42,225 nt of DNA. Source: a virus. The stretch spans positions 1 through 42,225 of IMG/VR virus record IMGVR_UViG_3300020439_000017. One strand, given 5' to 3'. Below, one piece after another: positions 1 to 42,225 of this stretch. Position numbers and translations under genes: made by a program. The notes beneath the pieces are model-generated. The model saw nothing but the letters and a program-made list of their open reading frames with translations. It did no database searches and was not told the origin of the DNA. Every line of letters starts with the position of its first letter. Position 1 is the stretch's first letter.

Positions 1-77
1 GGAGTGTGCCGTGTTTCTGGCCGATTGTCATTTTCTGGTGTATTTGCGTCATTACTAGCGGTGTTTTTATCCGTTAG
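1..77. repeat. Terminal overlap, identical to 41466-41542
   Basis: The first 77 bases match 41466-41542 exactly and differ from base 78 on. With the 76-base identity at 657-732 and 42150-42225 this brackets a diverged stretch, the pattern left when a circular genome with two alleles is opened inside an assembly-graph bubble. Confidence 0.85.
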
Positions 78-444
78 CAACGAATTGACGTCCCGATGGT
101 CAATGTGCAAATGACGATGCTCGACGGTTTGTGTGTTGTCGCCGCTCAGGTCGCGGATTTTGTCAGTAAGAATTCCGACCAAAATGGATTTATTGGCGGG
201 CTTTAGTTCATCAATGTTTTTTTGTAAATCATCCACCAAATCTGTCACCAAGTCTTGCATTGCCTTGGCCGTTCGGCGTTTCCAGTTCGGCAAGGCGTCC
301 CGGTTTTGTTCCCTCAACAGCGCGACAGTTGACCGGGCAACATTGTAATCGGCGGCAATTTGTGTGACGCCGTGGCCCGCCTTCAAATCCTCAACCATCG
401 CCGCTTTGGTTTCTGCTGGAATTGGTGCTTTCCCTCGTCGCATT
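1..444 (-). CDS. HTH protein, TerS-like (allele A, 3' end cut by window)
   Basis: The reading frame starts at ATG 444 and runs off the window start without a stop, giving about 148 residues. The N-terminus (MRRGKAPIPAETKAAMVEDL) is followed by a helix-turn-helix-like segment (GVTQIAADYNVARSTVALL, residues 25-43), then a helical region and a polar tail rich in D, N, T and E. The tail (SLLTDKNTASNDANTPENDN) is identical to that of the gene at 41381-41935, while the HTH half is diverged. Because the window is a circular genome opened here, this is best read as a second allele of that gene, not a paralogue. Its position just before the packaging genes, the HTH and the size suggest a small terminase subunit. 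That role is inferred from context; a transcriptional regulator is the alternative. Confidence 0.7.
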
Positions 445-445
445 A

Positions 446-481
446 AAACCGCTTCAAACTATGCAAAACCATTAAAAACTG
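446..481. repeat. Four 10-bp-phased A-tracts upstream of TerS-like allele A
   Basis: AAAAC or CAAAC occurs at 446-450, 456-460, 466-470 and 476-480, with an exact 10-bp period. The array begins beside the start codon (442-444) of the minus-strand HTH gene. Phased A-tracts are known to bend DNA. The same array is kept in the diverged allele at 41939-41974. Confidence 0.6.
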
Positions 482-658
482 ACGCCAAGTTTTCCCGGCT
501 ATTCGCCCTAGTCAAATTTTTTTTTCTGTTATTTTAGCCAATAAAAACAAGGGCAAAATGTACCTTGTCAAAAATAATTAAAAAAACTTTATTGACATTA
601 GCGAATTAAATGACACACTTAATCCCGTGCTGCATGAAGCGGCCAAAAAAATGTGAAA
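482..658. promoter_or_regulatory. Divergent promoter region between TerS-like gene and early operon
   Basis: This AT-rich gap separates the minus-strand HTH gene from the plus-strand early operon and holds no supported gene. A perfect -35-like TTGACA lies at 592-597 and is conserved in the other allele (42086-42091); no convincing -10 follows at 17 bp. On the minus strand TTGACT (510-515) is conserved, again without a good -10. A T-run at 517-525 and an A-run at 581-587 flank the centre. A divergent promoter is likely, but the start sites cannot be assigned. Confidence 0.45.
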
Positions 659-865
659 ATGATAACAAAAGAACAATTCAACTTGCGTTCGATATTCGTG
701 GGGAGTCCTGCTCCGTGCCATATCAAAGCCGGGGAAGTTTTATTCCGCAAAGGCGAAAAACTAACACCGCGAAAGCTCGACATAATCGCCGCGCATGGCG
801 TGGCTAAATGCAGTTTTCAAAATAAACTCGTAAAACAAAAATTCGCGGAGGTTGCCGAAGCATGA
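659..865 (+). CDS. Small early protein, 68 aa
   Basis: First gene of the plus-strand early operon; family not recognised. The ATG at 659 is chosen over the in-frame GTG at 653 because the allele at 42152 has one base fewer before the ATG, which removes the GTG from frame but keeps the ATG. The start context is TGTGAAAATG, a variant of the TGTGAGAAAATG seen at two downstream genes. The protein (MITKEQFNLRSIFVGSPAPC at the start) is basic and contains the segment KAGEVLFRKGEKLTPRKLDI. The stop overlaps the next start (ATGA). Confidence 0.7.
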   Translation: MITKEQFNLRSIFVGSPAPCHIKAGEVLFRKGEKLTPRKLDIIAAHGVAKCSFQNKLVKQKFAEVAEA

Positions 866-1056
866 AAAACAGAAAATATAGCGTAATAAATTACGGCATT
901 GCCCAAGGCGACCCGTATTTTATAGACCAAAAAATCGTTGGCCGATTCGTTGGCAATCTAAACGGCGTCGAGTGGGTTTGCTACCATCGCCAAGCCAACA
1001 AATTTGACGCCATGTGTGCAGCATTCGCCAAGGCTAGTGGGGAGGTGGCGGCATGA
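862..1056 (+). CDS. Small early protein, 64 aa
   Basis: Unrecognised. It starts within the stop of the previous gene (ATGA at 862) and ends the same way against the next (1053-1056), so it is translationally coupled on both sides. A GGAGG lies upstream of the start. The protein has a central aromatic stretch (NLNGVEWVCYHRQANKFDAM) and an alanine-rich end; no membrane segment or clear motif. Confidence 0.7.
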   Translation: MKNRKYSVINYGIAQGDPYFIDQKIVGRFVGNLNGVEWVCYHRQANKFDAMCAAFAKASGEVAA

Positions 1057-1175
1057 AATTACTTTATTTAATCGGCCAAGGCATACTTGCGCTAATCGTG
1101 TGGGGTAGTCTTGCGGCTTTTATGTTGGCCTACTTTATGAGTCCAGCCGTGGATGGGGGGAGGATTTTGCAATGA
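1053..1175 (+). CDS. Single-pass membrane peptide, 40 aa
   Basis: A short frame coupled by ATGA at both ends and preceded by GGGGAGGTGG, a strong Shine-Dalgarno. Residues 3-29 form one continuous hydrophobic segment (LLYLIGQGILALIVWGSLAA and onward), so it should be a single-span inner-membrane peptide with a short polar tail. Function unknown; small early membrane peptides in phages often act on host envelope processes, but nothing here identifies a target. Confidence 0.6.
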   Translation: MKLLYLIGQGILALIVWGSLAAFMLAYFMSPAVDGGRILQ

Positions 1176-1312
1176 CCAAGGCAATGCTTTTAAGCCTTTA
1201 CCGTTGCGGATGTCCAGCGGGCCGGGAGGCTTTCGGGCGGTTCATGGCGGGCCGCAACCTAACAAACCAAAAACAGGCTTTGCGCGTCTTGATTAAACAG
1301 GCGGGGAAATAG
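1172..1312 (+). CDS. Small basic early protein, 46 aa
   Basis: Starts with ATGA overlap on the preceding membrane-peptide gene, after GGGGGGAGG. It is basic with a Cys-x-Cys near the N-terminus (YRCGCPAGREAFGRF). No family recognised. The structured untranslated segment at 1317-1424 begins directly after its stop. Confidence 0.55.
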   Translation: MTKAMLLSLYRCGCPAGREAFGRFMAGRNLTNQKQALRVLIKQAGK

Positions 1313-1316
1313 CGCG

Positions 1317-1364
1317 GGCGGCTACGGCTTGCCCTTTCTTCGGGGAGGGTAAGGTGTAGCCGCT
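1317..1364 (+). promoter_or_regulatory. Long RNA hairpin with UUCG tetraloop
   Basis: Bases 1317-1338 pair with 1343-1364 around a TTCG loop at 1339-1342: 21 pairs with one G-G mismatch (1327/1354) and a few G-U pairs. There is no T-run after it, so it is not a standard terminator. It begins five bases after a stop codon and is the first of two structures before the gene at 1460. Its 3' strand (1359-1364) is also the 5' part of the outer stem of the next structure, so full versions of the two compete. Confidence 0.75.
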
Positions 1365-1424
1365 GGCCGGGCTGGAAATGTGAGAAACCAGCCCGCCGGG
1401 TATCGGCCCGGTAATGCCAGCGGC
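1359..1424 (+). ncRNA. Three-way-junction RNA element in 5' leader
   Basis: The outer stem is nine perfect pairs (1359-1367 with 1416-1424). Inside are hairpin A, eight pairs (1368-1375 with 1388-1395) with the 12-base loop AAATGTGAGAAA, and hairpin B, five pairs (1396-1400 with 1407-1411). Stem A adjoins the outer stem and stem B without spacers, and TAAT (1412-1415) closes the junction. It lies in the leader of the 144-aa gene at 1460. I recognise no known riboswitch or ribozyme core. It could be a ligand- or protein-sensing leader, or a stable processed RNA. Confidence 0.6.
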
Positions 1425-1450
1425 AAACAAAACAAAAACATAAAAACAAG

Positions 1451-1459
1451 TGTGAGAAA
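1451..1459 (+). promoter_or_regulatory. TGTGAGAAA motif directly before start codon
   Basis: TGTGAGAAA abuts ATG 1460. It takes the place of a normal Shine-Dalgarno, which is otherwise strong in this operon (GGAGGTGA before other starts). The same 9-mer abuts ATG 1964 and lies in the loop at 1379-1387. It may be a translation control site. Confidence 0.55.
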
Positions 1460-1894
1460 ATGAAAAGAACAATAGAAATAGAAGACACGTTACAGGATCG
1501 CGTTGATCTTTGCATAGAGGAAACCAAGGAATTACTCCTTGAATACATAAAAGACAACGAACCAGACGAAACGCCCTGCCTGTTTAATGACCTAGATTAT
1601 TCGGGCAGATTTCACGAAATAGTCGATAGCAACACGCCAATATATACCCACGAAATAAACACGATTTTTTATCTCCACGGGCATTTGTGCGAGGAAGCGT
1701 TTGAAAATTGCTTTGGGGCGGAAGCTAAAAAAGACGAGGGCTGGCCGTGTGGCTGGAAAGCGGCGGCAATTTATCAATACATCAGCGACCAAACGGCGGC
1801 TTGGTACAACGAACACGCCGAAGATATTTTGCTTGGTGAAAATGAGGGCGAAGCAAACCCAATAAATCCAGCGGCACTCGCACCGGCAAATTGA
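1460..1894 (+). CDS. Early protein of unknown function, 144 aa
   Basis: The largest gene of the early operon; acidic and not recognised. It has an N-terminal charged helix (residues 1-35), a central region with several Cys and His (C41, then HGHLCEEAFENC at 73-84, then GWPCGWKAAA at 94-103) and an Ala/Pro-rich tail. The Cys/His spacing could hold a metal, but no standard zinc motif is clear. It is not overlapped by its neighbours. It stands alone behind the structured leader at 1317-1424 and the TGTGAGAAA motif, so it is probably regulated separately from the genes before it. Confidence 0.7.
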   Translation: MKRTIEIEDTLQDRVDLCIEETKELLLEYIKDNEPDETPCLFNDLDYSGRFHEIVDSNTPIYTHEINTIFYLHGHLCEEAFENCFGAEAKKDEGWPCGWKAAAIYQYISDQTAAWYNEHAEDILLGENEGEANPINPAALAPAN

Positions 1895-1901
1895 TTCCCC
1901 T

Positions 1902-1947
1902 TTGGCGGCTTCCAGTGTAGGCCGTCAATGGGGGCGCAAAATGCCCC
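1902..1947 (+). promoter_or_regulatory. Two leader hairpins before the 1964 gene
   Basis: TTGGCGGC (1902-1909) pairs with GCCGTCAA (1921-1928) with one G-U, and GGGGC (1931-1935) pairs with GCCCC (1943-1947). TGTGAGAAA at 1955-1963 and the ATG follow. This repeats in miniature the arrangement before the gene at 1460: GC-rich hairpins, then the motif, then the start codon. Confidence 0.5.
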
Positions 1948-1954
1948 GAAAAAA

Positions 1955-1963
1955 TGTGAGAAA
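1955..1963 (+). promoter_or_regulatory. TGTGAGAAA motif directly before start codon
   Basis: Second start-abutting copy, with AAAAAA on its 5' side. It fixes ATG 1964 as the likely start of the following gene instead of the upstream in-frame ATG at 1928, which lies in the leader hairpins. Confidence 0.55.
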
Positions 1964-2185
1964 ATGAAAAAACTAAATCAAAAACGAATGGACGCCATAA
2001 TGGCGGGGTTTGTCAAAATATGTAAAAAACACAAAACGGCACTACCAGATGCGCTGATGGTCGTCATGGCGGGGTGTTTTGTTGGAGCCGTTGAAGCACT
2101 TGGCCAAGATGAGGCCGAAGAAGTCGCGCACGGCATGGTTGCCCACTGCTTGGATTTAATAAAAAGCGCGGGAGGTGAGGCATGA
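1964..2185 (+). CDS. Small helical early protein, 73 aa
   Basis: Not recognised. It begins MKKLNQKRMDAIMAGFVKIC and is predicted mostly helical, with a hydrophobic middle (ALMVVMAGCFVGAVEAL, residues 33-49) that could be one membrane span or a buried helix. An upstream ATG at 1928 would add 12 residues encoded by the hairpin segment and is considered unlikely. The stop overlaps the next start (ATGA) after GGAGGTGAGG. Confidence 0.65.
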   Translation: MKKLNQKRMDAIMAGFVKICKKHKTALPDALMVVMAGCFVGAVEALGQDEAEEVAHGMVAHCLDLIKSAGGEA

Positions 2186-2475
2186 GAACAAAATATAATT
2201 ATGGGTGGCTTGGCCTACGAGTCACAAAACTAAATGGTTTCGGGCGATTACTCCGCAAAAATGGTTGGTTTAAAGTTGACCGGGCAAACAAAAACAACCC
2301 ATGCGGCTTTGACTGGATGCGGTACGGCAGAAAACAATCCGAGATAAACGGGGCTGAAATTGCCTACCTTTCCACTTGTGGTTTAACTGGATTAGTCGGC
2401 TGGATCAGTGACGCCCAGTACGAGCGCGGGGTTGGGATGACTCGTAAACAATGGAGCGAAACCAAGATACTATGA
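2182..2475 (+). CDS. Early protein of unknown function, 97 aa
   Basis: Unrecognised; basic and rich in Trp, Gly and Tyr. It starts at ATG 2182 inside the previous stop, behind GGGAGGTGAGG. The N-terminal half (GWLGLRVTKLNGFGRLL) looks like a small beta-rich fold. No catalytic or metal motif is seen. Confidence 0.65.
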   Translation: MRTKYNYGWLGLRVTKLNGFGRLLRKNGWFKVDRANKNNPCGFDWMRYGRKQSEINGAEIAYLSTCGLTGLVGWISDAQYERGVGMTRKQWSETKIL

Positions 2476-2696
2476 AACCAATAATATCCACAACCGGCAA
2501 AATCAACGGGCGGGGCAGCGATAGATACAAATGGATAAGCGGTTTGACCGATTCAGAACGCGAAGCCGCAAGGCGAGGCGACCTTGTTTTGGTCAAGGAT
2601 TCCAGCGGTCACTATATGTCCACGACATACAAAAAAGTGAAGTATTACGCCGGTAAATACGAACACAGGAATTATCACGGGGAGGTGAAAGCATGA
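2472..2696 (+). CDS. Small early protein, 74 aa
   Basis: ATG 2472 is chosen because it forms the ATGA overlap used throughout this operon; the in-frame ATG 2451 would overlap the previous gene by 25 bases. The protein is basic and polar and includes GLTDSEREAARRGDLVLVKD, followed by a Tyr-rich segment. No family recognised. Confidence 0.6.
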   Translation: MKPIISTTGKINGRGSDRYKWISGLTDSEREAARRGDLVLVKDSSGHYMSTTYKKVKYYAGKYEHRNYHGEVKA

Positions 2697-2965
2697 ACCT
2701 TTGGAAAGAAAAACTCAATATTGGGCGAGTAATCCAAGAGATTGGGCCAAACAAAGACGTTGAACTCCACGTTACAAAAAACGGGTATGTATTATCTACA
2801 ACAACCCACGATTACTACCCAACGGGCCAAGGGGGATTGGATTTGTCAGGTGCAAAATTAACAGCGAAAGGGCGAACCGAAAAATGGGACGGCGACTGGC
2901 CGAAATGGTTCGCGATTGGGTTAATTCTGCGGATTGAACAACAAGCGGAAAGGATACTAGCGTGA
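2693..2965 (+). CDS. Early protein of unknown function, 90 aa
   Basis: Coupled by ATGA at both ends and preceded by GGGGAGGTGAAA. The protein starts MNLWKEKLNIGRVIQEIGPN and looks alpha/beta, with a beta-rich Gly/Thr middle and a C-terminal helix (WFAIGLILRIEQQAERILA). Unrecognised. Confidence 0.65.
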   Translation: MNLWKEKLNIGRVIQEIGPNKDVELHVTKNGYVLSTTTHDYYPTGQGGLDLSGAKLTAKGRTEKWDGDWPKWFAIGLILRIEQQAERILA

Positions 2966-3339
2966 AACGCTTCTTATTCGCCCCCACGATCGCGCTCACG
3001 GCCTTTTTATTGTCTCAGGGGTACATATACACCCAGCACATACCAAAAGAGGCTCAGAAGCGAAAATCAACGGTGTCTTGGTATGGTGAGCGATACCGGG
3101 GGCGGCTCATGGCGAACGGAAACCCATTTAATCCAGACGCTTTGACGGTCGCGCATCGCACGTTGCCATTTGGGACGCGGGTTCGGTTCCAGCATGGGCC
3201 GAATGTAGTTTTCGCAACAGTCACAGACCGTGGGCCATTTATTAAAGGCCGCGAATTCGATCTTTCCAAGGCAACTTTCGCGGCACTCGCCCAAGTTGAG
3301 GCCGGGCTAATTTCGCCAAAGTGGGAGGTGGTGAAATGA
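2962..3339 (+). CDS. RlpA-like double-psi beta-barrel protein
   Basis: 125 residues. The N-terminus (MKRFLFAPTIALTAFLLSQG) is a signal peptide or single anchor. Residues 38-105 carry the RlpA-like barrel signature: VSWYGERYRGR, then ALTVAHRTLPFGTRVR (60-75), then TDRGPF (88-93) and EFDLS. RlpA proteins are periplasmic or septal peptidoglycan proteins; some are lytic transglycosylases acting on denuded glycan. Set against Pseudomonas RlpA, the ANGNPFN stretch has Asn where two acidic residues implicated in activity normally stand (N54, N57), while H65 and D89 are kept. It is the only peptidoglycan-type protein I found, yet lies in the early operon away from the lysis cassette. It may be a diverged endolysin or a non-catalytic glycan binder. 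Confidence 0.8.
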   Translation: MKRFLFAPTIALTAFLLSQGYIYTQHIPKEAQKRKSTVSWYGERYRGRLMANGNPFNPDALTVAHRTLPFGTRVRFQHGPNVVFATVTDRGPFIKGREFDLSKATFAALAQVEAGLISPKWEVVK

Positions 3340-3572
3340 TTATTTACGAACTCATCCAAAAAGACATGGAGGCTGAAACCTACTTCACCCGGCATTGGGC
3401 CAAATCAAAGGCCGACGTTGCCAGCATCAAAGCCAAAGTGCGGGCCAAATACCGTGCCAACGGAAACCAGAAAGACTTTGATGGGTGGGTCGGCCCTTTC
3501 AAACACGAAATTGGCAACGGCAAAGACGGACTTGTGAGATTCCTCAACATCCACTGCAACAAAGACGGATAG
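3336..3572 (+). CDS. Last early gene, unknown, 78 aa
   Basis: ATG 3336 forms the usual ATGA overlap with the RlpA-like gene after GGGAGGTGGTG; an in-frame upstream ATG at 3321 would overlap it more. The protein is basic and aromatic, with a helical middle (SKADVASIKAKVRAKYRANG). Unrecognised. It is followed at once by the antisense motif (3577-3587) and the operon terminator. Confidence 0.65.
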   Translation: MIIYELIQKDMEAETYFTRHWAKSKADVASIKAKVRAKYRANGNQKDFDGWVGPFKHEIGNGKDGLVRFLNIHCNKDG

Positions 3573-3576
3573 CCCT

Positions 3577-3587
3577 TTTTCTCACAC
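3577..3587 (+). promoter_or_regulatory. 3' UTR element antisense to the start-codon motif
   Basis: TTTTCTCACAC in the early transcript's 3' UTR is the exact complement of 1450-1460 (11 bases, including the motif and the A of the start codon) and pairs over 10 bases with 1955-1964. It sits just 5' of an intrinsic terminator, the layout of a 3'UTR-derived small RNA with its seed ahead of the terminator. Confidence 0.45.
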
Positions 3588-3591
3588 ATCC

Positions 3592-3624
3592 AGCCTCGTC
3601 CCTCCAGTGGGGCGGGGCTTTTTT
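3592..3624 (+). terminator. Intrinsic terminator of the early operon
   Basis: Bases 3592-3602 pair with 3609-3619 (11 pairs, two of them G-U) around the loop TCCAGT, followed by a run of six T. Pairing is complete only in the plus-strand RNA (A-C mismatches on the minus), so it ends the rightward transcript. Confidence 0.85.
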
Positions 3625-3630
3625 GTGCAG

Positions 3631-3720
3631 TAATCGCGCCGATTTCCCAACATAGAAAAATTAGTTTTAATTATGTATATATTTTCAAGCGCGTGTATCG
3701 GTCGGTAATCGAACCGATTA
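3631..3720. repeat. Two TAATCG-N3-CGATT dyads around an AT-rich spacer
   Basis: TAATCG-CGC-CGATTT at 3631-3645 and TAATCG-AAC-CGATTA at 3706-3720 flank an AT-rich stretch. The second overlaps the stop codon of the minus-strand gene. The segment has no gene. The dyads may be binding sites for a dimeric protein, or weak convergent-transcript hairpins. Confidence 0.45.
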
Positions 3721-3924
3721 CTGACTAACCTCGTCCCTCCACATTTGCGGATACAAATACCCCCAAAACGAGGGCAACTCCCGCATCGTCCGCTCATCCA
3801 GATGCACCGAATACTGGTAATCATATTTTGAGCCGCGCCCACAGACCTCCTCAAACACAAACGGCGTGTACCGAGGCAACACGGGCGTCGGCTGTTTGTT
3901 TTTAATCAATTCGTCCAGCGTCAT
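3718..3924 (-). CDS. Small protein at end of replication operon, 68 aa
   Basis: Unrecognised acidic protein, MTLDELIKNKQPTPVLPRYT at the start, with a Pro- and aromatic-rich middle and RTMRELPSFWGYLYPQMW near the end. It lies beyond the candidate origin, downstream of the helicase gene on the same strand. Its own leader holds the 3965-4001 hairpin, which has the TGTGAGAAA motif in its loop on this strand. Confidence 0.55.
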   Translation of the reverse strand: MTLDELIKNKQPTPVLPRYTPFVFEEVCGRGSKYDYQYSVHLDERTMRELPSFWGYLYPQMWRDEVSQ

Positions 3925-3964
3925 GGCGTTTGGTTTCCAGCGGGTCGTGCCAACCTCGTTTTAA

Positions 3965-4001
3965 GTGTCGGGGGATTTTCTCACAAAATTTTCCCCGACA
4001 C
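3965..4001 (-). promoter_or_regulatory. Leader hairpin with TGTGAGAAA in the loop
   Basis: GTGTCGGGG (3965-3973) pairs with CCCCGACAC (3993-4001), extended inward by a G-T and an A-T pair. In the minus-strand RNA the loop contains TGTGAGAAAA (3976-3985), the motif also found in loop 1376-1387 and at two start codons. It lies about 40 bases before the 68-aa gene ending at 3718. Confidence 0.6.
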
Positions 4002-4066
4002 CGGGCGCGTCTCCAGCCCGGCACTCTCTCCAGCCCTCGGCCTCCAGATGGTACACTTTTCCAGTC

Positions 4067-4176
4067 AGCACCCGGAGCACCCGCAGCACCCGAATTTCCA
4101 GCTTGCTCTATATATATTTATTTCTTATTTCCTATATATAAGTTTAGATTAGGGTGCTAGGGGTGCTGCGGGTGCT
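4067..4176. other. Candidate replication origin: 3+3 inverted iterons around an AT-rich core
   Basis: AGCACCC occurs at 4067-4073, 4076-4082 and 4085-4091, and its complement GGGTGCT at 4152-4158, 4161-4167 and 4170-4176, all at exact 9-bp period. The two blocks face each other across about 60 bp that are strongly AT-rich (runs of TATATA). Iterons beside an AT-rich unwinding element next to the helicase gene are the usual form of an iteron origin. It could instead be a control site in the leader of the gene at 3718-3924, since the arms can also pair as RNA. Confidence 0.65.
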
Positions 4177-4195
4177 GGATTCGTGGAAGCAGCGG

Positions 4196-5470
4196 TTAAT
4201 TCGGCACACTGGAGATGCGCCACTCGTTTCGCCCGTTGACCTTGGCCGAGTCGTATAAATCGGGCCTAGCGGTTTTTAGACGCCGCATATAGGTCTTGAG
4301 GGCCGTTGGATAGGAGAGCAATTTCTCGACTCTGGAGCGGTAGGTTGGGTCGTCAAGGAGCCGCGTCTCAAGCTCTTGAAGCGTCCCTCGCCACGGCACA
4401 CCATTCGGCTGGATCACCACATCTATCAGTTCAGCCAATCGAGCCTCTGGAGCCATGTCCTCCAACACCTCCACAATACTTGGATGGTGAAATGCCTTAA
4501 TTCCAAACCGAGGGCATTTGTGAACCGGCGCAATCTTATGTATTTCCTCAACAAAATATATAAATCCCGGCAATTCCTCCAAAAGCGCATCCCAAAACGC
4601 AGACCTACCCTCTGGAGAATCACATTCCATCGGCATCGTGGCCTGTTGGACTTTGAAAAGCATGATTTTGTCCTCTATTGAATTATCCAGCGGCGGCAAC
4701 ATGACGAGATTCTCCGATTCATCATTGACTGAGATTGTGAGCCGCCAACATGGGGCCAAAATCAACGCATCCTTGTGTTTGCCGTGGCAGGATTGGTACT
4801 GGTTCACTGCGAAATCTTTAATGCGTGTGCCGAAAAGCCGCCGACTCGTTATGTCGTGGAACGGGGCTTCATCAGCTATCATTAGGTGTTCGGCTTGGAA
4901 CAAATCAGCATTAAATTCTGTCTTGCCCGTCATGTAGCGGTAAGGGCGGGCGACTCGGCCTCCCAGCATCTCGGTGATTAGGTCTTGAAATAGGTTTTTG
5001 CCGCAATTGCGCGGCCCGGCCATGACGAGGGCTTGGCCCGGCATTGGTTTCCCGGCTGTCAACATTCGGCGGGCCATTTGGAGCCAGCCAAACACATAGA
5101 ACAGTTGATCGGTGGACTCACCAATAAATAGGTCGCTCAAGATTTGCTCAATCATTGGAAAGGGTTTGTTCTCCCCCTTAATAATATGTGGATCATCGGT
5201 GACTAGCACTCTGGAGCCTTTGAAATTTTTCAGCCCAGCAGTATGACCAGCAAGCGGCCCCGCATACTCGCATGAATTTTTCACCACACACTCTGCCATA
5301 CATTGTTCGACTTGGCTCATTAAATCGCCTTGGGCTTTTGTGCCGTTGAGGCCAAGCAATTTTAACTGCCGCTTGGTGGCGTCCGCGTTGAGGGGCAGAT
5401 ACTTGTCCCTGTTATCCTGCATGAAAAATTTCTGCGTGGGGGCGTGATGGTGGATTTCAAAAAGGTGCAT
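4196..5470 (-). CDS. SF3/D5-like replicative helicase
   Basis: 424 residues. Walker A is GPRNCGKN (152-159), with Asn where Ser or Thr is usual, and Walker B is HLMIADE (about 195-201). The flanks resemble the phage primase-associated helicase domain (DUF5906/D5-type). It should unwind DNA at the fork as a hexameric ATPase and act with the primase-like protein whose gene overlaps its start by 14 bases (5457-5470); in many phages the two are one polypeptide. The C-terminal 100 residues (from about 320) look like a winged-helix tail. It ends 20 bases from the candidate origin. Confidence 0.8.
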   Translation of the reverse strand: MHLFEIHHHAPTQKFFMQDNRDKYLPLNADATKRQLKLLGLNGTKAQGDLMSQVEQCMAECVVKNSCEYAGPLAGHTAGLKNFKGSRVLVTDDPHIIKGENKPFPMIEQILSDLFIGESTDQLFYVFGWLQMARRMLTAGKPMPGQALVMAGPRNCGKNLFQDLITEMLGGRVARPYRYMTGKTEFNADLFQAEHLMIADEAPFHDITSRRLFGTRIKDFAVNQYQSCHGKHKDALILAPCWRLTISVNDESENLVMLPPLDNSIEDKIMLFKVQQATMPMECDSPEGRSAFWDALLEELPGFIYFVEEIHKIAPVHKCPRFGIKAFHHPSIVEVLEDMAPEARLAELIDVVIQPNGVPWRGTLQELETRLLDDPTYRSRVEKLLSYPTALKTYMRRLKTARPDLYDSAKVNGRNEWRISSVPN

Positions 5471-6296
5471 TGGATGGATTAAAATAGACTACGTCTTGGA
5501 GGTTGCCATTGGCCCGGCGACCGTGGGGCATACGAACAAATTGTGAGCGTGTCCATGTGGCTGGATCAGCACCTAATTGACACGCTGAATGAAAAAACTG
5601 TTTTACTATATCTTCAGAACGATCCCGCACATCGAACCACCCGTGGAGGGATTTGCCCCCGCTCAATACGGCGCAGCGCAACACAATGTTTTTGTGAAGT
5701 TTGTTAAGTCGCTGGAGATACGCGGCGTGGTCGTCAAATGTCCCTTCGTCAAATTCCACGACGAGGTAGTGGCGCGGCCCAGTATTTTGCAGAGTGCGCT
5801 GGGACTTGGTTCCCGCTTGTGTTTCTCCCCACTTATCTGTCATTGGATTTGGAACAATGAATTGCAACTGGTGGAGGTTTTGCCAGTGGAGCCGTGGCTT
5901 GGTTGCAAACTCTTTCGTACTCAAGCCGCAACACAACAATGGGTTTCCAAAAAACAAACTCTCCACCGCATCGTCGGCGTCTTCGCATTCTAACGGACTG
6001 GATTCCGCGAGCGCGGTCAACCCACCCTCTTTACGCCTCGCCGCTTCTTGCCCCGACTCGCTCACCTGACTCCACATGGGGCGGCGTTCGGTTGGGCCTC
6101 CAGCAATACTGCGAAGCGCGTTCTGGACTTCCCCCGGCTGGAGATCACGGGTTGCGTTTGCCTTGACGTATGCCTCTATATCATCTGGCCCAAACCCATC
6201 TTCGGCCAACACGCAACACGCATGGTATATCCATTTATGAACGCCAGTGCCGCCGGGTGGGCAGGGTTTAATTTTTGGGACGAGATTTTGTGCCAT
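5457..6296 (-). CDS. AEP-type primase (Prim-Pol-like)
   Basis: 279 residues. The second half has the signs of an archaeo-eukaryotic primase core: LVVEFDEG (178-185) as the acidic metal-binding motif, SGGKSLHGW (212-220) as the nucleotide-binding Ser/His motif, and RMPHGRR (255-261) as the basic motif near the end. The N-terminal 100 residues resemble the helical segment often found before such domains. It probably makes primers for the Pol A encoded upstream in the operon. Primase and helicase are separate but overlapping genes here. Confidence 0.75.
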   Translation of the reverse strand: MAQNLVPKIKPCPPGGTGVHKWIYHACCVLAEDGFGPDDIEAYVKANATRDLQPGEVQNALRSIAGGPTERRPMWSQVSESGQEAARRKEGGLTALAESSPLECEDADDAVESLFFGNPLLCCGLSTKEFATKPRLHWQNLHQLQFIVPNPMTDKWGETQAGTKSQRTLQNTGPRHYLVVEFDEGTFDDHAAYLQRLNKLHKNIVLRCAVLSGGKSLHGWFDVRDRSEDIVKQFFHSACQLGADPATWTRSQFVRMPHGRRANGNLQDVVYFNPSNAPF

Positions 6297-6516
6297 TGGA
6301 TTTTGCCCACGCTACCCACTTCTCTGGATCGCCATACATTTTTCGCGCATATTTAACCCGCGCCGCACGACCGGGGTAGTCCGTCCTATACGCCATTGTT
6401 CTGGATTCAAGCCGCCCGACTTCGCTTTCCAAAAGCCCGTGTCGATGCGCGAACTTCTTAAATTTATAATGCCAATCCTCCGCATTAACGTGTTGAGTTG
6501 GATCAGTAATTATCAT
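6268..6516 (-). CDS. Small basic protein, 82 aa
   Basis: Unrecognised. It overlaps the primase gene start by 29 bases and the preceding gene stop by 4 (ATGA). It is rich in Arg, Lys, Tyr and Trp (HYKFKKFAHRHGLLESEVGR; KYARKMYGDPEKWVAWAKSN), as expected of a nucleic-acid-binding accessory factor, but no named motif is present. Confidence 0.6.
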   Translation of the reverse strand: MIITDPTQHVNAEDWHYKFKKFAHRHGLLESEVGRLESRTMAYRTDYPGRAARVKYARKMYGDPEKWVAWAKSNGTKSRPKN

Positions 6517-6764
6517 GTCACAAACAAGTCCTGTTCTATTTCGTTTTTGTAAACGCGCTCCAGCTTCGGCTCCAACGCCTTCTCCATATACTGGATTAGT
6601 TCCTCCAGTTGTTCGGGGGTTGCCTCCTTGATAAAATAGAGTAGTCCCAGCTTTGGCAAACTCGGACGAGTCACATGGAGTCTCCCTTTACTCGCGGCAA
6701 TTTTCCGCGCCTTAAATTTCAACCGCTGTTTAGCGGAGAATGATTCAGCTTTCGGCCTCGGCAT
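6513..6764 (-). CDS. Small basic protein, 83 aa
   Basis: Unrecognised. The very basic N-terminus (residues 1-30, PRPKAESFSAKQRLKFKARK) is followed by an amphipathic helical part (PEQLEELIQYMEKALEPKLE). The layout, a DNA-contacting arm plus a coiled-coil-like helix, suggests a DNA-associated oligomer, but this is inference. Overlaps on both sides place it within the replication operon. Confidence 0.6.
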   Translation of the reverse strand: MPRPKAESFSAKQRLKFKARKIAASKGRLHVTRPSLPKLGLLYFIKEATPEQLEELIQYMEKALEPKLERVYKNEIEQDLFVT

Positions 6765-6882
6765 CGTCTTCTTCCTCGCAGTGTGGGCAGGAGTTTAGTC
6801 CATGCAGCCCTTCGTTCGTGAACGTGGAACCGCAATCGCGGCACTGATCTTCAAACTCGGTGTAGTCATCGTCGTACCCCAT
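6745..6882 (-). CDS. Zinc-ribbon mini-protein, 45 aa
   Basis: A short frame with two Cys pairs, CRDC (14-17) and CPHC (33-36), typical of a zinc ribbon, and an acidic tail. It overlaps the dNMP kinase gene by 17 bases and the next gene by 20, the same tight packing as the rest of the operon. Such small ribbons bind nucleic acid or protein; the partner is unknown. Confidence 0.65.
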   Translation of the reverse strand: MGYDDDYTEFEDQCRDCGSTFTNEGLHGLNSCPHCEEEDDAEAES

Positions 6883-7381
6883 TGATTTCCTCCCATATCC
6901 TATTAGTTTCTACTGCCAAATCACCCAACGTGCCACAGTTATTGATGGTAAAATCAACTGGATAGTCATCCATTGCCGTCTCGCTGGAATGTTGGTCGGT
7001 TGAATTGGTTTCCCGCACTACACGAATGACAGTGCCGCCCTGCCCCTTTATATAGTCCGCCTCATTCGGATAACGAACATCCGTAATAATGGCAGTTTCA
7101 AATCCTTCCAGTTCAAGGTTCTGGAGGTCGGCGTCCATCGCTTGAATCCAGTAGTCCTCGCCAAAAAATTTGCGGCGGAAATCCGCACCCCACGCTTGGA
7201 GCAATAGCCGCAACGATTCCTTCTCTTCCTCCACTTGCCACACTGGAAACCCCGTTATTTGGGCAATCTCGCGCTTAAGATTATCCGCAAACGCAGCCCG
7301 CGCCACCTTGGGCCTGTCCAGTATTTTAAAAATGGCGTCTTTGCCGCTTCGTTTTTTGCCTGTTAGTCCGATTAGTTTCAT
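6866..7381 (-). CDS. Deoxynucleoside monophosphate kinase
   Basis: 171 residues. The P-loop GKKRSGKD is at residues 8-15 (GLTGKKRSGKDAI), and TDVRYPNEAD (about 99-108) matches the conserved block of phage dNMP kinases. The enzyme phosphorylates dNMPs to dNDPs with ATP, feeding DNA synthesis from degraded host DNA. It overlaps the flanking genes by 4 and 17 bases. A GTPase or other P-loop kinase is unlikely given the second motif. Confidence 0.8.
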   Translation of the reverse strand: MKLIGLTGKKRSGKDAIFKILDRPKVARAAFADNLKREIAQITGFPVWQVEEEKESLRLLLQAWGADFRRKFFGEDYWIQAMDADLQNLELEGFETAIITDVRYPNEADYIKGQGGTVIRVVRETNSTDQHSSETAMDDYPVDFTINNCGTLGDLAVETNRIWEEINGVRR

Positions 7382-7695
7382 TTCAATTTAGATTCCCAAA
7401 CTCTGCGTGGTGTGGCGTGGTGACTTGGCACATACGAGGGGCGAAATTCGCCCGTTGGAGCAATCCATCCTTCCCGCTGGGCTACCCGCATGAGCGGCCC
7501 AACGGCTCGCAAATCTTTCGTGGTTTCGCTGGAATGAAAGTGCGGCCAAATGTCGTCAACGATAAATTTGTCGCGCCGTTTGGCAGTGGCGTGGATAGCG
7601 TCGAGCGTGGCTTCCTTCCATGCCTCGTTCGCACCCCCACTGGATTCGTCCATCGCGGCATCGCGAGCCGCCTTTCCTTTTTTGAGTGATTTCAT
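7378..7695 (-). CDS. Probable winged-helix protein, 105 aa
   Basis: ATG 7695 is chosen because it overlaps the polymerase stop (ATGA); a start at 7740 would read 15 residues back into that gene. The protein has a basic N-terminus, then AWKEATLDAIHATAKR, then FIVDDIWPHF, then RAVGPLMRVAQREGWIAPTG. This layout recurs in small phage proteins beside replication genes and looks like a winged helix. It is probably a DNA-binding accessory factor; there is no enzyme motif. Confidence 0.6.
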   Translation of the reverse strand: MKSLKKGKAARDAAMDESSGGANEAWKEATLDAIHATAKRRDKFIVDDIWPHFHSSETTKDLRAVGPLMRVAQREGWIAPTGEFRPSYVPSHHATPRRVWESKLK

Positions 7696-9434
7696 TTTGT
7701 ATATTTTTTGGCTTCGTATGCTTCCGCACCAATCGGGCATCCCTCCAACCAGTCTGGAGTTATGCTCATTAGATTCTCTATTTCTTTGGCCGCGTCTTGG
7801 TCGTCCTCATCAACTTCAACGATAAGTTCATCGTGGACTGACCAAACAACCTCAAATCCCGCGTTCAAAACACGCGCATAGCAGTCGGCAAAAACGTCGC
7901 GGGCCGTGGCTTGAACCAAATTTTCGCAAATCTTCCCACCGTACCAGTAGTAGGGGTTTTGTCCGCGAGTTGTGGAGGCAGTGAGTTGTCCCTTTTCCCG
8001 CTGGATGTTGAAATATCTGACTGGCCGCTCGCTGGGTAGGTAGATGAGGTGTTCTGGATCGCGCTCGTCTTTCATCCCGTTTTCGCAATCTTTCCAAAAC
8101 CAACACACCTTGGGATTCTGCCGCCGATACTCACGAACCGTGCTTTCGGCTTGGCTGGAAGTCATTGGAATGCCATAGCCCGCCGCAATCTCTCTAAACT
8201 TCTTCGCCCCACACCCATACCCCAATCCAAGGACGCGGATTTTGGCGAGTTGGCGCATCTTTTTGCTGACCCGCTTCGCCCCCATTGTTGCCATCGCGTG
8301 GGCCGTGTATATGTCCTTGCCGCTGGCTACGATCTCCAGCAACTCCGTGTCTCCACAAAGCCATGCCAAACAGCGCGGCTCAATTTGCGCGAGATCACAG
8401 ATAATAAATTTTTTACCCGGCCTCGGAATGAATAGGCTGCGAGTATCCACCCCAAAACTTTCTCCCCGTGGAAGGTTCTGCATATTGAGTCCGGTGTCGC
8501 CGCTCCATCTTCCCGTTAGTGCCGCGCCAAAATACTTGAGGCCAAATGGTAATGTTCCGTCTGGTCGAAGCCGCGTCTGGACTGTTTCAAATAGGCGCAG
8601 CAATCGGTTCGCCTTCCTCCAGTCCCGCAACGCGGCAACCACTGGATACTTCTCCCCATACTCGGCTTCCCACGCCGCACACGCTGGATCGTTTTGATTG
8701 GTTGAGGCTGGAGCCGGTATGCCCTCCTTACCACAAAACGCTTGGAGTTGTTTTAACGAATTGACTGGCTCATCATCAGCGGCCCACGGAATCACCCGCG
8801 CATTCTGTCGCTTTTTAGTAGCCAAAATGGCCAGACCCAATTCCAACAAATTCTGATCTATATAAACCCCCCGTTGCCCGCTCGTCATTGTGTGACGGGC
8901 TAGTTGCTGCTCCTGCGCGGGCCAGAACTCGTTGTACTTGTCCCAAATCTGTTTGCAGTAAACCGAGTCCATGCGCCCATACTCGATGAGCGACCTGAGT
9001 TCGTCTTGGGACAAGTCCTTGGGCAGCTTACCCTTCATGCCGTCCCGCACTGCCTTGTCGGGCTTGACCCCCAACATTTGTTCCGCAACTCCCTTGAGTG
9101 AGCGCGGAGCTTGGATATAAACGGAGAGATTCGCGGAACAACTCCAGCTAGGTTTGATTCGCTCTGGAATCATGCCGTCCCGCTGGGCCGCTTGAAAAAC
9201 CACCGAGTCAAACCCGGCGTTGTGGGCGACAAAATGCGCGTCCGCAGGAATTTCGTCCCACGGCGCACATTCAGTCGGGCCTACATAGTCGAACCCATCG
9301 CCATATATTGAGACGAGGTAGGGGTCGAATTGAGGATGACGGCAATACCCATCTGGCCCAAGAGTTCGGATGGAATAATCCGCCGAGTAGTACGTCTCGA
9401 AATCAATCGCGATGCCAGTAGACGTAATCCCCAT
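7692..9434 (-). CDS. polA: Family A DNA polymerase with 3'-5' exonuclease
   Basis: 580 residues, shorter than bacterial Pol I because the 5' nuclease is absent. Exonuclease motifs: IDFET (D11, E13), FVAHNAGFD (D76) and YGRMD (Y152, D156). Polymerase motif A is CDLAQIEPR (D347) and motif C is SVHDE (D535). Motif B reads RQLAKIRVLGLGYG (394-407), so the residue matching E. coli Phe762 is Leu402. In environmental phage Pol A surveys this Leu variant has been linked to temperate life, which agrees with the integrase here. The start has no Shine-Dalgarno; the upstream mini-ORF at 9403-9465 does, and may couple its translation. Confidence 0.9.
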   Translation of the reverse strand: MGITSTGIAIDFETYYSADYSIRTLGPDGYCRHPQFDPYLVSIYGDGFDYVGPTECAPWDEIPADAHFVAHNAGFDSVVFQAAQRDGMIPERIKPSWSCSANLSVYIQAPRSLKGVAEQMLGVKPDKAVRDGMKGKLPKDLSQDELRSLIEYGRMDSVYCKQIWDKYNEFWPAQEQQLARHTMTSGQRGVYIDQNLLELGLAILATKKRQNARVIPWAADDEPVNSLKQLQAFCGKEGIPAPASTNQNDPACAAWEAEYGEKYPVVAALRDWRKANRLLRLFETVQTRLRPDGTLPFGLKYFGAALTGRWSGDTGLNMQNLPRGESFGVDTRSLFIPRPGKKFIICDLAQIEPRCLAWLCGDTELLEIVASGKDIYTAHAMATMGAKRVSKKMRQLAKIRVLGLGYGCGAKKFREIAAGYGIPMTSSQAESTVREYRRQNPKVCWFWKDCENGMKDERDPEHLIYLPSERPVRYFNIQREKGQLTASTTRGQNPYYWYGGKICENLVQATARDVFADCYARVLNAGFEVVWSVHDELIVEVDEDDQDAAKEIENLMSITPDWLEGCPIGAEAYEAKKYTK

Positions 9435-9465
9435 TAGTGTCTATTGTAAAAAGTTGTAATTGCAT
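9403..9465 (-). CDS. 20-aa leader ORF overlapping polA start
   Basis: The reading frame MQLQLFTIDTNGDYVYWHRD has AAGGAG well spaced before ATG 9465 and ends 32 bases inside polA in another frame. polA itself lacks a Shine-Dalgarno, so this frame probably delivers ribosomes to the polA start or meters its translation. The coding function itself is doubtful. Confidence 0.4.
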   Translation of the reverse strand: MQLQLFTIDTNGDYVYWHRD

Positions 9466-9498
9466 AGTTGTATCTCCTTGTTTGTGGAGGGTTGAGAA

Positions 9499-9533
9499 CG
9501 GCGACACTGCGAAAGCGTAAAACAGTGCCGCCG
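9499..9533 (-). promoter_or_regulatory. Hairpin in the polA leader
   Basis: CGGCGACACTG (9499-9509) faces CAGTGCCGCCG (9523-9533) across a 13-base loop. Pairing is complete only in minus-strand RNA, where the odd pair is G-U. There is no T-run, so it is not a terminator; it is a structured leader between the gene at 9566 and polA. Apart from it and the mini-ORF the 9435-9565 gap holds nothing evident. Confidence 0.55.
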
Positions 9534-9565
9534 CCTCGGTTCCTCCCGTGTGGCGTTCCCCCTGC

Positions 9566-10279
9566 CTACTGGGCGAAGTAGGTTGCGGCCCATTCCGCGA
9601 ATTCCGTGTCGTTGATTTTCCCGCTCTTAACAGCAGGACACCAATATTTGGTATTGTCCTTCATCGACCGCTTGATGGTCGTAAGTTCCCAAGACCCGTG
9701 AGCCAAGCCGTGTGGATACTTCTCGGCGTCTTGGAAATTCAACGACGATGCCGTGAGGATTTGTTTCCCGGCATAGTTGTAGGAACTCCAGCTTCCAAAA
9801 TCCAACGTAGCAAACGCATACGTTTCGTCGTTGTAACTGAATGGAAAAAATGCTGGATCATCGCCTTTCACACAAACGGTGGTTTTCAAGCAAGCGATCC
9901 ACGGCTTGTCCGCTCCAAATTCCAGCGAGCCGCCGAGGTCAGATACTTCGTCCAGAGTTCTTGCCGTTTTCGGGGCTTCCTCGCCGCCAAAAGCAATTTT
10001 CTCCTTATAGTATTTCTCCGCGCTGGTAACGGTCATCAGAACCGGGTCTTCCTTCACGTTTTCCCGGTCGTCGGAGCGACAACCCAGCAGTGCATACTCA
10101 CCATTCAGAACGATCGAGCCGGGTTCAAATAGTTCCCCCAGTTCCCCCGTTTTGTGGGCGATACGAATGTTTGGAATGACCAGATCACTCGCAGTGATTT
10201 CACCAACAACTCCAACAGCGGGTTGCGCGACGGCGACAGCAGTAGTCGCCCCATCTTTTTTTGATAATGTTTTAGGCAT
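9566..10279 (-). CDS. Replication-operon protein, possible ssDNA-binding protein
   Basis: 237 residues, not firmly recognised. The low-complexity N-terminus is followed by SDLVIPNIRIAHKTGE (about 30-45) and PGSIVLNGEYALLGC, a pattern seen in phage proteins between nuclease and polymerase genes, where single-stranded-DNA-binding proteins often sit. The rest is acidic and aromatic (FATLDFGSWSSYNYAGKQIL), as in an OB-like or beta-rich fold. No canonical SSB acidic tail. Function from position and composition only. Confidence 0.5.
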   Translation of the reverse strand: MPKTLSKKDGATTAVAVAQPAVGVVGEITASDLVIPNIRIAHKTGELGELFEPGSIVLNGEYALLGCRSDDRENVKEDPVLMTVTSAEKYYKEKIAFGGEEAPKTARTLDEVSDLGGSLEFGADKPWIACLKTTVCVKGDDPAFFPFSYNDETYAFATLDFGSWSSYNYAGKQILTASSLNFQDAEKYPHGLAHGSWELTTIKRSMKDNTKYWCPAVKSGKINDTEFAEWAATYFAQ

Positions 10280-10288
10280 ATCGTGTAT

Positions 10289-11221
10289 TTATTTTCGTGT
10301 TTTCGACAAATAGGTTTTGTCGCTGCCGTGTTTCACCAGCCCCGCAGTTTCCAAGGCTTCCATTGTGGACGCGGCAAATTCTTTTTTCTGCCCCCGTGGG
10401 GCTTGTGCTTTAAGTGACTTCTCCAATGCCGTGATGGACATTGAACAACTCTCTAAAAATTCTTCTTGGGTTAGGTGGTCTTTCAGATTCGCCCACACGC
10501 CCATAACGTCTGTTATTTTTCGGTTGCCGCTTTTCTGTACGAGGTCGTATCCCGGTATTTCCACGCCTTCCAATCGGAGTTCTAACGCAGCACTCCGCAC
10601 GTTCTTCGCCCACCGTTCCACCACTGCCGCGACATCAAGGGCGCGTTTCATTTGGGCTGGATCAGTGAGTGCCGCGGTTTGCACCGTGTCGGGCAACTGA
10701 AGTCCATCTGTATCTTTAGCTATGTCCATAGATCGTTTGAGTAATTCGGGGCAGTTTGTTTTGTTGCCGCAGAACAGGCAGTTTTCGGAATCGGGTTTGT
10801 AGGGCGCGGCTGGATCAGCGGCCCGCTCCACAATCGCCTTGAGCTTCGCCGTCCAGCCCATTGCTTCCTCGCGGGTGAACGTGTGACGCTGGATGTGTTT
10901 GCGTTTGGGCGTGAGGAAAATGAACTCGGCGGTGGTGCAATCTGGAAATGCGTGGAATGCGCCTAGCGTGTATGCGCGGGCTTGGTAATTGTCCTCTGGA
11001 TCATCAACCAGCCACTCGCCAAATTTGTAATCCACCAGCGTCAGTCGCTTGCCAGTCCGCAGCACAACATCACTGGTTCCCCAAGTTACACCGGGGATTT
11101 CCAGCTTCATTTCAAAGTGTGCTTCTTCCGCTTGGAGCAACAACGGCTCCATATATTTCATGGCATAGGCGAGGGCTTCCTCCTGCTTGTCCGTGTGTTC
11201 GGCTAGGACAAAATCACTCAT
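10289..11221 (-). CDS. Cas4/RecB-like nuclease (DUF2800-type), main part
   Basis: 310 residues. The PD-(D/E)xK core is GTSDVVL (D51) then TLVDYKFG (D64, K66), followed by a QxxxY-like Q80ARAY. Three Cys (C148, C151, C157 in ENCLFCGNKTNC) match the C-terminal ligands of the Cas4/AddB-type iron-sulphur cluster. The fourth, N-terminal Cys is in the separate 60-aa frame upstream (11214-11396), which overlaps this start by 8 bases (ATGAGTGA). The likely role is exonuclease or recombinase in DNA processing. Residues 190-310 are a helical extension common in phage members. Confidence 0.75.
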   Translation of the reverse strand: MSDFVLAEHTDKQEEALAYAMKYMEPLLLQAEEAHFEMKLEIPGVTWGTSDVVLRTGKRLTLVDYKFGEWLVDDPEDNYQARAYTLGAFHAFPDCTTAEFIFLTPKRKHIQRHTFTREEAMGWTAKLKAIVERAADPAAPYKPDSENCLFCGNKTNCPELLKRSMDIAKDTDGLQLPDTVQTAALTDPAQMKRALDVAAVVERWAKNVRSAALELRLEGVEIPGYDLVQKSGNRKITDVMGVWANLKDHLTQEEFLESCSMSITALEKSLKAQAPRGQKKEFAASTMEALETAGLVKHGSDKTYLSKTRK

Positions 11222-11396
11222 TGTCAGCGGCCTCCTTCCCGCCCCTCAACCACTTCGCCCACCGCTCCATCACATCGTGGAGCATTGTTCCCTCGTCGGC
11301 TGCGCTGGAATCTCCTGACTCATCGTTCCTCCACTGCGGACAGGTGGCGTAGTGTTTTAGTGCGCTTGGGCTGAATTTGGCGTGTTCGTCTGGCAT
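11214..11396 (-). CDS. N-terminal part of the DUF2800-type nuclease, separate ORF
   Basis: 60 residues from ATG 11396: MPDEHAKFSPSALKHYATCP and onward, then EGTMLHDVMERWAKWLRG. This is the usual start of DUF2800 nucleases (H-A-x-x-SPSA ... C-P ... EGT-x-H), including the N-terminal Fe-S cysteine (C19). The frame ends TGA inside the start of the main part, in the +1 frame. It is either a real two-subunit arrangement made by coupled translation, a programmed frameshift, or a frameshift error in the assembly. Confidence 0.7.
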   Translation of the reverse strand: MPDEHAKFSPSALKHYATCPQWRNDESGDSSAADEGTMLHDVMERWAKWLRGGKEAADNE

Positions 11397-11749
11397 ATTA
11401 TGAAATCTTTTATTTGCTGGAGGTTTGGGAGAGTGATGAGGTAGCCGGGCAGTCTGAATATCCGCCAGCCGAGAGCCGTGGCTGCGTTGTATTTTTCGCA
11501 GTCTTTGATGAACCCAGCGGGCTTTGTGTGGCGACTCTGGTTCCAAACGCCTCCCTCAATCTCGATAGCGACTTGCGTTTGTTCGTGGGCGAAATCAAAC
11601 CGCCACTTTCTGGTCGGATGGAACTTGAGTTCTTCGCATAGTTCTGGCCCATCCAGTTCTGTCCAGTACAGAATGAACCGCCGTTCCAGAATGCTTCTCT
11701 CCCCCATAAAATAGATGGGCGACTGGAGCCATGATCCAACTCCAGCCAC
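11357..11749 (-). CDS. Vsr/DUF559-like PD-(D/E)xK endonuclease
   Basis: 130 residues from GTG 11749; ATG 11707 (residue 15, MGERSILERRF) is an equally good start by family resemblance. The motif block KFHPTRKWRFDFA (D52) then VAIEIEGGVW (E63, E65) and later CEKYNAATALGWRIFRL is characteristic of phage endodeoxyribonucleases of the very-short-patch-repair fold. The probable role is in recombination or DNA branch processing. It overlaps the nuclease N-terminal frame by 40 bases. Confidence 0.75.
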   Translation of the reverse strand: MAGVGSWLQSPIYFMGERSILERRFILYWTELDGPELCEELKFHPTRKWRFDFAHEQTQVAIEIEGGVWNQSRHTKPAGFIKDCEKYNAATALGWRIFRLPGYLITLPNLQQIKDFIICQTNTPNSAQAH

Positions 11750-11787
11750 CCACCACCCTTAACCTCTGAACGACCAACCACGACTAT

Positions 11788-11895
11788 TCAGAGAAAAGTT
11801 GCTGCGCCAATCCAGTAGAGGAAAAACCACGCGATCATTAGTGCCGTGATTCCAATAGCCTCTAGGGCGGATATGTTTCGTTTGGGGGAACGCAT
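11788..11895 (-). CDS. Single-pass membrane peptide, 35 aa
   Basis: Start ATG 11895, stop 11788. Residues 10-34 (LEAIGITALMIAWFFLYWIG) form one hydrophobic span after a basic N-terminus. The operator repeat 11899-11913 lies four bases before the start. Function unknown; translation is not proven because no strong ribosome site is seen. Confidence 0.45.
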   Translation of the reverse strand: MRSPKRNISALEAIGITALMIAWFFLYWIGAATFL

Positions 11896-11898
11896 ACT

Positions 11899-11913
11899 TG
11901 GTATGTATGTACC
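11899..11913. promoter_or_regulatory. Operator repeat TGGTATGTATGTACC, copy 2
   Basis: An exact 15-bp copy of the site at 12103-12117. It covers the 3' end of the RHH regulator gene and the leader of the next gene, so it lies at both ends of that regulator's gene. The arms GGTA and TACC are symmetrical. It is probably a second binding site controlling read-through into the replication operon. Confidence 0.6.
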
Positions 11914-12089
11914 TATTTCAAATTTTTTAAGGGTTCCAGTTTTTCCAATTCCTCAACCTCTGAAAACCCTTTTTCAAATATCTGACGGTACATTTCAGAT
12001 AGTCGAACTCCAGTTACTCTGGCAATGGTTTTGATCTGTTCGCGTTTCTCGCGATCTATGTTAAACAGTATTTTTACAGTTCCATTCAT
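11913..12089 (-). CDS. Ribbon-helix-helix regulator (Arc/CopG-like), leftward
   Basis: 58 residues from ATG 12089 (GTG 12095 would add two). GTVKILFNIDREKREQIKTI then TGVRLSEMYRQIFEKGF has the beta strand-helix-helix plan of the RHH fold: an N-terminal strand, then two helices separated by the GVRLSE turn. It is the first gene of the leftward replication operon and is flanked by two identical operator sequences, one inside its own promoter, so it is probably autoregulated. In position it resembles a Cro- or Arc-type switch protein. The predicted transcript start is at or within about 7 bases of the start codon. Confidence 0.75.
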   Translation of the reverse strand: MNGTVKILFNIDREKREQIKTIARVTGVRLSEMYRQIFEKGFSEVEELEKLEPLKNLK

Positions 12090-12101
12090 GGACACACCGG
12101 C

Positions 12102-12130
12102 ATGGTATGTATGTACCCAATACTCGTCAA
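12102..12130 (-). promoter_or_regulatory. Leftward promoter with internal operator
   Basis: On the minus strand, TTGACG (12125-12130) and TACCAT (12102-12107) are separated by 17 bp. The operator copy 12103-12117 fills most of the spacer and the -10, so a bound regulator would block polymerase. Transcription would begin around 12095, giving a leaderless or nearly leaderless message for the RHH regulator. Confidence 0.65.
12103..12117. promoter_or_regulatory. Operator repeat TGGTATGTATGTACC, copy 1
   Basis: Identical to 11899-11913, with partly symmetrical GGTA...TACC arms around a TATGTATG core. It is placed between the -35 and -10 of the leftward promoter. RHH dimers typically bind short repeated half-sites of this type. 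Confidence 0.65.
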
Positions 12131-12173
12131 CATTTTTTTAGCTATTTTTTTCAAAAAATTTTTGTGATTTGTG

Positions 12174-12201
12174 TTGCACCCCATAAAACTTGCTGTATAG
12201 C
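12174..12201 (+). promoter_or_regulatory. Rightward promoter of the second regulator
   Basis: TTGCAC (12174-12179) and TATAGC (12196-12201) at 16 bp spacing, with T-rich sequence upstream. It precedes the plus-strand RHH gene at 12245. The expected start, near 12208, falls between the repeated half-sites at 12200-12229. Confidence 0.6.
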
Positions 12202-12229
12202 GGGTGCGTGTGCGGGTGGTATACACCCG
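12200..12229. promoter_or_regulatory. Operator with three GCGGGTG half-sites
   Basis: GCGGGTG at 12200-12206 and 12212-12218 is directly repeated, and CACCCG at 12224-12229 is the inverted copy; starts are 12 bp apart. The last two form a CGGGTG-GTATA-CACCCG dyad. The sites overlap the -10 and start of the rightward promoter, as expected for autorepression by the gene at 12245. Confidence 0.6.
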
Positions 12230-12244
12230 TCAATAACCGCAACA

Positions 12245-12484
12245 ATGCCTAACCAACGTCATCCCGACAAACGTGTGTATAATTACTGGATGCACCGTAA
12301 TACGAAGGATCGTTTGGAAACGTGTGCTGAAAAATTTGGTATGAGTGTCAATGAAGTAATTGATGTGTGCGTGAAGTCTTCGCTGGACACATTTGCTGAA
12401 CGCCTCGCCAAGTTCAACCCTCTGACTCGCCGCCTAACAGCGGAGCAAGTTGCTGAGATTCTAGATCAGCAAGATTTACGCTAG
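12245..12484 (+). CDS. Ribbon-helix-helix-like regulator, rightward, 79 aa
   Basis: Start ATG 12245 is placed after the promoter and operators; a longer frame from 12107 would run through both promoters and is rejected. The protein reads KRVYNYWMHRNTKDRLETCA then GMSVNEVIDVCVKSSLDTFA, a strand-helix-helix pattern like Arc/MetJ proteins, then an acidic-basic helical tail (TAEQVAEILDQ). It is the only plus-strand gene in the 3.7-41.9 kb region. Divergence from the other RHH gene suggests a lysogeny repressor or its antagonist. Confidence 0.65.
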   Translation: MPNQRHPDKRVYNYWMHRNTKDRLETCAEKFGMSVNEVIDVCVKSSLDTFAERLAKFNPLTRRLTAEQVAEILDQQDLR

Positions 12485-12605
12485 GAACCTCCAACGGCTG
12501 GGTCAAGAGGGACGCCTCCAACGTCCGAATCCTCGTTTTATAGAGGTTTATTAGGTTTTTTCGTTCTTCTAGAGGCATTGCCTCAACGTATTCATCAAAC
12601 ACCAT
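12414..12605 (-). CDS. Small protein downstream of integrase, 63 aa
   Basis: ATG 12605 has AAGGAG six bases upstream, a strong ribosome site, so the frame is believed although its 3' 71 bases overlap the convergent regulator gene. An in-frame GTG at 12608 is less well placed. The protein is acidic with a helical N-terminus (EERKNLINLYKTRIRTLEA) and a Leu/Pro-rich tail. Unrecognised. It could be cotranscribed with the integrase. Confidence 0.55.
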   Translation of the reverse strand: MVFDEYVEAMPLEERKNLINLYKTRIRTLEASLLTQPLEVPSVNLADLESQQLAPLLGGESEG

Positions 12606-12743
12606 CACTTACTCCTTGTGTGTATCAAGCCGGGTGGGACATTTGGTGTCCACTACCTCGCCCGCACAACGGAAAGTAACAATGGCAATCCCCTTGCCAA
12701 CACTTTTCGTTCAAGTGTGAATAAAAAGTTGTTAGCGGCTTAT

Positions 12744-14006
12744 TTACACCGAAAACCCCTCTGGAAGTTTTTTCTCCCCAGCATAGTGGCGAACTGTGGT
12801 TGTCACTGATTTGTGCCGGGCGACTCGCCTCGCGACTTCCTCCCCATATTTCTCCCTTACCAAATGTAAGGTATGGGCGCGGAGTTCGTGGAACGTGTGG
12901 TCGGTGTCCAGTCCATTTTGGCGGAACCAGTTGTCCAACTCCATCAGCGTCTTACCGGCTCGCGCAGACGGGAACCCATTTTCGGGTATGATGTACTCCT
13001 TGTCGCCCGTGACCTTCCACCACCACTGGAGTTCCTTAAACACTTCTGGATCAATTGGAGTTGTTGTGGGGCGTTTGCCTTTTTGATCGGCTGAAATTTT
13101 AATGACTGGATTCTTGCCGTCCGTGTGGTCTATCCAGTCCCACTTCGCTCGGTTGATTTCGCCCCGGCGCAACGTGGCTTTCGCCAACAAGTATGCGGCC
13201 CAAAATTCTGGTTGGGCTTCCTTGTTTGCTTTCAGCTTGGCCTCCAACCCTTCAATGATTTTCGTATCCACCGGCTCATGTTCGTAAACGACTGGAGCCT
13301 CCACTGGCTCCTTCAAAAACGGCTGGATGTCTCCCACATACAATCCAACGTCTTCGTAACGATGAAGGTATGCGGTTTTAAAAATGGATCGCGCCTTGGA
13401 TAGTGCCTGTTTAATTCCGCGCAGGGCTTTCTGCCGTGCTTCCTCGCCCTGCCCCAACACTTGTTCCATCTCGGCATCGTAAAAATCACGAACTACTTTC
13501 CCACACAAATGACTCACTGGAGTTGTTGGGAATCCAGAGCGTTTGCCGACAATGCGTTTGAGCGCGGCAATGTTGTCCAAAAGCGTCTTCTCCTTCAGCC
13601 CGTGTTTGAGTCCGATGGTGTAGTAGGTTTTTGTGAGCGTACCTAGTTTGGCAAACGACCTTGGCTCCGTAGACATTTGCCGTGGGGCGTCGTACAAAAA
13701 CTGGTCAATCAAATCCACCGCTATCCGCACGGCGTGTTCGGGTTCGTTTGTTTGCGTGGAGGTTTGTTTCCGAAATCCGTTCCGCTGGATTTTCACATAG
13801 TATGGGCCAGCCAGTTTTTGCTGATACAAGGAGTAGTGTCGGCCTCGATGGGTGAAGCGAATTTTTTCACCGTCACGATAATAATAAGGCGTATTTTCTG
13901 CGCGGTCATCGTCTCGGAAAACCGCAATGTCATCCAGATTTTGGGGGTCAGATTGCTCTCGATGAACCCGAAGTGTACCATTTGCTTCCATAGCGGAATG
14001 TGCCAT
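12744..14006 (-). CDS. int: Tyrosine integrase
   Basis: 420 residues. Catalytic residues of the tyrosine recombinase family: Arg280 in TLRRGEI, a Lys in QKGKR (309-311), H373ELR376 in the HxxR box, H398 in ARHKS and the nucleophile Tyr408 in VRHYAG. A SAM-like core-binding domain fills about 115-215, and residues 35-100 look like an arm-binding N-terminus. The enzyme joins attP to a host tRNA-Gln gene. attP (14062-14128) lies 56 bases upstream of the start. There is no good Shine-Dalgarno; Met6 is an alternative start. The 138-bp gap after its stop holds only small inverted repeats. Confidence 0.9.
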   Translation of the reverse strand: MAHSAMEANGTLRVHREQSDPQNLDDIAVFRDDDRAENTPYYYRDGEKIRFTHRGRHYSLYQQKLAGPYYVKIQRNGFRKQTSTQTNEPEHAVRIAVDLIDQFLYDAPRQMSTEPRSFAKLGTLTKTYYTIGLKHGLKEKTLLDNIAALKRIVGKRSGFPTTPVSHLCGKVVRDFYDAEMEQVLGQGEEARQKALRGIKQALSKARSIFKTAYLHRYEDVGLYVGDIQPFLKEPVEAPVVYEHEPVDTKIIEGLEAKLKANKEAQPEFWAAYLLAKATLRRGEINRAKWDWIDHTDGKNPVIKISADQKGKRPTTTPIDPEVFKELQWWWKVTGDKEYIIPENGFPSARAGKTLMELDNWFRQNGLDTDHTFHELRAHTLHLVREKYGEEVARRVARHKSVTTTVRHYAGEKKLPEGFSV

Positions 14007-14061
14007 CGCCGGAGAAAATGCACTCGGTTACTGAGGAAATCAACAAAAAACTTTTAGAAGG

Positions 14062-14128
14062 TGGTTGTCCCGGAAAGACTTGAACTTTCTCTAACGGTGT
14101 CAAAGACCGCTGTGCTACCATGCTACAC
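14062..14128 (-). other. attP: attP core: tRNA-Gln(UUG) fragment lacking the 5' acceptor strand
   Basis: Read on the minus strand, 14128 to 14062 gives a D-arm (GTGT/GCAC), an anticodon arm (GCGGT/ACCGT) with loop CTTTGAC and anticodon TTG, a perfect T-arm (GAAAG-TTCAAGT-CTTTC), the acceptor 3' strand CGGGACA, a discriminator A and an encoded CCA. The bases that should form the 5' acceptor strand (14131-14137) do not pair. It is thus not a working tRNA but the 3' part of one, as phages carry in attP so that integration restores the host gene. Inverted CCTCAGTA/TACTGAGG copies lie at 14130-14137 and 14029-14036. Confidence 0.85.
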
Positions 14129-14145
14129 GCCTCAGTACCAACGAC

Positions 14146-14553
14146 TTACGTCACGGTTTTTTCGTGCGGATTTTCCTTCAAAATGTGCCATGCAGAAAAA
14201 TATTTTTCATGCTTTGAAGTGCCGCTGCCATCCCCCGCAACCTTGATTCCAGACCCAACCTTGGACATTGGCATGACGTAAAATGTGTTGTGGAGTAGGC
14301 AGACAAATATGCAGAAGTCGGCGGCACGGCTGGTAAAGTTTGTGAAGCGGTAGCCGGTGGGTTTGTTGTTTTCCAGTGCTGGAAGTTTTGACGTTTTTAT
14401 CTGGAGTTTGTGAAACCAGTTCGGCCCGCATTCCACCAGCATATCGTACCCATCTACGTCCACGCTGGGAGTGGCTACCACGAACCCTTGTTTAAGTAGT
14501 TCGGCCTCAACCAGCCGCTCCCCCACGCCACCTATGATGACGGCGTGTTCCAC
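14146..14553 (-). CDS. PD-(D/E)xK nuclease-like protein at attP
   Basis: 135 residues from GTG 14553, whose G is shared with the stop of the large virion gene (TAGTG). GERLVEAELLKQGFVVATPS then DVDGYDMLV (D37) then KLQIKTSK (Q51, K53) is the pattern of the small PDDEXK_5 / Holliday-resolvase-like group. In the prophage it would lie at the end beside the host tRNA, a common place for accessory genes. It could be a resolvase or a host-directed nuclease. Confidence 0.65.
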   Translation of the reverse strand: MEHAVIIGGVGERLVEAELLKQGFVVATPSVDVDGYDMLVECGPNWFHKLQIKTSKLPALENNKPTGYRFTNFTSRAADFCIFVCLLHNTFYVMPMSKVGSGIKVAGDGSGTSKHEKYFSAWHILKENPHEKTVT

Positions 14554-17500
14554 TATTCATTTCCAGTCAATGTAAGGAATCGTTTGCGGGCTAGTTTCAT
14601 CAACTGGATTTTTCGCTCTTTTAGTTTTTCCAGTTGTTCTTCCTTTGCCGAATCAGACATGGATTGGCTTGCCTCCACTCGGCGCATCCGTTGGTTGATC
14701 TCCTTAATCTGTTTGTCCGTCTCCTTGATGCGCGGCAGGATACGACGGAGTGGAGCGGCTTCTTCCGCATACTTCCGCAACTTCTTAACCTCACCCTCTT
14801 GCTGGTACGCCTTGATTTGATCGTCGGCTTGGTACGCTTCACCACGGAGTTTGTAGTAGTTTTCTTGGTCGTAATAGGTGGTTTGTCCCCCAACAAATCT
14901 GTTAATGACCGGCAACCGCTTCGCACCTTCTTCCGTGAAAGGCCGAAACGCATCCTTGCCCATTGAACCAAACACATGACTCATAAAGTGGTCAAAGGTT
15001 TCGGGACTAACATCTATCAATCCCCCTTTAACTGTGGTTCCTCCAGTGAGAGAGTTCAGTGTGGATGCGACCGACTTGGACAACTCCGACACGTTGCCGA
15101 AATATTGTTGCGAATCTGGTTTCTCATACTTGTCGTATGGGTTTGACTCTGGACGGATTGGATCGTCCTTCCAGTCGCGGTTCGTAACAACTGCGGTGAA
15201 TGGATCAAGAACATCTGGAGTTGCGGCCCGCATGATACCCGGCCCCGAAAACATATCGCTGGCTCCACCGATTGGATTGAATGCATTGAGTCCAGAGTTT
15301 GTTGTGTTGGCTATCGTATCCCAACTGGATATTTCGCCGCGCAACATTCGGCTAATGTTTGTTCCAGCATAGTGAAACACATTGAATCCATACGGCATTG
15401 GAATAGTGATGTAGTCCTCTCCGTCAAAGGGACTCATAATAACCATATTCCGCTCCCTAACGTGTTCGGGGATTTTCTTGTAAAAGGTTTCCCCGTCCTC
15501 GTCCTCGTCTGAAATGATGTTGTTGATGAAATCTTGAGCCACGGCAAAGGCGGCAATTCCAGCCGTGGTCTTTTGCACCTTCTTGTTTTCCATCGCTTGC
15601 ACCATTCGATAAGTGCCTTGGACTCCAGCATTGAAAAACAGGAACCAACTATTTAGTGCGCTTGACCACTCTCCTTTTCTGGAGAAGTTAACCGTGATGT
15701 TTTTCGCCAGACTGGACGCTTGGAGTTTTGACATTCCAGCTTTGCGGGCATTTGCGTACACCGACAAACGCATGGTGTTTTCCACGGCTGCGTTTATGTC
15801 GCTTGCCTTGTCCTTCAAAAACCGGAGTGTGTCAGCAGTTTTGTTTCCAGACAGTTTGGACTTAATCTTGCCTTTGATTTTCTTAACATCGTTGAGTCCA
15901 AAGAATTCAATCTTGCCGCCGATTTCCATGAACTCCTTGTAGTATTCACCATACTCGCCTTCAAACGACTTCTTACCTTTGCTGCCAACCTCTGCTTTCC
16001 ACGCGGCCCGAAATGCAGTCCGCACTCCGCGCAAAACATTTTGGCGAAGTCCTTCCGCTTCAGACGCAGTTAGGTTTACTTGTGCGGTCTGGAGATCGCG
16101 TAGGAAGTTGGGGATGACAAAGCTGGGCGCAAGCTGCGTATTGATAAGCGCGAGGAATCTGTTGCCCGCCCCCATCCACTGGACGATTTTGTTGAGTGAA
16201 CCAAACCCAGCGTTGTTGAGGTTTCTGGCTAGGTGTGGATTGCGAACGCGGAGAAAGCGTTCTTCACCAGCAATGAAGTAGCTGACTATTTCGGGGTCTT
16301 GTTTCCAGCGCGGATCAACCCCAGTCACAACCTTACCTTCTTTATTAAACCTCGGACTCAATGTGGGCTTGGCTGGAGCCACAACATCATTCTTAAACTT
16401 CGTCACCAGTTGTTCAAGTGAAGCCAACACTCGGTTGCGCTCAACTTGTTCAATGGTATTGTAATATTGGTGGAAAATGTTTGAGAGAATGTCTACTACG
16501 TCTTTGCCGCTGCCTTTGCGTTTTTTGTGTCCACGGAACGCTCGGTTTCCACTTTCAATGTGGTTGGATTGTGTACCTTCCCGGTTCAGCGGAACGTAGT
16601 TGCTGTAAAAAGTTGAGAGCCTTTGATGGTTCGCCTCGTCAATCAATCCGCCCTCAAGTTCCAAATCCAACTTGGACTGGAGCAGATTTCTAATTTGCGT
16701 TTCCAGACTTTGAAGGTTTTTGGTTTTTCCATCGGCTTCAAATTTTGCCAGAACTCTCCTTGCCTTTTCATTGGTCATACCACTCCCACCATCTGGCATT
16801 GCCTCGTTTATCTCAGCAATACGCTTATTAGCTTCTTCCGCGTGGCGAGCGTGGAGGTATTCGTGAAGTTGATCGTTAGTGATGCCGAGTCGTTTCATCT
16901 CTGCCAACAACGGCTCCATCACTTTTTCATCCAGTTCCTTTTTCAAGAACCCTACCCGGTCTTGCAAATGTTCCATTCGCAGATAGGCGTTCATTGTGTC
17001 TGGAATCTTTTTTCCAGCGGCGATTGTGCGTTGCAGGATTTTAAGGTCTACGAATCGGTCTACTAATCTACGAATGGTTTGATTGGCAGTTGAGTCGGGG
17101 TCTTGGAGGTTGAGACTAGCTCTGGCAGAGAAAAGTTTTTCGTCCACCATTTGACCAAGAGTTTTTCTGGTTTCAGTGGCGCGGGTTGTTTTATTAGCCC
17201 CGGTCAAATCATCCACCACCTTTTGTGGTATTTCCTCTGGAGTGCGAGCCACTTTGCTTGTGGCATCGTCCCACGCTTGTTTTACGGCATCCGTTAGTTT
17301 TACGCCTATGCGCTTTGCAAAGTCAGCGGCAGACTTGGCTCCGTTTTCAACATGGTACGCAGCCATTTTAACCAATGACTTAAACAAGTTCCATGTTGCC
17401 ACTGGATCAACGCCCATGCTGACCCGTCCGCCCAGTCCTCTAACTGCTTCCTTAAATTCAAATAGTAGTTGTTCCCCCTTGTCCATTTTGGGTTCTGGAG

Positions 17501-19307
17501 GTGCAACGGATACTTCTTTATTGTCAGCGCGAACCGAAACACTATCGCCTTCTTCAGTACGTCCGCTGATTAACCATCCATTACTTCGTTCTACTGTAAA
17601 TTCTGTGCCTTCTTTAGCCTGTCCTTCCACTGTTGAAGCGGGCCATTCTTTCAACTCCCCACTTTTTGTTTGATATTGTTTTACGCCACCAACTCTAACT
17701 CTTGTTCCAACTGGAAGTTTTTCTGGAAAACTACCCTGCTCGCCTTCTTCTTTTCTAAATGGACGGAAAGGGCTTTCCTGAGTGACTGGTGTTTCTGGTG
17801 TAGGGGTGTCGGTAAATATGTCCTCATACCCCTCTTGATATGTACGAGTTGTCGGTGGTTGCGGCGGCTCTGTCGGAGTAATTACCCGTGGAGTTTTTGG
17901 GGGTGGCGCGTCTTCGTCAGGATCGCGGGGCTTTGTGTCAATAAAGTCTTCGGCAGTTCTTCTAAATCCTAACTTACCACCCTCTGGATCAGTGCGCTTA
18001 TTAGATACTCGTTCGCTTAATTTATTCTCAATATCCAGTGCAGCAGTTCGCCCAGCGTCGTTCTGGTCGCCAAGGTCAATCACTCTACCGTTTTCATCCA
18101 GAAGCGCAGTTGGGGCGTTTGGAATTGTGCTTGAATCCAGCACTTGTCCCGTGTCTGCGTCTATGATTGGCCCACCCAGTATCATTGGCGGCACTTCTGT
18201 TGGGCCGGGTAGGTATCTGGAGGGCGCGGTTAGGTCGGGGCCAGTTAGCCGTGGGGTTCCAGCGGTTGGGTCGTAGAGCGGATCAGTTCCAATCAAAGCG
18301 ACCGGCTCATCATACGGCAGTCCAAGGCGTTCTGGTGGGGCTGGAAGTGCGCGTTGCGTTGGTGGTGCAAGTTGGTCGGCAACAAACGCATCAGTTTTTT
18401 GTTTATATGCTTCTCTAAAATACGTTCGTCCTCGCAGTGCAGAAAATGGCCCACCAACAAGCGTTTCAGCCGCAGCACTTTTTAGCGCATTTTCCCAAAT
18501 GTTCCCGCGCTCAACTCCCTGTGATTCGGCATACACATCACTGGCCAAAGATTCAGCCGCACCTAATCCAGAATCAAATGCAACTTCGGCCCCAACCTTC
18601 TTCGCAACCGTGCCACTCACACTGGAACCCATCGGCACAAGTTTACCCACCGGCACTGCGGTAGATGCAATCGCTATGCCTCCAGCAATTACGGCAGATT
18701 TGTTGGATGTGTCACGGGCAGTTTCATAGGCGGCATTTAAGTCTGGTGTCCCAGCCATGTCTTGCTGGTGACGCAGATTAATGTAGTCGTTTTTGAAAGT
18801 TGCGCCTTTAGCAGACGTAGCTTGAATACTGGACGCTGTGGCTCCAGCGGTAATGAGTCCTCCAAGTGGAGTTGTTAATGCACCCGCACCGACACCCGCA
18901 CCAATCGTGGGGGCAATGGTTACACCAGCCTGACCAAGTACGTTTCCAAATCCTCTTGCGCTTAACAAACTAGCTTCATCGGCTTGCGGCGTGGTTTTCC
19001 ATTCTTGGTATTCTTTTTCCAGAAGTCGTTTTGCTTCGCCGTGGCTCAACTCCAGCAAAGTTTTACCCAGCACGAAGTCGTCTTTGGCTTGCCCAATCCC
19101 TTGAATAAAACTGGTTATGAATCCTTGTTCGTCTGCCTTTTGCTGGGCTTCTTCACGGGCTTCCTCAAACTCCCGTCGCCGTTGTTCCTCCTTGATGGCG
19201 GCGATTTGTGGAGCGAAGTTCTTTTGAATGGCTTCTTGGATTTCCTCCCGACTCATCTCGTCGGGGAAAGTTGCCGTACCAACTCCCTTGATGAGTATTT
19301 TTGGCAT
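14553..19307 (-). CDS. Large internal virion / polyvalent protein, 1,584 aa
   Basis: It starts MPKILIKGVGTATFPDEMSR, the short N-terminal module common to giant podovirus ejection proteins. Then come a charged coiled coil (30-70), a Gly/Ala-rich hydrophobic stretch (about 120-235) that could cross membranes, a Pro-rich linker (about 320-560), long helical segments, and a C-terminal LPD38-like region (around 1050-1350, e.g. NITVNFSRKGEWSSALNSWF). It ends in a coiled coil. It probably leaves the virion ahead of the DNA to build an envelope channel. No lysozyme or transglycosylase motif is evident, unlike T7 gp16. Confidence 0.75.
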   Translation of the reverse strand: MPKILIKGVGTATFPDEMSREEIQEAIQKNFAPQIAAIKEEQRRREFEEAREEAQQKADEQGFITSFIQGIGQAKDDFVLGKTLLELSHGEAKRLLEKEYQEWKTTPQADEASLLSARGFGNVLGQAGVTIAPTIGAGVGAGALTTPLGGLITAGATASSIQATSAKGATFKNDYINLRHQQDMAGTPDLNAAYETARDTSNKSAVIAGGIAIASTAVPVGKLVPMGSSVSGTVAKKVGAEVAFDSGLGAAESLASDVYAESQGVERGNIWENALKSAAAETLVGGPFSALRGRTYFREAYKQKTDAFVADQLAPPTQRALPAPPERLGLPYDEPVALIGTDPLYDPTAGTPRLTGPDLTAPSRYLPGPTEVPPMILGGPIIDADTGQVLDSSTIPNAPTALLDENGRVIDLGDQNDAGRTAALDIENKLSERVSNKRTDPEGGKLGFRRTAEDFIDTKPRDPDEDAPPPKTPRVITPTEPPQPPTTRTYQEGYEDIFTDTPTPETPVTQESPFRPFRKEEGEQGSFPEKLPVGTRVRVGGVKQYQTKSGELKEWPASTVEGQAKEGTEFTVERSNGWLISGRTEEGDSVSVRADNKEVSVAPPEPKMDKGEQLLFEFKEAVRGLGGRVSMGVDPVATWNLFKSLVKMAAYHVENGAKSAADFAKRIGVKLTDAVKQAWDDATSKVARTPEEIPQKVVDDLTGANKTTRATETRKTLGQMVDEKLFSARASLNLQDPDSTANQTIRRLVDRFVDLKILQRTIAAGKKIPDTMNAYLRMEHLQDRVGFLKKELDEKVMEPLLAEMKRLGITNDQLHEYLHARHAEEANKRIAEINEAMPDGGSGMTNEKARRVLAKFEADGKTKNLQSLETQIRNLLQSKLDLELEGGLIDEANHQRLSTFYSNYVPLNREGTQSNHIESGNRAFRGHKKRKGSGKDVVDILSNIFHQYYNTIEQVERNRVLASLEQLVTKFKNDVVAPAKPTLSPRFNKEGKVVTGVDPRWKQDPEIVSYFIAGEERFLRVRNPHLARNLNNAGFGSLNKIVQWMGAGNRFLALINTQLAPSFVIPNFLRDLQTAQVNLTASEAEGLRQNVLRGVRTAFRAAWKAEVGSKGKKSFEGEYGEYYKEFMEIGGKIEFFGLNDVKKIKGKIKSKLSGNKTADTLRFLKDKASDINAAVENTMRLSVYANARKAGMSKLQASSLAKNITVNFSRKGEWSSALNSWFLFFNAGVQGTYRMVQAMENKKVQKTTAGIAAFAVAQDFINNIISDEDEDGETFYKKIPEHVRERNMVIMSPFDGEDYITIPMPYGFNVFHYAGTNISRMLRGEISSWDTIANTTNSGLNAFNPIGGASDMFSGPGIMRAATPDVLDPFTAVVTNRDWKDDPIRPESNPYDKYEKPDSQQYFGNVSELSKSVASTLNSLTGGTTVKGGLIDVSPETFDHFMSHVFGSMGKDAFRPFTEEGAKRLPVINRFVGGQTTYYDQENYYKLRGEAYQADDQIKAYQQEGEVKKLRKYAEEAAPLRRILPRIKETDKQIKEINQRMRRVEASQSMSDSAKEEQLEKLKERKIQLMKLARKRFLTLTGNE

Positions 19308-19309
19308 TA

Positions 19310-20800
19310 TTAGGGAATGAATTGATTGGTTAGTGGATCAAATGTGCCGAGATCAGTTGCTTCGTCCAATTTAGCACGAATCCGCTCCACGTTTTTCTTA
19401 GCGGCTTTGATCTTACCTTCGTCTGGAGCTACGTCCGCTTCTAACTCATCCACTTTAAGGAGGGCTTCTCTAAGTTCTTTCTCAAGCCCGTCTTGTTTTC
19501 CACGGTTATATTTTTTATCTGCCGCTTGACCTCGCAGTAATGCGGCTTGGACGGTTGCGCCCACGGCGTCTTTATTCGGCACTAATCCAGACGCGGTAGA
19601 CTTCACGTTGTAGAAGTATTTTTGACCGCTTGGCCCTTCCGTTTCACGGATTGGCGACGGCGCATTTGGATCGTACTGGGTTGTGATGTTCCTCCATTTA
19701 CCCAACAATTCTGCGCCCATTTGCGGCCCATATTCTGCCGTGATTTTTTGAATTTGAGAGTAGCGTTCTTGGGGAGTTAGTTCACGGGTTTCCGTTGTAG
19801 GTGGAAACCATTTGTATTCTGGCTCCACTTCGGGCATTTGAATTCTGACTGGTGGTAATGTTGGGACTAAATCTTCTTCTCCAAGAGTGCTTAAAACTTC
19901 ACCTTTGGCGATAGCGGCATTTAGCGCGTCAGACATATACCTTGCTTCTTCTATTGTTTCTTGAGACGGGGTTTTGCCTTGCTTATCAAAAGACAACGAA
20001 CCGTCTTTTTCAACAGTCACTCCTAAATCTTTAAGACGATTTTTATACAACGCTTGAGTTTTAGCATTTACATCTACCGCTTTTTCAATAGCTTCAGCAG
20101 GAGGCAGTTTCTCAAAATTTGTTCGTACTTCATCAATAATAGATTGATTCGGATTCGGCTCCACTGCCGCTGGAGTTGCTGGTTGTTGCGGCATTTCCAC
20201 CGGGCCAAAGTAACCGGGAGATTCTTCAGTTTTTGTCGTTGGAACTTGGCTCAACAATTCCTCTGCTTTTAAATACGCCGCCTCTCTTTCCCTTCTAGTT
20301 TTACGGTCTTCAACTGCGTCCGCTCTGGTTCCTTCTGCAATACCCAAGCGTCGAGCTTCCATATCTTGTGCAAATCGTCTTCCTTCTATTTCCTTTTCTA
20401 ATGAGTAGTTGGAAATGGCAGACTCCAACTTACCCAGTGGCATTTCAGCAATACCTTCGCTGAACTTTTGAACGTCTTTAAGTTTCTGCTCGTATTCTGG
20501 AGTGTCGGCGCGTTGGGGGTCTTCGTCTACCCACGATGCTAAATCCTGCATCTTTTGTTGAGCTACCCATTCGCCCCTTTCCGTTAGTATCTCCCGCTTT
20601 TCTTTATTCTTACGATACTTCTCCAGTCCTTCTGAAATACTACTGCCAAGGCTTTCAAAGCCTTCCGCCAAATACCTACCCGGTGCAGTAGCGGCTTGCA
20701 TATAGCCCGGCGGCAACGCGGCTGGGCCTCCCCCTTGATACTGTGAAAAATAGTTAGCCATTTTATTATCCTCCAAACCGCCCGTGGAATAGTCCTCCAC
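19310..20800 (-). CDS. Internal virion protein, 496 aa
   Basis: Located between the 276-aa and 1,584-aa genes, as in podovirus ejection-protein blocks. It starts with a Gly/Gln-rich stretch, then is largely charged and helical with coiled-coil potential (residues 45-185, then 420-475) and a Pro-rich middle. No enzyme motif. The family is not named with certainty; the role is from position and composition. It overlaps the preceding gene by 35 bases. Confidence 0.6.
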   Translation of the reverse strand: MEDYSTGGLEDNKMANYFSQYQGGGPAALPPGYMQAATAPGRYLAEGFESLGSSISEGLEKYRKNKEKREILTERGEWVAQQKMQDLASWVDEDPQRADTPEYEQKLKDVQKFSEGIAEMPLGKLESAISNYSLEKEIEGRRFAQDMEARRLGIAEGTRADAVEDRKTRREREAAYLKAEELLSQVPTTKTEESPGYFGPVEMPQQPATPAAVEPNPNQSIIDEVRTNFEKLPPAEAIEKAVDVNAKTQALYKNRLKDLGVTVEKDGSLSFDKQGKTPSQETIEEARYMSDALNAAIAKGEVLSTLGEEDLVPTLPPVRIQMPEVEPEYKWFPPTTETRELTPQERYSQIQKITAEYGPQMGAELLGKWRNITTQYDPNAPSPIRETEGPSGQKYFYNVKSTASGLVPNKDAVGATVQAALLRGQAADKKYNRGKQDGLEKELREALLKVDELEADVAPDEGKIKAAKKNVERIRAKLDEATDLGTFDPLTNQFIP

Positions 20801-21596
20801 CCAACGAACCCAGCCCCTTCATAACTCCACCAAACATGGCGGCTCGGTTTGCTGCGCTCGCGGTTCGTGCGGCTAGTTGTTGTTGCTGGTTTCCAGCGTA
20901 AATGTTTTGTGCGTATGCGGATTCTGGACTGAACATTTGTCCAGCGTTGAAACCTTGCGCTTGCCCAACCACGCCTCCTGCCAGCGCTGGAGACACGGAA
21001 CTCGGACGCCCTAGAATTGCCATGAATGGGTCGGCTCCAGTTGCTTGGTTGAGTCCAACCATTGACTGGGCAAATCCTTGACGTTCGCGGCGTCGTGCGG
21101 ACGCGCCCTGCAACTGGGCCAAACTCTCAATCGCGGCATCCCCCAGTCCGTACCCTAGTCCGCGAGCGGCTTGTCCAGCCCGTGCTGACTGCTGGATTTC
21201 TCGGCGTTCAAATGCAGAGAGATCACCTCCAGCGGCTAGGTCTTCTTGGGCTTGGCGGTTTAGTTCAGCCAGTAGTGCGGCCTGTTCTGGATTTGCTGCA
21301 TCCAGTGCGGCTCTCGCTCGTCCACCAAGTCGCTCAATCGCCTCAATGTCGCCTTCTCGTTGCGCGGCCAGATTGCGTCTGTCCATTGCGCCCAGCCGGT
21401 CTTGGGTTGTCTCGTATAAATCCAGCAGTTGTGGAGTTGTAGACTTCGCAATGTCTACGTCCAACTGACTGTATTTGGGACGAAACTCGGCTTCAGCCGC
21501 ATACAACTCTGGAGCCAAATCAACTTGGGCTTGAAGCGTGTCGCGTGTCTCCTGCCCGTAGTTCCTCGGTTTAGGTGCTTTTACTCTTGTTCCCAT
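20766..21596 (-). CDS. Small internal virion (ejection) protein, 276 aa
   Basis: Ala/Gln/Arg-rich and helical, with a Gly-rich C-terminus (AAMFGGVMKGLGSLGGGLFH). This composition and place, first of three consecutive ejection-type genes, is typical of T7 gp14-like proteins that form the outer-membrane part of the DNA channel. The family assignment rests on pattern, not on a specific motif. Confidence 0.6.
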   Translation of the reverse strand: MGTRVKAPKPRNYGQETRDTLQAQVDLAPELYAAEAEFRPKYSQLDVDIAKSTTPQLLDLYETTQDRLGAMDRRNLAAQREGDIEAIERLGGRARAALDAANPEQAALLAELNRQAQEDLAAGGDLSAFERREIQQSARAGQAARGLGYGLGDAAIESLAQLQGASARRRERQGFAQSMVGLNQATGADPFMAILGRPSSVSPALAGGVVGQAQGFNAGQMFSPESAYAQNIYAGNQQQQLAARTASAANRAAMFGGVMKGLGSLGGGLFHGRFGG

Positions 21597-21957
21597 ATTT
21601 GCTTACCTTTCTTTCGTATGTTTTCCATTTGTAAATTTTTAATTGATCGCCTCTACGATGCCATGCCACATACGGCAGTTTGAATGGCGCGACCTCCAAA
21701 AATCTCGCAAGCGCACCTTCCCCAGCCCCACGCCAGACGAACCAAGTGTCACATTCTTCCAGTGGATATGTGGTTGTTGTAGCGGCTTCTGACTCAACCT
21801 TGGAGCGCGGCATTGGTCGGCCCATGATGAATGCGTCGTCGCCTGACCAGACATAGGCGTTGTGCAAGTGCCAGACCAAGTCTTGTTCAAACGATGTGAT
21901 GCTGCTTTCTTCATGGCTTTTCTTGGCTTGCTGGATTGGTGTTAGCTGCGAAGCCAT
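21571..21957 (-). CDS. Virion-associated protein, 128 aa
   Basis: Unrecognised by name. It includes FEQDLVWHLHNAYVWSGDDA and a Trp-rich C-terminal half (CDTWFVWRGAGEGALARFLE; YVAWHRRGDQLKIYKW). Similar small proteins stand between tail fibre and ejection genes in podoviruses. It overlaps its neighbours at both ends, so it belongs to the late operon. Confidence 0.55.
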   Translation of the reverse strand: MASQLTPIQQAKKSHEESSITSFEQDLVWHLHNAYVWSGDDAFIMGRPMPRSKVESEAATTTTYPLEECDTWFVWRGAGEGALARFLEVAPFKLPYVAWHRRGDQLKIYKWKTYERKVSKYGNKSKST

Positions 21958-22160
21958 TGTTTGAATGTGATTTTCTGCACTACGTCCTCTGGATTTTTGG
22001 CGGCTCTCTTTTCCGCTTCCAGCAGTTGCCGATCCGTAAACATTAGATTCATTTCAACTCCCCAGCTATCCTTGACCCGCAAAAAACTGTACGACTTCAA
22101 CGCGCCAAACTTGGGGTTGTCGTTTTCTATTTTTATTATTCTGCCGAGTTTGGGTTTCAC
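21942..22160 (-). CDS. Small late protein, 72 aa
   Basis: Basic, unrecognised: MKPKLGRIIKIENDNPKFGA, then FLRVKDSWGVEMNLMFTDRQ, then a helical end. It overlaps the fibre gene before it by 4 bases and the next by 16. Confidence 0.5.
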   Translation of the reverse strand: MKPKLGRIIKIENDNPKFGALKSYSFLRVKDSWGVEMNLMFTDRQLLEAEKRAAKNPEDVVQKITFKQWLRS

Positions 22161-24121
22161 AATTCTTCTTCAAATATAAATTGTCTCCCTGTCGTTTCTT
22201 CCAAGGCGCGAATTACTTCAATCATGTTGATCTTGGTTCGCTTCCCGCGCTTGCGGTCTATCGAATTAAACACCCAGTTGCCATCGGCATCGTGTGGAGA
22301 TATTTGGGTTTCGGTTCCATCTGTTCCAACTGCCCATAAATTTGCCCATGTGCTGCTTGTGTCGTCCTTCGCGTAGATACCGGCATAGTGGTCGCCCATT
22401 GAGGGTTCATTGGTAATTGACTTGAGTGCCACATACCCGTGTCCATACAAACAAGCTGCATCGTCTCCAGCGTCCGGTGTAACAAAATGTGTTGGGGTTG
22501 TTTCGGTTGTGCCGAAATATGCGTTCGCTCTTGTTGAACCACCTACATAAAGACGGTACACGTTTGATGTACTTCCCGGCCCACAAGCAATTCCCAACTC
22601 ACCTTTGCTGGTTCCATTACCGATGTTAAATTCTTCGTCGGTTGTGTTTTCAAATGTGAATGCACTTGTTCCCGAAACGGCAGTTCCAGTGGTAGCGTAG
22701 AATGCCATTTCCTCTCCCGTTCCAGAATTTACGGTTCCACTCCCGCTTCCCGCAGACGCAACCAAGTCAATCGTCCCATCACCATCTTGATAGGTTGCGG
22801 AGATGTTGGTTTCAGTGTTGCCGGTGAACATTGCACCAACAATGTCCTGCACTTGTTCAGTGGACAATTGAGTGTCAGTCCAAGGGACATTCACATACAT
22901 CTGTTCACTACTTACCTCTACCGGATAGTTTTTGCCGTTTTCTGCATATCCTAATTTGTACCCACCCCGCACTGTGCTTGTTCCAAGTGGCAGCACATAG
23001 AGGTTTGCAAAGTCATCAATGCCGTCCAGCTTGTCCTTGTCCGTGCTGGACATAAACCCATCCGCGCTTGTGGTTGCGTTTGAGTGAGAGTGTCCAGCAG
23101 TGGCAAAATCGCCGGTTGCAGATTGAGCCGCCGTACCTAGTCCGAGGTTTGTTCTGGCAGTTGCGGCATTGGTTAAATCAGAAAGGTTGTTTGCCTTAAC
23201 TGCATACTGTCCGTGACCATGACCTTGGTAAGTTGATAGTGGAGTGTATAAAGCCAGCCCATCTGAAAGGTTTACCTGAGACGCGATTACTGTGTTGTCG
23301 TAGGAAAACTCTGTACCTGACAAAGACAACCCACTACCGGCAGTGTATTCCGTGTTGTTGTAATTGCCAGTATGTATGTTGGTTGCACCTTGATCTGTCG
23401 TCCAATCAATGTGTTCATTTGCAACAAAGTTCGACAAGGCATCGTGATCAATTGCCGCTTGGTGCTGCGTGACGTTGGATTGTGCAATGCGGTTGTCGTG
23501 CAGTGTTCCACTGGTTATTTCACTGGCAGCGTGGTTGTGACTGGATGCCGCTTTAGCTGCAAGCAAACTGTCGGTTTCCGTTTCCGTGTAGTATCGGTCG
23601 TCGTGGTTATGGGATGATGGCGCAAACGTGGATGGAACGTCTGCGATGTTGTTGTAGCTAATGTCACCATCGTCAATCATACTGGCATCTATTTTGCCAG
23701 TTGAATCCAGCTTGATTGGCTTACTCGCATCCCCCGCACCAGCACTGGTTTGGATGAGATCAGTCTCCATGACTGCACCCGCTGAATCCACGGCACTGGT
23801 GGTCACTGTGGCATCACTACCGGCTGGGCCTTGTGCGCCCTGCGCTCCCGCTGGGCCTTGCGCTCCAGTTGGCCCGGCTGGGCCAGTGACAACTGTGGTT
23901 TCACCGTCTGTGGTGGTTGTTGTGCTAGTGACGGAGGTTGCTCCGCTTGCCTCCAGTGATATACCACCAGTTAAAGATTTGGCCACAAAACGACCATCGG
24001 CTTGTGCAACAAGAATCTGACCCTCCGTTGCCTTGGCCAACTTCTTTGGATTGATGTTGGCTAGGTTGGATATTTTGCCGTCCGTGATGGATAGCGGGTC
24101 TATGTCCGTTTTGTTTGGCAC
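22157..24121 (-). CDS. Tail fibre with collagen-like segment, 654 aa
   Basis: GTG 24121 shares its G with the previous stop. Residues 75-98 contain collagen-like Gly-x-y repeats (GPAGPTGAQGPAGAQGAQGP). The middle has fibre repeats such as NLSDLTNAATARTNLGLGTA and SHNHD/SHNH histidine turns that usually bind iron along trimeric fibres. The Gly/Thr/Ser-rich C-terminal 250 residues probably form the receptor-binding tip, ending in a charged helix (KINMIEVIRALEETTGRQFI) like a trimerisation or chaperone element. Confidence 0.75.
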   Translation of the reverse strand: MPNKTDIDPLSITDGKISNLANINPKKLAKATEGQILVAQADGRFVAKSLTGGISLEASGATSVTSTTTTTDGETTVVTGPAGPTGAQGPAGAQGAQGPAGSDATVTTSAVDSAGAVMETDLIQTSAGAGDASKPIKLDSTGKIDASMIDDGDISYNNIADVPSTFAPSSHNHDDRYYTETETDSLLAAKAASSHNHAASEITSGTLHDNRIAQSNVTQHQAAIDHDALSNFVANEHIDWTTDQGATNIHTGNYNNTEYTAGSGLSLSGTEFSYDNTVIASQVNLSDGLALYTPLSTYQGHGHGQYAVKANNLSDLTNAATARTNLGLGTAAQSATGDFATAGHSHSNATTSADGFMSSTDKDKLDGIDDFANLYVLPLGTSTVRGGYKLGYAENGKNYPVEVSSEQMYVNVPWTDTQLSTEQVQDIVGAMFTGNTETNISATYQDGDGTIDLVASAGSGSGTVNSGTGEEMAFYATTGTAVSGTSAFTFENTTDEEFNIGNGTSKGELGIACGPGSTSNVYRLYVGGSTRANAYFGTTETTPTHFVTPDAGDDAACLYGHGYVALKSITNEPSMGDHYAGIYAKDDTSSTWANLWAVGTDGTETQISPHDADGNWVFNSIDRKRGKRTKINMIEVIRALEETTGRQFIFEEEL

Positions 24122-25200
24122 TACTCGCTAACTAAAGCTATTACCTTCCATTTTTCTGGCGCGATGTACTCAAGCGATTGAACGGAATCTGCGGCAGTTG
24201 TAGCTTTGTTAAATATGTAAAAGTTATGATTTGTTTGCAGAACTACATTTGTGTTGTCCCAAGTAACAACAGCATAGTACGCACCTTCAACCGGAGTCTG
24301 ACCAGAACTTACCATAACCCTGTCTCCTGCTGCATATCCTAAATCTGTTTGCCCAGAGACAACCTCTAGGTATACCGAAACATTTTTTGGTACGGCAGTT
24401 AAACCGTGTGCGCCAACAAAAGTTCGATCTTGAGTGTCCGCATCACTCGAAACACCATACGTTGTCCTCCCCCCTGCGCCCAAAAGAGGTACTTCTTTAT
24501 CTCTAACTTTTAACGCAACCCCACTTGAAGTACTGGCAACAATCTTGTCTGCATCTTCTGTTTCTAAAACAATAGGTGTGCCACTATTATTAAAAGCAAC
24601 TACGCCCGATTTAAGTTCACCACCAACCTTGTTGGTTCTTAAAGTTGAAACCGGCAATGCCCCGTCTTTGACTGTCAGTAAAGCTGAAGCTGGTTCTGTC
24701 GCAGGAGAAGCAAAGGTTGCTGGTGCAATAGCAATATGACTTTCCGGTGTATTTGCTGCGATTGTATCGGCTTCATCTAAACTGCCCGTTGAACTTGCTA
24801 ACGACAAAACATCGCTTCCAGTTCCAAGCAAAATCTTACCGCTGCCCGTACAGTCCAAAGATTCTGGGATTACAGTTCCAGCTTCGGCAGTGTCCCCCAT
24901 TTTAACCATGTGGCCCTTGCTGCCATAATGGGCAAGTTTAGCTAAAGACACTGAATCATTGGCGAGTTTCCCCTCCGTAACTGCCAAGTCCCTTATGTGG
25001 TCGGTGGTTACTGCGCGGTTGGAATCCGTTGATGCGTCGTCTGCCAGTTCCGTCGAAGTCACCGCGTCTGCGGCTATTTCACTTGAACCAACGCTACCCG
25101 TGACGGCAACCGTTGGGGTTGCGCCAGAATTCAATGCGGCTCTCGTAATATTGCCGCTACTAAAATCGTGTCCCTTCTGGACTGTTACAGTTAAACTCAT
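24121..25200 (-). CDS. Tail fibre or fibre-base protein, 359 aa
   Basis: Low-complexity Ala/Thr/Ser/Asp-rich beta-type sequence (TRAALNSGATPTVAVTGSVG; SSEIAADAVTSTELADDAST) typical of trimeric fibre shafts. The last 110 residues (FVGAHGLTAVPKNVSVYLEV to the end) look like a compact domain. It is probably paired with the 654-aa fibre encoded next. It overlaps the neighbour upstream by 4 bases. Confidence 0.65.
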   Translation of the reverse strand: MSLTVTVQKGHDFSSGNITRAALNSGATPTVAVTGSVGSSEIAADAVTSTELADDASTDSNRAVTTDHIRDLAVTEGKLANDSVSLAKLAHYGSKGHMVKMGDTAEAGTVIPESLDCTGSGKILLGTGSDVLSLASSTGSLDEADTIAANTPESHIAIAPATFASPATEPASALLTVKDGALPVSTLRTNKVGGELKSGVVAFNNSGTPIVLETEDADKIVASTSSGVALKVRDKEVPLLGAGGRTTYGVSSDADTQDRTFVGAHGLTAVPKNVSVYLEVVSGQTDLGYAAGDRVMVSSGQTPVEGAYYAVVTWDNTNVVLQTNHNFYIFNKATTAADSVQSLEYIAPEKWKVIALVSE

Positions 25201-27929
25201 ATTTCTGTCGTTGTTAAATTTTGTCCTGCCGCCGCTTCGGCTTTTACGCCAACCACTTCGGCCCGCCCATTAGTGTTTGTTATTTGAAATTGCACATACC
25301 GTCCTTGTCCTCGGTAACGGTATTTGTTGTTTGTGTGCTGGTGGAGATCGGGGTCAAATCCAATGTTGTCGCCGTCCGCAACGCCATCCGGTAAATCAAT
25401 TTCTGTGGTTGGGTTTACCGAATAGTCTTGCCGGTATTTGGTGAAGAAATCATCACCTGACATAGACTCAAGAAAGTCGGCTTTATCAAAGGGTCGGTCG
25501 TATTTAGTCCGACTAAATGTTTTTGAGCCGGGGTTCCCGTTGGAGTCCAGCGTTAGTGTGGTGTCGTCTTCTTCTGGCCCATCAAACACGGCCTTGACTT
25601 GAAAACTGGGGTCGTTTGTTTGCAGTTGGATTTCTGCGCCCTTCCAGTTTTTCTGGCTTATGTCTCCAGCCGTGTAGCCTCTGGTTTTGACCTCATCACT
25701 AATCTGCTCCACCGTAATTTGGCCAAACGCAGCATTTGTGGAAACCGTGGAGGACGGCACTTCATCCACAAACCCACACATTTCCAGATCGTCGTCGTAT
25801 AGGTTTATGAACCCGTCTGTGGATAGGAAGAATAGTCGGCGTTTGCCTTGCAGTTCTGTCTCTACGAATCGCTTCACCTTGACTGCATTTCCAGAATCGT
25901 ACCCGGCCCAGCCGCCAGCCAGATAGTCGTACACTAAAATTGCGTTGTTCTCTGTTGCGCCATCCAGTGGGACTGCCATGTAGAGGCGATTGTTGTGGTA
26001 AGCGGCTGCGGCTTCACTTGCGTAGTTCCAGTTGATGCGGTCTATGAGCGGCTGGATTGGGTCGGAAAGCGGCACATCTATTGCGCTGACTTTCCCATTG
26101 TCGGCAATCCCTAAACTCGTTACGCCGCGTTTGCTGGATAAAAACACAACATCGCTCCCCACTTGGACGATAGAGTTTTTTCCAACTGCCCCATATTCAC
26201 GAGTCACTTCGTCCAGCGTTATGTCGGCAAGATTTCCGTAAATGTTGCTGACAATGTAGATGCTGTTTGTTTTAAAACACGCAATCGTGGAATTGTTGAT
26301 TCGCACTAACGAAACTAGGTCGTCTTCGCTCCCTTGGTTAATGCGGAAATTTGACAACACTGGTTGGTAGCGTGTGTAGTTTAGAAAATCACTGGCGGCG
26401 ATTAGGTCGCGTGAGTGTGGAACTAAAAGTCGGTTCTGGAAAAACAATCCAGTCGTAGCATTTGGAATAGATTCCGTGCCGTCTGAATCATTTTCATCAA
26501 TGGTCGTGTCGGACGATGTTTGACTAATGGATTTAAACCCTTCGTCAATGCGCTCCATTATTAGAGGTTCCAGATTCTCCCCCCTAAACATCACCACAAC
26601 ATTAAAGCACTGAACAAATTCAACGTCGCTAGTTATTGCGGCTCCAGCTTGAGTTGCCCACGGCTCCAGCAATCTCGACGGGTTAGATTCCTTGGTTGAA
26701 AACACACCACTACCGGATGCCACCAACAAATGTTCAATGCCGGTTGGATCGCGAAATATCCCAGTGCCGTAGACTGAACCGTATCCGTAGGTTCTGTGGC
26801 CTAAACTATTCCAGCCAGAAGTTAAAGTAGTTGTTTTTGCGCTAGTATCAACAGTTGCAATTGGTGGTTCTGTGCCGGGGTCTGTTGATGAATCTCTCTT
26901 AAAAAATGGGCCGACTGGATTTGTTGTCCCTTGTAATAAAAAATTGTTGCTTGACGGCCCGGCAGCACGGAAAAAATTTGAGTATTGCTCGTATGTCCCA
27001 AGCAAATCCACTCTTTCTGGCAAACTGACAGAAGTAACAGTTACGTTATCTACTCTGCCCCTAAATCCACCACTGGCTTGTATATACAGACGTTGCGGCT
27101 TTAACCCCTTGGGACTAATTACATCTGTAAACGTGCCAGTTGCACTGCCAGAATAAGTTCTCTTTGTTCCAGAGTTAGTGCCACTGATAAACGGTTGAAC
27201 AGAACCGGCAGTCCAGTTTGATACAGAATATGTTACAGTGTAAGAACAACCAACAAGTGTCCCAATGTCTTGATAAAGATTTAACAGACCAGAACCGCCA
27301 GTGATCTCTGCGTAACCACCAGCATTGTAAGTCCAACCGGAACTTATAGAACCTTCCTCTTGGAAAGATACATCAGCAACCGTAAGCGTACCCTGCAAGG
27401 AGGTCGCTCCCACGCTTGCATCTGCGCTTAATGTGAACACACCCCCATATTGAAAGGTCAACGTGTCCCCAGAACTCATTCCAGTAGAAAGGGAGTAAAT
27501 GCTAAACGGACTTTCACTTGTGTAAGTTGTGCCGTTTGTTCCAGTTTGGGCCGCAACGGCAGTAGCCCCAGTAAAGACCCAAGCGGAACTTGAAGAAAAA
27601 TCACCGTTTTGGAGGTTGAGTGAGTCTGCATCTGAAAGCACTAATGTTCCAGTTGCTATGCCGTCAAGAGTGTTAGCGTTTACAGCAGCATGGAGACCAC
27701 TGTACGTAACAATCTCTCCAGCGGTGTAGGTTTTTTCTGTCCATGCGTCTGCGGCTTTGTTCGTCCACGGCATCTTTTTAATACCGGGGCGAGTCGCTGC
27801 CTTCCCATTCACAAACCTCTTATTCTTCGCAAACGCACACTGGCCCGGTTGGAGTTGACCGGGGTCTAAACGCATATTAACTCCAGTAAAAAAACTGTCT
27901 CCGTCTACTATGGGTAATGGGATTGGCAC
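25197..27929 (-). CDS. Tail protein, nozzle-like, 910 aa
   Basis: GTG 27929 overlaps the stop of the lipoprotein gene. The N-terminus (FFTGVNMRLDPGQLQPGQCA; NKRFVNGKAATRPGIKK) and a later region with VSLVRINNSTIACFKTNSIY and GKNSIVQVGSDVVFLSSKRG resemble the beta-propeller tail (nozzle, T7 gp12-like) proteins of podoviruses. An insert at about 100-320 looks like carbohydrate-binding jelly-roll modules. It is probably the distal tail tube. Confidence 0.65.
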   Translation of the reverse strand: MPIPLPIVDGDSFFTGVNMRLDPGQLQPGQCAFAKNKRFVNGKAATRPGIKKMPWTNKAADAWTEKTYTAGEIVTYSGLHAAVNANTLDGIATGTLVLSDADSLNLQNGDFSSSSAWVFTGATAVAAQTGTNGTTYTSESPFSIYSLSTGMSSGDTLTFQYGGVFTLSADASVGATSLQGTLTVADVSFQEEGSISSGWTYNAGGYAEITGGSGLLNLYQDIGTLVGCSYTVTYSVSNWTAGSVQPFISGTNSGTKRTYSGSATGTFTDVISPKGLKPQRLYIQASGGFRGRVDNVTVTSVSLPERVDLLGTYEQYSNFFRAAGPSSNNFLLQGTTNPVGPFFKRDSSTDPGTEPPIATVDTSAKTTTLTSGWNSLGHRTYGYGSVYGTGIFRDPTGIEHLLVASGSGVFSTKESNPSRLLEPWATQAGAAITSDVEFVQCFNVVVMFRGENLEPLIMERIDEGFKSISQTSSDTTIDENDSDGTESIPNATTGLFFQNRLLVPHSRDLIAASDFLNYTRYQPVLSNFRINQGSEDDLVSLVRINNSTIACFKTNSIYIVSNIYGNLADITLDEVTREYGAVGKNSIVQVGSDVVFLSSKRGVTSLGIADNGKVSAIDVPLSDPIQPLIDRINWNYASEAAAAYHNNRLYMAVPLDGATENNAILVYDYLAGGWAGYDSGNAVKVKRFVETELQGKRRLFFLSTDGFINLYDDDLEMCGFVDEVPSSTVSTNAAFGQITVEQISDEVKTRGYTAGDISQKNWKGAEIQLQTNDPSFQVKAVFDGPEEDDTTLTLDSNGNPGSKTFSRTKYDRPFDKADFLESMSGDDFFTKYRQDYSVNPTTEIDLPDGVADGDNIGFDPDLHQHTNNKYRYRGQGRYVQFQITNTNGRAEVVGVKAEAAAGQNLTTTEI

Positions 27930-28132
27930 TATTTCCTCTCCAACTCAAACTCCAGTTCCGCCACTTTTCTCAACGCCTCCCTCGTCCACTCTGGCGCGGA
28001 CTGTGCCGCCGCTGGAAACTGCGGGTGTTCGGTCAACGTCGAGACTCCATTCAGTTCCCGATACTCTACTGTCTGACATCCCGCCGCCCCTAGCATTAGC
28101 AATAGCGGTATCAATTTTATCCAGTTTTTCAT
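27929..28132 (-). CDS. Outer-membrane lipoprotein, Rz1-like (o-spanin candidate)
   Basis: 67 residues. MKNWIKLIPLLLMLGAAGCQ is a signal sequence with lipobox (LGAAG-C19). A short periplasmic part with Pro and a C-terminal charged helix (EALRKVAELEFELERK) follows. Most of it lies inside the 99-aa frame 27945-28244 in another frame, the nested arrangement classic for Rz/Rz1 genes. It would join the inner-membrane spanin to disrupt the outer membrane at lysis. Confidence 0.65.
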   Translation of the reverse strand: MKNWIKLIPLLLMLGAAGCQTVEYRELNGVSTLTEHPQFPAAAQSAPEWTREALRKVAELEFELERK

Positions 28133-28244
28133 CGTATCGGCGTTGGGCTTTCGCTTCGCGCAGTTGGTCGGATACTTTTAAAAAAAGCCGCTCCAAGGAC
28201 GGAACGGCTCGGAGTAGCGCGACCAATGCACCTATTATCCCCAT
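27945..28244 (-). CDS. Lysis-region protein with weak membrane segment (i-spanin candidate)
   Basis: 99 residues. N-terminal MGIIGALVALLRAVPSLERL may be a membrane-associated helix, then a charged coiled-coil-like part (VSDQLREAKAQRRYDEKLDK) and a Gly/Ser-rich tail. The start shares one base with the stop of the 55-aa gene (TAATG). The codons for PSLERLFLK form an intrinsic terminator (28180-28209), so the upstream half may be shaped by RNA function as well. The i-spanin role is inferred from the nested lipoprotein gene; the membrane segment is weaker than usual. Confidence 0.45.
   Translation of the reverse strand: MGIIGALVALLRAVPSLERLFLKVSDQLREAKAQRRYDEKLDKIDTAIANARGGGMSDSRVSGTEWSLDVDRTPAVSSGGTVRARVDEGGVEKSGGTGV
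28180..28209 (-). terminator. Intrinsic terminator inside a coding region
   Basis: On the minus strand AGCCGTTCC pairs with GGAGCGGCT (nine pairs, one G-U; 28186-28194 with 28201-28209) around a 6-base loop, followed by seven T (28180-28186). It is a strong rho-independent terminator lying within codons 12-22 of the 99-aa gene and upstream of the lipoprotein, nozzle and fibre genes. Confidence 0.75.
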
Positions 28245-28411
28245 TAAACTCTTTTCTCTACCTTGGAGATTCCGTGGCGGACAAAAATTGCCAATGCTGA
28301 TGTGATGCCAACATTGATAGCCGCGCCGAGTTCCAACTCTCCAGTGAGATAGCCAGCCAGCGCACCAATGACGCCAGTGACTCCAGTCCAGAATGTTTTT
28401 GATTTAATCAT
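28244..28411 (-). CDS. Holin-like membrane protein, 55 aa
   Basis: Two hydrophobic segments, FWTGVTGVIGALAGYLTG (7-24) and AAINVGITSALAIFVRHGI (30-48), with a basic tail. The size, Gly/Ala-rich spans and place in the lysis cassette fit small phage membrane proteins of holin type. Start overlaps the previous stop (ATGA) and stop overlaps the next start. It competes for the holin role with the 52-aa protein at 28968-29126. Confidence 0.55.
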   Translation of the reverse strand: MIKSKTFWTGVTGVIGALAGYLTGELELGAAINVGITSALAIFVRHGISKVEKRV

Positions 28412-28509
28412 TTACGTTTCTTTTTTGCTGAACGCATAGGTTTCGTTGCAGATTTCTTTTTCGGTGGGCGACCCACTTTACTTCCATAAGTTCCTCGACC
28501 TTGTGGCAT
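28408..28509 (-). CDS. Very basic mini-protein, 33 aa
   Basis: MPQGRGTYGSKVGRPPKKKS and onward, ending in AKKKRK; about half the residues are Lys, Arg or Gly. Peptides of this kind (xGKGTYGSKVGRPPKK) recur in podovirus late regions. Probably a DNA- or RNA-binding virion component; no defined function. Confidence 0.6.
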   Translation of the reverse strand: MPQGRGTYGSKVGRPPKKKSATKPMRSAKKKRK

Positions 28510-28510
28510 A

Positions 28511-28666
28511 TTATTTTCGTTTTGCAGTTTTAGCTGATTGCTTAAAAGCCTTCGCCGTTGGTGCGCCTTTCGCTCCCGGCTTCCTCATCTTTTCTCCGCT
28601 TCCAGCCTTAATACGTTTCCTTTTGGCATGGATGTTTGCGTACAGTCCTTTTTTCTTTGCTGCCAT
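28511..28666 (-). CDS. Conserved basic phage mini-protein, 51 aa
   Basis: MAAKKKGLYANIHAKRKRIK then GSGEKMRKPGAKGAPTAKAF is a pattern I recognise as widely conserved in phages without known function. It is strongly basic, probably structured around the GEKMRKPG turn, and likely a nucleic-acid-binding or capsid-internal protein. Confidence 0.7.
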   Translation of the reverse strand: MAAKKKGLYANIHAKRKRIKAGSGEKMRKPGAKGAPTAKAFKQSAKTAKRK

Positions 28667-28669
28667 AAA

Positions 28670-28981
28670 CTACCCTTTCTTCCACTTGCTGGAGCTAGAC
28701 TTTGTTTTGCTTGGACTCCATTTAACCTTGTTCGCCCAATAGGCGGCGGACATGGGGCCGCGAGCTATGTTTTTGGCGTGGCGTGATTTGAACGCTTTGC
28801 GTTGTCCAGCCGTTTGGTTCGTCTTAACTCCTTGCTGGCCAAACCGAATAGTTTTGATCTGACCACCCGACTTGGCGACAACAACATGAGACTTTGTAGG
28901 ATGACTTGGAGTGCGCTTGGGTTTGTTGTACCCACTCACTCCAGCCCTTGTTAACCTTGAGTCTTTTTTACTTGCTGCCAT
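28670..28981 (-). CDS. DUF6321-like basic protein, 103 aa
   Basis: RLTRAGVSGYNKPKRTPSHP, then SHVVVAKSGGQIKTIRFGQQ, then KAFKSRHAKNIARG and SAAYWANKVKW: the conserved blocks of the DUF6321 family, common in phages that carry a large capsid. Function unknown; the basic charge suggests DNA contact in the virion. It overlaps the 52-aa holin-like gene by 14 bases. Confidence 0.7.
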   Translation of the reverse strand: MAASKKDSRLTRAGVSGYNKPKRTPSHPTKSHVVVAKSGGQIKTIRFGQQGVKTNQTAGQRKAFKSRHAKNIARGPMSAAYWANKVKWSPSKTKSSSSKWKKG

Positions 28982-29126
28982 TTTTAATTAACTCTCGGAT
29001 TTTTAAAATTATGTAAATTAACGATGCGAGTGAAATGCCGACTTTAAGTATGAGATCAATGGAAACCATCCAGTTTCCAATACCCGTCGCGCTGGCGATT
29101 GCCACTTTAATGTCGTCAAAATTCAC
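28968..29126 (-). CDS. Class II-type holin-like protein, 52 aa
   Basis: GTG 29126 overlaps the previous stop (GTGA). The protein begins NFDDIKVAIASATGIGNWMV and has one strong membrane segment, IDLILKVGISLASLIYIILK, with a basic C-terminus. The pattern, a polar helix, GIGxW, then a single or paired span, resembles short T7-type class II holins. It is followed by basic mini-genes. Confidence 0.6.
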   Translation of the reverse strand: MNFDDIKVAIASATGIGNWMVSIDLILKVGISLASLIYIILKIRELIKNGSK

Positions 29127-29323
29127 CCTTCTTTTGCACCTTCATATTCTATGTCAAAAAACGGCGTATCCACTTCCAGTGTGCCGGGAAGTGACTTGCA
29201 TCCACTCATAACTAAAATGAACACGGAGAGTAGCGTCACAACCACAAACCGCTTGAGCCGCGAATCTAGACATTCGCCTCGGCAAGTGTCCTCGAAACAG
29301 TTTGGGTTCTTACACACTTTCAC
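29123..29323 (-). CDS. Cys-rich membrane lipoprotein-like protein, 66 aa
   Basis: GTG 29323 is chosen because GGAGGT stands eight bases before it. The N-terminus has four Cys in KVCKNPNCFEDTCRGEC, then a hydrophobic stretch (RFVVVTLLSVFILVMSG) ending in a lipobox Cys (MSGC), then a short polar tail. A Cys cluster ahead of a signal sequence is unusual: it would stay in the cytoplasm or be removed. It is a second o-spanin candidate or an anchored metal-binding peptide. Confidence 0.5.
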   Translation of the reverse strand: MKVCKNPNCFEDTCRGECLDSRLKRFVVVTLLSVFILVMSGCKSLPGTLEVDTPFFDIEYEGAKEG

Positions 29324-29705
29324 TCTCAACTACCTCCACCTTCATCACACCCTTTTCGTTCCCTTTTGGCAGATACTCCGCACCACCATTCACCGGCAAC
29401 TTCTTCTCAATCACCAACGCTTTGAGTTGGCTATTTGGAACAAGCATTTTTGTGGCGCGGTCTGTCATAAAAAACGTGGTACTGGTTAACCCAAGGCGAA
29501 TGACTCGCGCTTGCCGTCCGCTGATATAAAGGATTTCATCGTTTTCAAAATCGCTCCCCCAGTAGACCAACAACCCTTGCGCGAAATTAAATAAAACGTC
29601 CTTGAACAATATCGCAGCAAAAGCCGCAACAAGCATCCACCCGTAGTGTCCGATTGCTTGTTCTGCGACTCCTTCAAGTGCGGCATGGTCTAGGACATTA
29701 GTCAT
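29310..29705 (-). CDS. Mini MscS-like mechanosensitive channel domain, 131 aa
   Basis: Residues 23-48 (WMLVAAFAAILFKDVLFNFA) resemble the pore-lining TM3, and the stretch DFENDEILYISGRQARVIRL then TSTTFFMTDRATKMLVPNSQ matches the beta domain of MscS (x-G-x-V-x-x-I-x-x-x-S-T-T ... D ... x-x-V-P-N-S). E. coli MscS has 286 residues; here TM1, TM2 and the C-terminal cage are absent. It lies just before the lysis genes. It may form a small pore or modulate turgor before lysis. The fold assignment is good; the role is unknown. Confidence 0.7.
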   Translation of the reverse strand: MTNVLDHAALEGVAEQAIGHYGWMLVAAFAAILFKDVLFNFAQGLLVYWGSDFENDEILYISGRQARVIRLGLTSTTFFMTDRATKMLVPNSQLKALVIEKKLPVNGGAEYLPKGNEKGVMKVEVVESESV

Positions 29706-30258
29706 TCAATACACTCACGCTTGTCCAAGCAGCTTGCCATTCTGCGTATGCAGGGTTAGCTACTGGATCAGCTTCCTCATCCACTTCCTCAACAACCTCA
29801 ACGACTCCAGTGTCATTACCTTCCTCGTCCAGTATTGGTCGTTCAACTTCCACCATCACCGGCAACGTCTCGCTTGGCTTACCTTTGCGAACCGTTTCAA
29901 AGTCATTCGTCAAATCGGTTGCACCAGCAATCGTCACTTGAGCCGCATCGTATTCGGCCCACGCTTGGAACGGTCGTTCCGTTTCGTTGCCTTCTACATC
30001 AGTCTCGGTGACGGTTCTCGGAACGTCGCCTTCCGGTTCAGCAACTAGCCGCGCTGCCTCAAGTGCCTCAACGTCTGCCAACGCTTGCCGAATGCCAGCA
30101 TTGCGTTCGCTCTGCGCGTCGAGTGTTGCTTGTTCGGTGTCAGCTACGGGATAAGCATCCTCAACGCATACCGCTTGGCCGTTCTCGTTGACTGACCACC
30201 GCCTCAAGTATGCGCCACCTTTGTAGGTGTCGGGCTGAATGTCGGTGCTGCGAATCAT
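29698..30258 (-). CDS. Late protein of unknown function, 186 aa
   Basis: Acidic. N-terminal YLRRWSVNENGQAVCVEDAY looks like a small beta module; the rest is helical and very acidic, ending in NPAYAEWQAAWTSVSVLN. It sits after the large LamG-containing tail protein, so it may be a tail-fibre assembly or attachment factor. Unrecognised. Confidence 0.5.
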   Translation of the reverse strand: MIRSTDIQPDTYKGGAYLRRWSVNENGQAVCVEDAYPVADTEQATLDAQSERNAGIRQALADVEALEAARLVAEPEGDVPRTVTETDVEGNETERPFQAWAEYDAAQVTIAGATDLTNDFETVRKGKPSETLPVMVEVERPILDEEGNDTGVVEVVEEVDEEADPVANPAYAEWQAAWTSVSVLND

Positions 30259-30335
30259 TCGCCGCCCTCCAATGCTTCAACTTTCGCTTTCAACGTCGAA
30301 CCTTTGACGGTTCCTACTTCTAATTCTGATGCCAT
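30255..30335 (-). CDS. Mini-ORF, 26 aa
   Basis: MASELEVGTVKGSTLKAKVE then ALEGGE; overlaps the next start (ATGA). A short frame fitting neatly in the gap between two genes; coupling makes translation plausible, but no function is known. Confidence 0.4.
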   Translation of the reverse strand: MASELEVGTVKGSTLKAKVEALEGGE

Positions 30336-30344
30336 TTTAAAATC

Positions 30345-32813
30345 CTATCGTTCGTATGTTTTCTCGCTGATGCGTTGCACCTCGACTTCTGCGTTCCATT
30401 GCATTCTCAACGAGCTTGAGCCGGTTACTTTTATTTGAACAGTTTGCGAGGAAGTAGAAATGTCCAAATCAAAGTCGGTTGCTGCTGTGCCTTCGTTAAT
30501 CAATTTACTTGCCTCGCTGCGAGCCGCAACGTCTTCACCAAGGTTGCGATAAAACTGCTGCTTAATTTCGCCAAACAAGTTCCAACTACTTGACCGCAAA
30601 TCGTATCGCGAACCTTCTATTCGCACGATGACGTTGAGTGCCTCGTTCTCTGCTACTGGAATTTGACCAATAACAGTCGGGGTCGCGTCTGTGGTCACTC
30701 CAGTGAATCTGATTTTTCCGTCGTCTGGCAGCTTTGTGTCTGCGATGTTGATGTCACCCCTCAAATCCACGGGCGGAATGTCTACGATTACGCCGCCGGT
30801 AGCTGCCGCTCTATATGTTACCTTAACCCCTCCAGTAGCTACGCCGCCAGTTGCGCCAGAAGCACTCCATCCATCTGCTTTAGCACCGTATGAATCAACC
30901 GCTTCTAAACCTTTGAAACGGGTTTCTGCTGTGTTTGTGCCACCTTGGTATGCGTGTAGAAGTCCAGTCGTTGAGTCGTAAGACAAATCGTTAACCAAGT
31001 TAGGACTGCCACCGTCACTCTGAAGCAGACACTTCGCCCCGCTGCGGAACAAAGGTGCTTCTTGGCGATAGATGTCTGCCACTTGCGTGGGAGTGGGTGC
31101 GGTTGCACTTATGCGAACGAGGGCGAGACTGCCGCCAAATCCGGTTCCAAGCGAATAGTCAATGCCAATTCCTAGCGGCGCGTCTGAATCAGTTAAATCG
31201 GTTGACTGAGATTGAGGTGTGCCTTGGCTTACGCCGTCAATATAGAGATGCATTCTGCCGCTGCGGCGTGTCGCGACAAGCTGCTTCCAGCCAAGCGAAC
31301 CCGTAAACGCTGAACCCGATATAACTTGTGTTCTCCCCGATGACTGAAATCCAGTTGTGTAAATCGCAAACGAAACCAAACCACCCGATGTTGTGCTAAT
31401 GACAAAACCTTTACCCGCACTTGTTGAGTTTTCTAATCGGGTCACAAACGGGTCGCTAGTCGTTGCGTCTTTGAACCAAAGTGTGACGCTAAAATCTCCG
31501 GTGAAATCAAAGTCGGTGTCGTTGGCGCGGCTTAAATAGTTGCTTGCGCTGAAACCGCTGTATGCAAACAAATCAGTAGCATCAGCTTGGCCAAACGTGC
31601 CAACAGCAGTTGTTTGGGTGACGCTTCCGTTGAGTGTTAAATCGTTACCCTTGACTGAACGGTCTTCAGTTCGACTGTTAGCTAACCCAGCAAACCGAAT
31701 GTCGCCCAGCATCATCCCACTATTGTAGGTACTGGTCACGAAAGCGACTGCGCTATCCTCGTGGTCGCCGTCGTTGAACTTAACTTGAGTCAGTCCCGAT
31801 GAACTACCACCAGCGAAACCGTTATCAGTAATTGCTAATGAGTCTGTGAGACCAACTAAACCGGGAATGCCGCCATTTGCGAACTCTCTAATAGTTACAA
31901 TCGTGCCATTGTTTTCATATTGAGAGAGATACCCATTGCTGACGTCAGAATACAAAGTGCTTAAGTCAAACCGAGTAACGTAACTGCCTTGACCGGCATA
32001 CAAGTTTCCGTTTTTATCAAATTCAACAAGAGTTGCCGCCGCTGAGGTTGTCGCTTTGTCATAAACCGTACCAGACCCTCCGTGGATGACACTAATTCCA
32101 CCGGCAGTCGCAACTGCAATCGAAGGAATTGGCAACCCAAGCGCACCTAGTTCCGCGCCTTCAAGAACGGTTGCGGCTACGTCGTTGACGGCATTGTTTA
32201 CAATATCACCGCCAACCGCTTGCGTGTTTGTTACGGCAGTATTTCTTTCTGCAATAGAATTGTTTTGCTTCCAGCTTGTTGTGCTGAACATTTTCGCACC
32301 GTCATTAGCAAAATCAATTTCAACAAGTGCTTCACCGTAACCGCTGTTATCCATTCCGACATACACTCTACCGTTGAGTGCTGTAACGGATGTAATATTT
32401 GGAGTTGAGCGACCTAAAATATATTGGTCTGGAAAACTGCCGCCTTGAGTAAACTGCATCCAGAGAGGCATCGATGGGTCATCAAGGTCGTAAATTGATA
32501 GCGTGCTGGTGGCTGAAACATTATCCGCAACAATCAGCGCGACAGACGGGAACTCACGCCGTCCACCTCGCGTAGCTGTGTTCAGCGTTTCATAGTACCA
32601 ACTACCTCTCGCCTTCTTCCTCCACGCGCCTCCGTCTGAGTCGTTGCGAGTGTCGTAGATGAAAACTGCACCGACTGTCGTGGACGATGTGACCGACTTG
32701 ATCGCGGCTTCAAACTCGGTGCGTTGAGTTCCTTGTTCTCCAGAGGGCGCAGTTATAGGCCCATCGTCATAAAAGACTGTGGCTCCACCGCCACTACTAA
32801 ATTTTGCTCCCAT
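30345..32813 (-). CDS. Tail protein with LamG-like domain, 822 aa
   Basis: The N-terminal half has repeated beta-propeller-like segments (e.g. GGRREFPSVALIVADNVSAT; NGRVYVGMDNSGYGEALVEI). Residues around 435-600 form a concanavalin/LamG-type domain: DFTGDFSVTLWFKD, then GWKQLVATRRSGRMHLYIDG, which commonly bind glycans. The C-terminal 200 residues are beta-rich. It is probably a receptor-binding tail appendage. Confidence 0.7.
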   Translation of the reverse strand: MGAKFSSGGGATVFYDDGPITAPSGEQGTQRTEFEAAIKSVTSSTTVGAVFIYDTRNDSDGGAWRKKARGSWYYETLNTATRGGRREFPSVALIVADNVSATSTLSIYDLDDPSMPLWMQFTQGGSFPDQYILGRSTPNITSVTALNGRVYVGMDNSGYGEALVEIDFANDGAKMFSTTSWKQNNSIAERNTAVTNTQAVGGDIVNNAVNDVAATVLEGAELGALGLPIPSIAVATAGGISVIHGGSGTVYDKATTSAAATLVEFDKNGNLYAGQGSYVTRFDLSTLYSDVSNGYLSQYENNGTIVTIREFANGGIPGLVGLTDSLAITDNGFAGGSSSGLTQVKFNDGDHEDSAVAFVTSTYNSGMMLGDIRFAGLANSRTEDRSVKGNDLTLNGSVTQTTAVGTFGQADATDLFAYSGFSASNYLSRANDTDFDFTGDFSVTLWFKDATTSDPFVTRLENSTSAGKGFVISTTSGGLVSFAIYTTGFQSSGRTQVISGSAFTGSLGWKQLVATRRSGRMHLYIDGVSQGTPQSQSTDLTDSDAPLGIGIDYSLGTGFGGSLALVRISATAPTPTQVADIYRQEAPLFRSGAKCLLQSDGGSPNLVNDLSYDSTTGLLHAYQGGTNTAETRFKGLEAVDSYGAKADGWSASGATGGVATGGVKVTYRAAATGGVIVDIPPVDLRGDINIADTKLPDDGKIRFTGVTTDATPTVIGQIPVAENEALNVIVRIEGSRYDLRSSSWNLFGEIKQQFYRNLGEDVAARSEASKLINEGTAATDFDLDISTSSQTVQIKVTGSSSLRMQWNAEVEVQRISEKTYER

Positions 32814-32828
32814 GTGTTTTGTTCTCCT

Positions 32829-33143
32829 TTAGACGAACTCTACTACCGAATAGCTTCCACCAGACCCCGTGCCTAAAACTGTCACTGCACCAACATACCC
32901 ATCCACGTTCAACGAACCGCCCGTGCCGTCTGCCGCTGATCCACCGCCCGGTAAAACAAAATGACAGGCCGTGGCCGATGGAGTCGTGCTGGAAAGATTA
33001 ACGTAGAGTTTTCCAGTTGCCATGTTGGTTAGCGTGAATGATTTGCGATAGTCGTTAGCGGCAAGTGCTGACGCTGACGTTTTGAATGTCGTGCTGCTAT
33101 TGCTGGAAATAGCCCGGCTTCCTCCTACTGCGCGTACCTTCAT
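32829..33143 (-). CDS. Small virion protein, 104 aa
   Basis: Gly/Ser/Thr/Ala-rich beta sequence (TFKTSASALAANDYRKSFTL; TGKLYVNLSSTTPSATACHF) typical of small head-decoration or tail proteins located after the adaptor gene in podoviruses. No specific family assigned. Confidence 0.55.
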   Translation of the reverse strand: MKVRAVGGSRAISSNSSTTFKTSASALAANDYRKSFTLTNMATGKLYVNLSSTTPSATACHFVLPGGGSAADGTGGSLNVDGYVGAVTVLGTGSGGSYSVVEFV

Positions 33144-33144
33144 T

Positions 33145-33855
33145 TTAGTATCCTATAAAATTTAATTTCTTAACTTGGCCTTGTTGCCGATACACCTTGT
33201 CCGCTTCCACGGTTAGGAATGCCTCGGCGGTTCTGTCTTCCATTGCGGCTATCTCCAGTTGGCCGTTTGCGCGGAGGTAGTCAGCATAAATTCCTCGTAT
33301 TAAATACGATTCAAAAATCTTTGGTATTTTCACAACTGTCCATTTGGATGTGTCGGTTGGCAGAACTCCAGCCGCCGCATCTGTGGTCATGTCGTAAAAT
33401 TGTCCAGTTGTGGAGTAGTAGACTTGATCGTTTACCGCATAGTCTGTGCTGGAACTAAATGTGTCTCCAGTCAGGTTTGGGCGCGTGATCTTGAACTCCA
33501 CATAAACTGGCGTGTCGTTGCTCTGTAAAACTATTTGTTGTGCAGTTCCAGTGTCGTAGAGCGAGTAGGCTACTGGGATTGCGTTTGTCGTTGCTCGCGG
33601 CTCTTTCTGATATACTTGTAATATCATTCCAGCCGTTGTCGGGTACGGGGCCGTGTTTATGTCGCTCGCCGTTGTAACGGTTGCGCTTTCCACTCGTACC
33701 AAGCTCGGCCAGCGTTCAGTCTCCCAAGCAATTGCAAGCCGCTGGTTTGCCAAGTCGCGGACTTGCTTAAAAAAGTGAGTAGGCAGATTGTCCCTATCCA
33801 GCCCGGCTAGTTGCGCCACACCGTTTAGGACAGACTTGAACTCAAGCGTTTGCAT
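33145..33855 (-). CDS. Head-tail adaptor (tubular A-like), 236 aa
   Basis: The N-terminal helices (FKSVLNGVAQLAGLDRDNLP; NQRLAIAWETERWPSLVRVE) and C-terminal part (FESYLIRGIYADYLRANGQL) are like podovirus gatekeeper/adaptor proteins of the T7 gp11 type. An insert at about 140-175 (STDYAVNDQVYYSTTGQFYD ... SKW) resembles a chitin-binding type 3 module. It would connect the portal to the nozzle. Overlaps the upstream gene by 14 bases. Confidence 0.65.
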   Translation of the reverse strand: MQTLEFKSVLNGVAQLAGLDRDNLPTHFFKQVRDLANQRLAIAWETERWPSLVRVESATVTTASDINTAPYPTTAGMILQVYQKEPRATTNAIPVAYSLYDTGTAQQIVLQSNDTPVYVEFKITRPNLTGDTFSSSTDYAVNDQVYYSTTGQFYDMTTDAAAGVLPTDTSKWTVVKIPKIFESYLIRGIYADYLRANGQLEIAAMEDRTAEAFLTVEADKVYRQQGQVKKLNFIGY

Positions 33856-34258
33856 CTACCTCTACTCGCGGATTTCTCCCATATACTTTACGGAAGGTGA
33901 CTCGTCCAACTGGAGTGTCGTAGTATCCAAGGGGTTTGTTACTTCCGTATCCTACTTGGGTTTTTCCACTCACGGACTTGACTCGACTTTCTGGATTGTC
34001 GCGCAGATATTCTTTAATGAATTTACGGTCGTTCCAGCAATCGTACCCAAGGCGTTTGCCCCAGTAATGATACGACGTTGATTCAATTCTTGCCCGGTGT
34101 TGGCCTATACTAGAGGTACGAGATTCTTTTCTCGCTTCTCTAGCAACCGCATCGGATTGGTTGACCCGCGAAGCATTATGTTCGCGAGCCAACCGTTTCC
34201 GAAGCGATTCCCCCACAAGGGAAGCCATTTCATCGCTTAATCCTTCGGGGGCGTACAT
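33842..34258 (-). CDS. Head-associated protein, 138 aa
   Basis: Basic and polar: EMASLVGESLRKRLAREHNA; DCWNDRKFIKEYLRDNPESR; and a beta-type C-terminus. It lies between the capsid and adaptor genes, where head completion proteins are encoded, but no family is recognised. Confidence 0.5.
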   Translation of the reverse strand: MYAPEGLSDEMASLVGESLRKRLAREHNASRVNQSDAVAREARKESRTSSIGQHRARIESTSYHYWGKRLGYDCWNDRKFIKEYLRDNPESRVKSVSGKTQVGYGSNKPLGYYDTPVGRVTFRKVYGRNPRVEVDANA

Positions 34259-34261
34259 ATA

Positions 34262-35290
34262 TTAGCTTGCGCCGTTGAAGTAACCAAATCCACTTGGGTT
34301 GTAGACAACCAAAGCGGCAACTGCTTCAATCAACCTAGCTGGGCCTCCGCCATTGTCGGTCAACTCCTTAATCTGCGGAAGTTTGCCGTAGCGAATTTCT
34401 GCTTGGTCAAACGGAATGACGTAGCCTTTGAAGTTTACGGCAGTGCCGCCCTCCGCAATAAACGTGCTGGGGTGCAAACGAAGACGACCAAAGTCACCTT
34501 CAAACACATCCACGACGTTGATGTAGGATTTGTCTCCAGCGGCTTGGTTGAAGGTCTTGATAGCAAGACGATCATCTGCGCCGGTCGCAGATTGTGTGAA
34601 TCCAGTAAAAGCTCGCTTGAGAGCCGTTCCCAGCAACAAGTCGTAATCACGAATTTCGCCAGTTGTCTCAAACAAGGTTTTCAACACGGTCTGCACATTA
34701 TCTTCTGTAAGACTTCCAGAAGCCGTTGTGTCAATCGCAGTGCAACGGAAACCAGACGGGACAGTAATGTCATCACTGCCGCTCCCAGTTCCAGAAGCAT
34801 GAAGGAACGAACCCATTGACTTTGTGAGATATGGGTTAGTGCCGTCGTCGGCGTCAGCGTCAGCGTCGTTCAAGAACGTGAGTTCCATGTCGCGCTTGAT
34901 CTCGACCAATTTCTTGGCGATACCATTTGCAAGTTCCGACTTCACACCAGCCACGTTCTGAATCTCGTTTGCCAAACTCGAAATACGGAATGACCTACGG
35001 AAAATCTGAGCGTAGTTCTGCATCAACTTACGTTGCCTACCGGGGTTGGAATCAGTATTTGATACAAGATTCGCAGCAGTTACGTCTTGACCATCCACTG
35101 TCCCAGCCACGCTTGGGCTTTCGTACTTATCCATTTGCCACCCCATCAACACGTTGCCGGGCTTCTTGCCCTTTTTCGCCATACTGGTGAAAACAGTACT
35201 GCGAGCATCAACATTTGCGATAAGGTCAGACAAATCCTCACGACCACCTGACTGGAGAGTGTTATATCCCCTCTCTAAAAGAAGTGCCAT
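34262..35290 (-). CDS. Major capsid protein, SU10/DUF5309-type
   Basis: 342 residues of HK97-fold type. Conserved features of the DUF5309 family: DLIANVDARSTVFTSMAKKG near the start, then GWQMDKYESPSV, then RRSFRISSLANEIQNVAGVK, and the C-terminal LRLHPSTFIAEG and YGKLPQIKELTDNGGG stretches. It builds the prohead with the scaffold protein encoded just upstream. AGGGGG is ten bases before the start; a 16-bp palindrome lies immediately ahead. Confidence 0.8.
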   Translation of the reverse strand: MALLLERGYNTLQSGGREDLSDLIANVDARSTVFTSMAKKGKKPGNVLMGWQMDKYESPSVAGTVDGQDVTAANLVSNTDSNPGRQRKLMQNYAQIFRRSFRISSLANEIQNVAGVKSELANGIAKKLVEIKRDMELTFLNDADADADDGTNPYLTKSMGSFLHASGTGSGSDDITVPSGFRCTAIDTTASGSLTEDNVQTVLKTLFETTGEIRDYDLLLGTALKRAFTGFTQSATGADDRLAIKTFNQAAGDKSYINVVDVFEGDFGRLRLHPSTFIAEGGTAVNFKGYVIPFDQAEIRYGKLPQIKELTDNGGGPARLIEAVAALVVYNPSGFGYFNGAS

Positions 35291-35311
35291 TTGTTATATC
35301 CCCCTAATTTT

Positions 35312-35327
35312 GGACTATATATAGTCC
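35312..35327. promoter_or_regulatory. Perfect 16-bp palindrome before the capsid gene
   Basis: GGACTATATATAGTCC overlaps the scaffold stop codon and lies 22 bases before the capsid start. As RNA it can form a 6-bp hairpin in the intercistronic space, which may stabilise the downstream message. No T-run follows. Confidence 0.5.
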
Positions 35328-36382
35328 GATTCTAATATATTGGCCAAAGTCTCCACTGACTTATCAGAACCAAAATTCTTCCTAGCGGCGGCTGAACGGG
35401 CTTTAGTCGGATTCTTTTGTGCTGGAGCGGCAGCGGGCGCAGCCGGTTGTTTAGGCGCAGCCTTCACTTCCTTCTTCGCAGCCTTTTTCGCTCCAGTGTT
35501 ATTCACCATTTCCCTATATGATTGCAGACCCAGCAAAAACATACTTACGTCCGCTTTCCATGTAGGGTGGTTTCGCAAATCGGGGCGATTACGAAGGATT
35601 TGCATGGCTTCTTGGTAGCTTTGTGAAGACTTGTCCTTCCAGTATGGAAAGACTTCCTCCACTTGTCCTGCTACCTCCGATTCCTCCTTCAAGTATTCCA
35701 GTCGCTTGGGCAAATGACGCTTGAGTGCTTTCCGCGCATTTTTCTTAACTCCGCGAATATCTTCTGCACTGTATTCTATTTCCTCGCCCTTTGAGTTTTT
35801 AACCACCGCGCCATCAGCGTTATCTTCGCACCACTCCAATACTTCCTCGGCTTGATCTAATTCCTTTTCAACCGCTTGCACCGAATTTAGGTGCGAGTAT
35901 GGATTGGATGCGTCACTTGCTGGTACGGTGGGAAGTTCCTCCTTGGCGTCTAGTTCAGCGCGTAATTTGGCGACCTCCGATTCCAGTGAATCCACTTTGC
36001 TTTCAGCTTCCCGTCTTTTTGCAGTGAGTTTATCAATGCGCTTTAACAAGCCTTTGTTGGGGTTGTCGCCCTCGGCCTGTTCCTCCACATCGTCCTCATC
36101 TGCGTCTAAAGCCGGTTCAGCCTCCGCAGGTTCATCTTCGTTCTGAGAAAGAGCAGTTTCTTCGGCACTTTCCTCATCCTCCAGCGCGTCACTCGACTCG
36201 CCTTCATCGGGAGGAAGTTCCTCGTTAGCGTTTTCTTCGTTAGAAGCCGGTGCTTCTTCCGGTTCGCTATCCAACAGCCTTTCCAGTTGGTTCGCTAAAC
36301 CATCGGTGTCCAACAGTTCACCAATGTTCGTTGTGGCTTCCACTTGTGCCGCGCCACTGTCGGCAATTGTCTTATCGCTCAT
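35315..36382 (-). CDS. Scaffolding protein, 355 aa
   Basis: Located just before the capsid gene. Very acidic N-terminal 100 residues (Glu/Asp/Ala), a coiled coil (about 110-150, KRIDKLTAKRREAESKVDSL), further helices, then an Ala/Lys/Pro-rich linker and a conserved end (ARSAAARKNFGSDKSVETLA) likely to bind the capsid protein. It assists prohead assembly and then leaves. No protease motif is seen. Its leader has no clear Shine-Dalgarno but has small inverted repeats. Confidence 0.75.
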   Translation of the reverse strand: MSDKTIADSGAAQVEATTNIGELLDTDGLANQLERLLDSEPEEAPASNEENANEELPPDEGESSDALEDEESAEETALSQNEDEPAEAEPALDADEDDVEEQAEGDNPNKGLLKRIDKLTAKRREAESKVDSLESEVAKLRAELDAKEELPTVPASDASNPYSHLNSVQAVEKELDQAEEVLEWCEDNADGAVVKNSKGEEIEYSAEDIRGVKKNARKALKRHLPKRLEYLKEESEVAGQVEEVFPYWKDKSSQSYQEAMQILRNRPDLRNHPTWKADVSMFLLGLQSYREMVNNTGAKKAAKKEVKAAPKQPAAPAAAPAQKNPTKARSAAARKNFGSDKSVETLANILESDYI

Positions 36383-36501
36383 GCTGATTTATAGCCCCGC
36401 AAGTTGGGCTGGCAGCGTTTGTAGGTTTACGCAGAAAACCTTTCAGCCGCTATAAACGAAGGGGAGAGTGGGAAGTCGAAAACTAACTGCTATATGTGTG
36501 C

Positions 36502-36537
36502 AGTTTTATATAGTTTTGAATAGTTTTGATGGGTTTT
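36502..36537. repeat. Four 10-bp-phased A-tracts near scaffold leader
   Basis: AGTTTT at 36502-36507, 36512-36517 and 36522-36527, and GGTTTT at 36532-36537, exactly 10 bp apart. The array matches in period, copy number and unit, in opposite orientation, those next to the TerS-like gene (446-481 and 41939-41974). Probably bent DNA. Confidence 0.6.
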
Positions 36538-36544
36538 TGAAAAT

Positions 36545-36577
36545 AAAAAAACCGCCCACCCCGAAGGATGAGCGGCT
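36545..36577 (-). terminator. Intrinsic terminator between head genes
   Basis: On the minus strand twelve pairs (36550-36561 with 36566-36577, some G-U) close a TTCG tetraloop, followed by seven T (36545-36551). It ends transcripts coming from the packaging and portal genes and separates them from the scaffold/capsid unit. Confidence 0.85.
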
Positions 36578-36606
36578 GTCTATGGAACGTACACCTATGC
36601 CTATAC

Positions 36607-36831
36607 CTAGTTGAGCTTCGCCATCGCAGTATCACGCAACTCAACTAAATGACTTTTGAAGTCCAGAAGTCCATCGGCTCGACCACATTGCTGTATTCGC
36701 GCCTCGCCCTCGATCTCTGAACCCACTGCCGTCACCAACTCCACATCAATGGCGGCATCCAGATTTTGTAGTATAGCGTCCCAAAGTTGGTTCTCACCCT
36801 GCCATTGGAACACTGTTAGGTTTTGCATCAT
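36607..36831 (-). CDS. Small protein after portal, 74 aa
   Basis: Acidic and helical (MMQNLTVFQWQGENQLWDAI; LVTAVGSEIEGEARIQQCGR). Start overlaps the portal stop (ATGA). It ends just before the terminator. Unrecognised; perhaps a head assembly factor. Confidence 0.55.
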   Translation of the reverse strand: MMQNLTVFQWQGENQLWDAILQNLDAAIDVELVTAVGSEIEGEARIQQCGRADGLLDFKSHLVELRDTAMAKLN

Positions 36832-38921
36832 GTAATTTGATTAACTCCAATGCGTCCAATCTGCGCGTTTTGCTGCTGCATCACGGACATTTGGAGGTTT
36901 TTGGTGTAGTTTTCTATCAACTGCCCGAATAGTTCGTCGCCTTCCAGTGCGGCTTGCGCTTTCGGGTTGCGGCTCATTATCTCCTGCAAGTATTGGAGTT
37001 TGGCTTGAGCCGCCGGGTCTTTCTCCGTGTAGGAGGGTTCGTTGCCCAGCATCATCTGACCAACTTGCGACTTCACTTCCTCATACATCTTCTGCGATGC
37101 CGGGGCTTGGTCAATCACCAGTTCCTCCGCAATGTCGGGACTAATAGCCCGCGTTATCATGGAGATTAGCTTGTTCCTATCCAGCACTCCACTCACATCC
37201 TGCGGCACAACATACTGCGCGATGTTGGAGAGTTTGGAATTTACGAAGTCTGTGTCCAGTTCCCGCACATCAAACTTCAACACAAAATCAAACTGGTACA
37301 TATCGCTCGGCGGCACTATGTCGGTTCCAGTAATTCGGCTAATTTCCTCTGGCGATAAATACTGCAAACTCAACTGGAACATTTGCTGATATGCTTCTGT
37401 CCAGACGGTTAGCCAGTTATTCACCATGCGCTGTTGCTTGAGTTGGGTTTGGGCTGGCGCAATTGCCGGGTTCGCACGACCAAAGTATTCGTCCGCTTGC
37501 CTTTCCACTGCTTCTATTAGATTAAATGCAGTGCTGGGCTGGCGAGCCGGGGGTCGCATAAACTCATAATCTCCAGCCTTCATCACTGGCAACTGCACTG
37601 CCGGGCCAATCTTATTCGCAAGACCCAGCCGCTTATTCACCATGATTGGCGGCAGCGTTTCAAAACTGGTTGAGTCATACACGGCGTCTCGTTGAGTTTT
37701 GATTTCGTCCTGCCAAGTGCTGCAAATCTCTGGTACTCCACGGCTCTCCGTGATGCGGCGTTTGAGGCGTTCGCGCCGATACTCCACAAATGGGTAGCGG
37801 CAGTGCGCGTAATCCAGCAATTCGTGTTTGGCGAAGGTGTCGTTGCCCTCGTCGTCCGACTGCGCCATTGGACTAAACACCGTGTAGTAGATTCCCGGTA
37901 TACCGTTGTCGTCCAGTTGTCGGGTGTATGCGTAAACCACTTCTATCAGATTGTCTTGCCGGTCAATGTGGTCGGCAGTCATGTCTGATATAGTCTGGCT
38001 GAAGTCGTGGAACTCCGTGGATTTGCCCGCAGTCTTAACTGCCGAGTCCACCCAGTCTTCGTTCCAGCCCTCGTCCACAATTTTGGCCCGCAACTCCACC
38101 TCATTCAAAAACACGCGCCTAAATATAACTCGCGCCGATTGCAAGTCCGTCGTCTCTGGCGGCAAACTCACTTCCTCCCAAGGCTTGAGCGCAGCCACCA
38201 CGGGCTGGTTCGTGGCCAAGTAGGCTTGTGGTACTTGCGTCTCGCCAAACTCCCTCAACTCTCCAACGGCTTCCCTCGCCCGCTTCATACTCATCCCCGG
38301 CGACTGCATTTGCAGAATCTCGGCAACTTGTTCCTCCTGTTCGGGGTCGGCTATCATTTCCGGTAGCGCATTAAGTTCCCCCTCGGATTGCGCGGCCAAC
38401 TGCTCAATCTCCTGCATTGTCAGCGTCCGCGCCTTAACCGCACTTTTCTGCTCCCATCCAACAAATAAAACGCTCCAACCATATTGCTGACCGTATTGGG
38501 CCAGTAGTTCAGCCTCGCGATTTAGCGTGTGGTAGAGTTTGGTGTCGCGCTGCCACCTCATCATGTTGTTCGCCACGGCGGCAGTTTCAACGTCGCCTAT
38601 CTCGGTTCCACCAATCTTCAGCGTTGCCCTGCTAAATCCAGTGGTCAATACGTCCACGGAGTCGTTGATGATTTGGTCGGCCAGTGGGATGCGGGTGTCG
38701 CTCGCGCCTTCCCACGGGAATGCCTCATCCCCATCGGGCAAGTGTTCACTGTGCTTGCGCCCATCGTCCGTCTGTCCTTCCCACCGCGTATAACGCACAT
38801 CATCTACGGCAGACACTTTTTCCAGCGACTCTCCATCGTGTAAACTACGACTATATTCCGCTGCCAGTTCTCGTATGTCTGGCGATTCGCTCGCCATCGC
38901 CAACTTATCAGTTGTTTCCAT
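36828..38921 (-). CDS. Portal protein, 697 aa
   Basis: Follows terL. A long N-terminal helical part begins PDIRELAAEYSRSLHDGESL, then FPWEGASDTRIPLADQIIND, typical of large portal proteins of podoviruses with SU10- or P22-like heads. The clip/stem region is around 390-480 and the tail is helical (SKLSNIAQYVVPQDVSGVLD) with Gln-rich ends. The dodecamer forms the DNA channel, docks terminase and nucleates the prohead. Overlaps the HTH gene by 14 bases and the next gene by 4. Confidence 0.8.
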   Translation of the reverse strand: METTDKLAMASESPDIRELAAEYSRSLHDGESLEKVSAVDDVRYTRWEGQTDDGRKHSEHLPDGDEAFPWEGASDTRIPLADQIINDSVDVLTTGFSRATLKIGGTEIGDVETAAVANNMMRWQRDTKLYHTLNREAELLAQYGQQYGWSVLFVGWEQKSAVKARTLTMQEIEQLAAQSEGELNALPEMIADPEQEEQVAEILQMQSPGMSMKRAREAVGELREFGETQVPQAYLATNQPVVAALKPWEEVSLPPETTDLQSARVIFRRVFLNEVELRAKIVDEGWNEDWVDSAVKTAGKSTEFHDFSQTISDMTADHIDRQDNLIEVVYAYTRQLDDNGIPGIYYTVFSPMAQSDDEGNDTFAKHELLDYAHCRYPFVEYRRERLKRRITESRGVPEICSTWQDEIKTQRDAVYDSTSFETLPPIMVNKRLGLANKIGPAVQLPVMKAGDYEFMRPPARQPSTAFNLIEAVERQADEYFGRANPAIAPAQTQLKQQRMVNNWLTVWTEAYQQMFQLSLQYLSPEEISRITGTDIVPPSDMYQFDFVLKFDVRELDTDFVNSKLSNIAQYVVPQDVSGVLDRNKLISMITRAISPDIAEELVIDQAPASQKMYEEVKSQVGQMMLGNEPSYTEKDPAAQAKLQYLQEIMSRNPKAQAALEGDELFGQLIENYTKNLQMSVMQQQNAQIGRIGVNQIT

Positions 38922-39102
38922 TTTTTTGTTCCTTCAAAAGTTTAATTATTTCGTCCCGGTAGAAGCGGCGTTGGTTTCCAGTCGTTCTAAAAACGCTCAA
39001 CACTTTGGCTTTCTCCAGTAAAAGTAGTTCTCGGCGGCTCAACCCCGTGACGCTCACAACGTCGGCTGGCTTCACCAAAATTGGTAGTTCGTATATGCTC
39101 AA
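38908..39102 (-). CDS. MerR/excisionase-type HTH protein, 64 aa
   Basis: LVKPADVVSVTGLSRRELLL then VLSVFRTTGNQRRFYRDEII is a MerR-like or Xis-like winged HTH. Lying between terL and portal, it may regulate late genes or act as a recombination directionality factor for the integrase. The function is inferred. Confidence 0.6.
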   Translation of the reverse strand: MSIYELPILVKPADVVSVTGLSRRELLLLEKAKVLSVFRTTGNQRRFYRDEIIKLLKEQKNGNN

Positions 39103-40730
39103 TATCCTCCCCCTCCAGACGCGGCAAACGTGAGTTCAGTCACATGAATTGGCTCCATCACGGCTAAATAGCGGAGCGTGTCTATTGGGTCTTTGCTCGC
39201 GCCCTTCTCCCCGTCTTTTCCAGTCCATTCCTGCAAGCTATATATGAGGTTGCCACATTCCTCGCTCACATAAAGGTTTGGCTCATTAACTGCCGTGACT
39301 GGCTCGGACTGATTAAAATTCAACCAATCATTTACAATGGTGAGTCCGTTCGCCACTGAGATTCCAGCGGCTTGCTCAAAATACATCGGGTCTTCCCCTT
39401 CCCCCAATAGATCAATGATGCTTGTGCCGCCCTCGCGCCCAGCGGCTTGCGAAGCTCCAGCGCGGGGGTCTATATATCTGGCCTCGATGTCCTCCCCGTT
39501 TTCCAGTTCGGCAATAATCTCCTTCACTTCGGGTAGGCCGCGCCCAGCCCCAACACTCTGCGCCGGGCCGGGACTTCCATCCATCTTCTCCCCCGGCACT
39601 GCCCACTCCCCATAGTCGTGACGATTTGGCCATTCTCGGTAAACGAATTTGCGCCCCCGGTCGTCCACGCGAATCCAGAGGCAGAACCAATTCCGGTTCC
39701 AAGCCGGGTCAACTGCCATGTAGTTGGTTCCGTGTTCGGGGATTTTGTCGGCTTCCAGAATGTGTGAGTCGCAAAACTTTGGAAACTGATTCCCCGACAA
39801 ATTCTCCGCAAACCCATACGCCCGCAGCTTAATCTGTATGCTGTTTTCGCCCTTGAGAGTCTTTTTCATTTCCTCATAGGGGTTGTACGGGTTCATGTCT
39901 GTGTAGAACCACATGGCACGGGAGTTGGGTTTCCTACACTGCGCCGTGTACGGCATGGTTCCAGCGGGACATCCCGGCACATTCACGGTGTCGGGGAGAA
40001 GCGGACTTGGGCGCGTTTCCAGCACTCTAAATCCAGACAAATACTCCTTCACGGTCGGCGTGTATCCATCAACGGGCGTGAAGGTGAGTAGCAAACGACC
40101 AGATAGTTCGTGGCTTGATGCCCGCGTAACCAGCCGAAATCGCAGCGTCTCAATCCAAGTCAATGGCACAAGCTCATCACACCAGATCATGTCCACTTCG
40201 CCACCCTCGATCACTCGCATTTCTTGGCTATAATTCATAAACCAACATTGCGAGCCATTTGGGAGAATAAACGTGTTTTCGGTGAAACCATTCTTCTGGC
40301 TGAAACTCACATTCTGAACTTTGCCCTTCTTAATGTTCTTCCACTCGGCCGGGATGTATTTGTAAACCAGTTGTTGCTGGTCGCGAATACTGGATTGCGC
40401 CGTCATTCCCAGTACCCACACCTTCGCGCCTTTCTTTGCCGTCATCATTTGCACGATGCGCTTGGCGGCAAATTCTGATTTTCCAGCGCGGTTACCTCCT
40501 TGGATTAGAAGTTCGCCGCAGCCTTTCCAGAGTTCGTCGGCATCTTTCCAGTGTGGGGGTTCGTACCCGTAGCGGTATGGGTCTTCCTTCTCCAGTCGGA
40601 TTAGTTCTTCCCGTTGCTCCAGTATGCGGGCCAGTTCCGCCGTGCCTTCTTCCCCGCGCTCCACAAACGAGCGAATTTTGTCCTGCGATGGCACGACAAG
40701 CACTGGATGTGGTGTGGGGGTGAAAGCCAT
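39099..40730 (-). CDS. terL: Terminase large subunit
   Basis: 543 residues. ATPase: Walker A GGNRAGKS (78-85) and Walker B VDMIWCDE (179-186) with the catalytic Glu. Nuclease: MAVDPAW, then YIDPRAGA, and DTLRYLA near the C-terminus, the RNase H-like acidic motifs. The enzyme translocates and cuts genome DNA into the prohead at the portal. The start shares one base with the previous stop (TAATG), and the stop overlaps the HTH gene (ATGA). Confidence 0.9.
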   Translation of the reverse strand: MAFTPTPHPVLVVPSQDKIRSFVERGEEGTAELARILEQREELIRLEKEDPYRYGYEPPHWKDADELWKGCGELLIQGGNRAGKSEFAAKRIVQMMTAKKGAKVWVLGMTAQSSIRDQQQLVYKYIPAEWKNIKKGKVQNVSFSQKNGFTENTFILPNGSQCWFMNYSQEMRVIEGGEVDMIWCDELVPLTWIETLRFRLVTRASSHELSGRLLLTFTPVDGYTPTVKEYLSGFRVLETRPSPLLPDTVNVPGCPAGTMPYTAQCRKPNSRAMWFYTDMNPYNPYEEMKKTLKGENSIQIKLRAYGFAENLSGNQFPKFCDSHILEADKIPEHGTNYMAVDPAWNRNWFCLWIRVDDRGRKFVYREWPNRHDYGEWAVPGEKMDGSPGPAQSVGAGRGLPEVKEIIAELENGEDIEARYIDPRAGASQAAGREGGTSIIDLLGEGEDPMYFEQAAGISVANGLTIVNDWLNFNQSEPVTAVNEPNLYVSEECGNLIYSLQEWTGKDGEKGASKDPIDTLRYLAVMEPIHVTELTFAASGGGGY

Positions 40731-40948
40731 TATTCCGGTATGTTTGGCGGGTCTTCGTCCTCGTCGTCCACCTCAACGTCTAGCTGATCCAACGTGACGT
40801 ATTCTCCAGCGTCGGCCAAAATCTCCTGTTTGGTCATCTCCAGAATGCCCACCATTTGCGGGTACGACAGATCAAATTCATCATAGAATCGCTGAATCAA
40901 GTCAGTCAGCGCGTCTTTAAAGGCTTCTTCCTGTCGTTGCTCGTTCAT
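40730..40948 (-). CDS. Small acidic protein before terL, 72 aa
   Basis: Helical ALTDLIQRFYDEFDLSYPQM then VGILEMTKQEILADAG and a very acidic C-terminus (VEVDDEDEDPPNIPE). Small proteins with an L-x-x-RF/Y-x-EFDL-S/T-Y pattern often precede terL in podoviruses. Possibly a packaging accessory; no proof. Confidence 0.6.
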   Translation of the reverse strand: MNEQRQEEAFKDALTDLIQRFYDEFDLSYPQMVGILEMTKQEILADAGEYVTLDQLDVEVDDEDEDPPNIPE

Positions 40949-41322
40949 ATTCGGCCCCGCCGTTTCGGATGCCGCGTAACTGTCCAGCCGTTGCCGTCCG
41001 GTTTTATGGGTATTTCCATTTTTGGGACGTACATATGTGAGTCTTTTACGCGGACTAGGATTAGTTTCCCGTCTTTGAGTTTGGCCTCCACCAAATGGCG
41101 GTTTGGGAAATAACAGCGTTGGGTGGTTGCGGTTGTTTCTTTTGGGGTTTCGGGTTCCAGCGGCTTATCCAGTCCGAGTTCTTTATAGAGGAAGGCTTTG
41201 CCGTCTGATGTCCAGTGGATTGCCCGGCCTACCTTGAATGTGTGTTCGGGGTTTGCCTTGCGGACTGCGACTATCTGCTGCCGTGGTACTCCGAGAAATG
41301 CTGCAAGTTCTGTCTCCTTCAT
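40945..41322 (-). CDS. HTH-containing protein near packaging genes, 125 aa
   Basis: The N-terminus ETELAAFLGVPRQQIVAVRK is a helix-turn-helix. The C-terminal half is beta-rich and basic (LVEAKLKDGKLILVRVKDSH; GNGWTVTRHPKRRGR). It could be a terminase small subunit as well as the 184-aa protein. Overlaps the next start (ATGA). Confidence 0.55.
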   Translation of the reverse strand: MKETELAAFLGVPRQQIVAVRKANPEHTFKVGRAIHWTSDGKAFLYKELGLDKPLEPETPKETTATTQRCYFPNRHLVEAKLKDGKLILVRVKDSHMYVPKMEIPIKPDGNGWTVTRHPKRRGRI

Positions 41323-41380
41323 CGCCTTTTTGTAAAAATTTTTATGACACTAAAACCCATTATGTAGCAAGGCGAGGCGA

Positions 41381-41935
41381 TCAACGCGAACCCCCTCCCC
41401 CCGTCTGTGATTCGCGCTGTGATTCTTTTTGCGGTGTGATGTCAATTATATCTGCCGCCGTGGTCGGAGTGTGCCGTGTTTCTGGCCGATTGTCATTTTC
41501 TGGTGTATTTGCGTCATTACTAGCGGTGTTTTTATCCGTTAGGAGGGAATTAAGGTCGCCGTGGTTAATGTGAACGTGCCTATGCTCCACAATCTGATTC
41601 CCGTCGCCCGCCATGTCTTTAATTTTGTCAGAAATTATTCCAAGCGAAATGGTTTTGGCGGCGGCTGGAATTTTGTCTATGTTTTCTTCGATATTGTGTA
41701 AAAGTTTGTCATGGACACGGGTTAAATTTTCAAGCGTATTTTTTCGCCACTGGGGAAGATTATCGGCGTTCTCGTATCGTATACGACTCACCGTGTTTCG
41801 GCTGGTCTTGGTCAAGGCCGCTGTTTCAATCAACCCTTTCCCTTTTTTCAAGTGTGATAAAATTTCTTTTTCCTTGTCAATTGGCGTCTTGTTTTTGGGC
41901 GTGTTTCGGTTGCCGCTGTTTTTATTTCCCGCCAT
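41381..41935 (-). CDS. HTH protein, TerS-like (allele B, complete)
   Basis: 184 residues. The basic N-terminus (NKNSGNRNTPKNKTPIDKEK), a helix-turn-helix (GLIETAALTKTSRNTVSRIR, 34-53), an alpha-helical oligomerisation-like part (70-115), then a polar tail. The first gene of the late operon, three genes before terL. Compared with the allele at 1-444 the HTH half is strongly diverged but the tail is identical, as in exchange of a DNA-recognition module. TerS is the favoured role; the two other HTH proteins nearby leave it open. Confidence 0.65.
   Translation of the reverse strand: MAGNKNSGNRNTPKNKTPIDKEKEILSHLKKGKGLIETAALTKTSRNTVSRIRYENADNLPQWRKNTLENLTRVHDKLLHNIEENIDKIPAAAKTISLGIISDKIKDMAGDGNQIVEHRHVHINHGDLNSLLTDKNTASNDANTPENDNRPETRHTPTTAADIIDITPQKESQRESQTGGGGSR
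41466..41542. repeat. Terminal overlap, identical to 1-77
   Basis: This 77-bp identity lies within the C-terminal coding part of the TerS-like gene. The sequence diverges from 41543 on. Confidence 0.85.
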
Positions 41936-41938
41936 GTG

Positions 41939-41974
41939 AAAACCGATTAAAACTATCTAAAACCATTAAAAACT
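41939..41974. repeat. Four 10-bp-phased A-tracts upstream of TerS-like allele B
   Basis: AAAACC or AAAACT at 41939, 41949, 41959 and 41969, exactly 10 bp apart, directly upstream of the minus-strand gene start (41935). Conserved with 446-481 despite divergence of the neighbouring coding part. Confidence 0.6.
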
Positions 41975-42149
41975 GACGCCAATCGTCGGCGGCTATTCGC
42001 CCTAGTCAAATTTTTTTTTCTGTCATTTTAGTCAATGAAACCGGGGGCAAAACGTACCTTATCAAAAATAATTAAAAAAACTTTGTTGACAGTAGCGAAT
42101 TAAATGGCACACTTAATCCCGTGCTGCATGAAGCGGCCAAAAAAATGTG

Positions 42150-42225
42150 AAATGATAACAAAAGAACAATTCAACTTGCGTTCGATATTCGTGGGGAGTC
42201 CTGCTCCGTGCCATATCAAAGCCGG
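42150..42225. repeat. Terminal overlap, identical to 657-732
   Basis: The last 76 bases of the window equal 657-732. Just before this the two copies differ by one A in a homopolymer. Confidence 0.85.
42152..42225 (+). CDS. First early gene, second copy (cut by window end)
   Basis: Starts ATG 42152 with the same residues as the gene at 659-865 (MITKEQFNLRSIFVGSPAPC) and runs off the window. It is the same gene reached again round the circle, not a duplicate. TTGACA at 42086-42091 is the matching -35-like element. Confidence 0.75.
   Translation, partial: MITKEQFNLRSIFVGSPAPCHIKA

Follow-up and report, generated by a model that had tools for sequence, protein, structure and literature searches.

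What is the function of a nine-nucleotide sequence, TGTGAGAAA, that stands at the start codons of unrelated early genes of an uncultured phage and returns in antisense orientation immediately before the terminator of the same operon? A sequence-only reading of this DNA had proposed that the repeat is a site for an RNA-binding protein or a small RNA setting the translation of early genes. Here we followed the repeat through related genomes, determined how it changes between lineages, and weighed control by an RNA transcribed from the 3' end of the operon against other explanations.

Genomes and relatives

The window analysed, 42,225 bp, is the whole virus record. The following genes serve as landmarks:
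39099-40730, minus strand: terminase
7692-9434, minus strand: family A DNA polymerase
4196-5470, minus strand: DUF5906 primase-helicase-like protein
659-3572, plus strand: short operon of small genes

No phage record matched the first 5 kb of the window; near relatives are present in IMG/VR, and the group is uncultured. The terminase has its best cellular matches in metagenome-assembled genomes assigned to Pedosphaera (47%), Alphaproteobacteria (35%) and Verrucomicrobia (54%), which gives no more than a hint of a Verrucomicrobiota host.

For the comparison of the repeat, the T clade comprised the window and L003, L004, L011/L074, L012, L013, L014, L071 and L073, and its sister, the C clade, comprised L016/L085, L017, L018/L078 and L086. 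The two clades share approximately 74% identity in the primase-like protein and 85-87% in the terminase. L005/L006 served as outgroup. In more distant relatives, found via the terminase, we saw no repeated tag accompanied by a matching antisense copy, and scans for further clades using the terminator pattern returned the known loci only, plus two unrelated terminators following a tRNA-like sequence. A scan of the collection with exact 16-mers gave 53 stretches and was set aside, most of them being probably due to chance at this length. Positions 1-6500 matched no Rfam family above the gathering score; the sub-threshold matches were microRNA models, mostly on an inverted repeat at 4060-4187.

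A start-codon tag before interchangeable genes

Exact counting confirmed five copies of TGTGAGAAA, at 1379-1387, 1451-1459 and 1955-1963 on the plus strand and at 3578-3586 and 3977-3985 on the minus strand, with none elsewhere on either strand of the 42,225 bp. The expected number was 0.41, and five copies were not reached in any of 100 dinucleotide shuffles. With one mismatch allowed, 15 matches were found versus 12 expected; since these are not in excess, the signal lies in the exact motif. The 65-kb contig of L012 carries two extra copies, neither of them at a start. Two copies directly precede ATG codons, as had been noted, and a near copy adjoins a third:
652-658, plus strand: tag 1, TGTGAAA (the weaker form), adjoining ATG 659; TGTGARAAA-ATG or TGTGAAA-ATG at this place in T-clade relatives
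1451-1459, plus strand: tag 2, adjoining ATG 1460; TGTGAGAAA-ATG in every T-clade relative covering the place
1955-1963, plus strand: tag 3, adjoining ATG 1964; kept before homologous and non-homologous genes
1460-1894, plus strand: tagged gene 2, an acidic 144-aa protein with a weak Ocr-like anti-restriction match (PHROG 2568, E 2.5e-5)

A GGAGG-type Shine-Dalgarno sequence was verified before other genes of the operon, e.g. those at 1053, 2182, 2693 and 3336; the genes at 659, 1460 and 1964 have none. At the right end of the contig the tag 1 allele reads TGTGAAATG.

The T-clade relatives carry TGTGARAAA, or the shorter TGTGAAA, directly 5' of an ATG at three places of the operon, namely before the first gene, before the gene that follows a structured leader, and before the gene at 1964 or whichever gene replaces it. 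Each tag is preceded by a GC hairpin and then an A-rich spacer. Neither lack of conservation nor scatter over other regions, which the sequence-only reading had named as fatal to its proposal, was found. Thus the two clades each have a start-codon tag upstream of interchangeable early genes, TGTGARAAA in the T clade, CAGTGAGA in its sister. Tag 2 alone heads at least five different genes in the T clade: the 144-aa Ocr-like protein in the window and L003, a 219-aa acidic protein in L004, an 81-aa protein in L012, a 205-aa protein in L013 and, in the same slot of L014, a 288-aa ArdC-type anti-restriction protein (PHROG 7245, E 1e-81; ArdcN, E 2.6e-36). By these matches, two of the interchangeable tagged genes resemble anti-restriction genes.

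Non-homologous genes behind one leader and tag, depending on the relative, might also be expected if the repeats were recombination anchors for swaps of early cassettes, with copies in inverted orientation where a cassette ends; modular shuffling of a similar kind is known in other phages. A nine-nucleotide repeat is, however, too short for ordinary homologous recombination, for which the longer structured leaders would be better suited, and such anchors predict neither the fixed distance to the ATG, nor the copy in a hairpin loop, nor an exposed antisense copy before the terminator. We consider this explanation very improbable.

Structured leaders and the fifth copy

The regions upstream of the tags contain the following predicted elements:
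629-643, plus strand: leader 1 hairpin GCTGC-ATGAA-GCGGC, upstream of tag 1 (fold -7.1 kcal/mol, z -1.2)
1359-1424, plus strand: leader 2, a multibranched structured element (fold of 1359-1420, -31.3 kcal/mol, z -2.5)
1379-1387, plus strand: copy of the tag, within the 12-nt loop of the hairpin in leader 2 (stem 1369-1375/1388-1394)
1931-1947, plus strand: leader 3 hairpin GGGGCG...TGCCCC, directly 5' of tag 3 (within the fold of 1925-1967)
3965-4001, predicted on both strands: hairpin with the fifth copy at 3977-3985 (z -5.2 on the plus strand, -4.6 on the minus strand)

In relatives, the leader 1 hairpin reads GCCGC/GCGGC or GCCGG/CCGGC, a two-sided change that would keep the pairing. Leader 2 consists of an outer stem (1359-1367/1416-1424), the loop hairpin (1369-1394) and a second hairpin (1396-1411), an architecture common to the T and C clades. 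The outer stem is invariant, one pair has changed on both sides, and the copy in the loop is conserved as TGTGARAAA in the T clade and as CAGTGAGA in the C clade. Covariation in the hairpin, which the earlier reading had put forward as a check of 1368-1395, was weak and did not exceed that of shuffles, and we discarded it as proof of RNA structure. The fold of leader 3 (1925-1967; -10.8 kcal/mol, z -2.1) has counterparts in relatives. A consensus scan of the leaders found no promoter.

Two copies had been placed in hairpin loops, and this held for the plus-strand copy at 1379-1387 only. The copy at 3977-3985 is partly paired on the minus strand, where it has no open loop; the antisense sequence TTTCTCACA lies in the loop on the plus strand. 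The hairpin 3965-4001, read earlier as part of a minus-strand leader, is not conserved: it is an insertion present in the window contig only and absent from L004 and L012-L015, and its site is the leader of a minus-strand gene missing from several relatives. The fifth copy, which is sense on the minus strand, could add this gene to the regulon or could represent a second antisense loop on the plus strand, and we give it little weight.

An antisense copy before the operon terminator

The copy at 3578-3586 had been listed as a minus-strand copy, which is correct, but its putative antisense role in the 3' untranslated region (UTR) of the plus-strand operon had been missed:
3578-3586, plus strand: antisense seed TTTCTCACA, the reverse complement of TGTGAGAAA, in the 3' UTR of the operon
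3592-3624, plus strand: intrinsic terminator, stem 3592-3619 and T-run (11 pairs, 8 of them GC)

The operon strand reads TTTCTCACACATCC and then the terminator, AGCCTCGTCCC...GGGGCGGGGCTTTTTT. The seed lies 5 nt upstream of the terminator stem, and the predicted fold of 3573-3624 (-22.2 kcal/mol, z -4.4) leaves it without a pairing partner. Of 14 terminator-like sites in positions 1-4300 this one ranks first in strength, and the operon has no other strong one. The seed does not vary among the six T-clade genomes compared here (the window, L004, L012, L013, L014 and L015), whereas the spacer 5' of it does, and the last gene has diverged, in L012 strongly. A consensus scan found no promoter-like site adjoining the seed.

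Tag and seed change together in the sister clade

The C clade has the same leaders, in which every tag, including the copy in the loop, reads CAGTGAGA; the seed of L016-L018 reads TCTCACTG, and the pre-terminator sequence TCTCACTGGTTCCAGCC. From the T to the C clade, the base before the shared GTGAGA core has changed from T to A in all tags and its partner from A to T in the seed, and at the next base R has changed to C in the tags and C to G in the seed. The A's that follow GTGAGA can pair with the T-clade seed; the C clade, whose seed has lost the pairing at these positions, does not conserve them. This joint change of tag and antisense copy suggests, but does not prove, control by an antisense RNA.

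G014 (31,040 bp) holds six copies of CAGTGAGA, and each of them is explained: three stand at starts in the operon, one lies in the loop, one is the seed, and the sixth marks the start of a distant gene. This gene encodes 94 aa on the minus strand, is inserted between structural genes, and has its own TATAAT-like promoter and a terminator-like hairpin; because a gene so placed carries the tag at its start, the factor that reads the tag should act in trans. In G016, the six copies (five sense, one antisense) likewise correspond to four starts, the loop and the seed. The outgroup genomes L005/L006 keep the operon end and the terminator, with a pre-terminator sequence that differs between the two, and have no repeated start tag and no conserved seed.

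We counted the starts bearing an 8-mer with complementarity to the 25 nt that lead up to the terminator stem, and compared the counts with 300 shuffles per genome. The observed count was reached by none of the 300 shuffles in L016, L018 and L014, by 3 in the window and by 7 in L013, figures that come from related, hence not independent, genomes and from a k-mer length chosen after the motif was known. The tags of leaders 2 and 3 form 9-11 contiguous pairs with the seed of their own clade and 6 with that of the other. Seed pairing extends over 10-11 bp at two of the three tagged starts of the window and over 8 bp at all C-clade starts. In T-clade leader 1 and most loop copies, which read TGTGA-A-AA, an A.C mismatch leaves approximately 5 contiguous pairs. 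The C-clade tags, with contiguous lengths of 8.0 for their own seed and 7.8 for the T seed, pair nearly as long with the latter because A's follow the core. Whole-genome duplex energies were of no use as a criterion, the motif sites not being the strongest and GC-rich chance duplexes scoring higher.

The tag might also be mainly a divergent translation-initiation signal, made of GUGA and an A-rich enhancer, with the antisense copy being incidental. GUGA near an AUG is a 4-nt Shine-Dalgarno core, the complement of UCAC near the 3' end of 16S rRNA; GTGA is present in both clades, in the T clade at a distance of 2-4 nt from the ATG, and no GGAGG-type site precedes the tagged genes. Such a signal leaves unexplained the concerted T-to-A and R-to-C changes just 5' of GTGA at every site, as well as the copy in the hairpin loop and the invariant, equally switched antisense copy, which makes this reading improbable. 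A minimal start-stop ORF (NTG-TGA) before the ATG was also considered; it fits the T clade and fails with the CAGTGAGA of the C clade.

The main rival is a phage sequence-specific protein, either an RNA-binding translational regulator or a DNA-binding one, whose specificity differs between the clades. A change of specificity would alter all sites together, the copy at the terminator included, and a position that may be either purine (R, A or G) in the T clade is more easily reconciled with recognition by a protein than with base pairing. On the minus strand, moreover, the seed region again shows a hairpin followed by the motif, as do the leaders. On the plus-strand transcript, however, the antisense copy is no site for an RNA-binding protein and yet is fixed before the plus-strand terminator, and as a DNA operator the motif would be non-palindromic and unusually placed at start codons. 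The small basic protein encoded in the operon at 2475-2696 was rejected as the cognate regulator, since there are contigs with the motif that lack it; the gene at 7378-7740 (120 aa, in the replication module) was found in the T and C clades and not in the outgroup. We regard a protein as unlikely while retaining it, because the minus-strand hairpin and motif could be read by one protein and because 7378-7740 was found in these two clades and not in the outgroup. A small RNA is favoured because one copy is a conserved antisense sequence before the operon terminator.

Proposed mechanism

The best single explanation for the observed tag, its placement, its antisense copy, their conservation and their joint switch between clades would be that an antisense RNA derived from the 3' UTR tunes the translation of the tagged genes, a model to which we give about an even chance. 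The terminated 3' end of the operon would probably be cut out as a small RNA, which would base-pair, acting in trans, with the tags as well as with the loop copy of leader 2. The GUGA common to both clades, which in the T clade lies 2-4 nt 5' of the ATG, could serve as a weak Shine-Dalgarno sequence hidden by this pairing; by covering the ribosome-binding site the RNA would repress the tagged genes, and the resulting negative feedback would set the dose or timing of early proteins. Accumulation of the RNA, its pairing and the sign of its effect are all inferred here from sequence comparison.

For the antisense model speak a seed that stays constant directly before a strong terminator while its surroundings vary, the co-switch, the copy accounting in G014 and G016, the shuffle counts, the outgroup with neither tag nor conserved seed, the unpaired state of the seed in the fold, and the longer own-clade pairing of leaders 2 and 3. 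Against it speak the short duplexes, the mismatched T-clade leader 1 and loop sites, the nearly equal cross-clade pairing, and the sharing of GTGAGA, so that the co-switch amounts to a single evolutionary event affecting one or two positions; further points against it are the rank of the tag sites among predicted duplexes, the want of a promoter-like site by the seed, and the hairpin-then-motif order on the minus strand.

The earlier proposal of a translation-control site is thus supported in its core, the motif being conserved, fixed beside the starts of genes that are not related to one another, and exchanged at all sites together in the sister clade; its minus-strand leader hairpin is not conserved, and covariation of 1368-1395 is weak.

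More tentatively, and with some doubt, the tag may be a start-codon address for any acquired early or inserted gene, anti-restriction genes included, that is read in trans by the antisense RNA from the operon's 3' end, sister lineages using different matched codes. Since the codes differ, the RNA of each phage would preferentially address its own genes. If this were true, swapped-in early genes would be brought under one control by a common start-codon tag, a testable function would be offered for start-associated repeats such as those of cluster K mycobacteriophages, and the matched T and C codes would constitute a ready-made compensatory-mutation system.

Comparison with known systems

T4-type phages have promoter-stem-loop cassettes, which bear hairpins, lie between interchangeable early genes and carry early promoters. 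In the present phages, the conserved element is instead at the start codon, and the consensus scan gave no leader promoter.

The start-associated sequences (SAS) of cluster K mycobacteriophages are short asymmetric repeats a few nucleotides 5' of the start codons of non-structural genes from various families; most occupy the larger gaps between genes, and roughly half have an upstream inverted repeat, the ESAS (Pope et al. 2011, PMC3203893). The tag resembles them in being repeated, in one orientation, a few nucleotides from the starts of unrelated non-structural genes. It differs in sequence, TGTGARAAA or CAGTGAGA as opposed to GGGATAGGAGCCC with a real Shine-Dalgarno sequence, the tag holding at most the GUGA core. 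Unlike the 17-bp imperfect inverted repeat of the ESAS, the upstream hairpins here are of 5-7 bp and of differing sequences; the ESAS were later described as containing SigA-like promoters (PMC11373665), a further difference. K1 phages have one reverse-strand SAS copy that is not tied to a gene start (PMC3203893). In Adephagia, we located it inside a hairpin loop in the gene-free gap between genes 92 and 93, where late transcription is reported to start (PMC11373665). It is kept in the related phages Anaya, Niklas, Validus, SgtBeansprout and LaterM, and not in Keshu, Unicorn, Krueger and Shandong1, which belong to non-K1 subclusters. An antisense role for SAS is not stated in PMC3203893 or PMC11373665, and we take the K1 copy as a parallel to the antisense seed only as a lead.

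In Vibrio cholerae, the OppZ and CarZ RNAs arise from operon 3' UTRs, pair with their own transcripts and inhibit translation (Hoyos et al. 2020, PMC7398697), and thus are a precedent for the repression of an operon by its own 3' end, which for the phage is inferred only. As in that system, the seed lies upstream of an intrinsic terminator in the 3' UTR and is complementary to translation initiation regions of the same operon. The present case differs in being from a phage, in having several tags per operon and one in another transcription unit, and in its clade-specific code.

The c4 RNA of P1 and P7 is a phage antisense RNA that pairs near a ribosome-binding site, through sequences likely to lie in loops, and is essential for heteroimmunity between the two phages (reviewed in PMC12197685). 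The RNA proposed here would likewise be a phage antisense RNA acting at the ribosome-binding site; whereas c4 is an immunity element with an antirepressor mRNA as its target, the putative RNA would come from the 3' end of an operon and address several early genes.

Gene content around the tagged early genes

The gene behind leader 2, the structured element at 1359-1424 of the window, encodes different proteins in two members of the T clade, and one further phage-encoded protein of the window was assigned to a known family:

Window, 1460-1894: gene behind leader 2, weak Ocr-like match
L014 (a close relative of the window), 6699-7562: gene behind leader 2, ArdC-type protein
Window, 2962-3339: RlpA-like protein with a double-psi beta-barrel domain (Pfam DPBB_1, E 2.6e-18)

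Because of the weak Ocr-like match and the ArdC-type protein, the position following leader 2 is a candidate anti-restriction slot. The RlpA-like protein is retained in the T and C clades and in the outgroup. A 120-aa protein (window 7378-7740, minus strand) is present in the T and C clades and was not found in the outgroup; it is a candidate regulator under the alternative in which the motif is read by a phage-encoded sequence-specific protein instead of an antisense RNA.

A 94-aa gene is inserted between structural genes of a C-clade phage (locus L185, 1345-1629, minus strand; near 26.6 kb of contig G014). Its start bears the CAGTGAGA tag, and it has a TATAAT-like promoter and a terminator-like hairpin. 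The 65,640-bp contig of L012, another T-clade member, contains two additional TGTGAGAAA copies away from starts, at 44216 and 51943; this contig exceeds the apparent genome size of the L012 phage.

Putative origin and contig ends

At 4060-4187, adjoining a primase-helicase-like gene, an AT-rich stretch lies between two mutually inverted groups of short repeats, three per group, of CAGCACCC type in one direction and GGGTGCT type in the other. The unit differs in relatives (AGTGCCC, AGGGCCC), both arms changing together. This arrangement is a possible replication origin.

Positions 1-732 and 41466-42225, at the two ends of the window, represent two different alleles of the same region, with stretches 79% and 92% identical, as if two strain variants of a genome that is circular or redundant had been fused in assembly.

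Comparison with cluster K mycobacteriophages

In subcluster K1, the single reverse-strand copy of the Start-Associated Sequence (SAS) occupies a hairpin-loop position (about 29655-29710 of our Adephagia locus, L165; JF704105, near 58.7 kb). Among the phages compared, this copy is not conserved beyond K1-like phages; the stem of the hairpin differs from phage to phage, with pairing maintained.
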